From the NCBI GenBank assembly GCA_003194525.1, contig NBIV01000271.1, positions 34,618 to 98,617 on the forward strand: DNA of 64,000 nucleotides, in the 5' to 3' direction. The position numbers and the translations under genes are program-made. This DNA is from Gracilariopsis chorda (Eukaryota; Rhodophyta; Florideophyceae; Gracilariales; Gracilariaceae). Positions 1 through 64,000 of the stretch are shown one piece after another. Under the pieces are notes generated by a model. It did no database searches and had not been told where the DNA came from. It was given only the letters and a program-made list of their open reading frames with translations. The first letter of the stretch is position 1. Each line of letters opens with the position of its first letter.

Positions 1-3000
1 ACGACGAAGCAGCACTCCATGATGGCGAACGGTGTTATGGAAATAGTGCCGAACATTCCCTTCAGGGTCGTGCTCGCCAACCTAAAGGAGTGGCCGTTAC
101 GGCTCCAGAAAGGAACTGTCGTCGGATTGGCACTACCCGCCCCTGCAGGACTGGCTCATTTTCCTCTTGTGGAAGACCTTGCGGAACGCGATGCAATCGC
201 CATCATGGAGGCTGAAACGACATCAACGGCTCCAGAGGAAGGGAACCCTGCCACCTCACAGGAGAAGCTCCAAAGTGGCGAAGATTTCGAAAAGTATCGC
301 CATAGGATAGTGGAGATGCTATCCGCCTTTGAAGAAATGTGGTCTGGTCGCATAGGTCAGGTTAGCCTGGCCAAGCACCGGATCCAGCTCCCACCTAATG
401 CGAAACCGGTACACCAACTCCCGAGGAGGGCCGGACCCCATGCGCGCGATTTCGAACGTGATGAGGTCCACCGGATGCTAAGCAAGGGCGTTATCGAGCC
501 CTCCAATTCCGAACGGGCCTCCCCGGTGGTGTTTGTGAAGAATAAGGATGGCTCCTTGAGGTTCTGTATTGACTATAGACGCCTCAACGAGGTGACGGTA
601 CGCGATTCGTACCCGATACCCCGTATGGACGAATGTATCGACTCCGTAGGTGATGCGTCCGTTTTCTTCACGCTGGATGCCAACAGCGGCTACTGGCAAT
701 TGGGACGGATGACTCCGATAAGGATAAGACAACGTTCACCTCGCACTGTGGAATTTTCAGATTCCTAAGGATGCCATTTGGATTGAAGAATGCACCCGCT
801 ACGTTCCAACGAGCGGTGGACATAATCCTGTCGAAGGTGAAGTGGCAGTACGCCTTGGTGTATATTGATGATGTCATCATATACTCCCGCAGCGTGGAGG
901 AGCACTTCATGCATGTGAAGCACGTGCTCCAACTCCTGAAGGATGCTGGACTCACCTTGAAGCTGGAGAAATGTTTCTTTTCCAAGCCCTTGGTGGATTA
1001 CCTGGGGCACGTTGTGCTCCCGGGCCGCCTACAGGTTTCCACAAAAACTCAGGACGCCATCAAGGAAGCTCACTCTCCCACAAACTAGATGGAACTCCGC
1101 TCCTTCCTGGGGTTGTGTAATATCTTCCGGAGGTTTGTCCCAAACTTCTCCCGTATCGCGGCGCCGTTAAATTGCCTCTTGAAGAAGGACAAGCCGACGC
1201 AATTGGCTATCTTGACGGACGAAGAGTTTGAAGCCTTTAATATCCTAAAGAGGAGACTGATAGAGCCACTGATCTTGGTACTTCCGAAGTGGCACGACCA
1301 AATGGTGCTGGACACTGACGCCTGTAAATACCAGGTCGGATGTGCCCTCTACAAGAACAACCTGAAGGTGGACTTCAACCTATCGGATACTGGAGTCGCA
1401 GCCTCACACCTACGGAACGGATTTATTCCACCTCAGAGCGCGAATGTCTCGCCATCGTCTGGGCGGTGTTGCGTTTACGCCCATACCTGGAAGGCGCGCG
1501 TTTCACCTTGAGGAAGGACCACGCACCATTGAAGTGGATACTGTCTTTGACGGATGCTTCCGGCCGCTTGGAAAGGTGGAGGCTACGCCTCCTGGAGTTC
1601 GAGTTTGACATCGTTCACCGTCCTGGCATGAAACAACAGGCAGCGGATGCGCTCTCGCGAATCTCCACCGAGGGGGAAGACATAACACCTTTGGAGGACA
1701 CCATCCCGTGTCTGGTCATCCAGGACGCCGACCGGAAAGAAGGATCCAATGGAGAATGCTTGAAATGCGGTGAACCTGGAGGGAAGTACAGTGGGCTCCC
1801 TGAGGTGATGGCCCTTGTTGAGGAGGAGAAAGAAGTTCTCCCCATCACCATAGCGGAGTTCCTGAAGGAGCAGAGTACGGATGCGTACTGCAAGGAGTGC
1901 CTCGCCACTGTGTGGAGTCTAACATCGTCATTCGATGTCGACCGGGACGGCGTACTTGTACGTCGCGCTCCCATGGATGGAGCTTTCCAAAAGGTGGTCG
2001 CGACAAGACTACGGGCGAGGGTGCTGTATCTCTCGCACTATCCTCGCCTCGCCGGGCACCCCGGTGGATCGCGTATGTACTTCACCATGCGGAGGGAGGT
2101 CTATTGGCCGAACATGGCTAATGAAGCCTTCCAAACGGTGGCGGATTGCTATTCCTGCGCCGCCGCTAGGGGGAATATACGTAAACAACGGACACCGCTC
2201 ACTCTGTTCCCGCCTTCAGGACCTTTGGAGTTCGTGGCCATGGACATTTTGGGCCCTCTTCCCAAGACGGAGCGAGGGTACCGATTTATCCTCGTGATCA
2301 CTGATCGTTTCTCTAAGATCACGCGCGCCATTCCTCTCCGGAGCACCACTGCAGCAGTAATTGCCGACGCCTTTCTGGAGCATTGGTTTTACCCATATGG
2401 GATACCGTTGTACCTCCTCACGGCCAATGGCCCCCAGTTCGCAGCGAAGCTCTTCAGTGCCATCTCCGGAATGCTGGGGATGAAACAGTTGTTTACAACT
2501 GCCTATCACCCCCAGACCAACGGGCAAGCGGAGAAGTTCAACAAGACCATCGCCTCGAGGCTGAAGCACTACGTCGCGGACCACCAGAAGGATTGGGTCG
2601 CATATGTGGGCCTGCTCACGTATGCATACAACCAGCAGGTGCACTGCTCTACGGGGACCGCTCCTTTCAATCTGGTGCTCTCGCGCATTCCGCCTAGTGC
2701 CGTCATTGCGGCACGCGCCACGGCGCACCCGGCGGATGGGCCACAGGTACCAACAGCGGCGCAAGCAAAACGCTGCATCTTAAGGCGGTATGAGGACGCA
2801 CTCTCCCTCGCAAAGGAGAGACTCAACGCCTCGCAGAGGAAATATAAACAGGACTTCGACCGGAAGGTGAAGGAAGGCCTTCACCTGAAGGAAGGCGACG
2901 AGGTTTTCCTCGACAAACCTGAAGAGACATCCGACGAACCGCCGGACGTCACGCGCAAGTTAGCGCCGAACACCTCAGGGCCTTACAGAGTCCTGGACAC

Positions 3001-3153
3001 CTATAGGGACACTGTCGCCATTGAGGTAAACGGGCTCTGAGACGTTGTCTCCCGTGATCGGGTGACGAAAGTCCCGACGCCCAGCCCTTCAAGAATGCCC
3101 GCCACCTCCCTCAGGGACCACGAGCGGAACTTCCTCATCCGACCACCTCAGAA
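1..3153 (+). pseudogene. pol: Gypsy-A pol: RT, RNase H, integrase (frameshifted)
   Basis: Pol polyprotein of a Ty3/Gypsy element, read in three successive frames. Frame 1 (to about 705) holds the start of RT, with LRFCIDYRRLNEVTV and FTLDANSGYWQL. After a frameshift near 705 the frame-3 stretch carries MPFGLKNAPATFQ and the catalytic YIDD (about 860), with an in-frame TAG at 1086-1088. After a shift near 1350 a long frame-2 stretch to 3040 holds RNase H (SERECLAIVWA, HRPGMKQQAADALSR), the HHCC zinc finger and the integrase core. The second integrase Asp is replaced: the usual DNGPQF reads ANGPQF (GCC codon, near 2423). The first Asp (MDILGP) and the Glu (NGQAEKFNKT) remain. A TGA at 3038-3040 and another shift near 3153 separate the chromodomain tail. 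It is inactive as it stands. Confidence 0.9.
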
Positions 3154-3426
3154 GTGACGACACCGTTGGATGCTGGAAACCTCATCACCCCTCTCGGTGA
3201 ACCATTGCTGGAGGCTCCAGACGCCATCCTGACCCCTGAAGGTGATATCCTCTACGCGGTGGACCATATCGTCTTTCACCGACAAACCCCTGCAGGAATA
3301 CTGTTCCACGTCCGCTGGTACGGGTACACCTCAAAGGACGACACGGAAGAACCTCCGGAACACATCCCGGAGAACTTCATTAGAAGATACCACGCCAATC
3401 TGGTGCGGAAACGCCTCTCCACATAG
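3154..3426 (+). pseudogene. Gypsy-A chromodomain-like C-terminal tail of pol
   Basis: The end of pol, now in a frame different from the integrase. The segment around VDHIVFHRQT, FHVRWYGYTSKDDTEEP and IRRYH has the chromodomain pattern of a beta strand, an aromatic, a V-[RK]-W-Y/K-G-Y core and an acidic DDTxEP helix start. In chromovirus-type Gypsy elements this domain follows the integrase and directs insertion to particular chromatin. The same segment recurs, shortened and mutated, at about 7501-7623 in the second copy. Inference: the domain was part of one polyprotein before the frameshift near 3153. Confidence 0.75.
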
Positions 3427-3695
3427 GCGCTTCCGTTTAGGAAAGGGGGAGGGGGCCCCCAACCGGAGTTGTTTTTCGTCTCCTCTGTCTATCTCCCACC
3501 TGGAGTTCTCTTTTTCGCCTCCAGGATGCCGTTGTCCGCTTTTCGCACGCTCCCGCGGCGGCACTTCGTGTCGTTGAGCGCGCGGGCACGGCCCATTTGT
3601 ATTGCAACTACCGTTCATGGAGCTTATTCTCCAACTTAAGGATCTTTTATTCCGCCACTACCGGGAACTAACTCCCATCGCCAGAGATCTTTCAC

Positions 3696-5786
3696 CTACA
3701 GGTCACCGAATCGCGTCGTATACTCCGCTTCGAGACGAGCTTTTGCCGTGAGCGCTTGGCTCTCGAAGAACTCCGACAGGCTTTCCTTGATGACCGCCAT
3801 CGAGGCTCGGTCCGCCCGGGCCTTGTGGAGTTCTAAGACCCAGGCACGCGCCTCGCGCAGCGCCTCTACAGGAGAAGCCAGAGCAGGACGGCCCGTCACC
3901 AGGCACCCCTGCACCAACTCCTGGAAGGCAGCACCCAGAGCCCCAGAGGATAACCCGCCCGACGGTGCACCCGAAGCGGCCGCCCCCATTGACGGAGCAA
4001 CAACCGCCACGGATGGAGCCGCGGACGGCGGACCAGCTGGGACAGGGGATTCCCGAAGGGACTCTGCAGGCACCGCCGCGGGAGTCGGCAGAGCCAAGAA
4101 CGGAGTCGGCAACACCGGAGGTGACGGCGGTACAGGAACTGGAACGCTCCGCAGGCGAGGCTGAGGAGCAGGCGCAGGGACGCTCCACAGTCGGGGTTGC
4201 ACCACCGGGGCCGAAGCCACCGGGACAGGAGTAATCTCGTCCTCTTCTATAGGAGACACGGCGGCCACCACTGCGGGAGGATCCGGCAATGCGGCGGGAC
4301 GCGGCGTTATAACCTCAAGAGGGGCACCCATATCCTGGGACGGAGCCGGTAACCGAGGGGGCGGACTAGTCGCCAGGCTCTCCATCAAGGGGTCATAGTC
4401 GGGGACTCGAAGCCGTGGAACCTGAGGAACCCGAGAAGGCGCAAGACGGGGCAAGGCCGGGTAGGCTCGCCCGTCATCGTCTCCATTGGGACTCCTCACG
4501 ATGGGGTGGAACTTATCTTCGCCATAGTCATACCGAAGGAAGCCCGGCGTATCGTTCCACGCCACCTGCAGGTTGTAATCCAGCAGCGTCTCCGCCTCGG
4601 ATTTGCTCCACGCGGTGCCCTTGATCAGGTTCTGAATGCCGAAGGAGCGCAGGACCCGGATGATCGACGCCGACAAGGGTAGCAAAGGTCCGGCGGTCGG
4701 CTGATACGAAGAATCCCAGTAGAGGCGACCGTCGCTGCACCGAGTATAGGAAGTGACACCTTCGTCCGCTGCTTGGAGATACGCCATCAGGGTGCCGACC
4801 GCGAACTCCGTCGAGGCGATCAACATGACGAAACGCCCTAAGGAGTCATGGGGATCTAGAACCTCCGAGGTGTGGTACGCGAAGGTAATGGGTGTCGCCA
4901 CGCAGAGGTGCGGGGATACCCAGTGGTCCCTCCAAGAGTCGTTCACCTTGAGGTAGTACTTCGGACGTTGCCCGGAAGGCATGTCGTGGAATTCCGTGGT
5001 AGGCCAACCATAGAAGTACCCAAAGGTTGTACGTACTCGGGTCTCATCCGCAAGGTGCGTCCCCGAACGATTTCGGTTGAGCCAGTAGATGCGATCGTAT
5101 GGGGGATCGAAGGGCAACACCGCGAGGGCCGAGCGTCCATTGGCGATGCTTCCGGGCCGCCCCGCTCGCTGGTGCGAGCTCTCCTTTTGAAGGAGTACCT
5201 GGAGTCGCGCCTGAACCTCCCACTCTTCGGTGTACCTGAGGAAAGGAGTATCGCAGTGTCCCAAAGTGGTTGGAGCGTTGTCACCATGCACCGGAGTGTG
5301 GAGCCAGTGAGCGCGATAGGCGTCCACCCGGTTCCGCTTCTGGTCGTTCCAAGCAACCTCCGGTACGGCGTGGAATCGCATCTCCTGGAGGTACGGTCCG
5401 AAATCGTGGATGTAGTCCTCCACGGGGCACGGGAGACTGACGCGCCTGTCGTGGAACGGAACGAAGACCCGCGTGGCACGATGGTCGAAGTGCTCCCCTG
5501 GGCGGAATTTTGCACCAATAGAGGTGTGATACACCTCAAAATTGGATGGAGACGTAGGCGCAGGGGTTGGAGAAGTCATGCCGAAGGTGTATGTAGCTGG
5601 ATGAATGGCGACCAAACGTGTCGTAGCACCTGAGGAGAGGGATTTGACGCCACTTGGGGAGCGGCCCGCGGTTATACGCCCGACTGGGGAGGGAGCCGCG
5701 TCGAGGCGCCATCGTGGAATTCGCGGAGAGGACGGACGACCGGAGGCAGGCGAGGTATGGAGCACCATGGCTGGGAGCAAGTTCAT
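3696..5786 (-). CDS. Long antisense ORF of Gypsy-A, function unknown
   Basis: An uninterrupted ORF of 696 codons on the strand opposite to pol, between the chromodomain and the 3' LTR. I do not recognise the protein. A Met at codon 70 (ATG at 5579-5577), just before the region conserved in the second copy, is a plausible true start and would give about 627 residues. Residues from about 70 to 430 look globular and are rich in Trp, Tyr and His (for example VPFHDRRVSLPCPVEDYIHD). Residues of about 440-610 are Pro/Ala/Val-rich and include EEDEITP (4227-4247). The last 80 residues are predicted helical and end in a conserved EAEYTTRFGDL. No signal peptide, transmembrane segment or catalytic motif is obvious. 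The degenerate homologue at 7801-9733 keeps the same beginning, middle and end, so the ORF is an element gene, not chance. It could be a regulatory or structural protein; that is a guess. Confidence 0.72.
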   Translation of the reverse strand: MNLLPAMVLHTSPASGRPSSPRIPRWRLDAAPSPVGRITAGRSPSGVKSLSSGATTRLVAIHPATYTFGMTSPTPAPTSPSNFEVYHTSIGAKFRPGEHFDHRATRVFVPFHDRRVSLPCPVEDYIHDFGPYLQEMRFHAVPEVAWNDQKRNRVDAYRAHWLHTPVHGDNAPTTLGHCDTPFLRYTEEWEVQARLQVLLQKESSHQRAGRPGSIANGRSALAVLPFDPPYDRIYWLNRNRSGTHLADETRVRTTFGYFYGWPTTEFHDMPSGQRPKYYLKVNDSWRDHWVSPHLCVATPITFAYHTSEVLDPHDSLGRFVMLIASTEFAVGTLMAYLQAADEGVTSYTRCSDGRLYWDSSYQPTAGPLLPLSASIIRVLRSFGIQNLIKGTAWSKSEAETLLDYNLQVAWNDTPGFLRYDYGEDKFHPIVRSPNGDDDGRAYPALPRLAPSRVPQVPRLRVPDYDPLMESLATSPPPRLPAPSQDMGAPLEVITPRPAALPDPPAVVAAVSPIEEDEITPVPVASAPVVQPRLWSVPAPAPQPRLRSVPVPVPPSPPVLPTPFLALPTPAAVPAESLRESPVPAGPPSAAPSVAVVAPSMGAAASGAPSGGLSSGALGAAFQELVQGCLVTGRPALASPVEALREARAWVLELHKARADRASMAVIKESLSEFFESQALTAKARLEAEYTTRFGDL

Positions 5787-6287
5787 ATCCAGTGGAGGCC
5801 GACGTAGGCGCAGAAGAGAACATTATGAGATGATGCACCTCCACGGAGACGGAACGAGCGTACGCGATGAACCGGGTGTTCCCCAAAAGGGAATTCTCGA
5901 AGGAATCGGAGGGTCGAGTGCCTTGAGGGAGTCCGCGAACAGTGCGGACTGACCCACGCTCCGGCCGCGGGGGTCGAACGCCTGCGCCGCACACGAGACG
6001 CTCGAGTTTTGCGGTATCTCACGCTGCCGACTGGCGCAGCAGCACTGACGGGTTACGCCAAGAAGGAGAAGACGAGGCCGGGTCAAGGAGGGCCAGGGCC
6101 CGCAAACACCGCAAGGGATAAAACACGAGCCCGCGGTGGTACGCCGCGCAGGATTATGGAAGTATGAAGGAACGCCTGAAGGAGACGATGTGTCACATCG
6201 CCGGAGGCCGCGCTGGCATCAACACCGATAGTAGCCACCCAGGGATCGAGCTATTGGAAGATGCACCTCGACGACGTGGTGCAATTT

Positions 6288-6300
6288 AGGAAAGGGGGTA
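6288..6300 (+). promoter_or_regulatory. Polypurine tract of Gypsy-A copy 1
   Basis: A purine run, AGGAAAGGGGGTA, lies immediately before the LTR start TGTAGTACAG. It is the expected plus-strand priming site of an LTR element. The second copy has a closely similar tract at 10216-10228 in the same position. Confidence 0.8.
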
Positions 6301-6853
6301 TGTAGTACAGTGGCTCCTGAGGAAATATGGTGGTGTGGCTTTATGGCGTGATATTCCTAAGGAGGGCTCGTATTTTATTAACTGAGCCACGTGGTGCATA
6401 ATTCGGCCCGCGTGCGCTACAGTATCCTTAAAGGACGGTAGAATTTATATTTATTTTAGTTAGTTTGTGCGGGTAATTACTACAGTAGTGAGACCTGCTG
6501 GGGCGAGCTCCCGGCTTGATACTTAATCTGCCAGTCGAGCTCCACCTCTGGGGAAGTAAAGGAAGCACCCTTGAGTCTTCATCTACTTTTCCGGTTGGAG
6601 ACTCTCGTCGATCATCCTAAGGTTTCTAAGCCGCCGATCCCCAGGTCGCCTCATAGCAGCGCCTGTAAATGCATTGTCCGCCCAGTGAACCTCCTCCTCC
6701 GCTTTTTGTTTGCAGATCCCCTTTAAGAATTCCCCTGGCTCGCGAAAGCGAATACCGGAGACAACCTTTAGGAACTCGCACCTTTGGAGTCAACAAAAAC
6801 TCCTAACGGACGTTGTGCTCTGCTACCTCGAAAGGAGAACTGATAGTACCACA
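6301..6853 (+). repeat. 3' LTR of Gypsy-A copy 1
   Basis: Begins TGTAGTACAG directly after the polypurine tract and ends near TAGTACCACA, an imperfect inverted match to the start. It shares blocks with the LTR at 10229-10795, such as TTTCTAAGCCGCCGAT and TTGTCCGCCCAGTGAAC. Length is about 553 bp. The right end is inferred from the terminal inverted repeat. The sequence that follows belongs to a DNA transposon remnant. Confidence 0.75.
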
Positions 6854-7500
6854 GAAAGAGAGTGTTATATATTGACAACGTTAATGCTCATGATATTACA
6901 GATGAGGTTAGCATGGCGTTAGATGCAAGCAATACTGAGGTGAGATTCTTTCCGTGCAGTGCAACACACCTGGTCCAACCAGCGGACAGTTTTATAATTC
7001 AGAAGCTTAAAAAGTATTGGCGAGACAGATGGGATGACTTCAAAATGAATTCTATCGAAAAGGGGTTGTGGTCGGATGGTCAAAATGCTCAGGAAAGTTA
7101 TCGAACCCCGGAAAGAAACATTTCTTAAAGTTCGCAGTTGAGTCAGTGAGGGCTGTGAGTAGTCAACGTGATTCGGATGGTGTTTTGTACGCTAGAAAGT
7201 CCATGATAGGGTGTGGGATGGCTTTTAATCTGAACAGAAAGTGGGAGGAGCGTCATTTGTTTCCGGAACTCCAAGAAATTGTGCACAGGTATCGCGCAAA
7301 TTTTGAAGGGGAGATTGTTGGAAGCACTTGAGATTTGAATTGAATGTATACATTATTTAAGGCGAAGAGATATAGTGTGGTCCACAGTAATAAAAAGTAA
7401 CGTCAATTAGTGTAGATACGAAAATAGTGTGGTCCACACTATTACCTGCGAGGTAGCTCGATATGGGGTCTTCTTAATTAGTGTGGACCACAGTAATTGC
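6854..7500 (+). pseudogene. pogo/DDE_1-type transposase remnant with terminal repeat motifs
   Basis: Two overlapping frames (about 6862-7128 and 7068-7331) give the C-terminal half of a DDE_1-family transposase (pogo/Tigger/jerky group). One catalytic Asp is visible in YIDNVNAH, followed by the family block FFPCSATHLVQPADSFIIQK and RWDDFKM. The N-terminal DNA-binding half and the first catalytic Asp are missing, so it is 5'-truncated against the LTR. Downstream, a near-palindrome GTGTGGTCCAC occurs at 7375 and 7427, and its complement GTGTGGACCAC at 7481. These are probably terminal or subterminal repeats. The element seems to have landed in Gypsy-A copy 2, whose chromodomain sequence resumes right after it. 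Confidence 0.68.
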
Positions 7501-7623
7501 AGTGTTCACCTGTACCGTGTCAGGTGGTACGGCTACACCTCAGCAATTGATACGGAAAAACCTCTGGAAAACATCCTGGAGAACGTTCTCAGGCGATACC
7601 ACGCCAAACTGGAGCGAAACTGC
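7501..7623 (+). pseudogene. Chromodomain fragment of Gypsy-A copy 2
   Basis: Translates to a piece with VRWYGYTSAIDTEKPLENI and LRRYHAKLERN, aligning with the chromodomain tail at 3154-3426. The first half of the domain is missing, cut by the transposon remnant ending near 7500. After it comes a pyrimidine-rich noncoding stretch to about 7800. Confidence 0.72.
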
Positions 7624-7800
7624 AACTCGTCGTGGGATTTTTCGTTTGAGGTAGGGAGACGGACCCACAATGGTCTATCTCCGCTTCCCTCACGTACAGC
7701 AGACACTAAGTTTACTACCATACAAGTTCCTTTTCGTTTCTTTTCGTTTCTTTTCGCACCTATAGGGACTAACTGGATCCGTACAGGTTATGTCAACTGC

Positions 7801-9733
7801 CTAAAGCGTCCCTCCAAAGCGCGCCGCATACTCGGCATCCAAGCGCGCCTTCCGCACAGTGGCATGGTTATCGATGAACTCCTTCAGGCTGTCACAGATC
7901 GCCCTCAGAGAATCGCTATCCGTACATGCCTTCGGTGCTCCAGTAACCAGCTGCAAGCTTCGCGCATAGCTTGAACGGAAGAAGCTGGTGCACTGATGCC
8001 CAACACCAGACATGCTTGCACCAAATACTGAAAGGCAACTGCCACCGCATCTTCTCGTAACTCGACTGCGGTAGCAACCACCGGAGGAGCTGTGGATACC
8101 ACCATTGGGGCAGACGCACTAGCCTGGATAGGAGAGGAAGGTGCAGCCACCGAAGGCGATGGCGACGGAGGAGACGGAGAAGCCACCGCAGGTGCCAACA
8201 ACGGAGGTGAGGAAGAAGCCGGCGGTAGCACACTCCTCAATCCAGGCTGCCCCGCAGGAGCCGAAAGAAACGAAGGCATTGGACCCAATGGGGCAGGAGC
8301 GATGGAATTCTCCTCCATATGCAAAACATCCTTCCCACCGCAGGGATCTGAGGCACCGACGCCGGAGTGAAAGTGACAAGAGATGCAGCAGAAACCGCAG
8401 GTGTAGGAGAATTATCACTACTAACTGCAGGAGCTACGGCTAATCCTCCAACTGGCGAAGGAACTGGCGTGCGGATCGACAGACTCTCCACCTTAGGAAT
8501 CATAATCAGAGACCTGCACTCGTGCCACATTAAGTTCATTCCCTTCAATATGGCGGGGAAAAGCAACATATGCGCGTTCGTCATCGTCACCGTTCGGACT
8601 TCGCGTGATAGGGTAGAACTTGTCTTCCCCATAGTCATACCACAGAAAACCGGGGGTTTCAGACCAGTCCACTTGAAGTGTTTAATCAAGAGGAGCTTCC
8701 GCTTCGTCCGCACTCCACTTGTTGCCACTGAAAAGGTTTTGGACACCCAAGAAGCGCATATAGCGGATCATGGCTACCGAAAGGGGAAGTAAACGGCCCA
8801 GTGTAGGCTGGTATGACGAGTCCCATTAGAGGCGACTATCGAGGCTCCTCGTATAAGAGAGGAAAGCGTCGTCTGCCACCTGAAGATACGCCATAAGGGC
8901 CCCCACAGCGCACTACGTAGAGGCAATCAACATAACGAAACATCTCAAGGAGCCGTCGGTATCCAGTACCTCGGAGGTATGATAGGCGAAAACGAGGGGC
9001 GTCGCCACTCTCTGGTGAGGCGACACTCAGTGGTTTCTCTAGAAGTTGAGGACGGGGGCGTAGTATTTGTGACGCTGACCTGAAGGCATATAATGGATCT
9101 CCGTGTTGTGCCATCCGAAGAAGAACCTAAAGGTGTTCCTGATACGGCTTTCGTACGCGGAGTTGGTCCTAGTTATTGCCGTCTAAAAATAGAGGGCCTC
9201 GTAGGGAGGGTCATAAAGAAGCAACACCTGAGGAGAGCGGCCATCTGAGATACTGCCAGGACGGTGCTCCGCATGGTGAATAGATTCCTTTTGAAGGAGA
9301 AGTTGCAGACGCGACTGCATTTCGCGTTCCTCAATACTTTTAAGGTAGCGGTTATCGCAATACGCCACCGTTGTCGGAGCGTTATCGCCGTGCAACAGAA
9401 CGTGGAGCCAATGGGTGGGATACGGATCCTCATGGTTACGTTTGTCCCCACTTCAGGAAGTTTCGGGAACCACGCGAAAGCGCCCCACCTGAAGGTAGTG
9501 CGCGAAGTGATGGATATATTCACCGACGGAGCACGGTAGGGTGACCCGCCGATCATGGAAAGGCACGAACACCCGAGTGGCGCGATGATCGAGATGCTAC
9601 TCAGGCCAGAGTGGCGCACCAGTAGAAGTATGGTACACCTAAGCATCCACGGGACTCGAAGATGGATAGTTGTAAGCTTGAGACATTCCAGAGGAGAAAG
9701 CAGGAAGAGCAGGACAAAGTTGTGTGTTGACAC
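7801..9733 (-). pseudogene. Degenerate antisense ORF of Gypsy-A copy 2
   Basis: Minus-strand homologue of the 3696-5786 ORF, broken into at least six reading frames. Matching landmarks from N to C include a Met followed about 15 codons later by VYHTS, then ATRVFVPFHDRRVTLPCSV, HGDNAPTT, a Pro-rich section with MEENSIAPAP in place of EEDEITPVP, and a C-terminus ending DAEYAARFGGTL. The N-terminal core and the C-terminal helix are the best conserved parts, while the Pro-rich middle has drifted most. That is the pattern expected of a once-functional protein. It is not translatable as it stands. Confidence 0.8.
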
Positions 9734-10215
9734 TAGAAAAGGAAAGAGATAACTGCAGAGTAGTGTAGACGCTTATCTGAACTTCAGGAATGACGGGACC
9801 ATCGGAACCCCGTCAAAGAATTCATGTGGATGACGTCTCGGATGACGCCGGAGACGTAGGTGGCTCCATAATGCGGAACCGATTCATAGTTCCGCGTTCA
9901 AGCGTTCCTCCATGATACGAAAAGTCGCCCGCACGAGGAAGTAGAGAAACGGGGCTGAAATGCACCCGATCACCAGTAAACGTTGCACCTGAGGTATAGG
10001 GGAGAGCAGATGGATACGCGTGAGGTTAGGGCAGAGTCTTTGCCCTGGAGGTTGCGAACGGACGCTGCGTGGAAGGAATGCGTATGCGACGACAGCACAA
10101 TTTGATGGAGGTGACAAGACTCGCTGCTGCAAGGAGCGCCCCGAGAGGGCTCGCAGAGTCACCGAAGGGGACGAAGCACATAGACATGATGGACCTCGAG
10201 GACGTGGTGTAGTCC

Positions 10216-10228
10216 AAGAAAGGGGGTA
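10216..10228 (+). promoter_or_regulatory. Polypurine tract of Gypsy-A copy 2
   Basis: AAGAAAGGGGGTA immediately precedes the LTR start TGTAATACAG, equivalent to 6288-6300. Confidence 0.75.
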
Positions 10229-10795
10229 TGTAATACAGTGGGTACTGTGCATGCTCTCCTAAGGATGGGCTGTTACGGAAGATTTCTAACCAAGTACTTG
10301 TAATTTATAGCTGGTGCCACGTAGCACACCACTCCAGAGAAATCGTTCCAGCGGACTGTAATTCAACTAGGTAGAATAACCTAATTTAGATTTTTATAGG
10401 GTACAGAAGATAGTTTCCGTCGAGGTTAGCTCATGGCAGTGTGCATAGTGCGCCACTTGAGCTCCACCTCCGGGGAAGTAAGCCAAGCACCTTCGAGACT
10501 TGTTCTAGTTCGTCTGGTTCAACCTTGTGATACTCACCTTCAGGTACACTAATACGTCATCCTCTAGGTGCGGTTTCTAAGCCGCCGATACCCAGCGCGT
10601 CCCATAGAAGTTCCTGTAGGATTATTGTCCGCCCAGTGAACGCGCTCTCTGCTTGGTGCTTGCGGATCTCCTTTCAGGATTCATCAGGTCGCCGCTCCTA
10701 TACTAGGGGGACCACCAACTATTGGAACCCATCTCTTAGGCCAAATCTAAAAGTCCTATTTTACAGACGTTGTGCTCACTACTGGCTGTACTACA
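10229..10795 (+). repeat. 3' LTR of Gypsy-A copy 2
   Basis: Starts TGTAATACAG and ends CTGTACTACA, a 9-of-10 terminal inverted repeat that fixes both ends. Length is 567 bp. It is diverged from the LTR at 6301-6853 but shares several blocks in order. A minus-strand gag-like frame begins directly after it. Confidence 0.82.
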
Positions 10796-10987
10796 GCGAT
10801 CATAAAGTCGCATTGCAAGAGTTGCAAAGACAGTTTTGTGTAAACCGTCACGATTCTTTAAAGCAGTAGCAGAGACAGTATCCACCCAACGAGAAATATC
10901 CTTGCGCCATTCTTGAAGATCTTTCGTGTGATCAAACATAGGCAAATCAGTCGGGTTAGAAGAACTAGACGGCTGTCCTGGGCTCAT
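10796..10987 (-). pseudogene. gag-like fragment, N-terminal part
   Basis: A minus-strand frame starting at an ATG (10987) encodes about 64 residues, with a Ser/Pro-rich start then FDHTKDLQEWRKDISRWVDT and ATLAMRLYDR. The style is that of retroelement Gag N-termini. It is cut off exactly at the Gypsy-A LTR end (10795). I cannot assign it to a specific family. The rest of the gene is not in the window. Confidence 0.45.
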
Positions 10988-11345
10988 AACTAAGCTAATT
11001 CAGAGTGCGTCGCAAGCACGAGTGCAGAGAGTAGTTGGGATACTGAATGCGCTCGGAGTCAAAGGCGAAGAATAGCGGGCACGAAACCTCCCTCCAGCTG
11101 TTGCATTCTGACGAAGAACGTCCAAAGACCCCTCGGACAAAGTTTATTCGAGCAGCGCGAGCTCCACGAGATCAGTAGCTGGCAAAGGTGCTGGGCGCGG
11201 CCACCAACGTAGGGCCTTGCAGAACGGCTTTGCACACTTGAATCAAGATGCAACCCTAAGAAAGAGACGGCTGCTGATTCTACTGTTAGGCATTCCCCTC
11301 TTCTGTTTCACGAGGTAGGAAAGGTGGGGAGGGGGTGGGGTCTCA
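10988..11345. other. Stretch without a recognisable gene
   Basis: Short frames only; none has family motifs. A G-rich run (11321-11340) precedes the ALKBH6-like fragment. Confidence 0.5.
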
Positions 11346-11861
11346 TTGAGATTCGATCTCATTCTAAGGGCCAACCACCTGCCGCTTCCACTGCAGGCGC
11401 CCTCTCGCCACTTCCCCCACAGGCGCCCTCTTGCTGCTTCCGACCCAACACCCTGCCATTCCCCGACCGCCAGTGCTGCGCCCGCCTCTTTTCCCGTGGC
11501 ATCCGCAAAGGCAGCGCCTATGTGCGCGTGTGAGCGCGCCCGTGCACAGCTCGTGCAGCCGTTTCAATATGAAACTCTGCCTGGCGTGCAATACTACGCC
11601 CATTTTGTAACCGCCACGCAGCAACAGCAATTTCTGCACCACATTAACTCGCTCCTGGTCACGTGGAAGCGACTCACCAAACGCACGCTCCTAAACTGGG
11701 GCGGTCCTCCCCATATCAAATGTATGCTGCAAACACCGTTGCCGCCCTTTCTGCATCCACTTGTCACCCAGCTCATCGCCGCGCCCGTCTTTGTACTGTC
11801 TCGTGCAGCGCCTCATCGCGCCAGCCAGTTCGGTGCACTCCGCCCTGCCCCTAAACCGTAA
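11346..11861 (+). pseudogene. ALKBH6-like dioxygenase, N-terminal fragment
   Basis: A frame of 171 codons. The first 58 residues are Pro/Ala-rich and may be noncoding or a leader; an internal ATG near 11519 could be the start. The stretch from YETLPGVQYYAHFVTATQQQ through LTKRTLLNWGGPPH to LPPFLHPLVTQL follows the pattern of AlkB-homologue proteins, closest to ALKBH6: an LPGxxY start, a helix, then LQNWGGxPHxxGM and a LPPWL-like segment. The part that would hold the iron-binding HxD...H and 2-oxoglutarate Arg is absent, because the frame drifts after residue 155 and stops. It is therefore a truncated pseudogene or the first exon of a gene whose remainder I cannot see. Family assignment is by eye only. 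Confidence 0.5.
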
Positions 11862-13921
11862 CACATTCAGCCCTGCACCGCCATAGAGAATAATATTTGG
11901 GCACGACGCAAGGATGGAAGTTTACTTGTCTACACGGGTACTGACTAAAAGTAGACGCAGATGCAGTAGAGCAAAGTTGTTCAAATTGCAACAGTTTGAC
12001 GCAAATACCAGGCCATTCAGTAGTCCACGCACATATAAAATGGGGGCCTGGGCGATAATATCGTGGACCGTGGTATACTGCATTTCCATCATGATCTCAT
12101 TTTAAGATATGCGACACAGTAATTCCTCCACAACCACTAGTATAATCATTGCATTAACCAAAGTTTCTGATGTTGGAAGGGATTTCATCGGTAACATCTT
12201 TTGAAGTAGTTTCAGGCATGACGGGATGCGTGTCCTCAGAGTCCTAAGCATTCATATCAATGAAAGGGTAGTATGAAACAGAATGATGTGACAAACTAGA
12301 ATCATATGTCATCTTGCAAATTATAGAGGTTGCAACTAACTGTGCCATCATATCGGTCTTGGAACAAGATTATTGAAGCTGAACAGTGATATCGAAGGGC
12401 AATATAAAGGCAAGAGATACCCTAAGAATGACAACGCTTTTTCTTAACTGGTTTCTATAGCAAAAAGGTGTCCCTTGACAGATTATTATGAATTCTTACT
12501 TAGAACTGTAATGCATAGCTTAAGATTATCCAACTAACCTAATTGTGTATTAAAATCCACAAGCGGTGGCTTTCAAGCCACTGTGGGCCAGATTGATTCC
12601 CCTTGCTTCGGAGACCTTTATTTTCTCTTAGAACTGTCTGCTCTTCTTTGCCTTTACTTTTAATATTCCCTAATTTCCTTCCATAACCATGCAGCTTCAT
12701 ATGTAGCTACTTTTGAGTAACTCGGCTGCATCCATCTGTTGAAATATCAGCTGGACGATTTTAAGGCTATACGACACGCATAACATCAGTTATTGGTTGT
12801 ATGTGTTATAAAATACGTTTTCATTTATATTTTGCTAGGCGTTAACTTCTCATTGCACATCTGTTGATACCATAATTCATCTTTACCGTTGCGATTGCAC
12901 AGTTGTTTTTTGTAAGTGTCTATCATTATCTTTTTGTGCCTTGCCTTATTTGAAGTGGTGCATTTTTTTCGTTCACTGCCGCAGTACCCACATTGCTATT
13001 AATCCTTTTTGGTCTACTATCTATTAGCATTGCACGTCAGTGTTGGTACTCTCGAGCTACGAATATATTTTCAAGCTAATCTTCGGCAAAAAGGGTATGG
13101 AAAGGGCTGTTGTCGTTTGGTGTTGTGAAATCGTGCAACATGACACTCACATCTACCAAGGGTGGGCGCCAGATTCTTTATTCTAATAAATGTTTTGGCA
13201 GCGAAAGACTGAAAACCTTATCCTTGCCCTGTAGGTTCCATTTAAGGAACGCCGAGTACGTGGTAAACTTAGCCCACAAGGTAGCCCTTTTAGCCTTCCT
13301 TTGATCTGTCGCGTTGCTTGTGGAGAAGGTTCCCAGTTGTACAGCGCTATTCGCATAGGTTGCATTATGCAACTTACGTATGATACACGTCTACTGTAAG
13401 TCCAATATATAGGTTTACGTGGAGAGGTTTTCTCTTGGAGCACAGTCTTGTTTCCTGGCGTTTCAGGATCTGCTGTGGCTTTGATGGCATTCGACGGCCG
13501 CTAATGTGGCCCACGCATTACGAATTCGACCATGGTGAGGCTGGCGTGCACGCAAGGCTCGTCACAGCAAATCCGCACTCCACAAACAGTCTAACTTAAT
13601 TCTGAGTTGCGCTGTAGGTTTTTAAGTGCGCACAACGCGGCCACACCCATGAGTCACCCTGTTTCTCATACCTGCTTCAGATTACAGCGTGGCGAAGGTG
13701 AACTTCTCTCCTGGTATTAACAAGCACCAGGCGTCATCTACGCAATCAGTGAAGGAGGCTTGTGTCCCACCTCATACATAAGAGCACGCGGTGGGCGCCA
13801 CTTATGTACATAGCCGTATTCACCAAATTGCCGAAACCGCTTGGCGTCGATCTTCTCCACAGTCTGCAACACTGCTGCAGCCTATCAAGCCTTTTCGCAA
13901 CCCACCCTGTATTGACTTGCA
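11862..13921. other. Gene-poor AT-rich stretch
   Basis: Only short frames without family motifs. A small hairpin (GTGGCTT-TC-AAGCCAC, flanked by CCACA/TGTGG) lies near 12559-12588. I see no RNA gene or transposon that I can name. The last 150 bp are upstream sequence of SCR1. Confidence 0.45.
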
Positions 13922-14542
13922 ATGCAGTACACCATGATTGCGCTCGTGCTTCTCGCTTGCTTTATCTCTCTGGTGTCATCCACGATTGTGCAACCCACCT
14001 CCGAACCCGCTCTACCCAGCTCACCCGACCCCGATGTTGAAGAATCGCCGCAGCCTTTTCCACTAACGCCCGCTCTGCCGTTGGAAGCGCCAAAACCACC
14101 CGTGGTGCCCACTCCTCAATTCCTCACATTTGTTGAACCACCATCACCATCGCCGGAACCAGACACTACGTTGCTAATCACATGCCGGGATGGCTCCTGT
14201 CGTGGCGACGGACGAATGTTTAGTTGTAGCGATGAGAACGGTAGTGTGAGGCCGAGAAGAGGTCGCGCAACTCTACTGCTCACTCGGGAAGTGTCTCGCT
14301 TTCAGATCGACTCTCAGTATCGCGCAACTGTTCCGTCTCTTTTCATTGACTGGGGTTTCCTATGGTTCATTCCGTGGCGATCCACGAAGAACGATGTTAA
14401 CGGTGGTGTGTCTTGTGGTGAGGTAATGGCGTTTGGCACTCCGTTTGGATTCTCACCTAGATCTGGGAGCTGCTGCAATGCGTGTAGCTTTGCACGCCGG
14501 AGATCAGGACCACCCAGCCTACTTTGTTGCGGTAGGTGTTAA
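13922..14542 (+). CDS. SCR1: secreted 10-Cys protein, novel family
   Basis: 206 residues, no recognised domain. An N-terminal signal peptide (MQYTMIALVLLACFISLVSS; a second Met at codon 5 is an alternative start) is followed by a Pro/Glu-rich spacer to about residue 80. The core has LLITCRDGSCR, MFSC, QYRATVP, FIPWRST and GGVSCG. The C-terminus is GSCCNACS, 12 residues, LCCGRC and stop. The mature protein has ten cysteines in the order C-C-C-C-CC-C-CC-C, suggesting up to five disulfides and an extracellular role. SCR4 matches along the whole core, and SCR2 has the same ten-Cys order. A single exon with an ATG start is assumed. Small secreted Cys-rich proteins are often effectors or wall/defence proteins, but no function can be read here. 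Confidence 0.72.
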   Translation: MQYTMIALVLLACFISLVSSTIVQPTSEPALPSSPDPDVEESPQPFPLTPALPLEAPKPPVVPTPQFLTFVEPPSPSPEPDTTLLITCRDGSCRGDGRMFSCSDENGSVRPRRGRATLLLTREVSRFQIDSQYRATVPSLFIDWGFLWFIPWRSTKNDVNGGVSCGEVMAFGTPFGFSPRSGSCCNACSFARRRSGPPSLLCCGRC

Positions 14543-16972
14543 AGGTCAACCTGTCACCAAGCGCGTACACAACGATCGTACAAAAGTGCGCGAGAGATGG
14601 GCGAGCCGATGGATACGACGCAGGTAGGACCCTCGCATTCCGCACAGATGCGCGGCGGTGATAGTTATTTGGCTCAGAGGGTTTGCTTCTGGCACGCCAC
14701 GTGAGCTCATAAGTGAGCACGACGTGACCCGTGCTGTCTCGAGCTGCGACCTAATGGGTACATGTAACCTAGGTATTCGTTCTAAACTTCTAGAGAGTAC
14801 AGCGAACACGTAAACAGTTGCTGAGTTGTGTCTCCAAATCTGTGACTCTAGTAGCAATGGTGTGCCCAACGTAGCGCAGCGTTCGTCTCGTCGTGGGTGT
14901 GACTGGACTGGGCTTAGGCAAACGACCGATAGCTCCGGGGCAAGTTAACTATGAAGGGTATCGAGACAATGTACTTCGCGTTCGCAATAGAGAACCCGAG
15001 GGCAAACGCTAGGACTCTTGGAGTTACTGCTAGCGAGAGGGTCGGGCGGCACGATGGAAGGCTGGAGTCACGGTTTACTGTGGTAGCTGTCTTAGAAGTC
15101 ATCTCCGCTCCCATCGCCGTCGTACTGTACAGCGAGTTTCAAGCCGAGCGGTGTACGTACGAAGATTAAAGGTATAAAACTCCATATTCTACCGTTCGGT
15201 AGGCTACCAGTTGGCGCAACACGGTAAGCTATGCGGCAAACAATTAGTTGAGGTCACGTGCTGAGCTAAACCTAACCGGTTTTTCTGTTTTTCAAGGCAG
15301 ATCATCGACGAGATAGTTTACAGGTAACCCTTACCCTTGGTAATTTGCAGGTATGGATAATCCTTTGAAGTATTGGGGGTGTTGCACTGACAGTGCTACC
15401 AGGAGCTACCACGGCAGCAAAGGAACCAAGGGCACCAACGGTAGCTACCAACGGTGCCCGCGCGTTTTTGTGGAAAGTAGCAGGCTAGTTGGGCGCCGAC
15501 TTGGGCTATGAAGGTCGACGTGGACCAGTGACCACGCCACTGCTCTGTAGCCATAAATTCTTGACATTGTCACCAACCTTGGGACATCAATTCAGACCAA
15601 TCTTTTGATGCCACGTGGTCAGCATGCTTGCAGAAATCTTGACTTTCTAGGATTTCTACCCCGAGCCCCCCCCCTCCGCTCCGTCAGTCGATGGGTAACT
15701 TCGTCTTTTTCTTGTTGAAGGAAACGCAATGACTGTATTCTCCCCGTCATTCCATCAGGCCGCCAATTCTCGCACTAAAACGTGGAGAAGGCACTACCAC
15801 CCATCTCACACGCCCATTTCGTATTTCACAGAGCCACTATGCTTCGCTGCACGTCTCGTTAGCAGCATCGTTTGAAAACCTCCAGCATGAAAGAATTTCC
15901 AATCCTTTTGCCTTAGCTGAGCTACAATATCTTCGGTAAGATACCAGTATCTACTGGTTTCTCCGGCCTCACTGCCCGGTTGATTTGCCAACATTGCTTC
16001 CAATTCAAGTGGCGCATTGTTGGATGAAATGTTTTACTACTCCACCGCAGCGCGAGCCTCTTCTATTCTCCGTGCCACGGATGCGAGGATCTCTTCTCAT
16101 TGTTGTCATCCAATATGCTAACAAATCTAGACTCCTCATAAAGGGAAAAGGTCACGGTATGAGAGTACCAAGCAAAGCCATAGGGATCTACCGCATTGGC
16201 GAAGGCAACTCTTAGATTGCTTATTCGGTATTAGGGATATACCGAATTAGCAAATGGGACGGCTACCCTAAGATTTTGCTTATTCGGTATATCTCTATAA
16301 CCTTGGTTGGTACTGCCGTAGCAACGGTGGATAGGCCACCCTTCTAATGTGAAGTTATGTTGTTGAGGTTTGCCACTATGATTCTGCCGTTTCCTTTCTT
16401 GCTTGTGTGAGCTTTGTTTCTCCAAACTTCTGAAGATTGTTGTGACAAGCAGCTTGTAAGTACTCAACGAACTATTGTTTTCACTTTCTCAGCACCAGTT
16501 ACAATAGCCATTCCGCACCACCCATACTTCCCGGAGGACAGACTCTTCAAAAAGAAACAGCGCAAAGTATACGAGTCAAACCAATTGCGCACTGTCTACC
16601 AGTTAACAGCCACATTGTTGCATTACTAAATTTAGTTCAAACCCTTCGTACTTTCTAGTACAACTCTCTTGCCATTGAACATCGCACCAGATCTGGCTGG
16701 ACAGCGTATAGAAATGACCATTTCTCTGGAGTAGGCATGTTTCTGGATGACAGCTTCTCTGATAAACGGGTGAGACGTCCGGAAGTGCTTCTAGAGTCGC
16801 AACTTGAGTGGGGCTTAAACGATACATATCGATACGAGTGGCGTAGGAAAGCGCGGTCAAGAAAGGAAAAAGTATCTTCAAGGGAAACTGAACAGATAGA
16901 TACTTAAGTAGAGATGCATCCGGCAGAGGCATCACCAACATCTCAAGTCGCAACTCCCATTCAGAGATTACA
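14543..16972. other. Intergenic stretch between SCR1 and SCR2
   Basis: No convincing gene. Short frames at 14951-15169 and 15985-16215 lack motifs. A minus-strand frame covering 16603-17274 overlaps SCR2 and is treated as a shadow. A strong hairpin occurs at 15430-15459. Around 16190-16300 a short block with CTTATTCGGTAT occurs twice in direct orientation. Confidence 0.45.
15430..15459. repeat. Nested palindromic hairpin
   Basis: GGGCACC and GGTGCCC pair as outer arms, with the inner perfect 10-bp palindrome GGTAGCTACC, separated by AAC on each side. It could form a cruciform or RNA hairpin; no function is known. Confidence 0.6.
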
Positions 16973-17437
16973 ATGAATTCTTTCAAGATCGTACTCGCCC
17001 TGTTCGTCGTCGTGTTCTCCGCAATCAGCCCACCGACGAAAGCAGAGGACGAAGCACCGCTTCTGCTCACATGCGAAGCAGGCTCTTCAACCTGCATGGC
17101 CCCAGGTCGATTCCCACGCACTTTCACTTGTAGCCGTGGCGGCCGAACAATTCGGGCCCCGCGCCAACGGGCGCTTCTCTTCGTTGTAACTAGCGCCCCG
17201 GGTTTCGGCTTCGACGTTTTGTTTCGGACCAGCGTTTGGCAAAGAGGCCTGCGAAGAAATCGGAAGACATTCAATGTGGAGTGGCGACGAGTGCGCCGAG
17301 AAAACGAGTTGCTTTGCCTTGAATTTGGCGCGCTCGGTGAACCTTTTTCAGGCAGAAGATGCTGTGAAGCGTGCTCCGCTCTTGAGGCATTCCGAAGGGG
17401 AATGCCATCTGGTTTGCTTTGCTGTCCGTTATGTTAG
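16973..17437 (+). CDS. SCR2: secreted 10-Cys protein, same family
   Basis: 154 residues. The signal peptide MNSFKIVLALFVVVFSAISP ends near PTKA/EDE, a good signal-peptidase site. Unlike SCR1 and SCR3 it has no Pro-rich spacer; the core starts directly with APLLLTCEAGSSTC. It is Arg-rich and basic in the middle. The tail is RRCCEACS, 14 residues, LCCPLC and stop. The ten mature cysteines follow the same order as SCR1 and SCR4, although sequence between them is strongly diverged (only LLxTC, FxCS and the tail are shared). The gene lies 2.4 kb downstream of SCR1 on the same strand. Function unknown. Confidence 0.7.
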   Translation: MNSFKIVLALFVVVFSAISPPTKAEDEAPLLLTCEAGSSTCMAPGRFPRTFTCSRGGRTIRAPRQRALLFVVTSAPGFGFDVLFRTSVWQRGLRRNRKTFNVEWRRVRRENELLCLEFGALGEPFSGRRCCEACSALEAFRRGMPSGLLCCPLC

Positions 17438-18157
17438 AAGGTACTGGAGAGGTGGTTATGTATACGAACAGGGCCGATCAGACAAAAGTTCAATAGAATT
17501 CGGCCATGCACGGGCCGAAACCCAGTTTGTATTGACTTTTGACGTTATTCCGTAACTTCCAACAACTCTCACCGCAGCGGCACTCAAGAGCCGCGCACTA
17601 TACATCGCGGAAGGACGTCTGAGAAGGGAACTCAGTGCAGTAACATACGTAGAATGACTTTTGACATTGAGAACCCTTTACCCTCAACAGAATCATAGTG
17701 ACACATCAACTCTTGTTGTTCGAAAATTGGGGGGTATGTTATACTCCCCGGCGTATAAACAAGCCATATTTCGGCGCGGCACAAGTTCATTACTCTTTTG
17801 CACGTTCAGCAGCTCTGCGTCCCAAGAAGAGCGGCCAGAACTTAAATGGAGAGTTGGTGAGTGCTTGCTAAATCGCTCACTCGCCCAGGTATTTCTGATG
17901 GTTAAAACTACACTCGCAGCTGTGCCAATAATCGCTCTTCGTAAGGAACTATCGGAGAAACTTAAAGGCCTTTCCGGACAAAAACGCCTTTCTTTTTTAT
18001 GTACGTGGTCAGCGTCCTTCTTGTTGCGTTATGAGAAGTATTGGTCACCAGTATCGGGAGCAGTCCGGAGCTCGCCAACTCTGGTGGGGATGCGCATATG
18101 GCTACTGTACTATAGCTTGAGCTTATGGATCGCCGATCCATAGCCACCCACGATCTA
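17438..18157. other. Stretch upstream of Copia-1
   Basis: A 160-codon frame (17661-18143) is present but has no family motif, no signal peptide and no paralogue here; I do not call it a gene. Confidence 0.4.
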
Positions 18158-18355
18158 TGTTGTAGACAACATTATTGTGAGAAGCAGAATTAGAGAGAGT
18201 TGCATTGTAATTCTCTAAATTACAATGCAACTCCGAATTGAGACTGCATTCATTACTCTCCTTTAATTAGGATAACAAAAAATTAGAAGATAGAGTCTAT
18301 AAAGGGGCGGCCGGCGGCGCAGTCTGTGCTTTCGGCCGGCCAAACACTTCTTCAC
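18158..18355 (+). repeat. 5' LTR of Copia-1
   Basis: TGTTGTAG...TTCTTCACA, 198 bp, aligned end to end with 24328-24525. It contains the inverted pair TTGCATTGTAATT/AATTACAATGCAA and a GC block GGCCGGCGGCGCAGTC. It is followed at once by TGGTCGCATTG, a possible primer binding site starting with TGG. Confidence 0.85.
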
Positions 18356-19479
18356 ATGGTCGCATTGCCCACCCACCCCTCGACCGCAACTCCCCCGGAA
18401 CCAACCCTCCTTCCACGTCTAGCCCCCCCTCACCCCCACCACCGCCACTCAAAAACCTTTTTTCCCGACATCGACCGCGTATTTTTCTCCTCAAAGAAGC
18501 TAAACACCGTGCATCTCATTCTTTGCAATCTCTTTGGATACTGTGGAATTCATTTTTGGACTCGAAGCCTACAACCTCATTTTGCTCACACTACTCAGAT
18601 TTCCAACTTTTATTTCTACCTTCGACATCCAACCATCACTTCCAACCTTAGGCTAAGCAACTGGCAAGCCGACTACCGGCACGGGAATCGATTGGGCACT
18701 TGAAGTAATCATTAGGATTTGATATCACACTGGATAACTGGCTCACCTGAAGTGTGCTCTTTCTACCTTTGGTGACACGGTGTGTCGTCGTTCGGCCCGA
18801 GCTGTTCAATAAGCCTTATTCTTAACTAACCAACGAACCTGCGCTCGAGTCTCGGAAGGAACTAGAAGGTACCAACTAGTGAAAACTTATGTTTAGTTAG
18901 TAACCTCCCTTGGACGTTCCGTAGAGACTAAACGCACCTCGCTTATGTTCATGCAGAGTTTGGCGGACTGCAGAAAGTTGTGACTCACTGGGAGAGAGTA
19001 GCCCGGGTCCAGAGGTCAAACCTCTAGGGTAGCAGAGGTAGTTTCTCCTGTCACTGCGCCCAAACAAAAGAAGACTAACAAAAAGAACCTCGCTAGCTAG
19101 AGGTCAAACAGAATAGCAAGAGGAACCCCACTAGCTAGAGGTGAAGCAGACTAATAAAAGAAACCTCGCTAACCCGAGTTCATCACCCTCCTTTCAGTCT
19201 TAACCCAAACAGATGAGTGGAAGTAGAGAATAAGGCAAGATAACAATCCCACGCCTTAAGGGATCCGCGGACTATTACATATGGAGAATATATATTCGAG
19301 ATATAATAAACGCTGACCAAGTTCTCTTTGTAATAACGGAGGCCCTCCCATTCGAAAGTGAGAGCTCTGCCTAAGCTCGTTGCGGATGGCACGACGCGGA
19401 TAGAAAAGAACGATCACATACTGTGCAGAACCTTGGCATTCAGCCAATTGTTTCCGTTTCAGACCTTCTTGGAAGAACC
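18356..19479 (+). other. Copia-1 5' leader
   Basis: C-rich then mixed sequence between the 5' LTR and gag. Near 19080-19170 a short block with AACCTCGCTAGCTAGAGGT is repeated with small changes (AAACCTCGCTAAC, ACCCCACTAGCTAGAGGT). No ORF of note. Confidence 0.5.
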
Positions 19480-20362
19480 CAATGTTCTGCATTAGATGTT
19501 TGGAACAAGCTTGAGACTATGTAAAAAAAGGACAATATTCAAACGAAAATGAATCTTCAACAAAGTCTCAAAAGTCTTGTGTTCAAGGATGATGGGAACA
19601 TTCTCGAAAATCTTCATGAAATGGAAACAATATTCCTTGAGCTCGCTCTTCTCGGAGATCCATTATCCAACAAGGAGCGAACAGCTTGTTTATTGAGAAC
19701 CTTACCAGACTCGTTAATGGCAATCACATTACTTGCAGATGCCAATAACATGGAACACGCCCAGGTGGTTTCGTTGATAAGATCTGAAATGGATCGCCGT
19801 AAAAATCGTGATTCCACTAGTACCATCAAAACCGCTGGTATAAAAAGAGGTTCCCAATACCCCCATATGGCTGCGCGGAAGTCCAAGACCGCAATTGTAA
19901 AACTGAGTAAGAGATCCAGAACGGTTCGAGGCTGGCATTGTGGAAGACCCGGCCACATTCGATCCGAGTGTCGTTTGAGAAAACATTCCAAACCAAACGA
20001 GAATTACCGGAAACGATCTTTTAACCAAATACGTAATAGCAACTTCAGATCGAAGGAATGGGACTCCAACGGTAGAAATTACAGCAAGACCAACCCGGAT
20101 ACACAGAACACCGAGCCTCGTGGGTTTGTTGCGATAACACAGGCAAAGCTATCTGTTCACGAACATGAGGCAGTTACATGGCTGGAATGCGGCGCCAGTC
20201 ATGTTTTTGTTAACGATAGAACCCTCTTCTTGGATAATAAAGCGGTGGAGAATCAATCAGTGCGTACATGCGACAGAGAGTCTGAGATAAGAGGGACAGG
20301 AACGATCATGCTGCCTTTGGGAGATGGAATATATTTACCAGCAAAAAACACTCCCTCATTTG
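19480..20362 (+). pseudogene. gag: Copia-1 gag and start of protease
   Basis: Gag of the Copia (UBN2/Retrotran_gag) type. The frame begins before the first open ATG (19549): upstream codons read SALDVWNKLETM then a TAA at 19522-19524, where intact relatives continue into KKDNIQTKM. A zinc knuckle, WHCGRPGHIRSEC, lacks its first Cys (Gly instead). The protease follows: the catalytic D-[ST]-G-A reads ECGAS (GAA codon near 20185), so the essential Asp is Glu. The frame is then cut by the solo LTR at 20363 and resumes in the same frame at 21255. Defects: nonsense codon, incomplete knuckle, altered protease and LTR insertion. Confidence 0.85.
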
Positions 20363-21254
20363 TGAAGTGCAACCCTGTTGAGGGAGGTTTCCATGGACTT
20401 GGTGTTTTTGCCCCTTTCGCGTGTTTATGATTGTTACCGCCATTAGCGGGTGTCTCAGCCCTCAGCGGATCCGCACTGTGCATCAGGTGCAAACATGTGC
20501 ATGTGCCGTGTGCCGCCCAAGGCGTGAGTGGACAACGTGTGACACGGATAGTCAAGAGGAGGTTGGCACCACAGTGTGGACATTTAGTTAACTTATATTT
20601 ATTATTTATAATTTATCTACGCTACAGTAGGGAGATTACTACACTATATAGTGGCTCAGCGACCCCGCCCTGACACTGAGTAAACTTCCCCAGCCAGGGG
20701 TTCTTGGCTCTAAGTCTTTTCCGCTTTCGCGAGTCTTCTACACTCCTCGGAGGTAAATCCGCGTTACTAACGGTAGACCTATCCCCCCTGCGTCACTAGG
20801 AGTATCACCACCTTGGGCGTTTGTCACTTAATTCACCACCGCCGTGTTCTCACCCCTGTACAGGGTTCCTTTGTACCTTTTTCCGTGGTCCCGTTGGCCC
20901 ACACCCCTGTCGCCCCCAATCGGGCATCCCCCGTATTTCCCTTACCCCACTCTCGTGGTTTCTACCCCTTTGTGTGGTTGCTCGTCACCGCTGACGCGTG
21001 TCTCTCGTGCCAGTATCCCGTGACGTCTTCCCCCACTTACGTGGACTCGTACTCCTTGGAAGGGCTGTTTTCCCATTCGTGGTGATCCTAATCCTACCGT
21101 TTCAACTCTCCCCGCTTGGCGTGAGGGTAAGCCTCGGCTTTACAACCCCACTTCGTCGTGCTCATCCGGAGAGGCTCCGTTCGCTGTGTTACCCTCCAAA
21201 GGGGAAGATCCGAACGTCTTCGTGTGTTGTCCCGCTTGCGGGTATTGCACTACA
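20363..21254 (+). repeat. Solo LTR (LTR-B family) inserted in Copia-1
   Basis: Starts TGAAGTGCAAC and ends TTGCACTACA, 892 bp, flanked by a perfect 5-bp duplication ATTTG (20358-20362 and 21255-21259). The related LTRs at 57626 and 60172 share its ends and inner blocks. A solo LTR is left when an LTR element recombines between its two LTRs. LTR plus one duplicate is 897 bp, a multiple of three, so the Copia frame is the same on both sides, but stops inside the LTR end translation. Confidence 0.92.
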
Positions 21255-24081
21255 ATTTGATTCCAATCTCATCTCTCTATCAGTGCTTGTAGATTATGCT
21301 ATTGTCACATTCAGCAGTGATAATACCTTTACCGGGTTTATCATAAAGGATTATCGAAACCAAGCACTGCTTCACCAATGCACAGCGAAGAACGGACTTT
21401 ATCCACTACCAAACCCAATCCCTCCGCCTCGTGCTCAAGCCAATTTTACAACACCTGGAGATACAGCGAAAGACTGGCACGAAAAGCTTGCGCATCCTGG
21501 AAAAGATCGACTACTCTCTACCGTCCACCAGTCCAACGGTGTACCCGATATCTCGAAGTCCGATGTTCAAAACATCCATTGCACATCATGCTTAGAAGCG
21601 GGATCGAGACGTGCTCCACTACAAAGATCACCATCCTTAGCGAATTCCCCACTGGAGCTCAGGCACGCAGACCTAACTGGTCCCATCACCCCACCATCAT
21701 TACAAGGATCAAAGTACACGCAGATACTACTTGATGAAGCCACAAGAGCATCGTCGCTTTACTTCCTATCGACTAAATCACAATTCTTTTCCTCTATAAA
21801 GTGGTACAAGGGTCTCGCGGAAAATGAACAACCAAGAAACCGTCTATACCGCGTGCGCCTTGACGGAGTGGGTGAGAATAAAGCGAACGAGTTCGTGACA
21901 TATGCATTGGACGATGGAATAATCCTAGAATATACACCACCCTATGCACACGAGTCGAACGGAGCTGCGGAGAAAATCATTCAGGATTTGTGGAAGACGG
22001 CTCGAAAATTTCTCTACGCATCCAAAGTACCTCTAGCGCTTTGGGAAGAAGCCATATCCCATGGAAATTGGATAAGGAACCGTCTACCACACTCCAAAAT
22101 CAACATAAAGGTCCCTTACACGGAATGGTTTGGTAAAAATCCCGAGTTCTCCACTCTACTTAAGTTCGGACAAGAAGTTCATGCATATATCTATCGTTCT
22201 GATTCTGTAACGAACAAGAAGTTACTACCCCGATCTTTGAAGGGACACTTTGTTGGAATGGAAAGAACTCAAACTTTGTACAGAATTTACATCCCTTTAA
22301 CAGGAAAGGTGATCATGGTCAGGCAGAAGGACTTCAAGGTGTCAAAGGACTACCTACCATCCATCAACACGCTACTTGACTTCTCGTCCATGGGCCGGAC
22401 AGAAGCCGAGCAGCGACTCGATGAAGAGGAAGAGGAGTACTATGACGCAGCTCTCGTGCACTGCTTAGTTGCACACTCTCGCTCCTTGGATGAAAACGAC
22501 TCGTTGAAGATACCAAACAACTTCGAGGAAGCAAGACATATTCCCATATGGGCAGAAGCAATCAACAGGGAATACGATGATCTCGTTGAAAGAAAAACTT
22601 GGAGACTCATTGACAGGAAGTCAGGAATGAAACCCCTTCCATTTCTGTGGACTTTTAACGGGAAACACATAAGTATAAGTCCTCCAGAAATTCTCCCCAA
22701 AGCCCGATGTGTCGTAAGAGGTGACATGCAAAGACCATATTTGGACTACGATCCTGACAATCTGTACGCACCTGTGGCTCGGCTCGAAACATTCTGCCTA
22801 GCGTTAGCCAAGGCAGCCGCACAGAATCTGCTTTTGGAGACAATGGATATAAGCAACGCTTATCTTTATGGTGAACTAGAAGATCCGTTGATAATGGAGC
22901 AACCCCAGAATGCCTCGGGCTCTTCCTATGTTCCTGGTAAAGTTTGCGTACTGTTGAAATCCATTTACAGTGCAAAGCAAGCGGGACAAATTTGGGAATC
23001 TCTCTTGCACACAGAGGTAGTTCGACTGGGATTTAAACAATCAAGGACGGACAGTAGGCTATACATTTACAGGTCAAGAAGTGACACAATTATTATTGTC
23101 GTCTTTGTAGACGACATTCTCACTTTGTCCGAATCAAAGTCTCTCTTGGAAGACTTTAAGGCCCAAATGAAGAAAGTGTTTCAGGTAAAACTTCTTGGTG
23201 AGGCCAAGTCTTTCATTGGTCTAGAACTAAAAAGAGATAAGAATGGCATTCGTGCAAGCCAAGAGAGGTATGTGGAGAAACTACTTCGGGATTGCAATCT
23301 TTACAATGCGAACCCGGCAAAGACTCCATTACCGTCTCCTTCTACTGTTTCAGCGACAGTTCATGGTGAAACAATTCTTTCATCATTGCCTCACGGAAAA
23401 TACCGTAAATTGGTTGGTCACCTGATGTACTTGGCAGTGGCATCAAGGCCTGATATTATGTTCGCGGAATCAATGTTGGCGAGACACGTACAAAATACTT
23501 GTCAGAGACACCTTGCACTGGCAAAACGCATCTTAAGATATTTGAAAGGCACAAAGAACCTTTGCCTATACTTCCCGTCAGAGAGTCGTGCTCCGATGGA
23601 AGCATTTTGTGATGCTGAATGGGCTGGTTGTCGCGAAACTGGAAAGTCTACAACTGGCATACTAGTGAAGGGGAATGATGGACCCCTAATATGGACGAAG
23701 AAGAAGCAAGCGATCATTGTTTGGTCTTCTGGAGAAGCTGAATACATTGCTATCTCGTATTGTGGGAAGCTGCTGTCGTGGTTACGAAGATTATTTTGGG
23801 AGCTTCGAAATGGTACCATTCTCGAAAATGAACCGAATGACATGTATCCAATTTGTATTAGTACCGAAAGCTCCACTCCAAATTCTATTGTGAATGCGTC
23901 CAAGACTTCTGAAATGAACAAACATATTGCACTTAAGTTCCTTCATGTTAGGGAACTTGTGAAGTCCGGGGTCCTAAGTCTCTCGCAGATACGAAGCGAA
24001 GCTCAACCAGCAGACATTATGACGAAAGTTGTTTCTCAAGACCACTTATATAAGCTTTCTATACTTTGCGGTTTGAGATAA
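21255..24081 (+). pseudogene. pol: Copia-1 pol: integrase, RT, RNase H
   Basis: An open frame of about 940 codons with the Copia order. The integrase zinc finger (WHEKLAHPG...CTSC) is followed by the catalytic core with ADLTGPI, RLDGVGEN and SNGAAEKI, so all three acidic positions are present. RT has DISNAYLYGELEDPL and FVDDILTLSES (catalytic DD near 23110). RNase H has CDAEWAG and SSGEAEYIAIS. The frame itself is intact to TAG-free sequence ending at 24081, but it is separated from gag by the solo LTR and has no start of its own, so I call it a pseudogene. Best-preserved transposon protein in the window. Confidence 0.9.
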
Positions 24082-24327
24082 TCTCCTTTTACTACATATC
24101 TAACCTTTGTTTTTTCCCCTTTTTGTGTTGTGAACGTTTGCAGAATTTATGGAAAATGATCTTGAGAAAATCAAACTAAGCAAGGGCTATACCTTTTCCT
24201 ATTGTACGCAGATATTTTTCCTACTAGGTTTTTACTGGTACAAGAGGTTTTTAACGGTAGCCGTTAAGCTATACACTTTAGCATAGTTTTTATCTTGTAT
24301 TCTCTGTCTCCAGCGCAAAACATCTAG

Positions 24328-24525
24328 TGTTGTTTGCGAAGGATGGTGTGAGAGGTAGAATTACAGAATGCTGCATTGTAATTCTCTAAATTACAATGCA
24401 ACTCCAAATTGAGACTGCATTCATTACTCTCCCTTATTAGGATAAAAAAAATTAGAAGACAGAGTCTACAAAGGAGCGGCCGGCGGCGCAGTCTGTGCTT
24501 TCGGCCGGCCATACACTTCTTCACA
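24328..24525 (+). repeat. 3' LTR of Copia-1
   Basis: TGTTGTTT...TTCTTCACA, 198 bp, the same length as the 5' LTR with scattered substitutions mainly in the first 50 bp. The 5'-most part differs, suggesting old insertion or exchange. Confidence 0.85.
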
Positions 24526-24576
24526 AATATGGTCTGCTGTGTCGGTGCAAAAAATGGAGCATGGATACGTGTACCG

Positions 24577-24713
24577 TGTGAGAGGAAGACTCTACTCCTC
24601 TTTTTTTACTTCGTGAGCTTGCGCTGCACTGTTTTATATCTTGTGTTTTACTGTAATGCTGTTTGGCTTTGTTGAAAAATGTAAATCAGCAGAAGTGTGT
24701 TTGCTAATTGACA
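24577..24713 (-). repeat. Copia-2 LTR, left copy (3' LTR of the element)
   Basis: Begins TGTGAGAGGAAG and ends AATTGACA on the plus strand, 137 bp. It contains about 45 bp (near 24661-24705) that the right LTR lacks; both agree otherwise. Confidence 0.8.
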
Positions 24714-27690
24714 GTTCCCGGTTGCTGGTTGCCTTTTTGAGGTGGATAGGGTGTAACATTGAGAAGTTGACGCAACGATCGGTATCTGTCTCGATGTAGT
24801 GGTTTCGTGAAAATGTCCGCAATCATGTCGGTTGAAGGCACTCGTTTGATCGTGATGTGATTTTGGGCTATGTGGTGCTGCAGATAATGATGCCTAAGAT
24901 CGACATATTTCCTCCGTTTTGTTGAAGCCTGGTTGGCGGCGATAAGCAGTGCAGACTGATTGTCAATGTAATGAGTAGTGGGTGACGTGGATAGGATGGT
25001 AGCGGTGTTGAGTAAATTACGAAGCCAGTGTGTATGTTGAGTGGCACTTGTAGCCGCGATGTATTCGGCTTCGGTTATAGAGAGTGCAACCACTTTCTGC
25101 TTGGTGGATGTCCATGATATCGGAGTGTTAGAGATCATATGAAGACTGCCAGTGACCGATTTGCTGTTGGTCGCATTTGCAAAGTCCGCATTGCTGTAGA
25201 CTGTGAGGAGCTGTGTTCTTTCGTCAGCTTGTTTATTTCGATAGAGAAGACCATGCGTTTTCGTTCCCTTGAGGTATCTCAGAACTGTTTTCAGGGCCTG
25301 CCAATGATGTTGCTGTGGACTGTTCATATGCTGGGCTAGCTGGTTTGTTATATACAGGATATCTGGACTGGTGCTGTCTGTGATAAATCTTAGGTCACCT
25401 AGAATTTGTCGGTATCGTTTGGCGTCCTCTTTGCTGAGATTTTATGTTTTGGACTGCTGATCGATATGGGTAAGATTGTTGTATGGAGTGAGGGTGGGGT
25501 CGCAGTTGGTCATGTTTGTTTGTGCAAGTATACCCTCGATGGTATCGGGTTGGGACACATGAACATGTCCTTTTGGGGTGTGTTGTATTGTCCAGTTTAA
25601 GAACCTAGTGTGTTGTCCAAGGCGTTTGACATTATACTTCTGTATGAGTTGAATGTGTAGGTCGTCAATAGCCTTTTGGTGAGACGCAAGTATGAGGAAA
25701 TCGTCTATCGTGGTGCTGACCAGGATAAAGCCGCTGTCTATTCGTTTGGTATAGAGGCACGGATCGTGTTCTGAGGGTATGAAGTCGAGCTTAATCAGGA
25801 ACGTTTTCAGGCAATGGTTATATTAGTAGGCGGCTGGCGGGGATCCATATATGTTGCCCGTTAATTTCCGGTAGGTGCTGTTGTGCCGGTATGATCCGTT
25901 GAATTTGGGCATCTGGTTCACGTACACTGGTCGATCGTGCTTATATTGTTCTTGTACGTTCGCTGATTTGATATCAAAGTGCTCCATAGGGTATTTGTAC
26001 GTTGCATGCAGGGCGATTAGAAGGCGCAGTGTGGTTCTGTTTGCTGTGTAGTGGTGCAATGGTTGGGATCGTAGTGAAGTCCTGGTTTCATGAGGTCTCC
26101 ACGGAGATTGCACCTTGCCTTGCGTTCGGTAAAGACACCTTCCGCCGTTCTCTTATAGCGATAAATCATCATAAGGTGGATGACCGCTTCCGCTGGGGGT
26201 TGAAAATGTGGCAGTAGCCATTCAATACTTTGGTATTGGTCGAGGTTCGCGAGTTCTGTGTCATGTGCCGATCGCCACTGTGCCGCATCGGGGCACTTAC
26301 GTGCGTGGGCGAGGTTGGTAGGGGGAGGGGTGTCCAGTTGTATGGTTAACGGCGGGCGCTGATGAGGATTTGTGTTAGTTTTGAAAGTTTGTGTCGTTGT
26401 AGCTGTGGGCTCCTTTGGCTTTTGATAGGGATGGAAGTCTTGCGCTCTTATATGGTGGTATTGTTTGGTTTGAAGGTTGAGTACCATAATCATGGTTAGA
26501 GAGGTGGCGTGCATATATCGTACTATGGTGGCCCTGGGTTGCATCTTTTTCTTCAGTGCGTAGATGGGTATGGTTCCTATCTGTCCGAAAGTGTACAGGC
26601 GTGGTATTTGTGGTTTGTTGCCGTACCACCTGTGGTATGGGGAAGTTTGTATGCTTGTGTGGTGAAGGAGGTTATACTTGAAAATAGTATCTCGGGCTGC
26701 ATCTTCCCAGTATTCTGGGGGAAGTCTGGCTGTTGTTAAGAGAGGCCGTACGGACTCCATGATCGTACGATTGAAGCGCTGCGGGATCGAATGTTCCTGC
26801 GGTTGGTGTAGTGTGCGGAGATGATGTGTTACTTGATACTTGTCATATATTTCCTGCATAGTCTTTGAGGTATACTCCTTGGCGTTGTCGGTTCGAACGT
26901 CAGTGATCGGGTGTTGCATTTTATGGTGTATGTGGTGGAGCGTTTGGTTGATGTGTTTAGGGTTATCTTTTTGATCTCGTATGAAATGAGCGATGGCGAA
27001 GCGTGTGGCCGCGCGAATAACCAAGAGCATGTGGTTGTTGCCATGTGTTGATGTTGGCTTAATTGGTCCGCATGTGTCAGAGCTGAAATATGCTACTGGG
27101 TGGTAGTGATGCTGTGTAGGATGATGAGGAGCCTGGTGCAGTTTGGCGGTGTGGCATGCTGAGCATGTCAATATTGTGTCTGTGGGTAGATTTTCTGGCA
27201 TTGTTGAGATGAGTCTTTGTTTGGCCGTGAGAACTAATTTTGCCGGATGAGCATGGTTGAGGCGGAGATGCCATTGGTGAGTTGCGAGATGCGTTGGAGT
27301 GGTTGGGTTGGTTCCTACTGGATTGTGTTGGGTGTGGAGATGTGACTGTAGTTTAGGAATTCGTTTGTTGGTTGTGAAAGGGATCATGGGTGTACGGGGG
27401 TTGGCAGACTTGGTCGTTGAGTCGGAGGGTGGGGGTAGTTGTTGTTTTGTTCTGTGTTTTCGATAATTTGCTGCGATTGTGCGGGCAGTGAGGGCCGTGG
27501 TGGGGGAAATGTAGGCTTTCATTTGGTACTGGTTGCCGTTCCATTGGTCTGTGGCAATCAGAGATGGAGAGTGACGTGTCATGTCGAAGATGGAACCTTT
27601 ATTTGCGGTGAAGCTTACGAGTCCGTACCGCTGAGCTAAGTCATGGACGGATAAGAGTTTGTGTTTGACTTGGCTGTTTGCAACAGTATA
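24714..27690 (-). pseudogene. pol: Copia-2 pol: integrase, RT, RNase H (broken)
   Basis: Three main frames. The 521-codon frame (27582-26017) has the integrase zinc finger (WHLRLNHAHPA...CSACH) and core with SSDTCGPI and RTDNAKEY, but the catalytic Glu of the usual NGxAERFN is Gln (SIPQRFNRT, CAG codon near 26780). It continues into RT (RKARCNLRGDLMKPGLHYDP). RT then shifts frame: FDIKSANVQEQYKHD near 25975, and TIDDFLILAS (the DD pair) near 25700. RNase H (25327-24704) reads LKTVLRYLKGTKTHGLLY, NADFANATNSKSVTG and TEAEYIAATSATQ. It is very rich in His, Thr and Gln, unlike Copia-1. Inactive. Confidence 0.85.
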
Positions 27691-27706
27691 ATTTGTTAGA
27701 GTTCGA

Positions 27707-29054
27707 TTACTCTTGTGGGGGTGGATGCGCAGTAACCCATGGTGGGATCATTTGCTCTGTTGGTTGGTTGCATTGGTGGTTAGGATTGGGGTGGTAATTG
27801 GGTTCATGCATGGTTTTTGGTATGGTGACATGAGATACATTGGCTCCATTTTCGATGAGAAACTTACCGCTTGTGTCAGTTCCCGTCGCAGAAGTTACGT
27901 CCGGCAGTGGCGGGGGGCAGGGGGTTATGGAGTGTGTTTTGTTGTGGGAGGAGGTGTGGTGCCGGGCTGTTGTACTGTTTGGTTGTGTGCGAATAGGTCC
28001 ATTGTGTTGCCGCGTAGTTAACCTGATGGCGATTCTTGGGATGCCTGGGATCACGTCATTCAGCATCCGTGTGTTGTGGCGGTATTCTTATTAATATATG
28101 AAACTTCCATGGCTTTCCTGTGAACTGGGGTCGAGTGCAGTTGGTGTAGAAGGGCGCCGATCGAATTAGCGATATTGGGGAGGGCGTCCATAGTCCCCAG
28201 TAAGCCTCGGTGGTGGAAGTGTGCTGGAAGAGGGTGTGAAGAAGGTTTGTGAGAATGTGGGCATTTTTTTTACCTTACGTGTGATTGCCTTGATGTCTGT
28301 TGGGTTTTGTGCTAGAAAATGAATAGGATGTTCACGATAGCGGTGTTCCACTTAAGGCTTTTGATTAGAAAGTCGAGTGTAGTGGCTTCTTCTAAGATAT
28401 TAGGGTACTTGGCGGCCAACATGCGTTGACGAACGTTTTTGTGGTCTTTGATGTAATGTGCTATGTTCGTGTCTTCTTTGAAATGGATACTTTCTGCCTC
28501 GGTTTTCAGACATTGGTGATCTTCTTTCGTTGTTTGATTGATATGATCTATGATGCGTATTATCAACTCGAAGAGTGTGGGTTCGTCGTTTGGTACCATT
28601 ATTTGGCCAAGGATATCTGAAAGAACACTGGTGAGTATGGGTGTGGTGAGTCTTTTTTTCCGTTGCGTGTTTAATTGTTGTTTTGCTGGATCCATGGGAC
28701 CTGGAGGATTGGAAGTGGGGTGTGCTGTGACTTCTAGCGTTTGGGAGTGGTTTTTCATGGCAAATAGCCATGGGGCATAATGAGCCGGATTTATTTTGGG
28801 TAGAGAAGGGTACGCATTGAAGTCTTGTGCTTTTATATTGCTTTGTTTCGCTTGAGTAGTGTCTGTGGGTTGATGATGGTCGTATTTGTTTGTGATGGCG
28901 TCGGCGTAGAGTTCGATAGTGATGTCGTTAATATCGCGTGTAAGCTCTCTGCAAAGCCGTCTAGGTAGTCGGTTGTAGGTCTCTGTGGTGGGGTAGGGGG
29001 TGGGTTGGGGATACGTCGGGGGGGTTGGGATCTTGAGTGGTCGCGTGTGCCCAT
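27707..29054 (-). pseudogene. gag: Copia-2 gag and protease (broken)
   Basis: Gag starts at an ATG (29054-29052) lying inside the primer binding site. The first frame (to 28833) is Pro/Thr-rich. After a frameshift near 28840 come APWLFAMKNHSQTLE and a helical core with RMLAAKYPNILEEATTLDFL (28758-28312), then further breaks. The protease segment (28066-27707) has FLIENGANVSHV, where the catalytic D-[ST]-G-A reads ENGA, so the essential Asp is Glu. No zinc knuckle is seen. Confidence 0.78.
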
Positions 29055-29058
29055 AACC
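29049..29058 (-). promoter_or_regulatory. Copia-2 primer binding site, half-tRNA type
   Basis: On the minus strand GGTTATGGGC follows the LTR end directly. It is complementary to the anticodon-loop region of eukaryotic initiator tRNA-Met (GCCCAUAACC), as in Drosophila copia, which is primed by a tRNA fragment cut in the anticodon loop. The gag ATG overlaps it. Confidence 0.7.
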
Positions 29059-29150
29059 TGTGAGAGGAAGACTCTACTCCTCTTGCTTTACTTCGTGAGC
29101 TTGCGCTGCTCTGTGTTATATCTTGTGTTCTACTGTAATGCTGATTGACA
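29059..29150 (-). repeat. Copia-2 LTR, right copy (5' LTR of the element)
   Basis: TGTGAGAGGAAG...CTGATTGACA, 92 bp, followed by the target duplication TACCG. It is short for an LTR and lacks the 45 bp present in the left copy. Confidence 0.82.
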
Positions 29151-29343
29151 TACCGTACTAGGGGCACTTTCCAATCACTTTTATGATTTTCGATTTCACG
29201 TAAATAAAAATATTCATTATTGATCGCTCGTCCTATAATCTGCCCATTCTTGGATACGCCCATTCTGAAATCTAGCATCCAAAGGGCATTGTCTACACAA
29301 CCTGTGCAGGAGGATTCACATACCACTCCGTACGTCGGAGAAC
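29151..29343 (-). pseudogene. Unrecognised reading frame disrupted by Copia-2
   Basis: About 65 open minus-strand codons, including CTGCVDNALWMLDFRMGVSK and REIENHKSDWKVPLVR. When Copia-2 and one TACCG are disregarded the same frame stays open through 24576-24526, up to the Copia-1 LTR. I do not recognise the protein. It could be an older gene or transposon piece, or chance. Confidence 0.3.
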
Positions 29344-29406
29344 GCTTTGTAGATTGCTACAATTAGTATTTCTATTCGATGCAATGGTCTTCGACGCGTT
29401 CACGAT

Positions 29407-29416
29407 GATATATATC
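29407..29416 (+). promoter_or_regulatory. TATA-like element upstream of SCR3
   Basis: GATATATATC lies about 80 bp before the SCR3 ATG. Position suits a core promoter; there is no other support. Confidence 0.35.
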
Positions 29417-29496
29417 TGTGATGCTCAGTCGTCTTTTAGACTGCTGTGAACCAGCCCTTTCCCAACCGGTCTCCTCATTGATGAACCATACGGACC

Positions 29497-29991
29497 ATGA
29501 CTGTTTTTGCTTTTCTCTGTCTCTTTGTCACTTTGGTGTCATCCGCCGTCTTGCAGCCCCACCCTACACAAGCCGTACCAACAATGCCCGAACCTCATAT
29601 TACGGGCACGTTGGCGTCTTTTCCACTCTCAACTGTTCTGCCGTCAGGTGTGCCGGTACCTCCAGCCCCACGTCTTACACCTCCTCCAAAAGCGTCTCTC
29701 CCAACACCAATTATGCCAGGATACTTCATCCCATCACCATATGGTCCACGTTTGAGAACCACCCAAAACTTGTCAGCGACAAATATATCAGAAGTCTCTA
29801 TCCCGCAGTTATTTGTTCCATTCCTGAAACCCTACACAACCACGGCTCAATCAGTACCAGTTCCGCAAGGATTGTTGATGGCATACCCATATGGACAACC
29901 ATTTTGCTATTCTAAACCATGTTGCTCCCCTTGCAGCTGGCTTTCAGGGACAGGATCAGGTCCACCACGCGTTCTTTGTTGCGAGTACTGA
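29497..29991 (+). CDS. SCR3: divergent secreted member of the SCR family
   Basis: 164 residues. The signal peptide MTVFAFLCLFVTLVSS closely matches those of SCR1 and SCR4. It is followed by a Pro-rich spacer (residues 20-85). The middle is shorter and lacks the first three core cysteines and the LLxxCRxGSCR block. The end is kept: LMAYPYGQPFC, KPCCSPCS, WLSGTGSGPPR, VLCCEY and stop. Only six mature cysteines remain and the final Cys of the tail is lost (Tyr then stop). The tail shares WLS and GPP with SCR4 and SCR1. Either a specialised paralogue or a decaying copy; the frame is intact, so I call it a gene. Confidence 0.62.
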   Translation: MTVFAFLCLFVTLVSSAVLQPHPTQAVPTMPEPHITGTLASFPLSTVLPSGVPVPPAPRLTPPPKASLPTPIMPGYFIPSPYGPRLRTTQNLSATNISEVSIPQLFVPFLKPYTTTAQSVPVPQGLLMAYPYGQPFCYSKPCCSPCSWLSGTGSGPPRVLCCEY

Positions 29992-31398
29992 AGATGAAGC
30001 AGTTGTCAAACACTCTCTGTTGATGCAAAGTCGTGCAAAGGGAACCTGGAACGGAAGAGGCAAAGAAAGCAGACCACTCTATGCTCAATGTGGATAACAA
30101 TAGCACTCTAACATACATTTTTGAGTGAAATAGCTCTACAAATCTGTTGGGCAATAAAGCCGTATTTCGTCTTTCTCCCGCTTTTGCTGCATCTTAAAGT
30201 CATTCGTATTTGCTAAGTTCAGTCATTATTCGTTGTTTTTTAAAAATCCGATACAAACTCCACAATAATTTTAGACGGGGCAAAAGCTTCGCTAGATGCG
30301 TTAATATTAGCATCGACAAAATTTTACAGTTTTTCTAAATTGGATTTACAATTGAGGTAAGATAGCTACCGCTGTTCCCTAAAACTGGACATCTGTTTCA
30401 GCTAGTATGGTCCAAACTTCCAGTTATACCAAAAATTTTACGGTGTTCGTATGCCAATACGGCTGCTAAGAGCCATCTTTTCGAGGTCCATGGACGGTCT
30501 ACGCAGGGGCCCAGAGCGTTTGCGCAAATACCCCTTTACTAACAAACTTCATGATTGAAAAACGTTCATACTATTGACTTTTTATGTATTAGAATATTTT
30601 AGCATTTACTCACTGGCATCTACACTGAGGTAAGGGTTAAGTTTGGCTTTGTCTCGCTGTACTAAGCAGATTCTGTGCCATTTGCGGTAAGAACATACCA
30701 ACAATAGGGTTGTGCAGGCTGGCAGTCTGCTAACCCTTTAACCCTAACTCTGGACGTACATTTGTCCTTTTACTGCGGCTAAAGGTTAAGAGCAATGCAG
30801 TTTCCACTGAGGGTGACGTAGATAGTGTGCGAGTCCGTGTCTATGCGGACAACATTGCCCTTAATTCCGAAGCAACACTATTAAAATTTCTAAGATGGGG
30901 AGGGCAGATCATCTGTTCGACGGATAAATTCCCCTAAAAGACTCAATCTCAGATCTATTTGACTTCCTTCTCCTTTCTAATTTGCAGCTTTGCTGGAAGA
31001 TCGGCTCGCCTCGGGGAATAGAACTGCATTTGCCATGATGTAGTGACTGCACTGCTCCTGTTCAACAACTTTGGTAGCGTATGGACACCCTACAACACTA
31101 TGTAAGAGCAGCTGTGGGTGCGAGTTATGGCAATTGGCTTCTCCTCAAAGCTCTAATCATTCAATAAACAATGTCTGCTGACAGATAGAATACCAAGGCA
31201 TGGTAGAATTTAAGTGGCTCTCTCCCTTTGATAAACAAAACTGGTCGAGTCCAGAATGGCTAATCTGTAAGAGCTTTCTGTAAATCTGATGAAACGTTTC
31301 TTCAAGCTCCTCTTTTGAGGGACCCCAACATCGTGGACACGGTATATTTTAAAGAAAGGTCTGTACGCCTACATCGCCATGCCAGTCTTGCGTTAACA

Positions 31399-31731
31399 AT
31401 GCTCGTGGTAGACGGGACTTATTCATTGCACGAATATATGTACCAGAAGTCGGGACCGCAAACCCATACGTTCTATCCGAATTCGCGTTATCTGAGCATT
31501 GCGCACGTGTTATTTGCCTTAGTGTCCTATTGTTTCCCTTGTTACCGGGACCCAAGAACAGGCTTCTACCGTTGGGTAAACCCCTACACCAAAGCTAGGA
31601 GGACGGCCCCTAACCCTGTTACTCTTACAACCTTCCGTACTGTTACGATCTTGCTAGTGGTCTGGATGCTGCCAATGCTGATTATGGCACGGCGAATTCA
31701 ATCGCAGTTGGAATCAATCGCCATTCTATAG
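31399..31731 (+). CDS. Hypothetical small membrane-type ORF
   Basis: 111 codons from the first ATG of an open frame that extends about 28 codons upstream without ATG. Two hydrophobic segments (YLSIAHVLFALVSYCF near residue 36, and VTILLVVWMLPMLIM near residue 85) flank a basic loop, which would suit a two-pass membrane protein. I recognise no family, and there is no paralogue in the window. It may be chance or a fragment of an older gene. Confidence 0.22.
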   Translation: MLVVDGTYSLHEYMYQKSGPQTHTFYPNSRYLSIAHVLFALVSYCFPCYRDPRTGFYRWVNPYTKARRTAPNPVTLTTFRTVTILLVVWMLPMLIMARRIQSQLESIAIL

Positions 31732-32150
31732 GGTATGACTACGCCCAAATATCTTTGATGCGTTAGCCACGGATATGTTGGATTGCCTTGCAGATATGTA
31801 TAAAAGCTAAAGGATTCGAGGTCTTCGGGACCAGAACAACTTCGCTGTCTATGCACTGCTGCAGGAACGTCATCATTCATATGCCTTTTGTTCAAGACAC
31901 GGAGTTTCAAAACCCTAGGCGTCTGCAGCCCCCTGATGACAAACGATTAAAAGGCTACCGTTCAGTATATAGTTAGCTGAAGAACGTACTCTTTGGCACA
32001 CCTGGATATGCCCATTTTCTGTAATTTGCTTCATCTGTGCTTATAACACGCGAGAAGAAACTTGCCTTCCGCCTTGAATTTAAAGAACACTCATCTTACC
32101 CAGTGGGCCAGTCTGGTTTAAAGCCGTAGTAGCCATCGCCATCCAAACCC

Positions 32151-32157
32151 GTATAAG
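32151..32157 (+). promoter_or_regulatory. TATA-like element upstream of SCR4
   Basis: GTATAAG lies about 55 bp before the SCR4 ATG, a plausible core promoter distance. Confidence 0.4.
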
Positions 32158-32211
32158 TCAACGTTCTCATCTGTCTACGGTACTGTACACACAAGGATTA
32201 CTCACTACGTC

Positions 32212-32745
32212 ATGACTGCGTTAGTGCTGCTTGCTTTTCTTTTCACTCTGGCCTCTTCCCTTCCGAGACGTGATCCTCAAAACCCGCGACTCATTGTGTC
32301 GCGATCAAAATCATCATCTCTATTACCGAGAACACCCATTCTGCAACTAACGGCAGCAACTACTCCGCTGTTGATCTTATGCCGAAATGGTTCGTGTCGC
32401 AGCGGCATCCGGCGTTTTATCTGCAGATACGAGGACGACACCAATGTTATTCCTCCAACCGGTCTTACGCTTCTACTCTCAGCTGAGCAAATTGGTCATA
32501 ACAAAATCAATGTCCAATACCAAGCAACCGTGCCATTCTCCTTGGTAGAAAGGGGCTTTCTAGGATCCATTCCTTGGCGGGCCACTATGAACAACCGCAG
32601 AGGCGGAATCACATGCGGAAGCCAGATCCCAATTCTAGGTGACCCTGTCGTTTCTTCGGAGGCTGGTTGGTGCTGTTCTGCGTGTAGCTGGCTTTCGCCC
32701 CATGAATCACAACCACCAAGCCTACTCTGTTGTGATTTTTGTTAA
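32212..32745 (+). CDS. SCR4: secreted 10-Cys protein, closest to SCR1
   Basis: 177 residues. The signal peptide MTALVLLAFLFTLASS is followed by a short basic linker without the long Pro-rich spacer of SCR1. The core aligns with SCR1 in order: TTPLLILCRNGSCR, RRFIC, QYQATVPF, GFLGSIPWRAT, GGITCG, then the tail GWCCSACSWLSPHE, PPSLLCCDFC and stop. Ten mature cysteines occur in the same order. Conservation of Cys, of QYxATVP and of IPWR across SCR1 and SCR4, against freely changed residues between, argues for a selected fold. No enzyme motif. Function unknown; an extracellular role is inferred from the signal peptide and cysteines. Confidence 0.75.
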   Translation: MTALVLLAFLFTLASSLPRRDPQNPRLIVSRSKSSSLLPRTPILQLTAATTPLLILCRNGSCRSGIRRFICRYEDDTNVIPPTGLTLLLSAEQIGHNKINVQYQATVPFSLVERGFLGSIPWRATMNNRRGGITCGSQIPILGDPVVSSEAGWCCSACSWLSPHESQPPSLLCCDFC

Positions 32746-34911
32746 CTTTCAGCGGGTTGCTATGATATTTCTTCTACAAAGTGGATATGAAAAGACATGA
32801 GGCCCAAAATGTATCCATCTTAAGAAGAAGAAGAACAAGCAGCTTCTTAATGCACAGGACCAGGAGTACCACGTTATCTTTCGTGAAACCAGCTGTCTCT
32901 GCTTCATGATACCACTGCTTAAATGCGTTTTGTCTCTGCTTTCTGTGTTTTTCCATGTCTACTTCTTGGTCGTTGAGGATACGTTTAACGTATCGCGCAT
33001 ACCATCAACAAGGACGCAGATTGCGTATGCTGTTGGTTGTAGTTGCAGGTGGGTGGGTAGCAAAGATCGTGCATAAGCTCCATTTCCTGCCACCCCGCAA
33101 GCTAGCTAGATACGCTGGACATGACCACCAAGAGGCATTTGCGTGCAATTGCATAGCCTGCTGACATTTTCTACACTTCCAATGAAATCTGTTGGATGGT
33201 TTCTCATATTATTGTTCAACTTTGCCGTGCTAAGATCTCTAAGTGGTTTGGCTTCAGAGTCAGGACAGAGTACACACTCTTATCATCTGGTAGCATAGCC
33301 CGCTACCGATAGCGTAGCGAAGCACTACATGCTGCTTCAGGGACGGAGAGGTGGGTTTTAAATGAGAGCTAACAGAGAGACAGCAGCGATCGTCTTCCGT
33401 TGAGAACCTTGGTGCTCGTGAATCTGGAGGGATAGCTCGAAACGTGTGCCAAGTAGGACAGAAAAGCTGCTCAGCGCCTCCAATAAATCAACTTCTGAGT
33501 TTCCTCAAAAGTACATTATTCCTCTTCGCTTGCGTGCCAGAACGAGTCGTTGAGAACCAAAAAACATTTAGCTGTGGTTTAAAAACCTGCATAACAATAC
33601 AAGCCGTTCTATCGCTGCAAGGAAAAAAATAACTCTGCGTCGTGCAGATGAAACTAGCGCAACTAGCCGCTCGTTTGCAAAGTCGCATTTGCATCACCTG
33701 TGCGCGCTATAGAACGATACCAATCCATAATCTAGTAGATTCGAAGAAATCTACGCAGGGACGTGAATGGGTGGAGACGAAACACAAAGAGCCTTGCACA
33801 CTATAGGCCGAAACTGTGAACTTTGTGTTCAGAAATACTGAAAGACACAAAAACCGGCAATTGCGGAAAGCTGGTTGTTCTACATTATTGTATTTGAGAC
33901 GCAAAGGGTTGACTGAGTTTGCCTCTCAAGCTAGTGAGTCTGTACGGTTAGATAAATGAGTAAGAAAACCGCCGAAAGCCGAATATCAAGCATGTGCACT
34001 CTGATTTGAACCCATCGACATGGTCTGCGTCATCCCGATGTACTTTGGATACATTTGTAAAATCAGAACCCGAAAATGAGACGTATTGCCACTCATCCCA
34101 CTCATAGTGGTCATACTCCACGCAACGTGTGATCTGACCCCATTCAAAGGGTAAAATGCATCATGATTTCAAATACTTGAAACCTAACACGGTTTACAGG
34201 GACCTCATGTCATAGCGATATTACCTGCTTGGAGGTCCCTCATTTGGATGGACGTTCCGTGGCACGAGAAAGAAGAGCGATTAAATCAAGCGCATGAACC
34301 TGTCGCCGTGTAACGAGTATTTGACTGGAAAAGACCCAAATCTGGTGTTCGGGATTGTCGTGATCCAGTATTCTATAGAATCGTGGCCGCTTTCCCGAAG
34401 ACAAGCGGATCCTCATCTATTTCGAGCTGGTCCAGCATGCTGGAGCGGAAGAGAATGCAGTCGAAGACGGTGTTTGGAATCATCTTTTGGAGGTAACAAA
34501 AGCAATGCCGGGTCTTTTGCAGTCAGAGAGCCATCGGATATAGCCAAAGACTTTTGCGTACAGGCATGTGGGCTCCATGGATGGTCTGTCATCTGGATGT
34601 GCTGATGGTAGCCAAGTCGTGAGGTAAAGGTTGTGCACTTACCAATTGCATCGTGCACTGAGAGAAAATTCAGAACCTGCTGTATTGTGTCTGGCTGTGT
34701 GGGAAACTTGGGGATAGCTTTGATGCCCCTCTCCGTTTACGGTTGTGGCACTAGACCTTAGCTAAATACTACCGAAAGGGAACACACGACACTCTGACGG
34801 CGGCGGAGCGCACGTCACACACATGTATTTCTACAGTTCTGGCGGCGCCAGAACAACACCGGTTTTCGGTGACGCTTCTTACCCAAGCACGGCTGGCTAC
34901 ACGCCCCTCTT
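32746..34911. other. Gene-poor stretch downstream of SCR4
   Basis: Short frames only. A GAAGAAGAAGAA run lies near 32824. The part from about 34600 to 34911 is probably the 3' untranslated region of the minus-strand Gypsy-C element, but no LTR was recognised. Confidence 0.4.
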
Positions 34912-35242
34912 TCAAAGCGCCAGAACTCGATGCGCTTTCCCACGCAGAGCGGTAGAAGTGTTCCTGCGCCAAATTAAACGCAAAACCATTTGCGGTACAT
35001 CTTCATAAACGCAAAAGAGTGGCTTCATAGAATCCTCCAAATGCGGTAGTCCCTTCCGGCAAACGATAAACTTGAGACCGTCGAGTTATTGAATGAAGAG
35101 CATCAAACGGGGCACGGGAATACCGGTTTTGGAAAACAAGACATGTAACATTATTGCATTTGTGTCAAGCGCAGAGTCGCGATAAAACTTGAGACTTGTA
35201 ACATTCACTTCCACTTTTGAACCGTTTTGGAGGTCTTTAACA
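34912..35242 (-). pseudogene. pol: Gypsy-C pol, C-terminal end
   Basis: Minus-strand frame continuing the integrase from 56271. It reads VKDLQNGSKVEVNVTSLKFY at the Helitron junction, then MLHVLFSKTGIPVPRL, an in-frame TAA near 35085, LKFIVCRKGLPHLEDS (a chromodomain-like segment) and VYEDVPQMVLRL, ending in TGA at 34914-34912. From memory this layout is typical of pol C-termini of oomycete-type Gypsy elements. The last codon before the Helitron is split (CA on one side, T on the other), so the frame is exactly continuous across the insertion. Confidence 0.85.
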
Positions 35243-35681
35243 TCTCAACACCCCACTCTTAATGATTTACACATGTATGAGGGGGGTGTTGTTGATTGAT
35301 GGGAGGCGGTGCGCCAATAAACCGCTCTGTATGCCCCTCTACGCGCATGCAAAACTGCCATTTGGCGCAACGCCTCCCTGCCATTTAAAAAATTCAGCAG
35401 CAGCAGCAGCAGCAAAGCTTCCTGCTTACTGGCTGGCACTCCCATAATGACTGCAGTGCCACCCAGTTACACAAAGCAACATGTCGCGTTTTCTCATCAT
35501 TGGCTGGCACTGCAGTCAATTTAGACACCTAGGCGCCGCGGCGCCCCGTGGTTCTACGAGCGCTATTGCGAGCGCAAGCGAGCAAAGTGCTCGGAGAGCC
35601 TCCGAACGCCACGAAATACACAAAGCTACAAAAACAACGCGGCGCGCAGCGCCGCCCACGGCCGAAGGCCGTTTCCACTTG
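35243..35681 (+). repeat. Reference short unit (439 bp) and its parts
   Basis: Type A unit. 5' end TCTCAACACC. First inverted pair: 35302-35315 (GGAGGCGGTGCGCC) with 35364-35377 (GGCGCAACGCCTCC), one mismatch, perfect in type B units. (CAG)6 at 35395-35412. Second inverted pair: 35448-35465 (TGACTGCAGTGCCACCCA) with 35501-35518 (TGGCTGGCACTGCAGTCA), one mismatch. Perfect 14-bp palindrome GGCGCCGCGGCGCC at 35532-35545. Terminal hairpin 35658-35672, then TTCCACTTG to the 3' end. No coding capacity is inferred. Confidence 0.9.
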
Positions 35682-38600
35682 TCTCAACACCCCACTCTTA
35701 ATGATTTACACATGTATGAGGGGGGTGTTGTTGATTGATAGGAGGCGGTGCGCCAATAAACCGCTCTGTATGCCCCTCTACGCGCATGTAAAACTGCCAT
35801 TTGGCGCAACGCCTCCCTACCACTTAAAATATTCAGCAGCAGCAGCAGCAGCAGCAAAGCTTCCTGCTTACTGGCTGGCACTCCCATAATGACTGCAGTG
35901 CCACCCAGTTACACAAAGCAACGTGTCGCGCTTCCTCATCATTGGGTGGCACTGCAGTCAGTTTAGGCACCTAGGCGCCGCGGCGCTCCGTGGTTCTACG
36001 AGCGCTATTGCGAGCGCAAGCAAGCAAAGTGCTCGGAGAGCCTCCGAACGCCACGAAATACACAAAGCTACAAAACGCACGCGGCGCGCAGCGCCGCCCA
36101 CGGCCGAAGGCCGTTTCCACTTGTCTCTCCATTATAATGATTTGTTCCTCTATGAGGGGGGGGTTCTTGATTGAATGGAGGCGTTGCGCCATAAAATCCT
36201 CTTCCACGCCCCCGTTTGCCCATCCAAAACTGCCATTTGGCGCAACGCCTCCCTTCCATTTAAAAAATTCAGCAGCAGCAGCAGCAGCAAAGCTTCTTGC
36301 TTACTGGCTGGCACTCCCATAATGACTGCAGTGCCACCCAGTTACACAAAGCAACGTGTCGCACTTCCTCATCATTGGCTGGCACTGCAGTCAATTTAGC
36401 CACCTAGGCGCCGCGGCGCCCCGTGGTTCTACGAGCGCTATTGCGAGCGCAAGCGAGCAAAGTGCTCGGAGAGCCTCCGAACGCTACAAAATACACAAAG
36501 CTACAAAAACAACGCGGCGCGCAGCGCCGCCCACGGCCGAAGGCCGTTTCCACTTGTCTCAACACCCCACTCTTAATGATTTACACATGTATGAGGGGGG
36601 TGTTGTTGATTGATAGGAGGCGGTGCGCCAATTAACCGCTCTGTATGCCCCTCTACGCGCATGCAAAACTGCCATTTGGCGCAACGCCTCCCTACCATTT
36701 AAAAAATTCAGCAGCAGCAGCAGCAGCAAAGCTTCTTGCTTACTGGCTGGCACTCCCATAATGACTGCAGTGCCACCCAGTTACACAAAGCAACGTGTCG
36801 CACTTCCTCATCATTGGCTGGCACTGCAGTCAATTTAGCCACTTTGGCGCCGCGGCGCCCCGTGGTTCTACGAGTGCTATTGCGAGCGCAAGCGAGCAAA
36901 GTGCTCGGAGAGCCTCCGAACGCTACAAAATACACAAAGCTACAAAAACAACGCGGCGCGCAGCGCCGCCCACGGCCGAAGGCCGTTTCCACTTGTCTCA
37001 ACACCCCACTCTTAATGATTTACACATGTATGAGGGGGGTGTTGTTGATTGATAGGAGGCGGTGCGCAAATTAACCGCTCTGTATGCCCCTCTACGCGCA
37101 TGCAAAACTGCCATTTGGCGCAACGCCTCCCTACCATTTAAAAAATTCAGCAGCAGCAGCAGCAGCAAAGCTTCCTGCTTATTGGCTGGCACTCCCATAA
37201 TGACTGCAGTGCCACCCAGTTACACAAAGCAACGTGTCACGCTTTCTCATCATTGGATGGCACTGCAGTCAATTTAGCCACCTAGGCGCCGCGGTGCCCC
37301 GTGGTTCTACGAGCGCTATTGCGAGCGCAAGCGAGCAAAGTGCTCGGAGAGCCTCCGAACGCCACGAAATACAAAAAGCTACAAAACCAACGCGGCGCGC
37401 AGCGCCGCCCACGGCCGAAGGCCGTTTCCACTTGTCTCAACACCCCACTCCTAATGATTTACACATGTATGAGGGGGGTGTTATTGATTGACAGGAGGCG
37501 GTGCGCCAATAAACCACCCTGTATGCCCCTCTACGCGCATGCAAAACTGCCATTTGGCGCAACGCCTCCCTACCACTTAACAAATTCAGCAGCAGCAGCA
37601 GCAGCAAAGCTTCCTGCTTACTGGCTGGCACTCCCATAATGACTGCAGTGCCATCCAGTTACAGAAAGCAACGTGTCGCGCTTTCTCATCATTGGCTGGC
37701 ACTGCAGTCAATTTAGGCACCTAGGCGCCGCGGCGCCCCGTGGTTCTACGAGCGGTATTGCGAGCGCAAGCGAGCAAAGTGCTCGGAGAGCCTCCGAACG
37801 CCACGAAATACAAAAAGCTACAAAACCAACGCGGCGCGCAGCGCCGCCCACGGCCGAAGGCCGTTTCCACTTGTCTCAACACCCCACTCTTAATGATTTA
37901 CACATGTATGAGGGGGGTGTTATTGATTGACAGGAGGCGGTGCGCCAATAAACCGCCCTGTATGCCCCTCTACGCGCATGCAAAACTGCCATTTGGCGCA
38001 ACGCCTCCCTACCACTTAACAAATTCAGCAGCAGCAGCAGCAGCAAAGCTTCCTGCTTACTGGCTGGCACTCCCATAATGACTGCAGTGCCATCCAGTTA
38101 CAGAAAGCAACGTGTCGCGCTTTCTCATCATTGGCTGGCACTGCAGTCAATTTAGGCACCTAGGCGCCGCGGCGCCCCGTGGTTCTACGAGCGGTATTGC
38201 GAGCGCAAGCAAGCAAAGTGCTCGGAGAGCCTCCGAACGCCACGAAATACAAAAAGCTACAAAACCAACGCGGCGCGCAGCGCCGCCCACGGCCGAAGGC
38301 CGTTTCCACTTGTCTCTCCATTATAATGATTTGTTCCTCTATGAGGGGGGTGTTCTTGATTGAATGGAGGCGTTGCGCCATAAACTCCTCTTCCACGCCC
38401 CCGTTTGCCCATCCAAAACTGCCATTTGGCGCAACGCCTCCCTGCCATTTAAAAAATTCAGCAGCAGCAGCAGCAGCAAAGCTTCCTGCTTACTGGCTGG
38501 CACTCCCATAATGACTGCAGTGCCACCCAGTTACACAAAGCAACGTGTCGCACTATCTCATCATTGGCTGGCACTGCAGTCAATTTAGACACCTAGGCGC

Positions 38601-41600
38601 CGCGGCGCCCCGTGGTTCTACGAGCGCTATTGCGAGTGCATGCGAGCAAAGTGCTCGGAGAGCCTCCGAACGCCACGAAATACACAAAGCTACAAAAACA
38701 ACGCGGCGCGCAGCGCCGCCCACCGCCGAAGGCCGTTTCCACTTGTCTCAACACCCCATTCTTAATGATTTACACATGTATGAGGGGGGTGTTGTTGATT
38801 GATGGGAGGCTGTGCGCCAATTAACCGCTCTGTATGCCCCTCTAGGCGCATGCAAAACTGCCATTTGGCGCAACGCCTCCCTACCACTTAAAAAATTCAG
38901 CAGCAGCAGCAGCAGCAAAGCTTCCTGCTTACTGGCTTGCACTCCCATACTGACTGCAGTGCCATCCAGTTACACAAAGCAACGTGTCGCGCGTTCTCAT
39001 CATTGGCTGGCAGTGCAGTCAATTTTGGCACCTAATAGGCACCTAAACACAAATCCCTACGGCTCCACATACTCTCGGCGCCGCGGCGCCCCGTGGTTCT
39101 ACGAGCGCTATTGTGAGCGCAAGCGAGCGAAGTGCTCGGAGAGCCTCCGAACGCTACGAAATACACAAAGCTACAAAACCAACGCGGCGCGCAGCGCCGC
39201 CCAAGGCCGAAGGCCGTTTCCACTTTTCTCTCCATTATAATGATTTGTTCCTCTTCTCTCCATTATAATGATTTGTTCCTCTATGAGGGGGGTGTTCTTG
39301 ATTGAATGGAGGCTTTGCGCCACAAAATCCTCTTGCACGCCCCCGTTTGCCCATCCAAATCGCCCATTTGGCGCAACGCCTCCCTACCATTAAAAAAATT
39401 CAGCAGCAGCAGCAGCAGCAAAGCTTCTTGCTTACTGGCTGGCACTCCCATAATGACTGCAGTGCCACCCAGTTACACAAAGCAACGTGTCGCACTTCCT
39501 CATCATTGGCTGGCACTGCAGTCAATTTAGCCACCTAGGCGCCGCGGCGCCCCGTGGTTCTACGAGTGCTATTGCGAGCGCAAGCGAGCAAAGTGCTCGG
39601 AGAGCCTCCGAACGCTACAAAATACACAAAGCTACAAAAACAACGCGGCGCGCAGCGCCGCCCACGGCCGAAGGCCGTTTCCACTTGTCTCAACACCCCA
39701 CTCTTAATGATTTACACATGTATGAGGGGGGTGTTGTTGATTGATGGGAGGCGGTGCGCAAATTAACCGCTCTGTATGCCCCTCTACGCGCATGCAAAAC
39801 TGCCATTTGGCGCAACGCCTCCCTACCATTTAAAAAATTCAGCAGCAGCAGCAGCAGCAAAGCTTCTTGCTTACTGGCTGGCACTCCCATAATGACTGCA
39901 GTGCCACCCAGTTACACAAAGCAACGTGTCGCACTTCCTCATCATTGGCTGGCACTGCAGTCAATTTAGCCACCTAGGCGCCGCGGCGCCCCGTGGTTCT
40001 ACGAGTGCTATTGCGAGCGCAAGCGAGCAAAGTGCTCGGAGAGCCTCCGAACGCCACGAAATACAAAAAGCTACAAAACCAACGCGGCGCGCAGCGCCGC
40101 CCACGGCCGAAGGCCGTTTCCACTTGTCTCAACACCCCACTCTTAATGATTTACACATGTATGAGGGGGGTGTTATTGATTGACAGGAGGCGGTGCGCCA
40201 ATAAACCGCCCTGTATGCCCCTCTACGCGCATGCAAAACTGCCATTTGGCGCAACGCCTCCCTACCACTTAACAAATTCAGCAGCAGCAGCAGCAGCAAA
40301 GCTTCCTGCTTACTGGCTGGCACTCCCATAATGACTGCAGTGCCATCCAGTTACAGAAAGCAACGTGTCGCGCTTTCTCATCATTGGCTGGCACTGCAGT
40401 CAATTTAGGCACCTAGGCGCCGCGGCGCCCCGTGGTTCTACGAGCGGTATTGCGAGCGCAAGCGAGCAAAGTGCTCGGAGAGCCTCCGAACGCCACGAAA
40501 TACAAAAAGCTACAAAACCAACGCGGCGCGCAGCGCCGCCCACGGCCGAAGGCCGTTTCCACTTGTCTCAACACCCCACTCTTAATGATTTACACATGTA
40601 TGAGGGGGGTGTTATTGATTGACAGGAGGCGGTGCGCCAATAAACCGCCCTGTATGCCCCTCTACGCGCATGCAAAACTGCCATTTGGCGCAACGCCTCC
40701 CTACCACTTAACAAATTCAGCAGCAGCAGCAGCAGCAAAGCTTCCTGCTTACTGGCTGGCACTCCCATAATGACTGCAGTGCCATCCAGTTACAGAAAGC
40801 AACGTGTCGCGCTTTCTCATCATTGGCTGGCACTGCAGTCAATTTAGGCACCTAGGCGCCGCGGCGCCCCGTGGTTCTACGAGCGGTATTGCGAGCGCAA
40901 GCAAGCAAAGTGCTCGGAGAGCCTCCGAACGCCACGAAATACAAAAAGCTACAAAACCAACGCGGCGCGCAGCGCCGCCCACGGCCGAAGGCCGTTTCCA
41001 CTTGTCTCTCCATTATAATGATTTGTTCCTCTATGAGGGGGGTGTTCTTGATTGAATGGAGGCGTTGCGCCATAAACTCCTCTTCCACGCCCCCGTTTGC
41101 CCATCCAAAACTGCCATTTGGCGCAACGCCTCCCTACCACTTAAAATATTCAGCAGCAGCAGCAGCAGCAAAGCTTCCTGCTTACTGGCTGGCACTCCCA
41201 TAATGACTGCAGTGCCACCCAGTTACACAAAGCAACGTGTCGCGCTTCCTCATCATTGGGTGGCACTGCAGTCAGTTTAGGCACCTAGGCGCCGCGGCGC
41301 TCCGTGGTTCTACGAGCGCTATTGCGAGTGCAAGCAAGCAAAGTGCTCGGAGAGCCTCCGAACGCCACGAAATACAAAAAGCTACAAAACCAACGCGGCG
41401 CGCAGCGCCGCCCACGGCCGAAGGCCGTTTCCACTTGTCTCTCCATTATAATGATTTGTTCCTCTATGAGGGGGGGGTTCTTGATTGAATGGAGGCGTTG
41501 CGCCATAAAATCCTCTTCCACGCCCCCGTTTGCCCATCCAAAACTGCCATTTGGCGCAACGCCTCCCTTCCATTTAAAAAATTCAGCAGCAGCAGCAGCA

Positions 41601-44600
41601 GCAAAGCTTCTTGCTTACTGGCTGGCACTCCCATAATGACTGCAGTGCCACCCAGTTACACAAAGCAACGTGTCGCACTTCCTCATCATTGGCTGGCACT
41701 GCAGTCAATTTAGCCACCTAGGCGCCGCGGCGCCCCGTGGTTCTACGAGCGCTATTGCGAGCGCAAGCGAGCAAAGTGCTCGGAGAGCCTCCGAACGCTA
41801 CAAAATACACAAAGCTACAAAAACAACGCGGCGCGCAGCGCCGCCCACGGCCGAAGGCCGTTTCCACTTGTCTCAACACCCCACTCTTAATGATTTACAC
41901 ATGTATGAGGGGGGTGTTGTTGATTGATAGGAGGCGGTGCGCCAATTAACCGCTCTGTATGCCCCTCTACGCGCATGCAAAACTGCCATTTGGCGCAACG
42001 CCTCCCTACCATTTAAAAAATTCAGCAGCAGCAGCAGCAGCAAAGCTTCCTGCTTATTGGCTGGCACTCCCATAATGACTGCAGTGCCACCCAGTTACAC
42101 AAAGCAACGTGTCACGCTTTCTCATCATTGGATGGCACTGCAGTCAATTTAGCCACCTAGGCGCCGCGGTGCCCCGTGGTTCTACGAGCGCTATTGCCAG
42201 CGCAAGCGAGCAAAGTGCTCGGAGAGCCTCCGAACGCCACGAAATACAAAAAGCTACAAAACCAACGCGGCGCGCAGCGCCGCCCACGGCCGAAGGCCGT
42301 TTCCACTTGTCTCAACACCCCACTCTTAATGATTTACACATGTATGAGGGGGGTGTTATTGATTGACAGGAGGCGGTGCGCCAATAAACCGCCCTGTATG
42401 CCCCTCTACGCGCATGCAAAACTGCCATTTGGCGCAACGCCTCCCTACCACTTAACAAATTCAGCAGCAGCAGCAGCAGCAAAGCTTCCTGCTTACTGGC
42501 TGGCACTCCCATAATGACTGCAGTGCCATCCAGTTACAGAAAGCAACGTGTCGCGCTTTCTCATCATTGGCTGGCACTGCAGTCAATTTAGGCACCTAGG
42601 CGCCGCGGCGCCCCGTGGTTCTACGAGCGGTATTGCGAGGGCAAGCAAGCAAAGTGCTCGGAGAGCCTCCGAACGCCACGAAATACAAAAAGCTACAAAA
42701 CCAACGCGGCGCGCAGCGCCGCCCACGGCCGAAGGCCGTTTCCACTTGTCTCTCCATTATAATGATTTGTTCCTCTATGAGGGGGGTGTTCTTGATTGAA
42801 TGGAGGCGTTGCGCCATAAACTCCTCTTCCACGCCCCCGTTTGCCCATCCAAAACTGCCATTTGGCGCAACGCCTCCCTGCCATTTAAAAAATTCAGCAG
42901 CAGCAGCAGCAGCAAAGCTTCCTGCTTACTGGCTGGCACTCCCATAATGACTGCAGTGCCACCCAGTTACACAAAGCAACGTGTCGCACTATCTCATCAT
43001 TGGCTGGCACTGCAGTCAATTTAGACACCTAGGCGCCGCGGCGCCCCGTGGTTCTACGAGCGCTATTGCGAGCGCATGCGAGCAAAGTGCTCGGAGAGCC
43101 TCCGAACGCCACAAAATACACAAAGCTACAAAACCAACGCGGCGCGCAGCGCCGCCCACGGCCGAAGGCCGTTTCCACTTGTCTCAACACCCCACTCTTA
43201 ATGATTTTCACATGTATGAGGGGGGTGTTGTTGATTGATGGGAGGCGGTGCGCCAATAAACCGCCCTGTATGCCCCTCTACGCGCATGCAAAACTGCTAT
43301 TTGGCGCAACGCCTCCCTACCACTTAACAAATTCAGCAGCAGCAGCAGCAGCAAAGCTTCCTGCTTACTGGCTGGCACTCCCATAATGACTGCAGTGCCA
43401 TCCAGTTACAGAAAGCAACGTGTCGCGCTTTCTCATCATTGGCTGGCACTGCAGTCAATTTAGGCACCTAACCAAAAACCCTAATGGCTCCACATACTCT
43501 CCGCGCCGCGGCGCCCCGTGGTTCTACGAGCACTATTGCGAGGGCAAGCGAGCAAAGTGCTCGGAGAGCCTCCGAACGCTACAAAATACACAAAGCTACA
43601 AAAACAACGCGGCGCGCAGCGCAGCCCACGGCCGAAGGCCGTTTCCACTTGTCTCAACACCCCACTCTTAATGATTTTCACATGTATGAGGGGGGTGTTG
43701 TTGATTGATGGGAGGCTGTGCGCCAATTAACCGCTCTGTATGCCCCTCTAGGCGCATGCAAAACTGCCATTTGGCGCAACGCCTCCCTACCACTTAAAAA
43801 ATTCAGCAGCAGCAGCAGCAGCAAAGCTTCCTGCTTACTGGCTTGCACTCCCATACTGACTGCAGTGCCATCCAGTTACACAAAGCAACGTGTCGCGCGT
43901 TCTCATCATTGGCTGGCAGTGCAGTCAATTTTGGCACCTAATAGGCACCTAAACACAAATCCCTACGGCTCCACATACTCTCGGCGCCGCGGCGCCCCGT
44001 GGTTCTACGAGCGCTATTGCGAGGGCAAGCGAGCGAAGTGCTCGGAGAGCCTCCGAACGCTACGAAATACACAAAGCTACAAAACCAACGCGGCGCGCAG
44101 CGCCGCCCAAGGCCGAAGGCCGTTTCCACTTTTCTCTCCATTATAATGATTTGTTCCTCTTCTCTCCATTATAATGATTTGTTCCTCTATGAGGGGGGTG
44201 TTCTTGATTGAATGGAGGCTTTGCGCCACAAAATTCTCTTGCACGCCCGCGTTTGCCCATCCAAATCGCCCATTTGGCGCAACGCCTCCCTACCATTAAA
44301 AAAATTCAGCAGCAGCAGCAGCAGCAAAGCTTCTTGCTTACTGGCTGGCACTCCCATAATGACTGCAGTGCCACCCAGTTACACAAAGCAACGTGTCGCA
44401 CTTCCTCATCATTGGCTGGCACTGCAGTCAATTTAGCCACCTAGGCGCCGCGGCGCCCCGTGGTTCTACGAGCGCTATTGCGAGCGCAAGCGAGCAAAGT
44501 GCTCGGAGAGCCTCCGAACGCTACAAAATACACAAAGCTACAAAAACAACGCGGCGCGCAGCGCCGCCCACGGCCGAAGGCCGTTTCCACTTGTCTCAAC

Positions 44601-47292
44601 ACCCCACTCTTAATGATTTACACATGTATGAGGGGGGTGTTGTTGATTGATAGGAGGCGGTGCGCCAATTAACCGCTCTGTATGCCCCTCTACGCGCATG
44701 CAAAACTGCCATTTGGCGCAACGCCTCCCTACCATTTAAAAAATTCAGCAGCAGCAGCAGCAGCAAAGCTTCCTGCTTATTGGCTGGCACTCCCATAATG
44801 ACTGCAGTGCCACCCAGTTACACAAAGCAACGTGTCACGCTTTCTCATCATTGGATGGCACTGCAGTCAATTTAGCCACCTAGGCGCCGCGGTGCCCCGT
44901 GGTTCTACGAGCGCTATTGCCAGCGCAAGCGAGCAAAGTGCTCGGAGAGCCTCCGAACGCCACGAAATACAAAAAGCTACAAAACCAACGCGGCGCGCAG
45001 CGCCGCCCACGGCCGAAGGCCGTTTCCACTTGTCTCAACACCCCACTCTTAATGATTTACACATGTATGAGGGGGGTGTTATTGATTGACAGGAGGCGGT
45101 GCGCCAATAAACCGCCCTGTATGCCCTCTACGCGCATGCAAAACTGCCATTTGGCGCAACGCCTCCCTACCACTTAACAAATTCAGCAGCAGCAGCAGCA
45201 GCAAAGCTTCCTGCTTACTGGCTGGCACTCCCATAATGACTGCAGTGCCATCCAGTTACAGAAAGCAACGTGTCGCGCTTTCTCATCATTGGCTGGCACT
45301 GCAGTCAATTTAGGCACCTAGGCGCCGCGGCGCCCCGTGGTTCTACGAGCGGTATTGCGAGCGCAAGCGAGCAAAGTGCTCGGAGAGCCTCCGAACGCCA
45401 CGAAATACAAAAAGCTACAAAACCAACGCGGCGCGCAGCGCCGCCCACGGCCGAAGGCCGTTTCCACTTGTCTCAACACCCCACTCTTAATGATTTACAC
45501 ATGTATGAGGGGGGTGTTATTGATTGACAGGAGGCAGTGCGCCAATAAACCCCCCTGTATGCCCCTCTACGCGCATGCAAAACTGCCATTTGGCGCAACG
45601 CCTCCCTACCACTTAACAAATTCAGCAGCAGCAGCAGCAGCAAAGCTTCCTGCTTACTGGCTGGCACTCCCATAATGACTGCAGTGCCATCCAGTTACAG
45701 AAAGCAACGTGTCGCGCTTTCTCATCATTGGCTGGCACTGCAGTCAATTTAGGCACCTAGGCGCCGCGGCGCCCCGTGGTTCTACGAGCGGTATTGCGAG
45801 CGCAAGCGAGCAAAGTGCTCGGAGAGCCTCCGAACGCCACGAAATACAAAAAGCTACAAAACCAACGCGGCGCGCAGCGCCGCCCACGGCCGAAGGCCGT
45901 TTCCACTTGTCTCTCCATTATAATGATTTGTTCCTCTATGAGGGGGTGTTCTTGATTGAATGGAGGCGTTGCGCCATAAACTCCTCTTCCACGCCCCCGT
46001 TTGCCCATCCAAAACTGCCATTTGGCGCAACGCCTCCCTGCCATTTAAAAAATTCAGCAGCAGCAGCAGCAGCAAAGCTTCCTGCTTACTGGCTGGCACT
46101 CCCATAATGACTGCAGTGCCACCCAGTTACACAAAGCAACGTGTCGCACTATCTCATCATTGGCTGGCACTGCAGTCAATTTAGACACCTAGGCGCCGCG
46201 GCGCCCCGTGGTTCTACGAGCGCTATTGCGAGCGCATGCGAGCAAAGTGCTCGGAGAGCCTCCGAACGCCACGAAATACACAAAGCTACAAAACCAACGC
46301 GGCGCGCAGCGCCGCCCACGGCCGAAGGCCGTTTCCACTTGTCTCAACACCCCACTCTTAATGATTTACACATGTATGAGGGGGGTGTTGTTGATTGATG
46401 GGAGGCGGTGCGCCAATAAACCGCCCTGTATGCCCCTCTACGCGCATGCAAAACTGCCATTTGGCGCAACGCCTCCCTACCACTTAACAAATTCAGCAGC
46501 AGCAGCAGCAGCAAAGCTTCCTGCTTACTGGCTGGCACTCCCATAATGACTGCAGTGCCATCCAGTTACAGAAAGCAACGTGTCGCGCTTTCTCATCATT
46601 GGCTGGCACTGCAGTCAATTTAGGCACCTAAACAAAAACCCTAATGGCTCCACATACTCTCCGCGCCGCGGCGCCCCGTGGTTCTACGAGCACTATTGCG
46701 AGCGCAAGCGAGCAAAGTGCTCGGAGAGCCTCCGAACGCTACTAAAAACACAAAGCTACAAAAACAACGCGGCGCGCAGCGCAGCCCACGGCCGAAGGCC
46801 GTTTCCACTTGTCTCAACACCCCACTCTTAATGATTTTCACATGTATGAGGGGGGGGTTGTTGATTGATGGGAGGCTGTGCGCCAATTAACCGCTCTGTA
46901 TGCCCCTCTAGGCGCATGCAAAACTGCCATTTGGCGCAACGCCTCCCTACCACTTAAAAAATTCAGCAGCAGCAGCAGCAGCAAAGCTTCCTGCTTACTG
47001 GCTTGCACTCCCATACTGACTGCAGTGCCATCCAGTTACACAAAGCAACGTGTCGCGCGTTCTCATCATTGGCTGGCAGTGCAGTCAATTTTGGCACCTA
47101 ATAGGCACCTAAACACAAATCCCTACGGCTCCACATACTCTCGGCGCCGCGGCGCCCCGTGGTTCTACGAGCGCTATTGTGAGCGCAAGCGAGCGAAGTG
47201 CTCGGAGAGCCTCCGAACGCTACGAAATACACAAAGCTACAAAACCAACGCGGCGCGCAGCGCCGCCCAAGGCCGAAGGCCGTTTCCACTTT
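35243..47292 (+). repeat. Left array: 27 head-to-tail short Helitron units
   Basis: Units of mostly 439 bp, with 433-bp variants and longer ones of about 490-500 bp. Two 5' variants alternate: TCTCAACACCCCACTCTTAA (type A) and TCTCTCCATTATAATG (type B). Units are nearly identical to each other. Blocks recur as higher-order repeats: 42981-44208 is repeated at 46141-47368 (offset 3,160). Each unit ends with ACGGCC-GAA-GGCCGT and TTCCACTTG. The period is not a multiple of three, and the 66-142-codon frames found in every unit are by-products of the repetition, not genes. Confidence 0.95.
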
Positions 47293-47471
47293 TCTCTCCA
47301 TTATAATGATTTGTTCCTCTTCTCTCCATTATAATGATTTGTTCCTCTATGAGGGGGGTGTTCTTGATTGAATGGAGGCTTTGCGCCACAAAATCCTCTT
47401 GCACGCCCCCGTTTGCCCATCCAAATCGCCCATTTGGCGCAACGCCTCCCTACCATTAAAAAAATTCAGCA

Positions 47472-47517
47472 GCAGCAGCAGCAGCAAAGCGTTAAGTTAG
47501 TTTGCTGCTGCTGCTGC
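47472..47517. repeat. CAG/CTG inverted repeat at the unit-leader junction
   Basis: Left arm 47472-47488 (five GCA repeats ending AAA) is perfectly complementary to 47501-47517 (TTTGCTGCTGCTGCTGC) with a 12-nt loop. It marks the point where the long unit departs from the short-unit consensus. Confidence 0.8.
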
Positions 47518-47623
47518 AAGTTGACTGTGCAATGGCTGCTGAATGGCTTGCAATACAATCAAATTGTTGTGCCAGCCACTCAGCAGCAAAACCCCGCCTG
47601 TTCATTCCGACACGTGGCAAATT

Positions 47624-47704
47624 GCACTGCGCCAGTGCAGTGTATACTGAAGTTTCATTGCAGACTTGCCTGCAACAGACGTATATACTGCACTGGCGCA
47701 GTGC
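47624..47704. repeat. Large stem-loop in the Helitron leader
   Basis: Arms 47624-47647 and 47681-47704 pair over 24 positions with one mismatch (GCACTGCGCCAGTGCAGTGT...). The 33-nt loop contains TTGCAG/CTGCAA. The left arm includes a partly self-complementary CACTGCGCCAGTG. It could act as a cruciform or RNA hairpin upstream of the gene; function unknown. Confidence 0.75.
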
Positions 47705-48372
47705 CAAATGCATCTCGCTTGCTGACCCTAACCACTTTTTTGCATCCCATTCAGGCTTGGCCAATAGCGCAGTGTCGTAACCTTTTGCTTGTTTGGGCAC
47801 TGTTTGCTGGCCTGGGACCTAGGCAAGGCCGAGCTCGTGTGCAGGTCGCCACAAGAGTAACCCACTAAGTACCACGGATCTGGGAAAAGTCAGGTGCTCC
47901 TCTGTGGTATACTGGTCGTTTGACGGCGATCAGGAAGTCTGAAGGTTTACCGGACCTAATACCAGCTTACTGTGCAGGATCTGGGGCGGCCGCCGTGTCG
48001 TACCTCTTGGGGCCGGAAAGCACACTTCGGTGTGTGAGTAAAGGCAGACCAATCCTTACAACCGGACGCGGGTTAAACATCAAACGGCTTGAAAACCGGC
48101 TGGGCACACTCCGCCCGTCATAATCCAACAGGAGTGTGTCGAGAGTCCCTGTGCTGCGCACGACTGCATCGGGTAAATATAAGCCTTGCAGCAATTTGTT
48201 TTTTTAATTGCTGCATGCGACTAGGACCGGTGGGTGCAAAGCAACAAACTGCAACCAGTTTTTCACTTTCAACTTTGTGGTATATTGGAAATTATTCTGG
48301 AACTCTGGCAAATTTTTTAACGGTTTACAAAAACATAGAATTGTTTTTTTTTCCTTTTTCTGGTAAATTGAA
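47705..48372 (+). promoter_or_regulatory. Helitron gene leader with TATA-like box and UUCG-type hairpin
   Basis: No ORF of note. CACAC-TTCG-GTGTG (48021-48034) forms a hairpin with the very stable UUCG-type loop. TAAATATAAG at 48174-48183 is the best TATA-like sequence, 190 bp before the ATG at 48373. Promoter assignment is inferred from position only. Confidence 0.4.
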
Positions 48373-51300
48373 ATGACGAGAGGAGGGCGACGTCTAAACT
48401 CTGGTGGCGTCCGATCTAACTCAGGAGGTGCCAGAGACAATTCTGGAGGTGCCAGGTTGAACGCAGGCGGTGCAAGGCAAAACGCTGGTGGTCGTCGCGT
48501 CGGCAGTGGTGGAGCACGGGCAGGAGCTGGAAGACCCCGAAGAGCACCAGCTCTTCCAGCTCCAGATGAGTTGGGAGTAAATGAGAGCGGAGCACACGTT
48601 CAAGGACCTATTGTTCCAGTGGTTGAAGAAGACGAAATTACTCCTGCACCTACTTCGGTTGCAGCAGCAGTTAGCACAAGCGCCGCTGGAGCCAGTGAGT
48701 CCGCTGCCACAGATCTACCGACATCGTTCCCACTTCCTGGATTTCTGGAGTTTGTGAGAGGCCTTCCAAGTCACATTCCACCGCCTCCGATGCCTCCCTT
48801 TCTCCCACCGATGCCTGCAGAACAGATGCCGGTTGCGATGGAAGTGGAAGAGGATGAGATCATCCCTGCTCCTCCACAGCCACCGCTGTCACCACCGCCG
48901 CCACAGCAGCCTGCTCTGCCACAAGTTGAACAAGAGGAAGAACAGATGCCAGTCCCGATGGAAGTGGAAGAGGATGAGATCACCCCGGCTCCCTCACACC
49001 CGCCGCCACAGCCTGCGTTGCCACAAGCTGAACAGGAAGAACAACAGATGTCCATTCCGATGGAGGTGGAAGCGGATGAGATCACACCGGCTCCCTCACA
49101 CCAGCCGCAGCATCAGCCACAGCAACAGCTTGATACGACGGTCATGCACTGTGCTGGGCGTCCTGATCGAGGACTTTATCGCGTGTAATATGCGTGGGAT
49201 TCCGTGGCAGCTCAGGCGAGGAATGATCCGGCCATCCGTGCAAGCGTGCCGGAGTTTGAGACGCTGCCCACTGCAGGTCAAAGGCGATGCGGAAGATGCG
49301 ACGAGCACGCACACACGCTCTCCTCCTGCCTGTACCGGGACTGGACATTGAGAATTCATAGCTGCAAGTACTGCGGATGCGTTTTGCTTGGCAAAGAGAC
49401 CAATGGAGTGTACTGTGGAATGAAAAGAATGTCAGGGTGGGGCGTCACGTTCCGCAGAAGGCATAGCAACGAGTTGGTTTGCAGTCTTTATAGTCTGAGA
49501 GCCTTCCACAGCCATTTTCTCAACTTGCATACGCTCTTCGCTACGACGCAAGCGTTCATGGACATGTCGTATGTGACGGGAGGCGGTCCCTCCTTTCTGA
49601 GACTTGAGGGAAACGCAGGTCTGGCTCTGCCCACGCAGAACCAGAACAACACGCGCTACAGCTTTCTGTGGGGTACTGGTCCGCCTTCCTTGGATCCCTC
49701 TCACTATACGCGTGCCAATTTGCGTGCGTTCATTCAAGATATCAACGTACGAGACATCGTGCCCAAGTTGTACGATGTGATCCAGCCGAAGCCAGACGTG
49801 GTGCGTGAGCGGTACCGATCCATGCTTAGCACGCAACAACAACAACAAAATGCAGATACCGCCGTCCATATCAGCATGCAGGCAGCAGAAGAGGGAGTAG
49901 TCGTACGTAGTTACGAAGGAACCCGAAGTGCCACATTCAGTGCTCCTCACGCAGGTGATGTCCCTCTCCCTGAAGATGCTCCTGGTGGGGGGCAAACGTG
50001 AGGAAAACGCTCGTCGTGGATCATATTAGCCTGTACCCAGTGGAATCCCACGTACCGCGCTTGGTAGAAGGAACCGTAACAGAAGAGCACGCCATAGTGA
50101 CGGCTGCCACTGCTAGTAATGATGGAGACGGGGCGATTTCGAATGCCGCAAAGAATGCGCAAGTGCGGTACCGTCTTCTAAAACCGGTATCCAAAATGGC
50201 AGAGAAAGGCACTTTCCCTCTGCTCTACCCGTACGGTGATCAGCACGAACCGTTTGACATTGGCGTGTTTCTGGAGGCAAAGAACTCAACACAGCAAATC
50301 TCAGGTCTCAGCGTCAACGAGTGGAAGCTCCGAAAGCTCACCTGGGCTGAGAACGCGAAGAGACGACTGTACTCAGACAACATCCTTCTGGACAGTGGAC
50401 CGTTGATGCAGATGTGGATGCTTCGCACCCACACAAACATTGAGGACATGGGACTGCGTTTCCTGGAAAGAGAACAACGGGCACGCATTGTACAAGAGCA
50501 AGAAATGCAGCAAGCACAACAGCAAACCGGTCACGTGCCACAATCTCAGTTCGTGCTAGTGGGACGCATCTTTCTGCCCAATGACTCGGTGAACTCAGCA
50601 GCATACTGGAAGAACAAGCGCATGGATGTACAGGCGATCGTGGCGCGGAGAGGACCGCCTTCTCTGTTCATTACAATCACCATGAACATCTGGCGAATGG
50701 ACATCCAGCGTCTTGGGATGGACACCACCAATCGTGGCGCATTTACGGCACAAAGTAACCGCCCTCGACCGTTTGACCGACCGGATCTGATTGCAAGGGT
50801 GTAGAACCAGTACGCAAACGACTTCATGAAGGATTTGGAGAAGAACTCGGGGCAGATCTTTGGATTGAAGTGCCTGGGGCTTGCATCAAAGCTCGAATTT
50901 CAAGAGCGCAATGTGCCTCATCACCACATGCTCGTGTGGCTCGAAGGAGGCGTGATTGAAGACGTTGATGTGATCGACGAGCTCATTCGTGCAGAACTTC
51001 CCCTTCCAGGCGAAGACGACGCGTTGCGTGCTCTCATTCGTTCCATGCACAGGCACCGCCACTCCACCTATTGCCGGAATCGCTCTGGGCGGTGCAAGTT
51101 TGGATACGACAGCATTATGACTGTGCCGGAGACGTACATTGAAGAAGGCACAAATCGCTTTATTTACCGCAGAAGAAGGCAAGAAGACCTCAAGATTGTG
51201 CCGTACAACCCAACTCTGACCAAGAAGTACCGCTCTCATATCAACGTAGAACGCACGCAAGGAGGGGGCGCAGTGGCTTATCTGATGAAGTACGCGTTTA

Positions 51301-53783
51301 AGCAGCCCAAAGCTCAGGAGGTGGTGCTCAATGTGAGTGATGCTAATGATACAAGCACACACAACGCGCAGCAACAAGAGCCACAGGTGCAGAACGACAT
51401 TCGTGCATACATGCGAGCGCGTGTGGTGGGCGCCGTCAATGCAGCTTGGAGACTTTTCGAGTTTCGACATGTTCACATCGTACCAAAAGTAGAGCGACTG
51501 GCTATTCACTTGGAAGGAGAGCGCACATTTCTGCTGAGAGGTCCAAACCAGCTCTTTTCTGCATCACAGCCGTCTACACTGGAGAGATACTTTGCAAGGC
51601 CCGAAGCATACGCGAACCTCGACTACCTTTCGTACTTTGAAAAAGTGCGATTGTATCGCACGCTTCCAGCCCGCGTGCTTAACCAATACGACGGAGAGAG
51701 CACTCAGGTGCCCACAGACGACTGCGATCCGCCCATGTACGTGGTAGAGCGCACGGACGACGAGCAGTGCGTCGCAAGGATCAGAGGTGTTTCACCGTCG
51801 GACATTGAGCTCTTTGCTCTGCGCTTGCCGCTCATGAATCACGGCTCGAGCTCTTATGAAGACGCAAGGACTTTCAACGGACAGCAGTATGGAACGTATC
51901 GTGAAACTGCGATTGTAAGCGGACTGCTCGCGGACGGATCCGAGTTTGATATTGCATTCCAAGAAGCAGTGCAGATATACAGCACGCCCTCAGAGCTACG
52001 ACGTCTGGTTGTTGCACTATACCAACAAGGCGCAGACCCAGAAAAAATGGCCGTCGAAAACTGGGAGGCACTATGTAGCAACGTACATACAGGAGATGAG
52101 CAGCAACGAAAGCAAGAAATGTATCGACGTGTGGTGGAAATCTCAGACCGGCACGGAGGACGACTGCTTCGCGATCACAGCTTCTTCTCCCAACACCTAC
52201 AGCAGGATCATACAGCACTGACTGAGGCGAATCGAGCTACAACAACTCGAGACGCACAAGTGGTGCGAAATTCGTCAACTTTGCAGTCAAGGTACGCCAC
52301 CTTAAAACCTCGCCAAAGACAAGTCATTGACACCGTCATTGCCGCATTGCAACAACTACAAGCGCTGCAGGAGAAAACCAGCACTCCTGGAAACTTGTTC
52401 TTTGTGCAAGGATCCGCAGGAACTGGAAAGACATACGTGATCAACCTCCTTCGTGATATCGTTGAGTCGGAAGGAATGCTCGCTGAAATGACTGCTACAA
52501 CAGGCATTGCAGCTTCGTTGTACGAAGGTGGCCGCACTTTACATAGCCTGCTCGGACTGGGTGTAGCTGATAGGGACAGCACAAGCAGCACTACAGCCAC
52601 TTTGTCAAAGTACGGTCCCCGATCTCAACGTGCAGAACTGCTACGTGAAATACAACTGCTCGTCTTGGATGAAGCGTCCATGCTCTCACGAAAGCTCTTC
52701 CAACTCATGGATGCGTTGCTCAAAGATCTTCGCTGCAGTGGAATGGAAAACCTGCCTCCGTTTGGGGGCTTGACCATCATTCTATCCGGGGACTACTCCC
52801 AGCTGCTTCCAGTGGTGCCGCAGGTGTACATGGAGGCCGAGCCAAGTGGTAATGTGAGACGAGTGTACACAAAAATTCTCAACGAATTGCCGTCGAAGAG
52901 TGATCTGTGGACATTGTGCTCGGTTCAAGTGCTGTACCTCACGGAACAAGTACGCCAAGCCGATGATCCGGCATTTGCGTCGCTGTTACGTTCCATTGCA
53001 CGAAACACAATATCCAACAACGCTCCAATACCACTCAGATCTACCGGTGGCATGCAAACTGCCTACCAATTCCTGTGGAAGTGGCTCACAACACGACGCA
53101 AGGAGGATGTGGATCTCAGCAAAATGCTCATTGCCTCCACAAATCAGTTGGTCGATGAACACAATGTGGCAGCGCTGGATCTGTTTCCTGGTGAACGCTT
53201 CACTCTTCCGTAAGCTACGACGGTACAACCTGACCGTGTACCAAACTAAGAGCCCGACGTCACCATTACCTTTGTTCCCGAGTTTGCGTATCAGTATGCA
53301 CCTACTGGTGTACCTCCTCATAACTTGGATTTTAAGATTAATGTGCCAGTTGTGGTCATTCGGAACGTGCTGCATCCCACTGTGGTCAACGGAAAGCTGT
53401 TCGTAGTCGTGCGTGTCGATCACTTTACGATGCAGGTGGCTCGATTCGACGAGAACGGACAGGTACTGGAACGACAGCTCCTGCATCGTATCCACTTCGA
53501 GTTTTCTTTCGCAGACATTCGCATGATTCGAAGGCAGTTCCCTATTCGTCTTGCGTTTGCAGCTACAGTTCACAAAGGACAGGGAAAAACCTTGGATGGA
53601 TTGGTTGTGGATGTACGATCCAACTTCTTCTGCGCAGGTCAGTTGTATGTCGCATTGTCGCGCGTTCGAAGGAACGACCATGTGCTGCTCCTGCATGATC
53701 TGCAGCTTACACCCGCGAATGCGCACACAATTCATCCCATGCCTTTTCCCATCGCCAACCCAGTGCTGCCTGAAGCTATTTAG
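48373..53783 (+). pseudogene. Helitron Rep-helicase (RepHel), interrupted
   Basis: Rolling-circle transposase with fused PIF1-type helicase. The N-terminus (48373-49185) has Gly/Arg/Asn repeats (GGARxN type) then a Pro/Glu-rich region with four copies of VE[EA]DEI[TI]PAP. After an in-frame TAA (49186-49188) a Cys-rich zinc-finger region follows (CGRCDEHAHTLSSC...CKYCGC). A one-base shift occurs near 49990 in a G run. The Helitron N domain (PPSLFITITMN) precedes a TAG (50802-50804). The HUH motif is PHHHMLVWL (50919), and the Tyr/Lys motif AYLMKYAFK lies near 51280. The helicase has Walker A GSAGTGKT (52410-52433), Walker B LVLDEAS, GDYSQLLPVV, two TAA codons (53211 and 53247), then [10 protein letters not shown] and YVALSRVRR. 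Four stops and one shift; otherwise full length (about 1,800 codons). Confidence 0.93.
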
Positions 53784-53930
53784 TTCTGCATCCCTCCACA
53801 ACCGTAATCATATCTCTTGCATTCTTCTTTCATTGGATTAAACTACTTGCTTTTCTGCTTTTGCTTTCTCCAACCTCTTTTTTCCTCACCGCTGTTTATC
53901 ACTCCTCCACCGCGGCGCGCAGCGCCGCCC

Positions 53931-53954
53931 GCGGCCGAAGGCCGCTTCCTCTTG
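53931..53954 (+). terminator. 3' terminal hairpin of the Rep-helicase unit
   Basis: GCGGCC-GAA-GGCCGC followed by TTCCTCTTG, the Helitron replication-stop type of structure. The stem is perfect and differs from the ACGGCC/GGCCGT stem of the short units by compensating changes at its base pair (A-T to G-C). Confidence 0.75.
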
Positions 53955-56270
53955 TCTCTCCATTATAAGTATTTGTTCCTCTATTAGGGGGGTGTTCTTG
54001 ATTGAATGGAGGCGTTGCGCCACAAAATCGTCTTGCACGCCCCCGTTTGCCCATGCAAAACGCCCATTTGGCGCAACGCCTCCCTACCATTTAAAAATTC
54101 AGCAGCAGCAGCAAAGCTTCCTGCTTACTGGCTGGCACTCCCATAATGACTGCAGTGCCATCCAGTTACATAAAGCAACGTGTCGCGCTTTCTCACCATT
54201 TGCTGGCACTGCAGTCAATTTTAGCACCTAAACACAAACCCCTACGGCTCCACATACTGTCGGCGCCGCGGCGCTCCGTAGTTCTACGAGCACTATTGCG
54301 AGCGCAAGCGAGCAAAGTGCTCGGAGAGCCTCCGAACGCTACTAAATACACAAAGCTACAAAAACAACGCGGCGCGCAGCGCCGCCCACGGCCGAAGGCC
54401 GTTTCCACTTGTCTCTCCATTATAAGTATTTGTTTCTCTATGAGGGGGGTGTTCTTGATGGAATTGAGACGTTGCGCCACAAAATCGTCTTGCACGCCCC
54501 CGTTTGCCCATGCAAAACGCCCATTTGGCGCAACGCCTCCCTACCATTTAAAAAATTCACCAGCAGCAGCAGCAGCAAAGCTTCCTGCTTACTGGCTGGC
54601 ACTCTAATAATGACTGCAGTGCCACCCGGTTACACAAAGCAACGTGTCGCACTTTCTTATCATTGGCTGGCACTGCAGTCAATTTAGGTACCTAAACACA
54701 AACCATTACGGCTTTACATACTCTGGGCGCCGCGGCGCCCCGTGGTTCTGCAAGCGCTATTGCGAGCGCAAGCGAGCAAAGTGCTCGGAGAGCCCCCGAA
54801 CGCTACGAAATAAACAAAGCTACAAAATCAACGCGGCGCGCAGCGCCGCCCACAGCCGAAGACCGTTTCTACTTGTCTCAAACCCCACTCTTAATGATTT
54901 ACACATGTATGAGGGGGGTGTTGTTGATTGACGGGAGGCGGTGCGCCAATAAACCGCCCTGTATGCCCCTCTACGCGCTTGCAAAACTGCCATTTGGCGC
55001 AACGCCTCACTACCACTTAAAAAATTCAGCAGCAGCAGCAGCAGCAAAGCTTCCTGCTTACTGGCTGGCACTCCCATAATGACTGCAGTGCCAGCCAGTT
55101 ACAAAAAGCAACGTGTTGCGCTTTCTCATCATTTGCTGGCACTGCAGTCAATGTAGGTACCTAAACAAAATCCCTAAGGCTCCACCAACTGTGGGCGCCG
55201 CGGCGGCCCGTGGTTCTACGATCGCCATTGCGAGCGCAAGCGAGCAAAGTGCTCGGAGAGCCTCCGAACGGTACAAAATAAACAAAGCTACAAAACCAAC
55301 GCGGCGCGCAGGGCCGCCCACGGCCGAAGGCCGTTTCTTCTTGTCTCAACACCCCACTTTTAATGATTTACACATGTATGAGGGGGGTGTTGTTGACTGA
55401 CGGGAGGCGTTGCGCCACAAATTCGCTTTGCACGCCCCCGTTTGCGCATGCAAATCGCCAATTTGGTTCAACGCCTCCCCACCATTTAAAAAATTCAGCA
55501 GCAGCAGCAGCAGCTAAGCCTCCTGCCTACTGCCCGGCACTCCCATAATGACTGCAGTGCTACCCAGTTATACAAAGCAATGTGTCGCGCTTCCTCATCA
55601 TTGGCTGGCACTGCAGTCAATTTAGGTACCTAAACACAAACCACTACTCTAGGCGCCGCGGCGCCCCGTGGTTCTACGCGCGCTATTGCGAATGCAAGCG
55701 AGCAAAGTGCTCGGAGAGTCTCCGAACGCTACTAAATACACAAAGCTACAAACCCAACGCGGCGCGCAGCGCCGCCCACGGCCGAAGGCCGTTTCTACTT
55801 GTCTCAACACCCTACTCTTAATGATTTACACATGTATGAGGGGGGTGTTGTTGACTGACGGGATGCGTTGCCCCACAAATTCGCTTTGCAGGCCCCCGTT
55901 TGCGTATTCAAATGGTCCATTTGGCGCAACGCCTCCCCACCATTTAAAATTTTCAGCAGCAGCAGCAACAGCTAAGCTTGCTGCTTACTGGCTGGCACTC
56001 CCATAATGACTGCAGTGTCAGCCAGTTACAAAAATCAACGCGTTGCGCTTTCTCATCATTTGCTGGCACTGCAGTCAATGTAGGTACCTAAACAAAACCC
56101 CTAAGGCTCCACATACTGTAGGCGCCGCGGCGCCCCGTGGTTCTACGAGCGCTATTGCGAGCGCAAGCGAACAAAGTGCTCTGAGAGCCTCCGAACGCTA
56201 CTAAATACACAAAGCTACAAAAACAACGCGACGCGCAGCGCCGCCAATGGCCGAAGGCCGTTCCCACTTG
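53955..56270 (+). repeat. Right array: 5 head-to-tail short Helitron units
   Basis: Units 53955-54411, 54412-54875, 54876-55343, 55344-55801 and 55802-56270 (457-469 bp). The first two start TCTCTCC, the others TCTCAA. They are more diverged than units in the left array, and all carry the longer form with a TAAACAAA(A/C)CC insertion before the 14-bp palindrome. The second inverted pair is perfect in some (TGACTGCAGTGCCAGCCA near 55081). Confidence 0.92.
56247..56270 (+). terminator. 3' end of the whole Helitron insertion
   Basis: ATGGCC-GAA-GGCCGT (one G-T pair in the stem) plus TCCCACTTG, then the flanking Gypsy-C frame resumes with T at 56271. This fixes the right border to the base. Confidence 0.85.
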
Positions 56271-57284
56271 TGGTAAAGTTCATCATTGATAGCCTCAATA
56301 ATCTCTATTGGTCCGTGCCAGTGCATCGCTGGTTTGTAGCCAGCGAAGAAGTCTTCGCGTGCGACAAGAGCAAAATCACCTTCCGTAAACGTCGGTAGTT
56401 CGCTGCGTTCGGCAGCCTTGCGTTTGCATTCGTGCAATGACCGTACGGAATTTCGCACCAGTGGGTGACGCTCCGCTATTGGGTGTTGCAGCGCATAGAA
56501 GTTTACAATTCTCTCTCGCTGTGTCTCGGAAGCAGTAACTGACTTGACCGTAGTGGTTCGCAGAAAAAGAGAAATGGGCAGCGCAGGATCCATGCCCGTA
56601 AATAACGTGATCAGCGCGACATTTTTCCGTTGTAGTGGCGGTGCCTTGTTCAAAACGCTCAGTATCAGTAGCAGTGGATCCGTCCACGCTCCGAACCGCA
56701 TCTGCACTTCAGAAACAACCGATCGGAATACTGTATTCAGCTCCTTTCCCAGGCACTCGACCGCGCCGCTACTCCAGAGCGTTAGGGCAGCGAAAATGGT
56801 GGGGAACTTTCAGTCTTTTTTACACTAACCGAACGGTCTCATTGCATAAATGGGTAGGCCCATCAGACATAAGTCCGTTTGGTACTTCAAAAGCAGCAGA
56901 ATAGTCAATATGTGCCGTTTCAGCGTTAACCGCCACGGTGTCGCTGAACAGGAAAAAAATCATTTGTAATCGGAATGGCCGTCGTGCAGCATTAGCAAGC
57001 ATTTATCACCGTTACGGCTGGGTTCGATTTCGATGTAGTCGAGCTGTAAGAGGTCAGTCACCGCTGTAACATGGAAGGCCGGTCAATGTGCTTGGTACCT
57101 TCCAGCAGTCAACGGTCGATAAACAGTTGATGCAGGAGCGGACAAAGGACCAGATGTCTGTGATCATTGTCTACCAGAAGTAGTGACGTCGTGAAACCGT
57201 TTTGGTAGTGGAATTACCACAGTGGCCGCTAGGTCCGTTGTGAACAATGATGCATAGTCGCCACTGTAGTTCCGAGGCGGTATC
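56271..57284 (-). pseudogene. pol: Gypsy-C integrase
   Basis: Minus strand. The HHCC zinc finger is visible in pieces (LQWRLCIIVHNGPSGHCG then SFVRSCINCLSTV, 57280-57100). The core has LQLDYIEIEPSRNGDK and HSDYKWFF (first Asp), VPNGLMSDGPTH (second Asp, near 56900) and GAVECLGKEL (Glu), followed by the C-terminal part QMRFGAWTDP, PITLFTG-like ALITLFTGMDPALP and TEGDFALVAREDFFAG. Several frameshifts separate these. It is interrupted at its low-coordinate end by the Helitron (codon split CA|T) and at its high-coordinate end by a solo LTR. Confidence 0.85.
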
Positions 57285-59034
57285 TGTAGAGCAATGCGTT
57301 TGAGCATACCTTCTAGGCGAGGTGGGTCATAAATGATTCAATACCGACGTGGCATAGATTCAAATCAGGTAAGAGTGGACACTCGAAAAAATTGGGTGAA
57401 ATTCGATTTGAATCTTAATTGGTATTTTTGGAACCTTCATGGGTGGTTTCTTTGGTATCTGGAAGAGATATACGCATGGCAAACTTATGGATATTATTCA
57501 TGGTTGGCATGATGCACACGTGTCGTGTTGCGCCCTGGCCAGCAGTGCCTCCAAGTGACACAAGAGTGTGGACCACAAGTGTGGCACACTACCATAGTAG
57601 TATTCTTAGTTTATTGTGACCCAATTGAAGTGCAACGCCCTCAGGGAGGGATTCTGGGTACTTGAACGCTTTCCCGATATTATCGGTTGTGTAGTGTGTA
57701 TATGAACTACGCCCCACAATGGTGGGTATGGACACGTGGGACACGGTTTTGGGTCAATTGGCGGTTGGCCACAGTAGTGGATGTTGCCACGGAATGTGGA
57801 GTATTTTAGTTAGTTTTATTTATTATTTTCACACCCATTTCTGGGAAGCTAGTACTTAGTGCGACGGCGCACTGCCGTCGCACCAGTAAAACTTCCCCAA
57901 CAAGGGACCCCAACCTGGGGAATTGGCTCTGAGCTTTACCGCCTCCGCGTGTTCTCAACTCCTCCTTGGAGGGAAGCACCGTAGTGTACGGAAGTTCAAC
58001 CCCCTTGCACATCTAAAGGAGACCCATCGTTGGGAGTACTAATTGTTCCAATCATATTGGTGTTTCGCCCTGTATAGGGAGTCCTGTCCACCGGCATTGC
58101 CGTATCTACTCGTCGCTCTCGTCCTTCCTCTTTCCCCTTTTTAGGGTAGCACCTCCCGCTATCCGCGGCCCTCGTGTGCGCATCCGCTCACACACCCCCA
58201 CTTACGTGGAAACATACCTCTACTGAGGATCACACCCCCGCTCACGCGGATACCGATTCTTCGCCTTCACCTCCCTGCGCGAGTCGCGACAGGTGTCCCT
58301 GGTCTTACAAACCGGCTTCGCCGTGACACCTCTGGGAGGGCTCTACCCAACTGGGTTCACCTCGTGAGAGAAAGATCCCGGACGTCTTTCGGTGTTTTTC
58401 CCCTTTGGGGCATTGCACCACACCAATAGTACTTCAGGGAGAACGGCCTTGCTGTCTCACCCTGGATTAAAGCCAAGCTGTGCCTCTGCTCTGAGTTTAT
58501 CGCCTGCGTGAAGTGACGAACTCCTGCTGGGGTCTCACAGCGTTTAGTCTCATTATACTCACCCGCACAGTATCTCCGAGAACCGCTGATCTGTGTTACC
58601 CCGTGGTTTCGCCCAGTGTTCACCTTTTTTACTGTTTTGGTTACTTTCCATTGCGGGAACAGATAGCCCTTCGACTCAGTATTGAGTTCTGCCGTGCTGG
58701 CTGAACAAGCAACACCCCCCACCACCTGGTCTCTTTTGGATTTCCGCACGACCCGCAGGGTTGTCCCTTCCCTTTTGGTTTCTCCCCTTTTTTTCCCTTT
58801 TCCCTTTCTGGATTCTCCGTGGACCAGAACACCGCTCACACGGACCTGTACAGTGTGTTGACCGGCTGTTAACAAGATTATCGGTATTACCTCCGTCGGT
58901 ATAACCGGAAGCCAGCGCATTTTTACACCCGAACACCGTGTGGTACGGAGGGCCCTGTCGCAGCGCCTACCTCACAAGAGAGCAAGGCTGCGAACATCTT
59001 CGGAGGTTTTCCCGCCTAGGGTTATTGCTCCATA
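57285..59034 (+). repeat. Solo LTR-C inserted in Gypsy-C, itself interrupted
   Basis: Begins TGTAGAGCAATG and ends ATTGCTCCATA (inverted ends share GAGCAAT). Flanks are GTATC (57280-57284) and ATATC (59035-59039), a 4-of-5 target duplication. The pol frame is continuous across it (IPD on one side, TASELQW on the other). Without the inner LTR and one inner duplicate it is about 948 bp. It is related in layout to LTR-B. Confidence 0.8.
57626..58422 (+). repeat. Solo LTR-B inserted inside solo LTR-C
   Basis: TGAAGTGCAACGCC...GGCATTGCACCACA, 797 bp, with a perfect 5-bp duplication CCAAT (57621-57625 and 58423-58427). It is very similar to the 5' LTR of Gypsy-B at 60172-60998, so the family was active recently. 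Confidence 0.92.
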
Positions 59035-59605
59035 ATATCAGGGATCCACGTAGCACCGTTGGGATTGGTCCAAAGTTCTTCGTTGGCCATGAGGTTTTTT
59101 CGACGAACAGGCGCCGATGAAGTTTGCATGTTGATGATAGCTCGTAGCGATGGCCACTCAAAATCCACTTCGGTTGTTGGAGGCAGCTCGAGGATGCGCA
59201 TTAGGTGGCAGATAGTTCCCAGACCGAACCATCGTCGAAGTAAATCAGCCCAGACGTTGTCAGCGCCTTTGATATGAAAGCATGTGCAATTGTACATGCT
59301 CAACCATACGGCCCAGCAAATACCCTTGCATAGAGACATTTTTGAAAGGTCAGGGACAACCGATAGCAGATCGTATAGGAAGATCAGACTTTTGTGATCT
59401 GTGTAGAGATCGAAACCATTCGGTGTGGCAGCGAGCCAGCGCATCCTCTCGAGGGAAGCTAGGAGAGCGTAGGCTTATTTTTCGAGGATACACGAGCCAA
59501 GTTGGGTCTGATTAAACCGTCCGGATAAAAATGCCATACGCTTGTGGCGCTGGCCATCATGCGGTTCGGAAAGATCTGCCATTGGTACCTGAGTAACAAT
59601 CCCGG
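59035..59605 (-). pseudogene. pol: Gypsy-C RNase H region
   Basis: Minus strand, upstream part of the same pol. WQIFPNRMMASATSVWHFYP (about 59580) is followed after a frame change by MRWLAATPNGFDLYTDHKSL, a region with SVVPDLSKMSL and the block HIKGADNVWADLLRRW (near 59280), a typical end of the RNase H domain. It ends at the solo LTR-C border with GATWIPD, and the integrase starts on the other side. Confidence 0.82.
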
Positions 59606-60165
59606 ACCAGACCGCATCTTAGGCGTCAGTTTAAACACACTAATGCTTGGCATCATTTCATTCAGGTCTGCAGGGTACAGTATCATTCGAGAAACATGCA
59701 CCAACTGTTTCATTTGTTAAATGAGGTCTTTAATTTCAAAGACCCAGGTTGACTTCTTGGAAACAACATGGCGCAGACCTCTCCACATGAACTGCAACTT
59801 GTGCTTCAATAGTGTCGTGCTTCTCTAACCAAAACAAAACTGCCGACCTCTATTTCGCTGCGCTGTATACTGTTCTTTTGGCTATGACGCTCGATAAATC
59901 TTGTCTGTTTCTTGATTACTGTCGACTCGACATTTTTATGCATGTCTTACAGTGCCTTTTGAAGCTCGTTGACCCTAATAAGCTGCCTCTTGTGGACTAA
60001 ATCCTGAAATGAATCGTAGGCGAACTGCTCAACTGGCTACGCCCTCATGAGTGACCTCACGGGAACATGCCCAGTAAAAACCTGCAGCATTGTGCGATAT
60101 ACGAGAGTTTTGTCACTGCTGCAAATTACAAAACGATTCAAGGGTGCATCATTCACTATGCTATG
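59606..60165 (-). pseudogene. Gypsy-D integrase C-terminal fragment
   Basis: Minus-strand pieces in two frames: MLQVFTGHVPVRSL, a helical stretch with VHKRQLIRVNELQKAL, EIEVGSFVLVREARHY, then LQFMWRGLRHVVSKKSTWVF and a C-terminal segment. It has several stops. Because an integrase end lies upstream of the Gypsy-C RNase H it must come from a different element. The Gypsy-B 5' LTR inserted at its far end (60172). Confidence 0.7.
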
Positions 60166-60171
60166 AACACT

Positions 60172-60998
60172 TGAAGTGCAACGCCCTCAGGGAGAGATTA
60201 TGGGTACTTGGTCGTTTTCCCGATATTATCGGTTGTGTAGTGTGTATATGAACTACGCCCCACAATGGTGGGTATGGACACGTCGGACACGGTTTTGGGC
60301 CCATTGGCGGTTGGCCACAGTAGTGGATGTTGCCACGAAATGTGGAGTATTTTAGTTGATTTTATTTATTATTTTCACACCCATTTCTGGGAAGCTAGTA
60401 CTTAGTGCGACGGCGCACTGCCGTCGCACCATTAAAACTTCCCCAACAAGGGACTCCAACCTGGGGAATTAGCTCTAGTTGTTGCCGCTTGCGCGCGTGC
60501 TCTACTCCTCCTTGGAGGGAAACGCCGTAAACCACGGGACATCTAACCCCCTTGCACATCTAAAGAAGCCCATCCTTGGGAGTATAATTGTTCCAATCAT
60601 ACTGGTGTTTCGCCCTGTATAGGGAGTCCCGTCCACCGGCATTGCGATATCTTTTCGTCGCTCTCGCGACTCACTTCGTCCTTTCTTTCTCCTCTTCGCC
60701 CTTCCTTTTCCCCCTTTTTAGGGTAGCACCTCCCGCTATCCGCGGCCCTCGTGTGCGCATCCGCTCACACACCCCGACTTACGTGGAAACATACCTCTAC
60801 TGAGGATCACACCTCGCTCACGCGGATACCGATTCTTCGCCTTCACCTCCCTGCGCGAGTCGCGACAGGTGTCCCTGGTCTTACAAACCGGCTTCGCCGT
60901 GACACCTCTGGGAGGGCTCTACCCAACTGGGTTCACCTCGTGAGAGGAAGATCCCGAACTTCTTTCGGTGTTTTTCCCCTTTGGGGCATTGCACCACA
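60172..60998 (+). repeat. 5' LTR of Gypsy-B (LTR-B family)
   Basis: TGAAGTGCAACGCC...GCATTGCACCACA, 827 bp. The middle is AT-rich (GTTGATTTTATTTATTATTT near 60354) and the 3' half is C-rich with many short CCC..GGG hairpins. It is slightly longer than the solo copy at 57626, with an added block (CTCTCGCGACTCACTTCG) near 60661. Confidence 0.9.
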
Positions 60999-61001
60999 AA
61001 T

Positions 61002-61019
61002 TGGCCTCCCGACTTAGCA
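61002..61019 (+). promoter_or_regulatory. Gypsy-B primer binding site
   Basis: TGGCCTCCCGACTTAGCA starts 3 nt after the LTR. It begins with TGG, complementary to the CCA end of a tRNA. The tRNA cannot be named without a genome tRNA set. Confidence 0.6.
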
Positions 61020-61102
61020 TCGGTTTTTGTTTTCCCTCTTACGAGGTTTGTTTTTATTTACCGGAAGTTCCGTGATCGTTCCCGTCGTAACGGTATTTTC
61101 TC

Positions 61103-63277
61103 ATGTCGAGAAATCCCTCCGATGCGGAGCCAGCGGCTACGCGTAGTCGCTCCCGCGACAACGCGGACACTTCCGAAGTCTGGTTCGTACCCCGTATCCC
61201 TATAGGGACAAGTTCCAGCCGTACTGGCGCCGCTTCATCGCGGAATGATACCCCCGACCAGGAACCCCGGAACCTCCTTTTGCCCTTGCTATCACCCCAG
61301 CAGGGGAATGCAGCATCGAATCCGGCTGTTGCCGCAGTGCCCCAGGCACCCCGGCCTGCTCCCGCTGTCGCGGCTTCAAGCCCCCGTGGAACGGGCGATA
61401 ACACCCCCCAGGGGACTTCCCTGGAATCGCAGGTCCGCGCTCTGTCGACCGCCCATGACACCCTTGTAGGGGATCTAAAATTCCTCCAAGAGGTGGTCTT
61501 GGCAACCCCCGTAGAGGAGGTCGCCGATGAACTCCGTATTTTACGGTCTGACGTCAACTCCGTGTTGGAGAGTTTGGGACAACCCGCCACCTTCATCGAA
61601 GGAGTTGAAGCCCGATTTGATTGGATTGGTGCCCGCCTGGAGATGCTGGAGCAGTTCGTCCTCATGGACAAACCATCCCCGGATGATCTGGTAAACGAGA
61701 CATCGCACAATGACCAGCTTGCTGGGAAGGAGAAACGCCGTCATCGACGGAAACACCACCGAAAATATTCGGACTCCGATTCTTCGACATCGTCGGACTC
61801 ATCCCGAAACCATTCGGTTAGCTCGAGCTCCTCGCACTCCGACTCGGAGGACGAGAAGCGAGGCTACTCCTCCCGCTCAAAGCGGTCATCGGCCACTGAA
61901 GGTGTGGTCCGAACCCGCCAGAAGGGGAGAAGACACCCCGGTCTTCGGGAATTGAAACCGACAAACCCGGATTAGCGGAAGCTTTTATCATACCGGTACT
62001 ACCGGCTCGAAGACTCGTCACTTGGACGTACGCCCCGTGGTGCGGGAAAGGTGCGAGAATGCATTAAGCGAATGCCGCTCTCGCTCCGCAACCAGTATTC
62101 TACTGGAGAGGACCCAGTCCTAGTACTGGATTTCCTATCCCGCTTTGTAGCGGAGGCCGATATCCTCGGTATGAATGAGGGACAAGCCTATTTGGCTATA
62201 CCGTATTTCTTACGGGGAGTGGCGGAGGACCAATACAACTCTGTCAGAGGATCTTCTCGTGCCTCCGAGGGAGGAGTTACTTGCTGGCCGGAGGCTGTGC
62301 ACTATCTACTGCAATCCTACGCCACAAACACTGCTATCCAGCAGGCTATCCTCGCTTTGCGAGACACACGCCAGCGTGCTGGAGAGACCGAGACCGATTA
62401 CTCGGTGCGCCTTAACAAGGCTTTCCACAGATGTGGTAACGTATACCCCGCTGGGGAGCGCAGTACCATGTTCATCGATGGTCTTGACCCGGCAATCCGG
62501 AGTTTAGTTACCCGTTATCGGGAGGACAAGCGGAGGATCACCTATCTCGATCTGGTCCAACACGCCCGAGCGGAAGGGGATGCACTTCGTGCAAGATCTC
62601 CGAACAATCGGTCTAAATCCGCCAAGGCGTTGTTGCTGGAAAGTGAAGCTTCCTCACTCCCGCTCACCGCGGATGGGAACCCTGCACAGGGATTTGATAC
62701 CGTGCATTTGGTGCAGGAGGATGGTGTGTCGATACCCACCAGTGACTTACCGTCAACGACGAAGATGACCCGTGATACGGGAACGGAAGACCCCTTTTTG
62801 TACGGTGGTAACAGTCGGGTTCAACCCCAACGACTCCCGTTTTCAAACGGTCAATCCCGTTATCAACGGCCTGGGTGGACTCACACCCGCCCTGCGGTTC
62901 GCTTCTCCGATACTCGGAATAATAATCCGCTTGTCGCGGTATTGGCTCTCATTTGCCACCTGTGCTATGCCCATGGCAATACCTCACCTCAGTGTATTTG
63001 TTCACTGAAGAATATGGCCAAGGTGGTGGCAAATTATGAGGCCCTCACTCCAGAGGAGAAACGTTCCGTCCCGACGGCTTCCTACCTCCGTGCTAAAACG
63101 GACTTTTGCCATGCTCTACCACAGACCCCGCGTGCGCGGCAAGCTTCATACACCCCGATTCGGGAGATCACGCAACCATCCGTTGCAACCCCCGCTTATG
63201 CGGATAGAAACCCCCGTCAACGGGATGAAGCACTCGTTGTCGAGGAAACCAACCCACCGCCGAAGTCGGAAAACTAA
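61103..63277 (+). pseudogene. gag: Gypsy-B gag
   Basis: One frame with a single TAG (61973-61975). The N-terminal part (290 codons) is Arg/Ser- and Pro-rich with a coiled-coil-like middle (LRILRSDVNSVLESLG) and a Ser/Asp/His-rich basic end. After the stop the capsid follows: YSTGEDPVLVLDFLSRFVAE, then EAVHYLLQSYATNTA and RQRAGETETDYSVRLNKAFH, a normal Gypsy capsid layout. Near the end CHLCYAHGNTSPQC is a zinc-knuckle-like motif of unusual spacing (CX2CX2HX6C instead of CX2CX4HX4C). The frame ends at 63277; the protease lies in another frame, so a gag-pol frameshift may be programmed or mutational. Confidence 0.85.
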
Positions 63278-63294
63278 CTGAGGGAGTCTCCCCT

Positions 63295-64000
63295 TTGGGA
63301 GAGGCGTCCTCAAGAACGAGGCTGTTGGCGCCCGAGGCGTCCTCGCCTCGCTCCCCGGTGAAAGTCCTCTCGAGGAAAGACACCGCCGACGCGGACTCTG
63401 CGCACCTCGGTGTGTTGCGTCACCCGTGGATACGGAGTAAAAATCCCCGGATTCCCGGTAGAGTCTTGGTCTTGGCCAAGCGCAATTATAAGGTCTATGC
63501 CGACCTTGGCCTTGACCCCCAGTTTATGGTGGGGTTTCTCACCGTCCTGGATACAGGTGCACGCCCCAACTTTGTTGTGGAATCATTGTTACCCCCCGCT
63601 TGTGCGGTCGCGTATCCGCTCTGACGCGGTCCCCGACATTTCGGATGCGAACAACAATCCGTTACAAACGGTGGGCACAGTGGACCTCGTCGTGAGACTT
63701 GGTACCTCTGTGGTGAAGTTGGACTTCATCGTTTGCCGTCATTGGCAGCACCAGTCATACTGGGATGTGATTACTGCGACAGATTTGTCGACGCAATCAG
63801 GCCCCGCCTCAGGCGTGTAGAACTTGAAGACGGATCGTCGGTTCCGATTGTTCGCCGCCCGCTAAAGCGGTCCTCTCGGAAACAAGTTCCTCTCCCTGCT
63901 GCGCAGGAACCACCGCCGGCGTCCCACGAGTCCACCAAGCTCCGCGTCGCTGCCTCGGTTTCTATACCGGCTGAGTCCCAAGTCTGGGTGCAGGTAAATT
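63295..64000 (+). pseudogene. pol: Gypsy-B protease and start of pol
   Basis: A retropepsin-type aspartic protease. The catalytic motif LDTGARPNFVV (near 63550) is in frame 1. The stretch with DANNNPLQTVGTVDLVVRLG is in frame 2, and the flap-end motif VILGCDYCD (63754-63780) is back in frame 1. Two compensating indels, the first in a C run near 63595, explain this. Frame 1 then continues through LRRVELEDGSSVPIV to AESQVWVQVN at the window end, the linker before RT. Catalytic residues are intact but the frame is broken. Confidence 0.82.

Follow-up and report, generated by a model that had tools for sequence, protein, structure and literature searches.

How tandem Helitron arrays arise is not settled. 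Two explanations have been published, rolling-circle concatemers and repeated insertion, and both yield identical junctions. The question is raised by a 21-kb series of 33 head-to-tail Helitron units in a 64,000-nucleotide stretch of the Gracilariopsis chorda genome (hereafter the window). As shown below, this series and its relatives elsewhere in the genome reveal a target word that is common to the Helitron left end and to host DNA, and such a word separates the two ideas.

The 33 units fill positions 35243 to 56270 with exact ends. At the left border (35242|35243), host sequence ending in TTTAACA is followed by TCTCAACACC, and at the right border (56270|56271) the last unit ends with CCCACTTG before host TGGTAAAG. 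All 33 units begin with TCTC and carry both ends, and the 32 internal junctions are all base-exact, reading CTTG|TCTC in 29 cases and CTTT|TCTC in three (the ends of units 9, 20, and 27). The 3′ terminus is CTTG in 30 of the units and CTTT in the other three, and each CTTT|TCTC junction precedes a unit whose 28-nt 5′ end is duplicated. Near the 3′ end lies a palindrome (GGCC-GAA-GGCC; stem of 6 to 7 bp, loop of 3, 15 to 17 nt in total) that stops 9 to 11 nt before the terminus; it is visible in a DNA fold, yet the 80-nt stretch scores a z of 0.02 against shuffles. With unit 28 as the single long member, 32 units are 432 to 481 bp in length. The window units are of mixed kinds, with two 5′-end types and several lengths, and are not one repeated monomer. 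An earlier, sequence-only reading of this locus had proposed a Helitron array with exact borders that entered an A|T target and comprises 33 units, one of them coding, and the borders, junctions, protein domains, and empty site bear this out. The one correction to that reading is the mixed make-up of the units.

Table 1. Positions of array features and flanks in the window.
Feature	Position	Strand	Details
Left flank, 3′ part of Gypsy-like frame	34743..35242	-	Resumes VKDLQNGSK..., first stop after 51 codons; contiguous with right flank in L075
27 short non-coding Helitron units, head to tail	35243..47292	+	432-481 bp; 5′-end types TCTCAAC... and TCTCTCC...
Outermost 5′ terminus (left terminal sequence), proposed self-target	35243..35268	+	TCTC ... 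TAATGATT, host A before
Units 5-10, first copy of internal block	36996..39687	+	From unit identities and closest relatives
Units 16-21, block order of units 5-10 recurs	41871..44593
Units 22-28, block order of units 5-10 recurs	44594..53954
Variant junction CTTT|TCTC	39223..39230	+	Further cases at 44129 and 47289
Coding unit 28	47293..53954	+	6662 bp; TCTC start, own 3′ end variant CGCTTCCTCTTG
Rep-helicase coding region of unit 28, main part	48367..53213	+	Stop-to-stop pieces of 273, 270, 276, and 802 aa
Five rightmost short units	53955..56270	+	457-469 bp; most diverged in array, proposed oldest
Outer 3′ end	56246..56270	+	GGCCGAAGGCC hairpin, then CTTG, then host T
Right flank, upstream part of Gypsy-like frame	56271..56809	-	...EAINDELY

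Unit 28 encodes matches to Helitron_like_N (PF14214, E 1.6e-15) and PIF1 (PF05970, E 5.5e-38). Its Rep-helicase frames are broken, and the PHHHM (HUH) and YLMKY (Y2) motifs are retained; both motifs, together with GSAGTGKT, are found in the window copy and in the copies of array C38. Elsewhere the coding region can be intact, as 9 of the 56 Rep-helicase copies scored in the genome have open frames of 1807 or 1809 aa. Helentrons carry an additional endonuclease domain; the open C38 frame (in two pieces) matched only Rep and helicase/ATPase families, with no endonuclease domain, and the A|T target does not match the TT dinucleotide used by Helentrons. The family is instead close to canonical Helitron1, given its Rep protein (HUH, two tyrosines), to which a PIF1-type helicase is fused, its 5′ TC, and its insertion at A|T without target duplication. 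The canonical 3′ CTRR is not matched by the CTTG or CTTT of the window units, and the canonical hairpin is described, in the available text of PMC13286980, as 16 to 20 bp long and 10 to 15 bp before the 3′ end.

The array interrupts a minus-strand frame that reads ...EAINDELY in the right flank and then VKDLQNGSKVEVNVTSLKFYRDSAL... in the left flank. As had been proposed, this frame runs across the cut, with a codon (CA|T, read by eye) split between the flanks. No Pfam family matched the interrupted host frame, so the label "Gypsy" derives from the look of the frame. A search for the empty site found a paralogous contiguous copy (locus L075 on C35, about 80% identical) that matches both flanks in one piece, with 80.3% identity across 482 nt on one side and 80.9% across 492 nt on the other. 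The stretch separating these alignments is 17 nt in L075 and 5 + 12 in the window; those 17 nt align poorly, and it is by length that the insertion neither gained nor lost bases.

The same junction is common in this genome. A search for further arrays recovered 302 exact CTTG|TCTC junctions over many contigs, versus 71 counted other 3′ ends, a number that leaves out 3′ ends before TC other than TCTC. The base next to the 3′ end is T in 66 of these 71 (followed by a base other than C; at least two of the 66 resemble mutated junctions) and A, C, or G in five. On the other side, A precedes 26 of the 28 A-type left ends among 100 matches listed of 404, where only A-type ends were counted because TCTCTCC starts confuse the left-end pattern. 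Other arrays include one of 30 kb with two full-length coding units and, on another contig, five consecutive coding-size units. The two 5′ types and the short, 1.9-kb, and 6.6-kb units alternate along arrays, and one array can hold several subfamilies. We therefore rejected the idea of the window array as a one-off: calling such a series unusual is fair against the few published cases, but does not hold inside this genome, which has arrays that are larger or richer in coding units. Arrays with several coding units may preserve a record of insertion order. A few 5′ stubs also occur in the genome.

If copies insert repeatedly at array borders, what marks the border? We examined host DNA to the right of 3′ ends for the plain word AA..ATT following CTTG|T[AGT] with 5 to 15 nt between, which replaced an initial best-match score to AATGATT. 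Of 66 ends, 30 have the word (usually TAA..ATT), starting at base 8 to 18 to the right of the cut; they comprise 17 of 30 in the discovery set and 13 of 36 among ends not used to find it. Control A|T[AGT] sites taken from those flanks have it in 41 of 2004 cases (2.0%). The reversed word occurs in 0 of 30 ends and in 25 of 2004 controls. Once two junctions that look mutated (C287, C358) and two repeated flanks (C183, C699) are removed by eye, the word is present in 9 of 32 non-discovery ends (p 1e-8), and discovery-set flanks free of Helitron sequence have it in 15 of 23. At 35 to 45 nt from the cut, the same 66 ends have it in six cases, two being resident 5′ ends, and left flanks have it in 1 of 37. 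Element 5′ ends carry TAA..ATT in 147 of 167 cases, window units in 33 of 33, and the bases ahead of it vary between 5′-end types. The exact word is absent from the tested range in 36 of the 66 ends, and the right flank of the window array has a near match (CATCATT). A literature search, mostly of papers outside subscription, retrieved no report of a word shared by left end and target.

These observations suggest that the left end probably targets itself, leading to serial accretion at the outer 5′ border and then, in the window array, to block duplication. The left terminal sequence carries TAANNATT, the word enriched in host DNA directly to the right of the cut, and the outer border after an insertion (host A | TCTC...TAANNATT) would itself be a preferred target. 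Because the left end would recreate its own target, copies would accrete at that border. New copies, coding or not, would enter repeatedly, creating head-to-tail CTTG|TCTC junctions while the host A stays at the far left, and growth would be polar, with the rightmost unit oldest and the leftmost youngest. Blocks of six to seven units in the window may later have been duplicated, either through unequal exchange or because several units transposed together. Recognition of the word by the transposase in both places is inferred, as are the sequence of events and the recombination itself. The balance tips slightly toward a Helitron that picks imperfect copies of its own left end, namely A|T with TAANNATT within about 20 nt. 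By a similarly narrow measure, we favour a left end that is both donor start site and best target, such that each insertion founds a self-extending polar head-to-tail array. In the IS200/IS605 family (IS608), target choice is directed by the transposon end, and end and target share a recognised sequence. As generally described, IS608 would resemble the proposed system in this shared sequence, and it differs in having another enzyme and no helicase.

Some insertions lie within a resident 5′ end or a short distance upstream of one. In the 60 nt to the right of the cut, 7 of 30 ends have a resident 5′ terminus versus 1 of 639 control windows; the 5′-end library included residents of the tested loci, and two of the seven (L009, L010) are not insertions. 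We had taken these two for insertions inside a resident 5′ end and withdrew them, as they resemble neighbours with a truncated 5′ end. Two others of the seven, L015 and L035, are inserted antisense and have resident sequence to either side. In four ends a resident TCTC follows after 5, 6, 18, and 19 nt, and the host-like spacers in between start with T and end with A in C7, C77, and C189, and end with G in C317; the two shortest could alternatively be altered junctions. Exact borders outnumber these near misses about 75 to 1 (302 versus 4), an excess that serial insertion accounts for only if the exact border is privileged.

Divergence increases from left to right in three arrays (rho 0.92 in C38, n=14; 0.52 in C7, n=23; 0.38 in the window, n=32), and none of 5000 shuffles reached the joint value. 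A second divergence measure gave 0.83, 0.63, and 0.53, respectively. The gradient depends on the copies sampled; it is absent from 22 smaller chains, many of them cut by 3-kb loci (p 0.44), and from a fourth array, C24 (seven units, partly read; rho 0.07).

The sequence-only reading had suggested a rolling-circle read-through product. In such a scenario the transposase passes the 3′ end, copies the circle repeatedly, and inserts one concatemer between A and T, with mutation and exchange mixing the units afterwards. Circles and concatemers yield identical exact 3′-to-5′ junctions, head-to-tail Helraiser joints are known (in the available text of PMC4778049), the three CTTT junctions are possible read-through points, and one coding-unit junction is nearly identical in C512 and C424 (99.9%). 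Nevertheless, neighbours are no more alike than random pairs from the same array (p 0.50, 0.27, and 0.63 in three arrays), the four junction pieces of C424 differ from one another by 1 to 5%, and the alternating unit types, the spacers at four places, and the gradient also speak against a single concatemer. Read-through may have made parts of arrays, and as the general origin it is unlikely; more of the observations are accounted for by copies inserting one after another at the 5′ border.

A satellite-like origin, in which unequal crossing-over multiplied one or two inserted copies in situ, draws on the window array itself. For 25 of its 32 short units, the nearest of the sampled relatives belongs to the same array, and units 5-10, 16-21, and 22-28 repeat the same order, which supports the earlier suggestion of later internal amplification. 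The block repeat is defined by unit identities and closest relatives: a self-BLAST of the window array (98% identity, 1200 bp) listed no long block, and a stricter unit test was passed by one run of four units only (5-8 with 22-25). Closest relatives lie inside for 12 of 23 units in C7 (8 outside, 3 tied), but in C38 they lie outside for 7 of 14 (5 inside, 2 tied). Several subfamilies share one array, and crossing-over does not predict the target word; this origin is quite improbable. An assembly artefact, with similar units collapsed or chimerically joined, could have altered unit number in near-identical blocks of this single assembly, but is highly improbable given 302 junctions over many contigs, A and T at the outer borders, a contiguous empty site, and a unit order that differs per array.

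The proposed serial accretion at the left end has partial parallels, each described here from the available portions of the sources. Helraiser/Helibat of bats resembles this family in its Rep and helicase, A-T insertion, TC 5′ end, 3′ hairpin, and precise head-to-tail joints, and differs in its 3′ CTAG and in having no defined target/left-end word; its AT-rich preference is strongest 3′ of the insertion, and its left end is AT-rich near the cut (PMC4778049, PMC5876387). If the proposed targeting is general, the known AT-rich preference of Helitrons would be recognition of left-end-like sequence. The same papers cite tandem arrays in plants and bats, none described as resembling the window array. 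Two adjacent maize Helitrons meet at a perfect G/T junction, head to tail, and in one of two proposed orders an element inserts canonically at the A/T where host A meets the 5′ T of the resident, the step proposed here; that case is one pair, with no target word, polarity, or arrays (PMC2267711). Plant centromeric arrays (Xiong et al. 2016, via PMC12628747) are likewise tandem, with several to several hundred repeats, and are attributed to aberrant rolling circle; they consist of truncated copies, many of the arrays having several 5′ ends and one 3′ end, whereas every window unit is two-ended and coding units take part. This truncated satellite pattern (many 5′ ends, few 3′ ends) is thus not matched. 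Fusarium FoHeli and a Metarhizium tandem (PMC5148889) offer a three-copy tandem, a copy that stops 2 bp short of a resident 5′ end on its upstream side, and duplicated short 5′ ends, in few cases and in Helitron2-like elements with other termini and target. Mostly among papers outside subscription, we found no report of Helitron arrays in red algae; the Gracilariopsis lemaneiformis genome has 1.71% Helitrons, and a word search of the available text did not return "tandem" (PMC5970526). The best match to the Rep protein is from Gracilaria domingensis, with 52% identity over 48% of the query.

The Helitron array that the sequence-only reading had proposed, with base-exact borders, one coding member and a host frame continuing across the insertion site, is real. 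In the raw sequence the insertion spans 35243–56270, with host base A at the left border and T at the right, and cutting at unit ends yields 33 units (single Helitron copies, numbered left to right), all starting with TCTC and meeting at 32 base-exact junctions, of which 29 are CTTG|TCTC and three are CTTT|TCTC. Thirty-two units are short (432–481 bp), and unit 28 (6662 bp) encodes Rep-helicase. Minus-strand translation of both flanks gives a host frame that runs from ...EAINDELY in the right flank through the codon CA|T, which the insertion interrupts, to VKDLQNGSK... in the left flank. This frame is Gypsy by appearance, and none of the Pfam models searched against it matched. In a paralogous empty site (L075 on contig C35, ~80% identical) the two flanks are contiguous, and the insertion point is spanned by 17 nt versus 5 and 12 nt in the window. 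Thus, the exact borders and the lack of a target duplication in the window hold.

Features of the array units and of the rest of the window
Feature	Position	Strand	Remark
First 28 nt of element duplicated, unit 10	39227–39282		follows unit ending CTTT
First 28 nt of element duplicated, unit 21	44133–44188		follows unit ending CTTT
First 28 nt of element duplicated, unit 28	47293–47348		follows unit ending CTTT
CAG run, 4–7 repeats	35395–35412		also at the matching place of other units
102-bp tandem repeat, two copies, 87% alike	48907–49108		N-terminal coding part of unit 28
Open frame, 208 aa	13916–14542		signal-like start
Open frame, 207 aa	32122–32745		signal-like start
Copia-like element, by look	20995–24081	+	
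Copia-like element, by look	24704–29073	-	

Unit 28 and all 32 short units have the CAG run within their first 300 bp. Stubs of the 5′ end also stand ahead of whole units elsewhere, measuring 8 and 39 nt on contig C38 and 62 nt at locus L012.

In the window the Rep-helicase gene is split into four pieces (273, 270, 276 and 802 aa). An array at 389.8–402.8 kb of C38 comprises 14 short units and one coding unit of 6665 bp with a single open frame (1809 aa) that contains PF14214 and PIF1; PHHHM, YLMKY and GSAGTGKT are found in both copies. From 1672 first-look candidates, 56 genome matches to a Rep-helicase piece were scored, one of them the window copy and the remaining 55 at 92–96% identity; in nine of the 56 the frame stays open over 1807 or 1809 aa. 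The closest match outside the genome is from Gracilaria domingensis (52% identity over 48% of the query), which makes a gracilarialean red alga the likely source. The 102-bp repeat of unit 28 encodes acidic proline-rich repeats.

A survey of 91.3 Mb in 1081 contigs for other arrays with such junctions found 302 exact CTTG|TCTC junctions, including those of arrays on C38, C7 and C424 that were read in part. Elsewhere this 3′ end stands before T plus A, G or T in 66 cases and before A, C or G in five, counts that leave out ends before TC other than TCTC. Among the 100 listed of 404 left-end matches, an A precedes 26 of 28 unambiguous ends of the A type (TCTCAAC...). The part of C7 that was read (270–300 kb) contains 23 short units of full length, a pair of coding-size units with broken frames (6623 and 6521 bp), and three units of 1.9 kb. 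These three, at 282.5–291.0 kb (L079, L080), have one internal deletion of the coding element in common, keep its 3′ end and are a separate non-autonomous subfamily. On C424, four exact junctions spaced 6657, 6661 and 6664 bp apart each lie behind a coding-type 3′ end, indicating five coding-size units in a row; Rep-helicase was scored in four of these, and the junction pieces differ mutually by 1–5%.

A recurrent AT-rich word, AA..ATT (usually TAA..ATT), was noticed in the right flanks of the 30 read ends that form the discovery set. Counted as AA..ATT with its first base at flank base 8–18, it is present at 17 of these ends versus 41 of 2004 control A|T[AGT] sites of the same flanks, and at 15 of 23 ends once flanks bearing Helitron sequence are set aside, and the reversed word occurs at 0/30 ends and 25/2004 controls. 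Genome-wide the word is found at 30 of the 66 ends; outside the discovery set the count is 13 of 36. By eye, two of these 13 (C287, C358) look like mutated junctions and two (C183, C699) repeat flanks already seen; with the four removed, the word remains at 9 of 32 ends (p 1e-8). At 35–45 nt from the same 66 ends it occurs six times, two of which are resident 5′ ends, and left flanks carry it in 1 of 37 cases. The right flank of the window array adjoins a 3′ end with one base changed, outside the 66, and has CATCATT only and no exact AA..ATT.

The word recurs in the left end of the element itself. AA..ATT lies 10–22 nt from the first T in 149 of 167 parsed 5′ ends, mostly at 12 or 18 depending on the 5′ type; TAA..ATT falls in the first 35 nt in 147 of the 167, and in the first 45 nt in 33/33 window units. 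The bases ahead of the word vary by 5′ type, and therefore the features common to these ends are the word and TCTC. A resident 5′ terminus lies within 60 nt of right flank at 7 of 30 ends versus 1 of 639 control windows, as counted with a 5′-end library that included residents of these loci. Two of the seven (L009, L010) were rejected as insertions at a resident left end: they look more like neighbouring copies whose 5′ end is truncated. At L015 and L035 the insertion is antisense, with resident sequence on both sides of the A|T cut. Genome-wide, a resident TCTC follows four exact ends after spacers of 5, 6, 18 and 19 bases. Three spacers have T first and A last (C7:436423, C77, C189) and the other ends with G (C317); altered junctions may account for the two shortest. 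Insertions in or beside resident left ends support the link between target word and left end.

The array is best explained by self-targeted, polar accretion and later block duplication; how the word is recognised and in what order the events took place are inferred. Copies would accrete at the outer A|TCTC border, and age is then expected to rise rightward. Divergence from the nearest unit in any other array increases from left to right on C38 (rho 0.92, n=14), C7 (rho 0.52, n=23) and in the window (rho 0.38, n=32), a joint gradient reached by 0 of 5000 shuffles, and divergence to the own-class consensus behaves likewise (rho 0.83, 0.63 and 0.53, respectively). Of six arrays that contain both short and long units, all have a short one leftmost and five a long one rightmost. 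Against such a gradient, no trend was seen in 22 smaller chains, many cut by 3-kb loci (p 0.44), or in the partly read C24 array (rho 0.07, n=7); over all 25 chains, the last unit is more diverged than the first in 16 and less in nine (p 0.09).

Of the proposal of rolling-circle read-through followed by amplification, the second part is supported and the first less well. Evidence against a single read-through concatemer is that neighbours are not closer than random same-array pairs in the window (p 0.50), C7 (p 0.27) or C38 (p 0.63). In the window, the closest sampled relative of 25 of the 32 short units is another unit of the array, and one unit order recurs in units 5–10, 16–21 and 22–28, which indicates a block-wise duplication of part of the array, an enlargement that would have come after accretion. 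Closest sampled relatives lie inside the array for 12 of 23 units on C7 (eight outside, three tied) and for five on C38 (seven outside, two tied).

According to portions of the published accounts, tandem as well as self-inserted Helitrons occur in Fusarium and relatives (PMC5148889), plants have arrays of truncated copies (review PMC12628747), and one of two orders proposed for a maize pair is serial insertion at the A/T that a resident left end provides (PMC2267711). Helraiser (PMC4778049) has an AT-rich left end and favours AT-rich DNA, above all on the 3′ side. As far as searches of one open-access library go, three things seem to be new: a defined word common to the left end and the target, the polarity, and the scale of the arrays, coding units included.

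Elsewhere in the window, one of the two Copia-like elements retains a 1028-aa frame with RVT_2, and the other is fragmented, one piece carrying an integrase core. The 208- and 207-aa frames have no match in Pfam; they have similar cysteine-rich ends (PPSLLCC..C) and may be paralogues.
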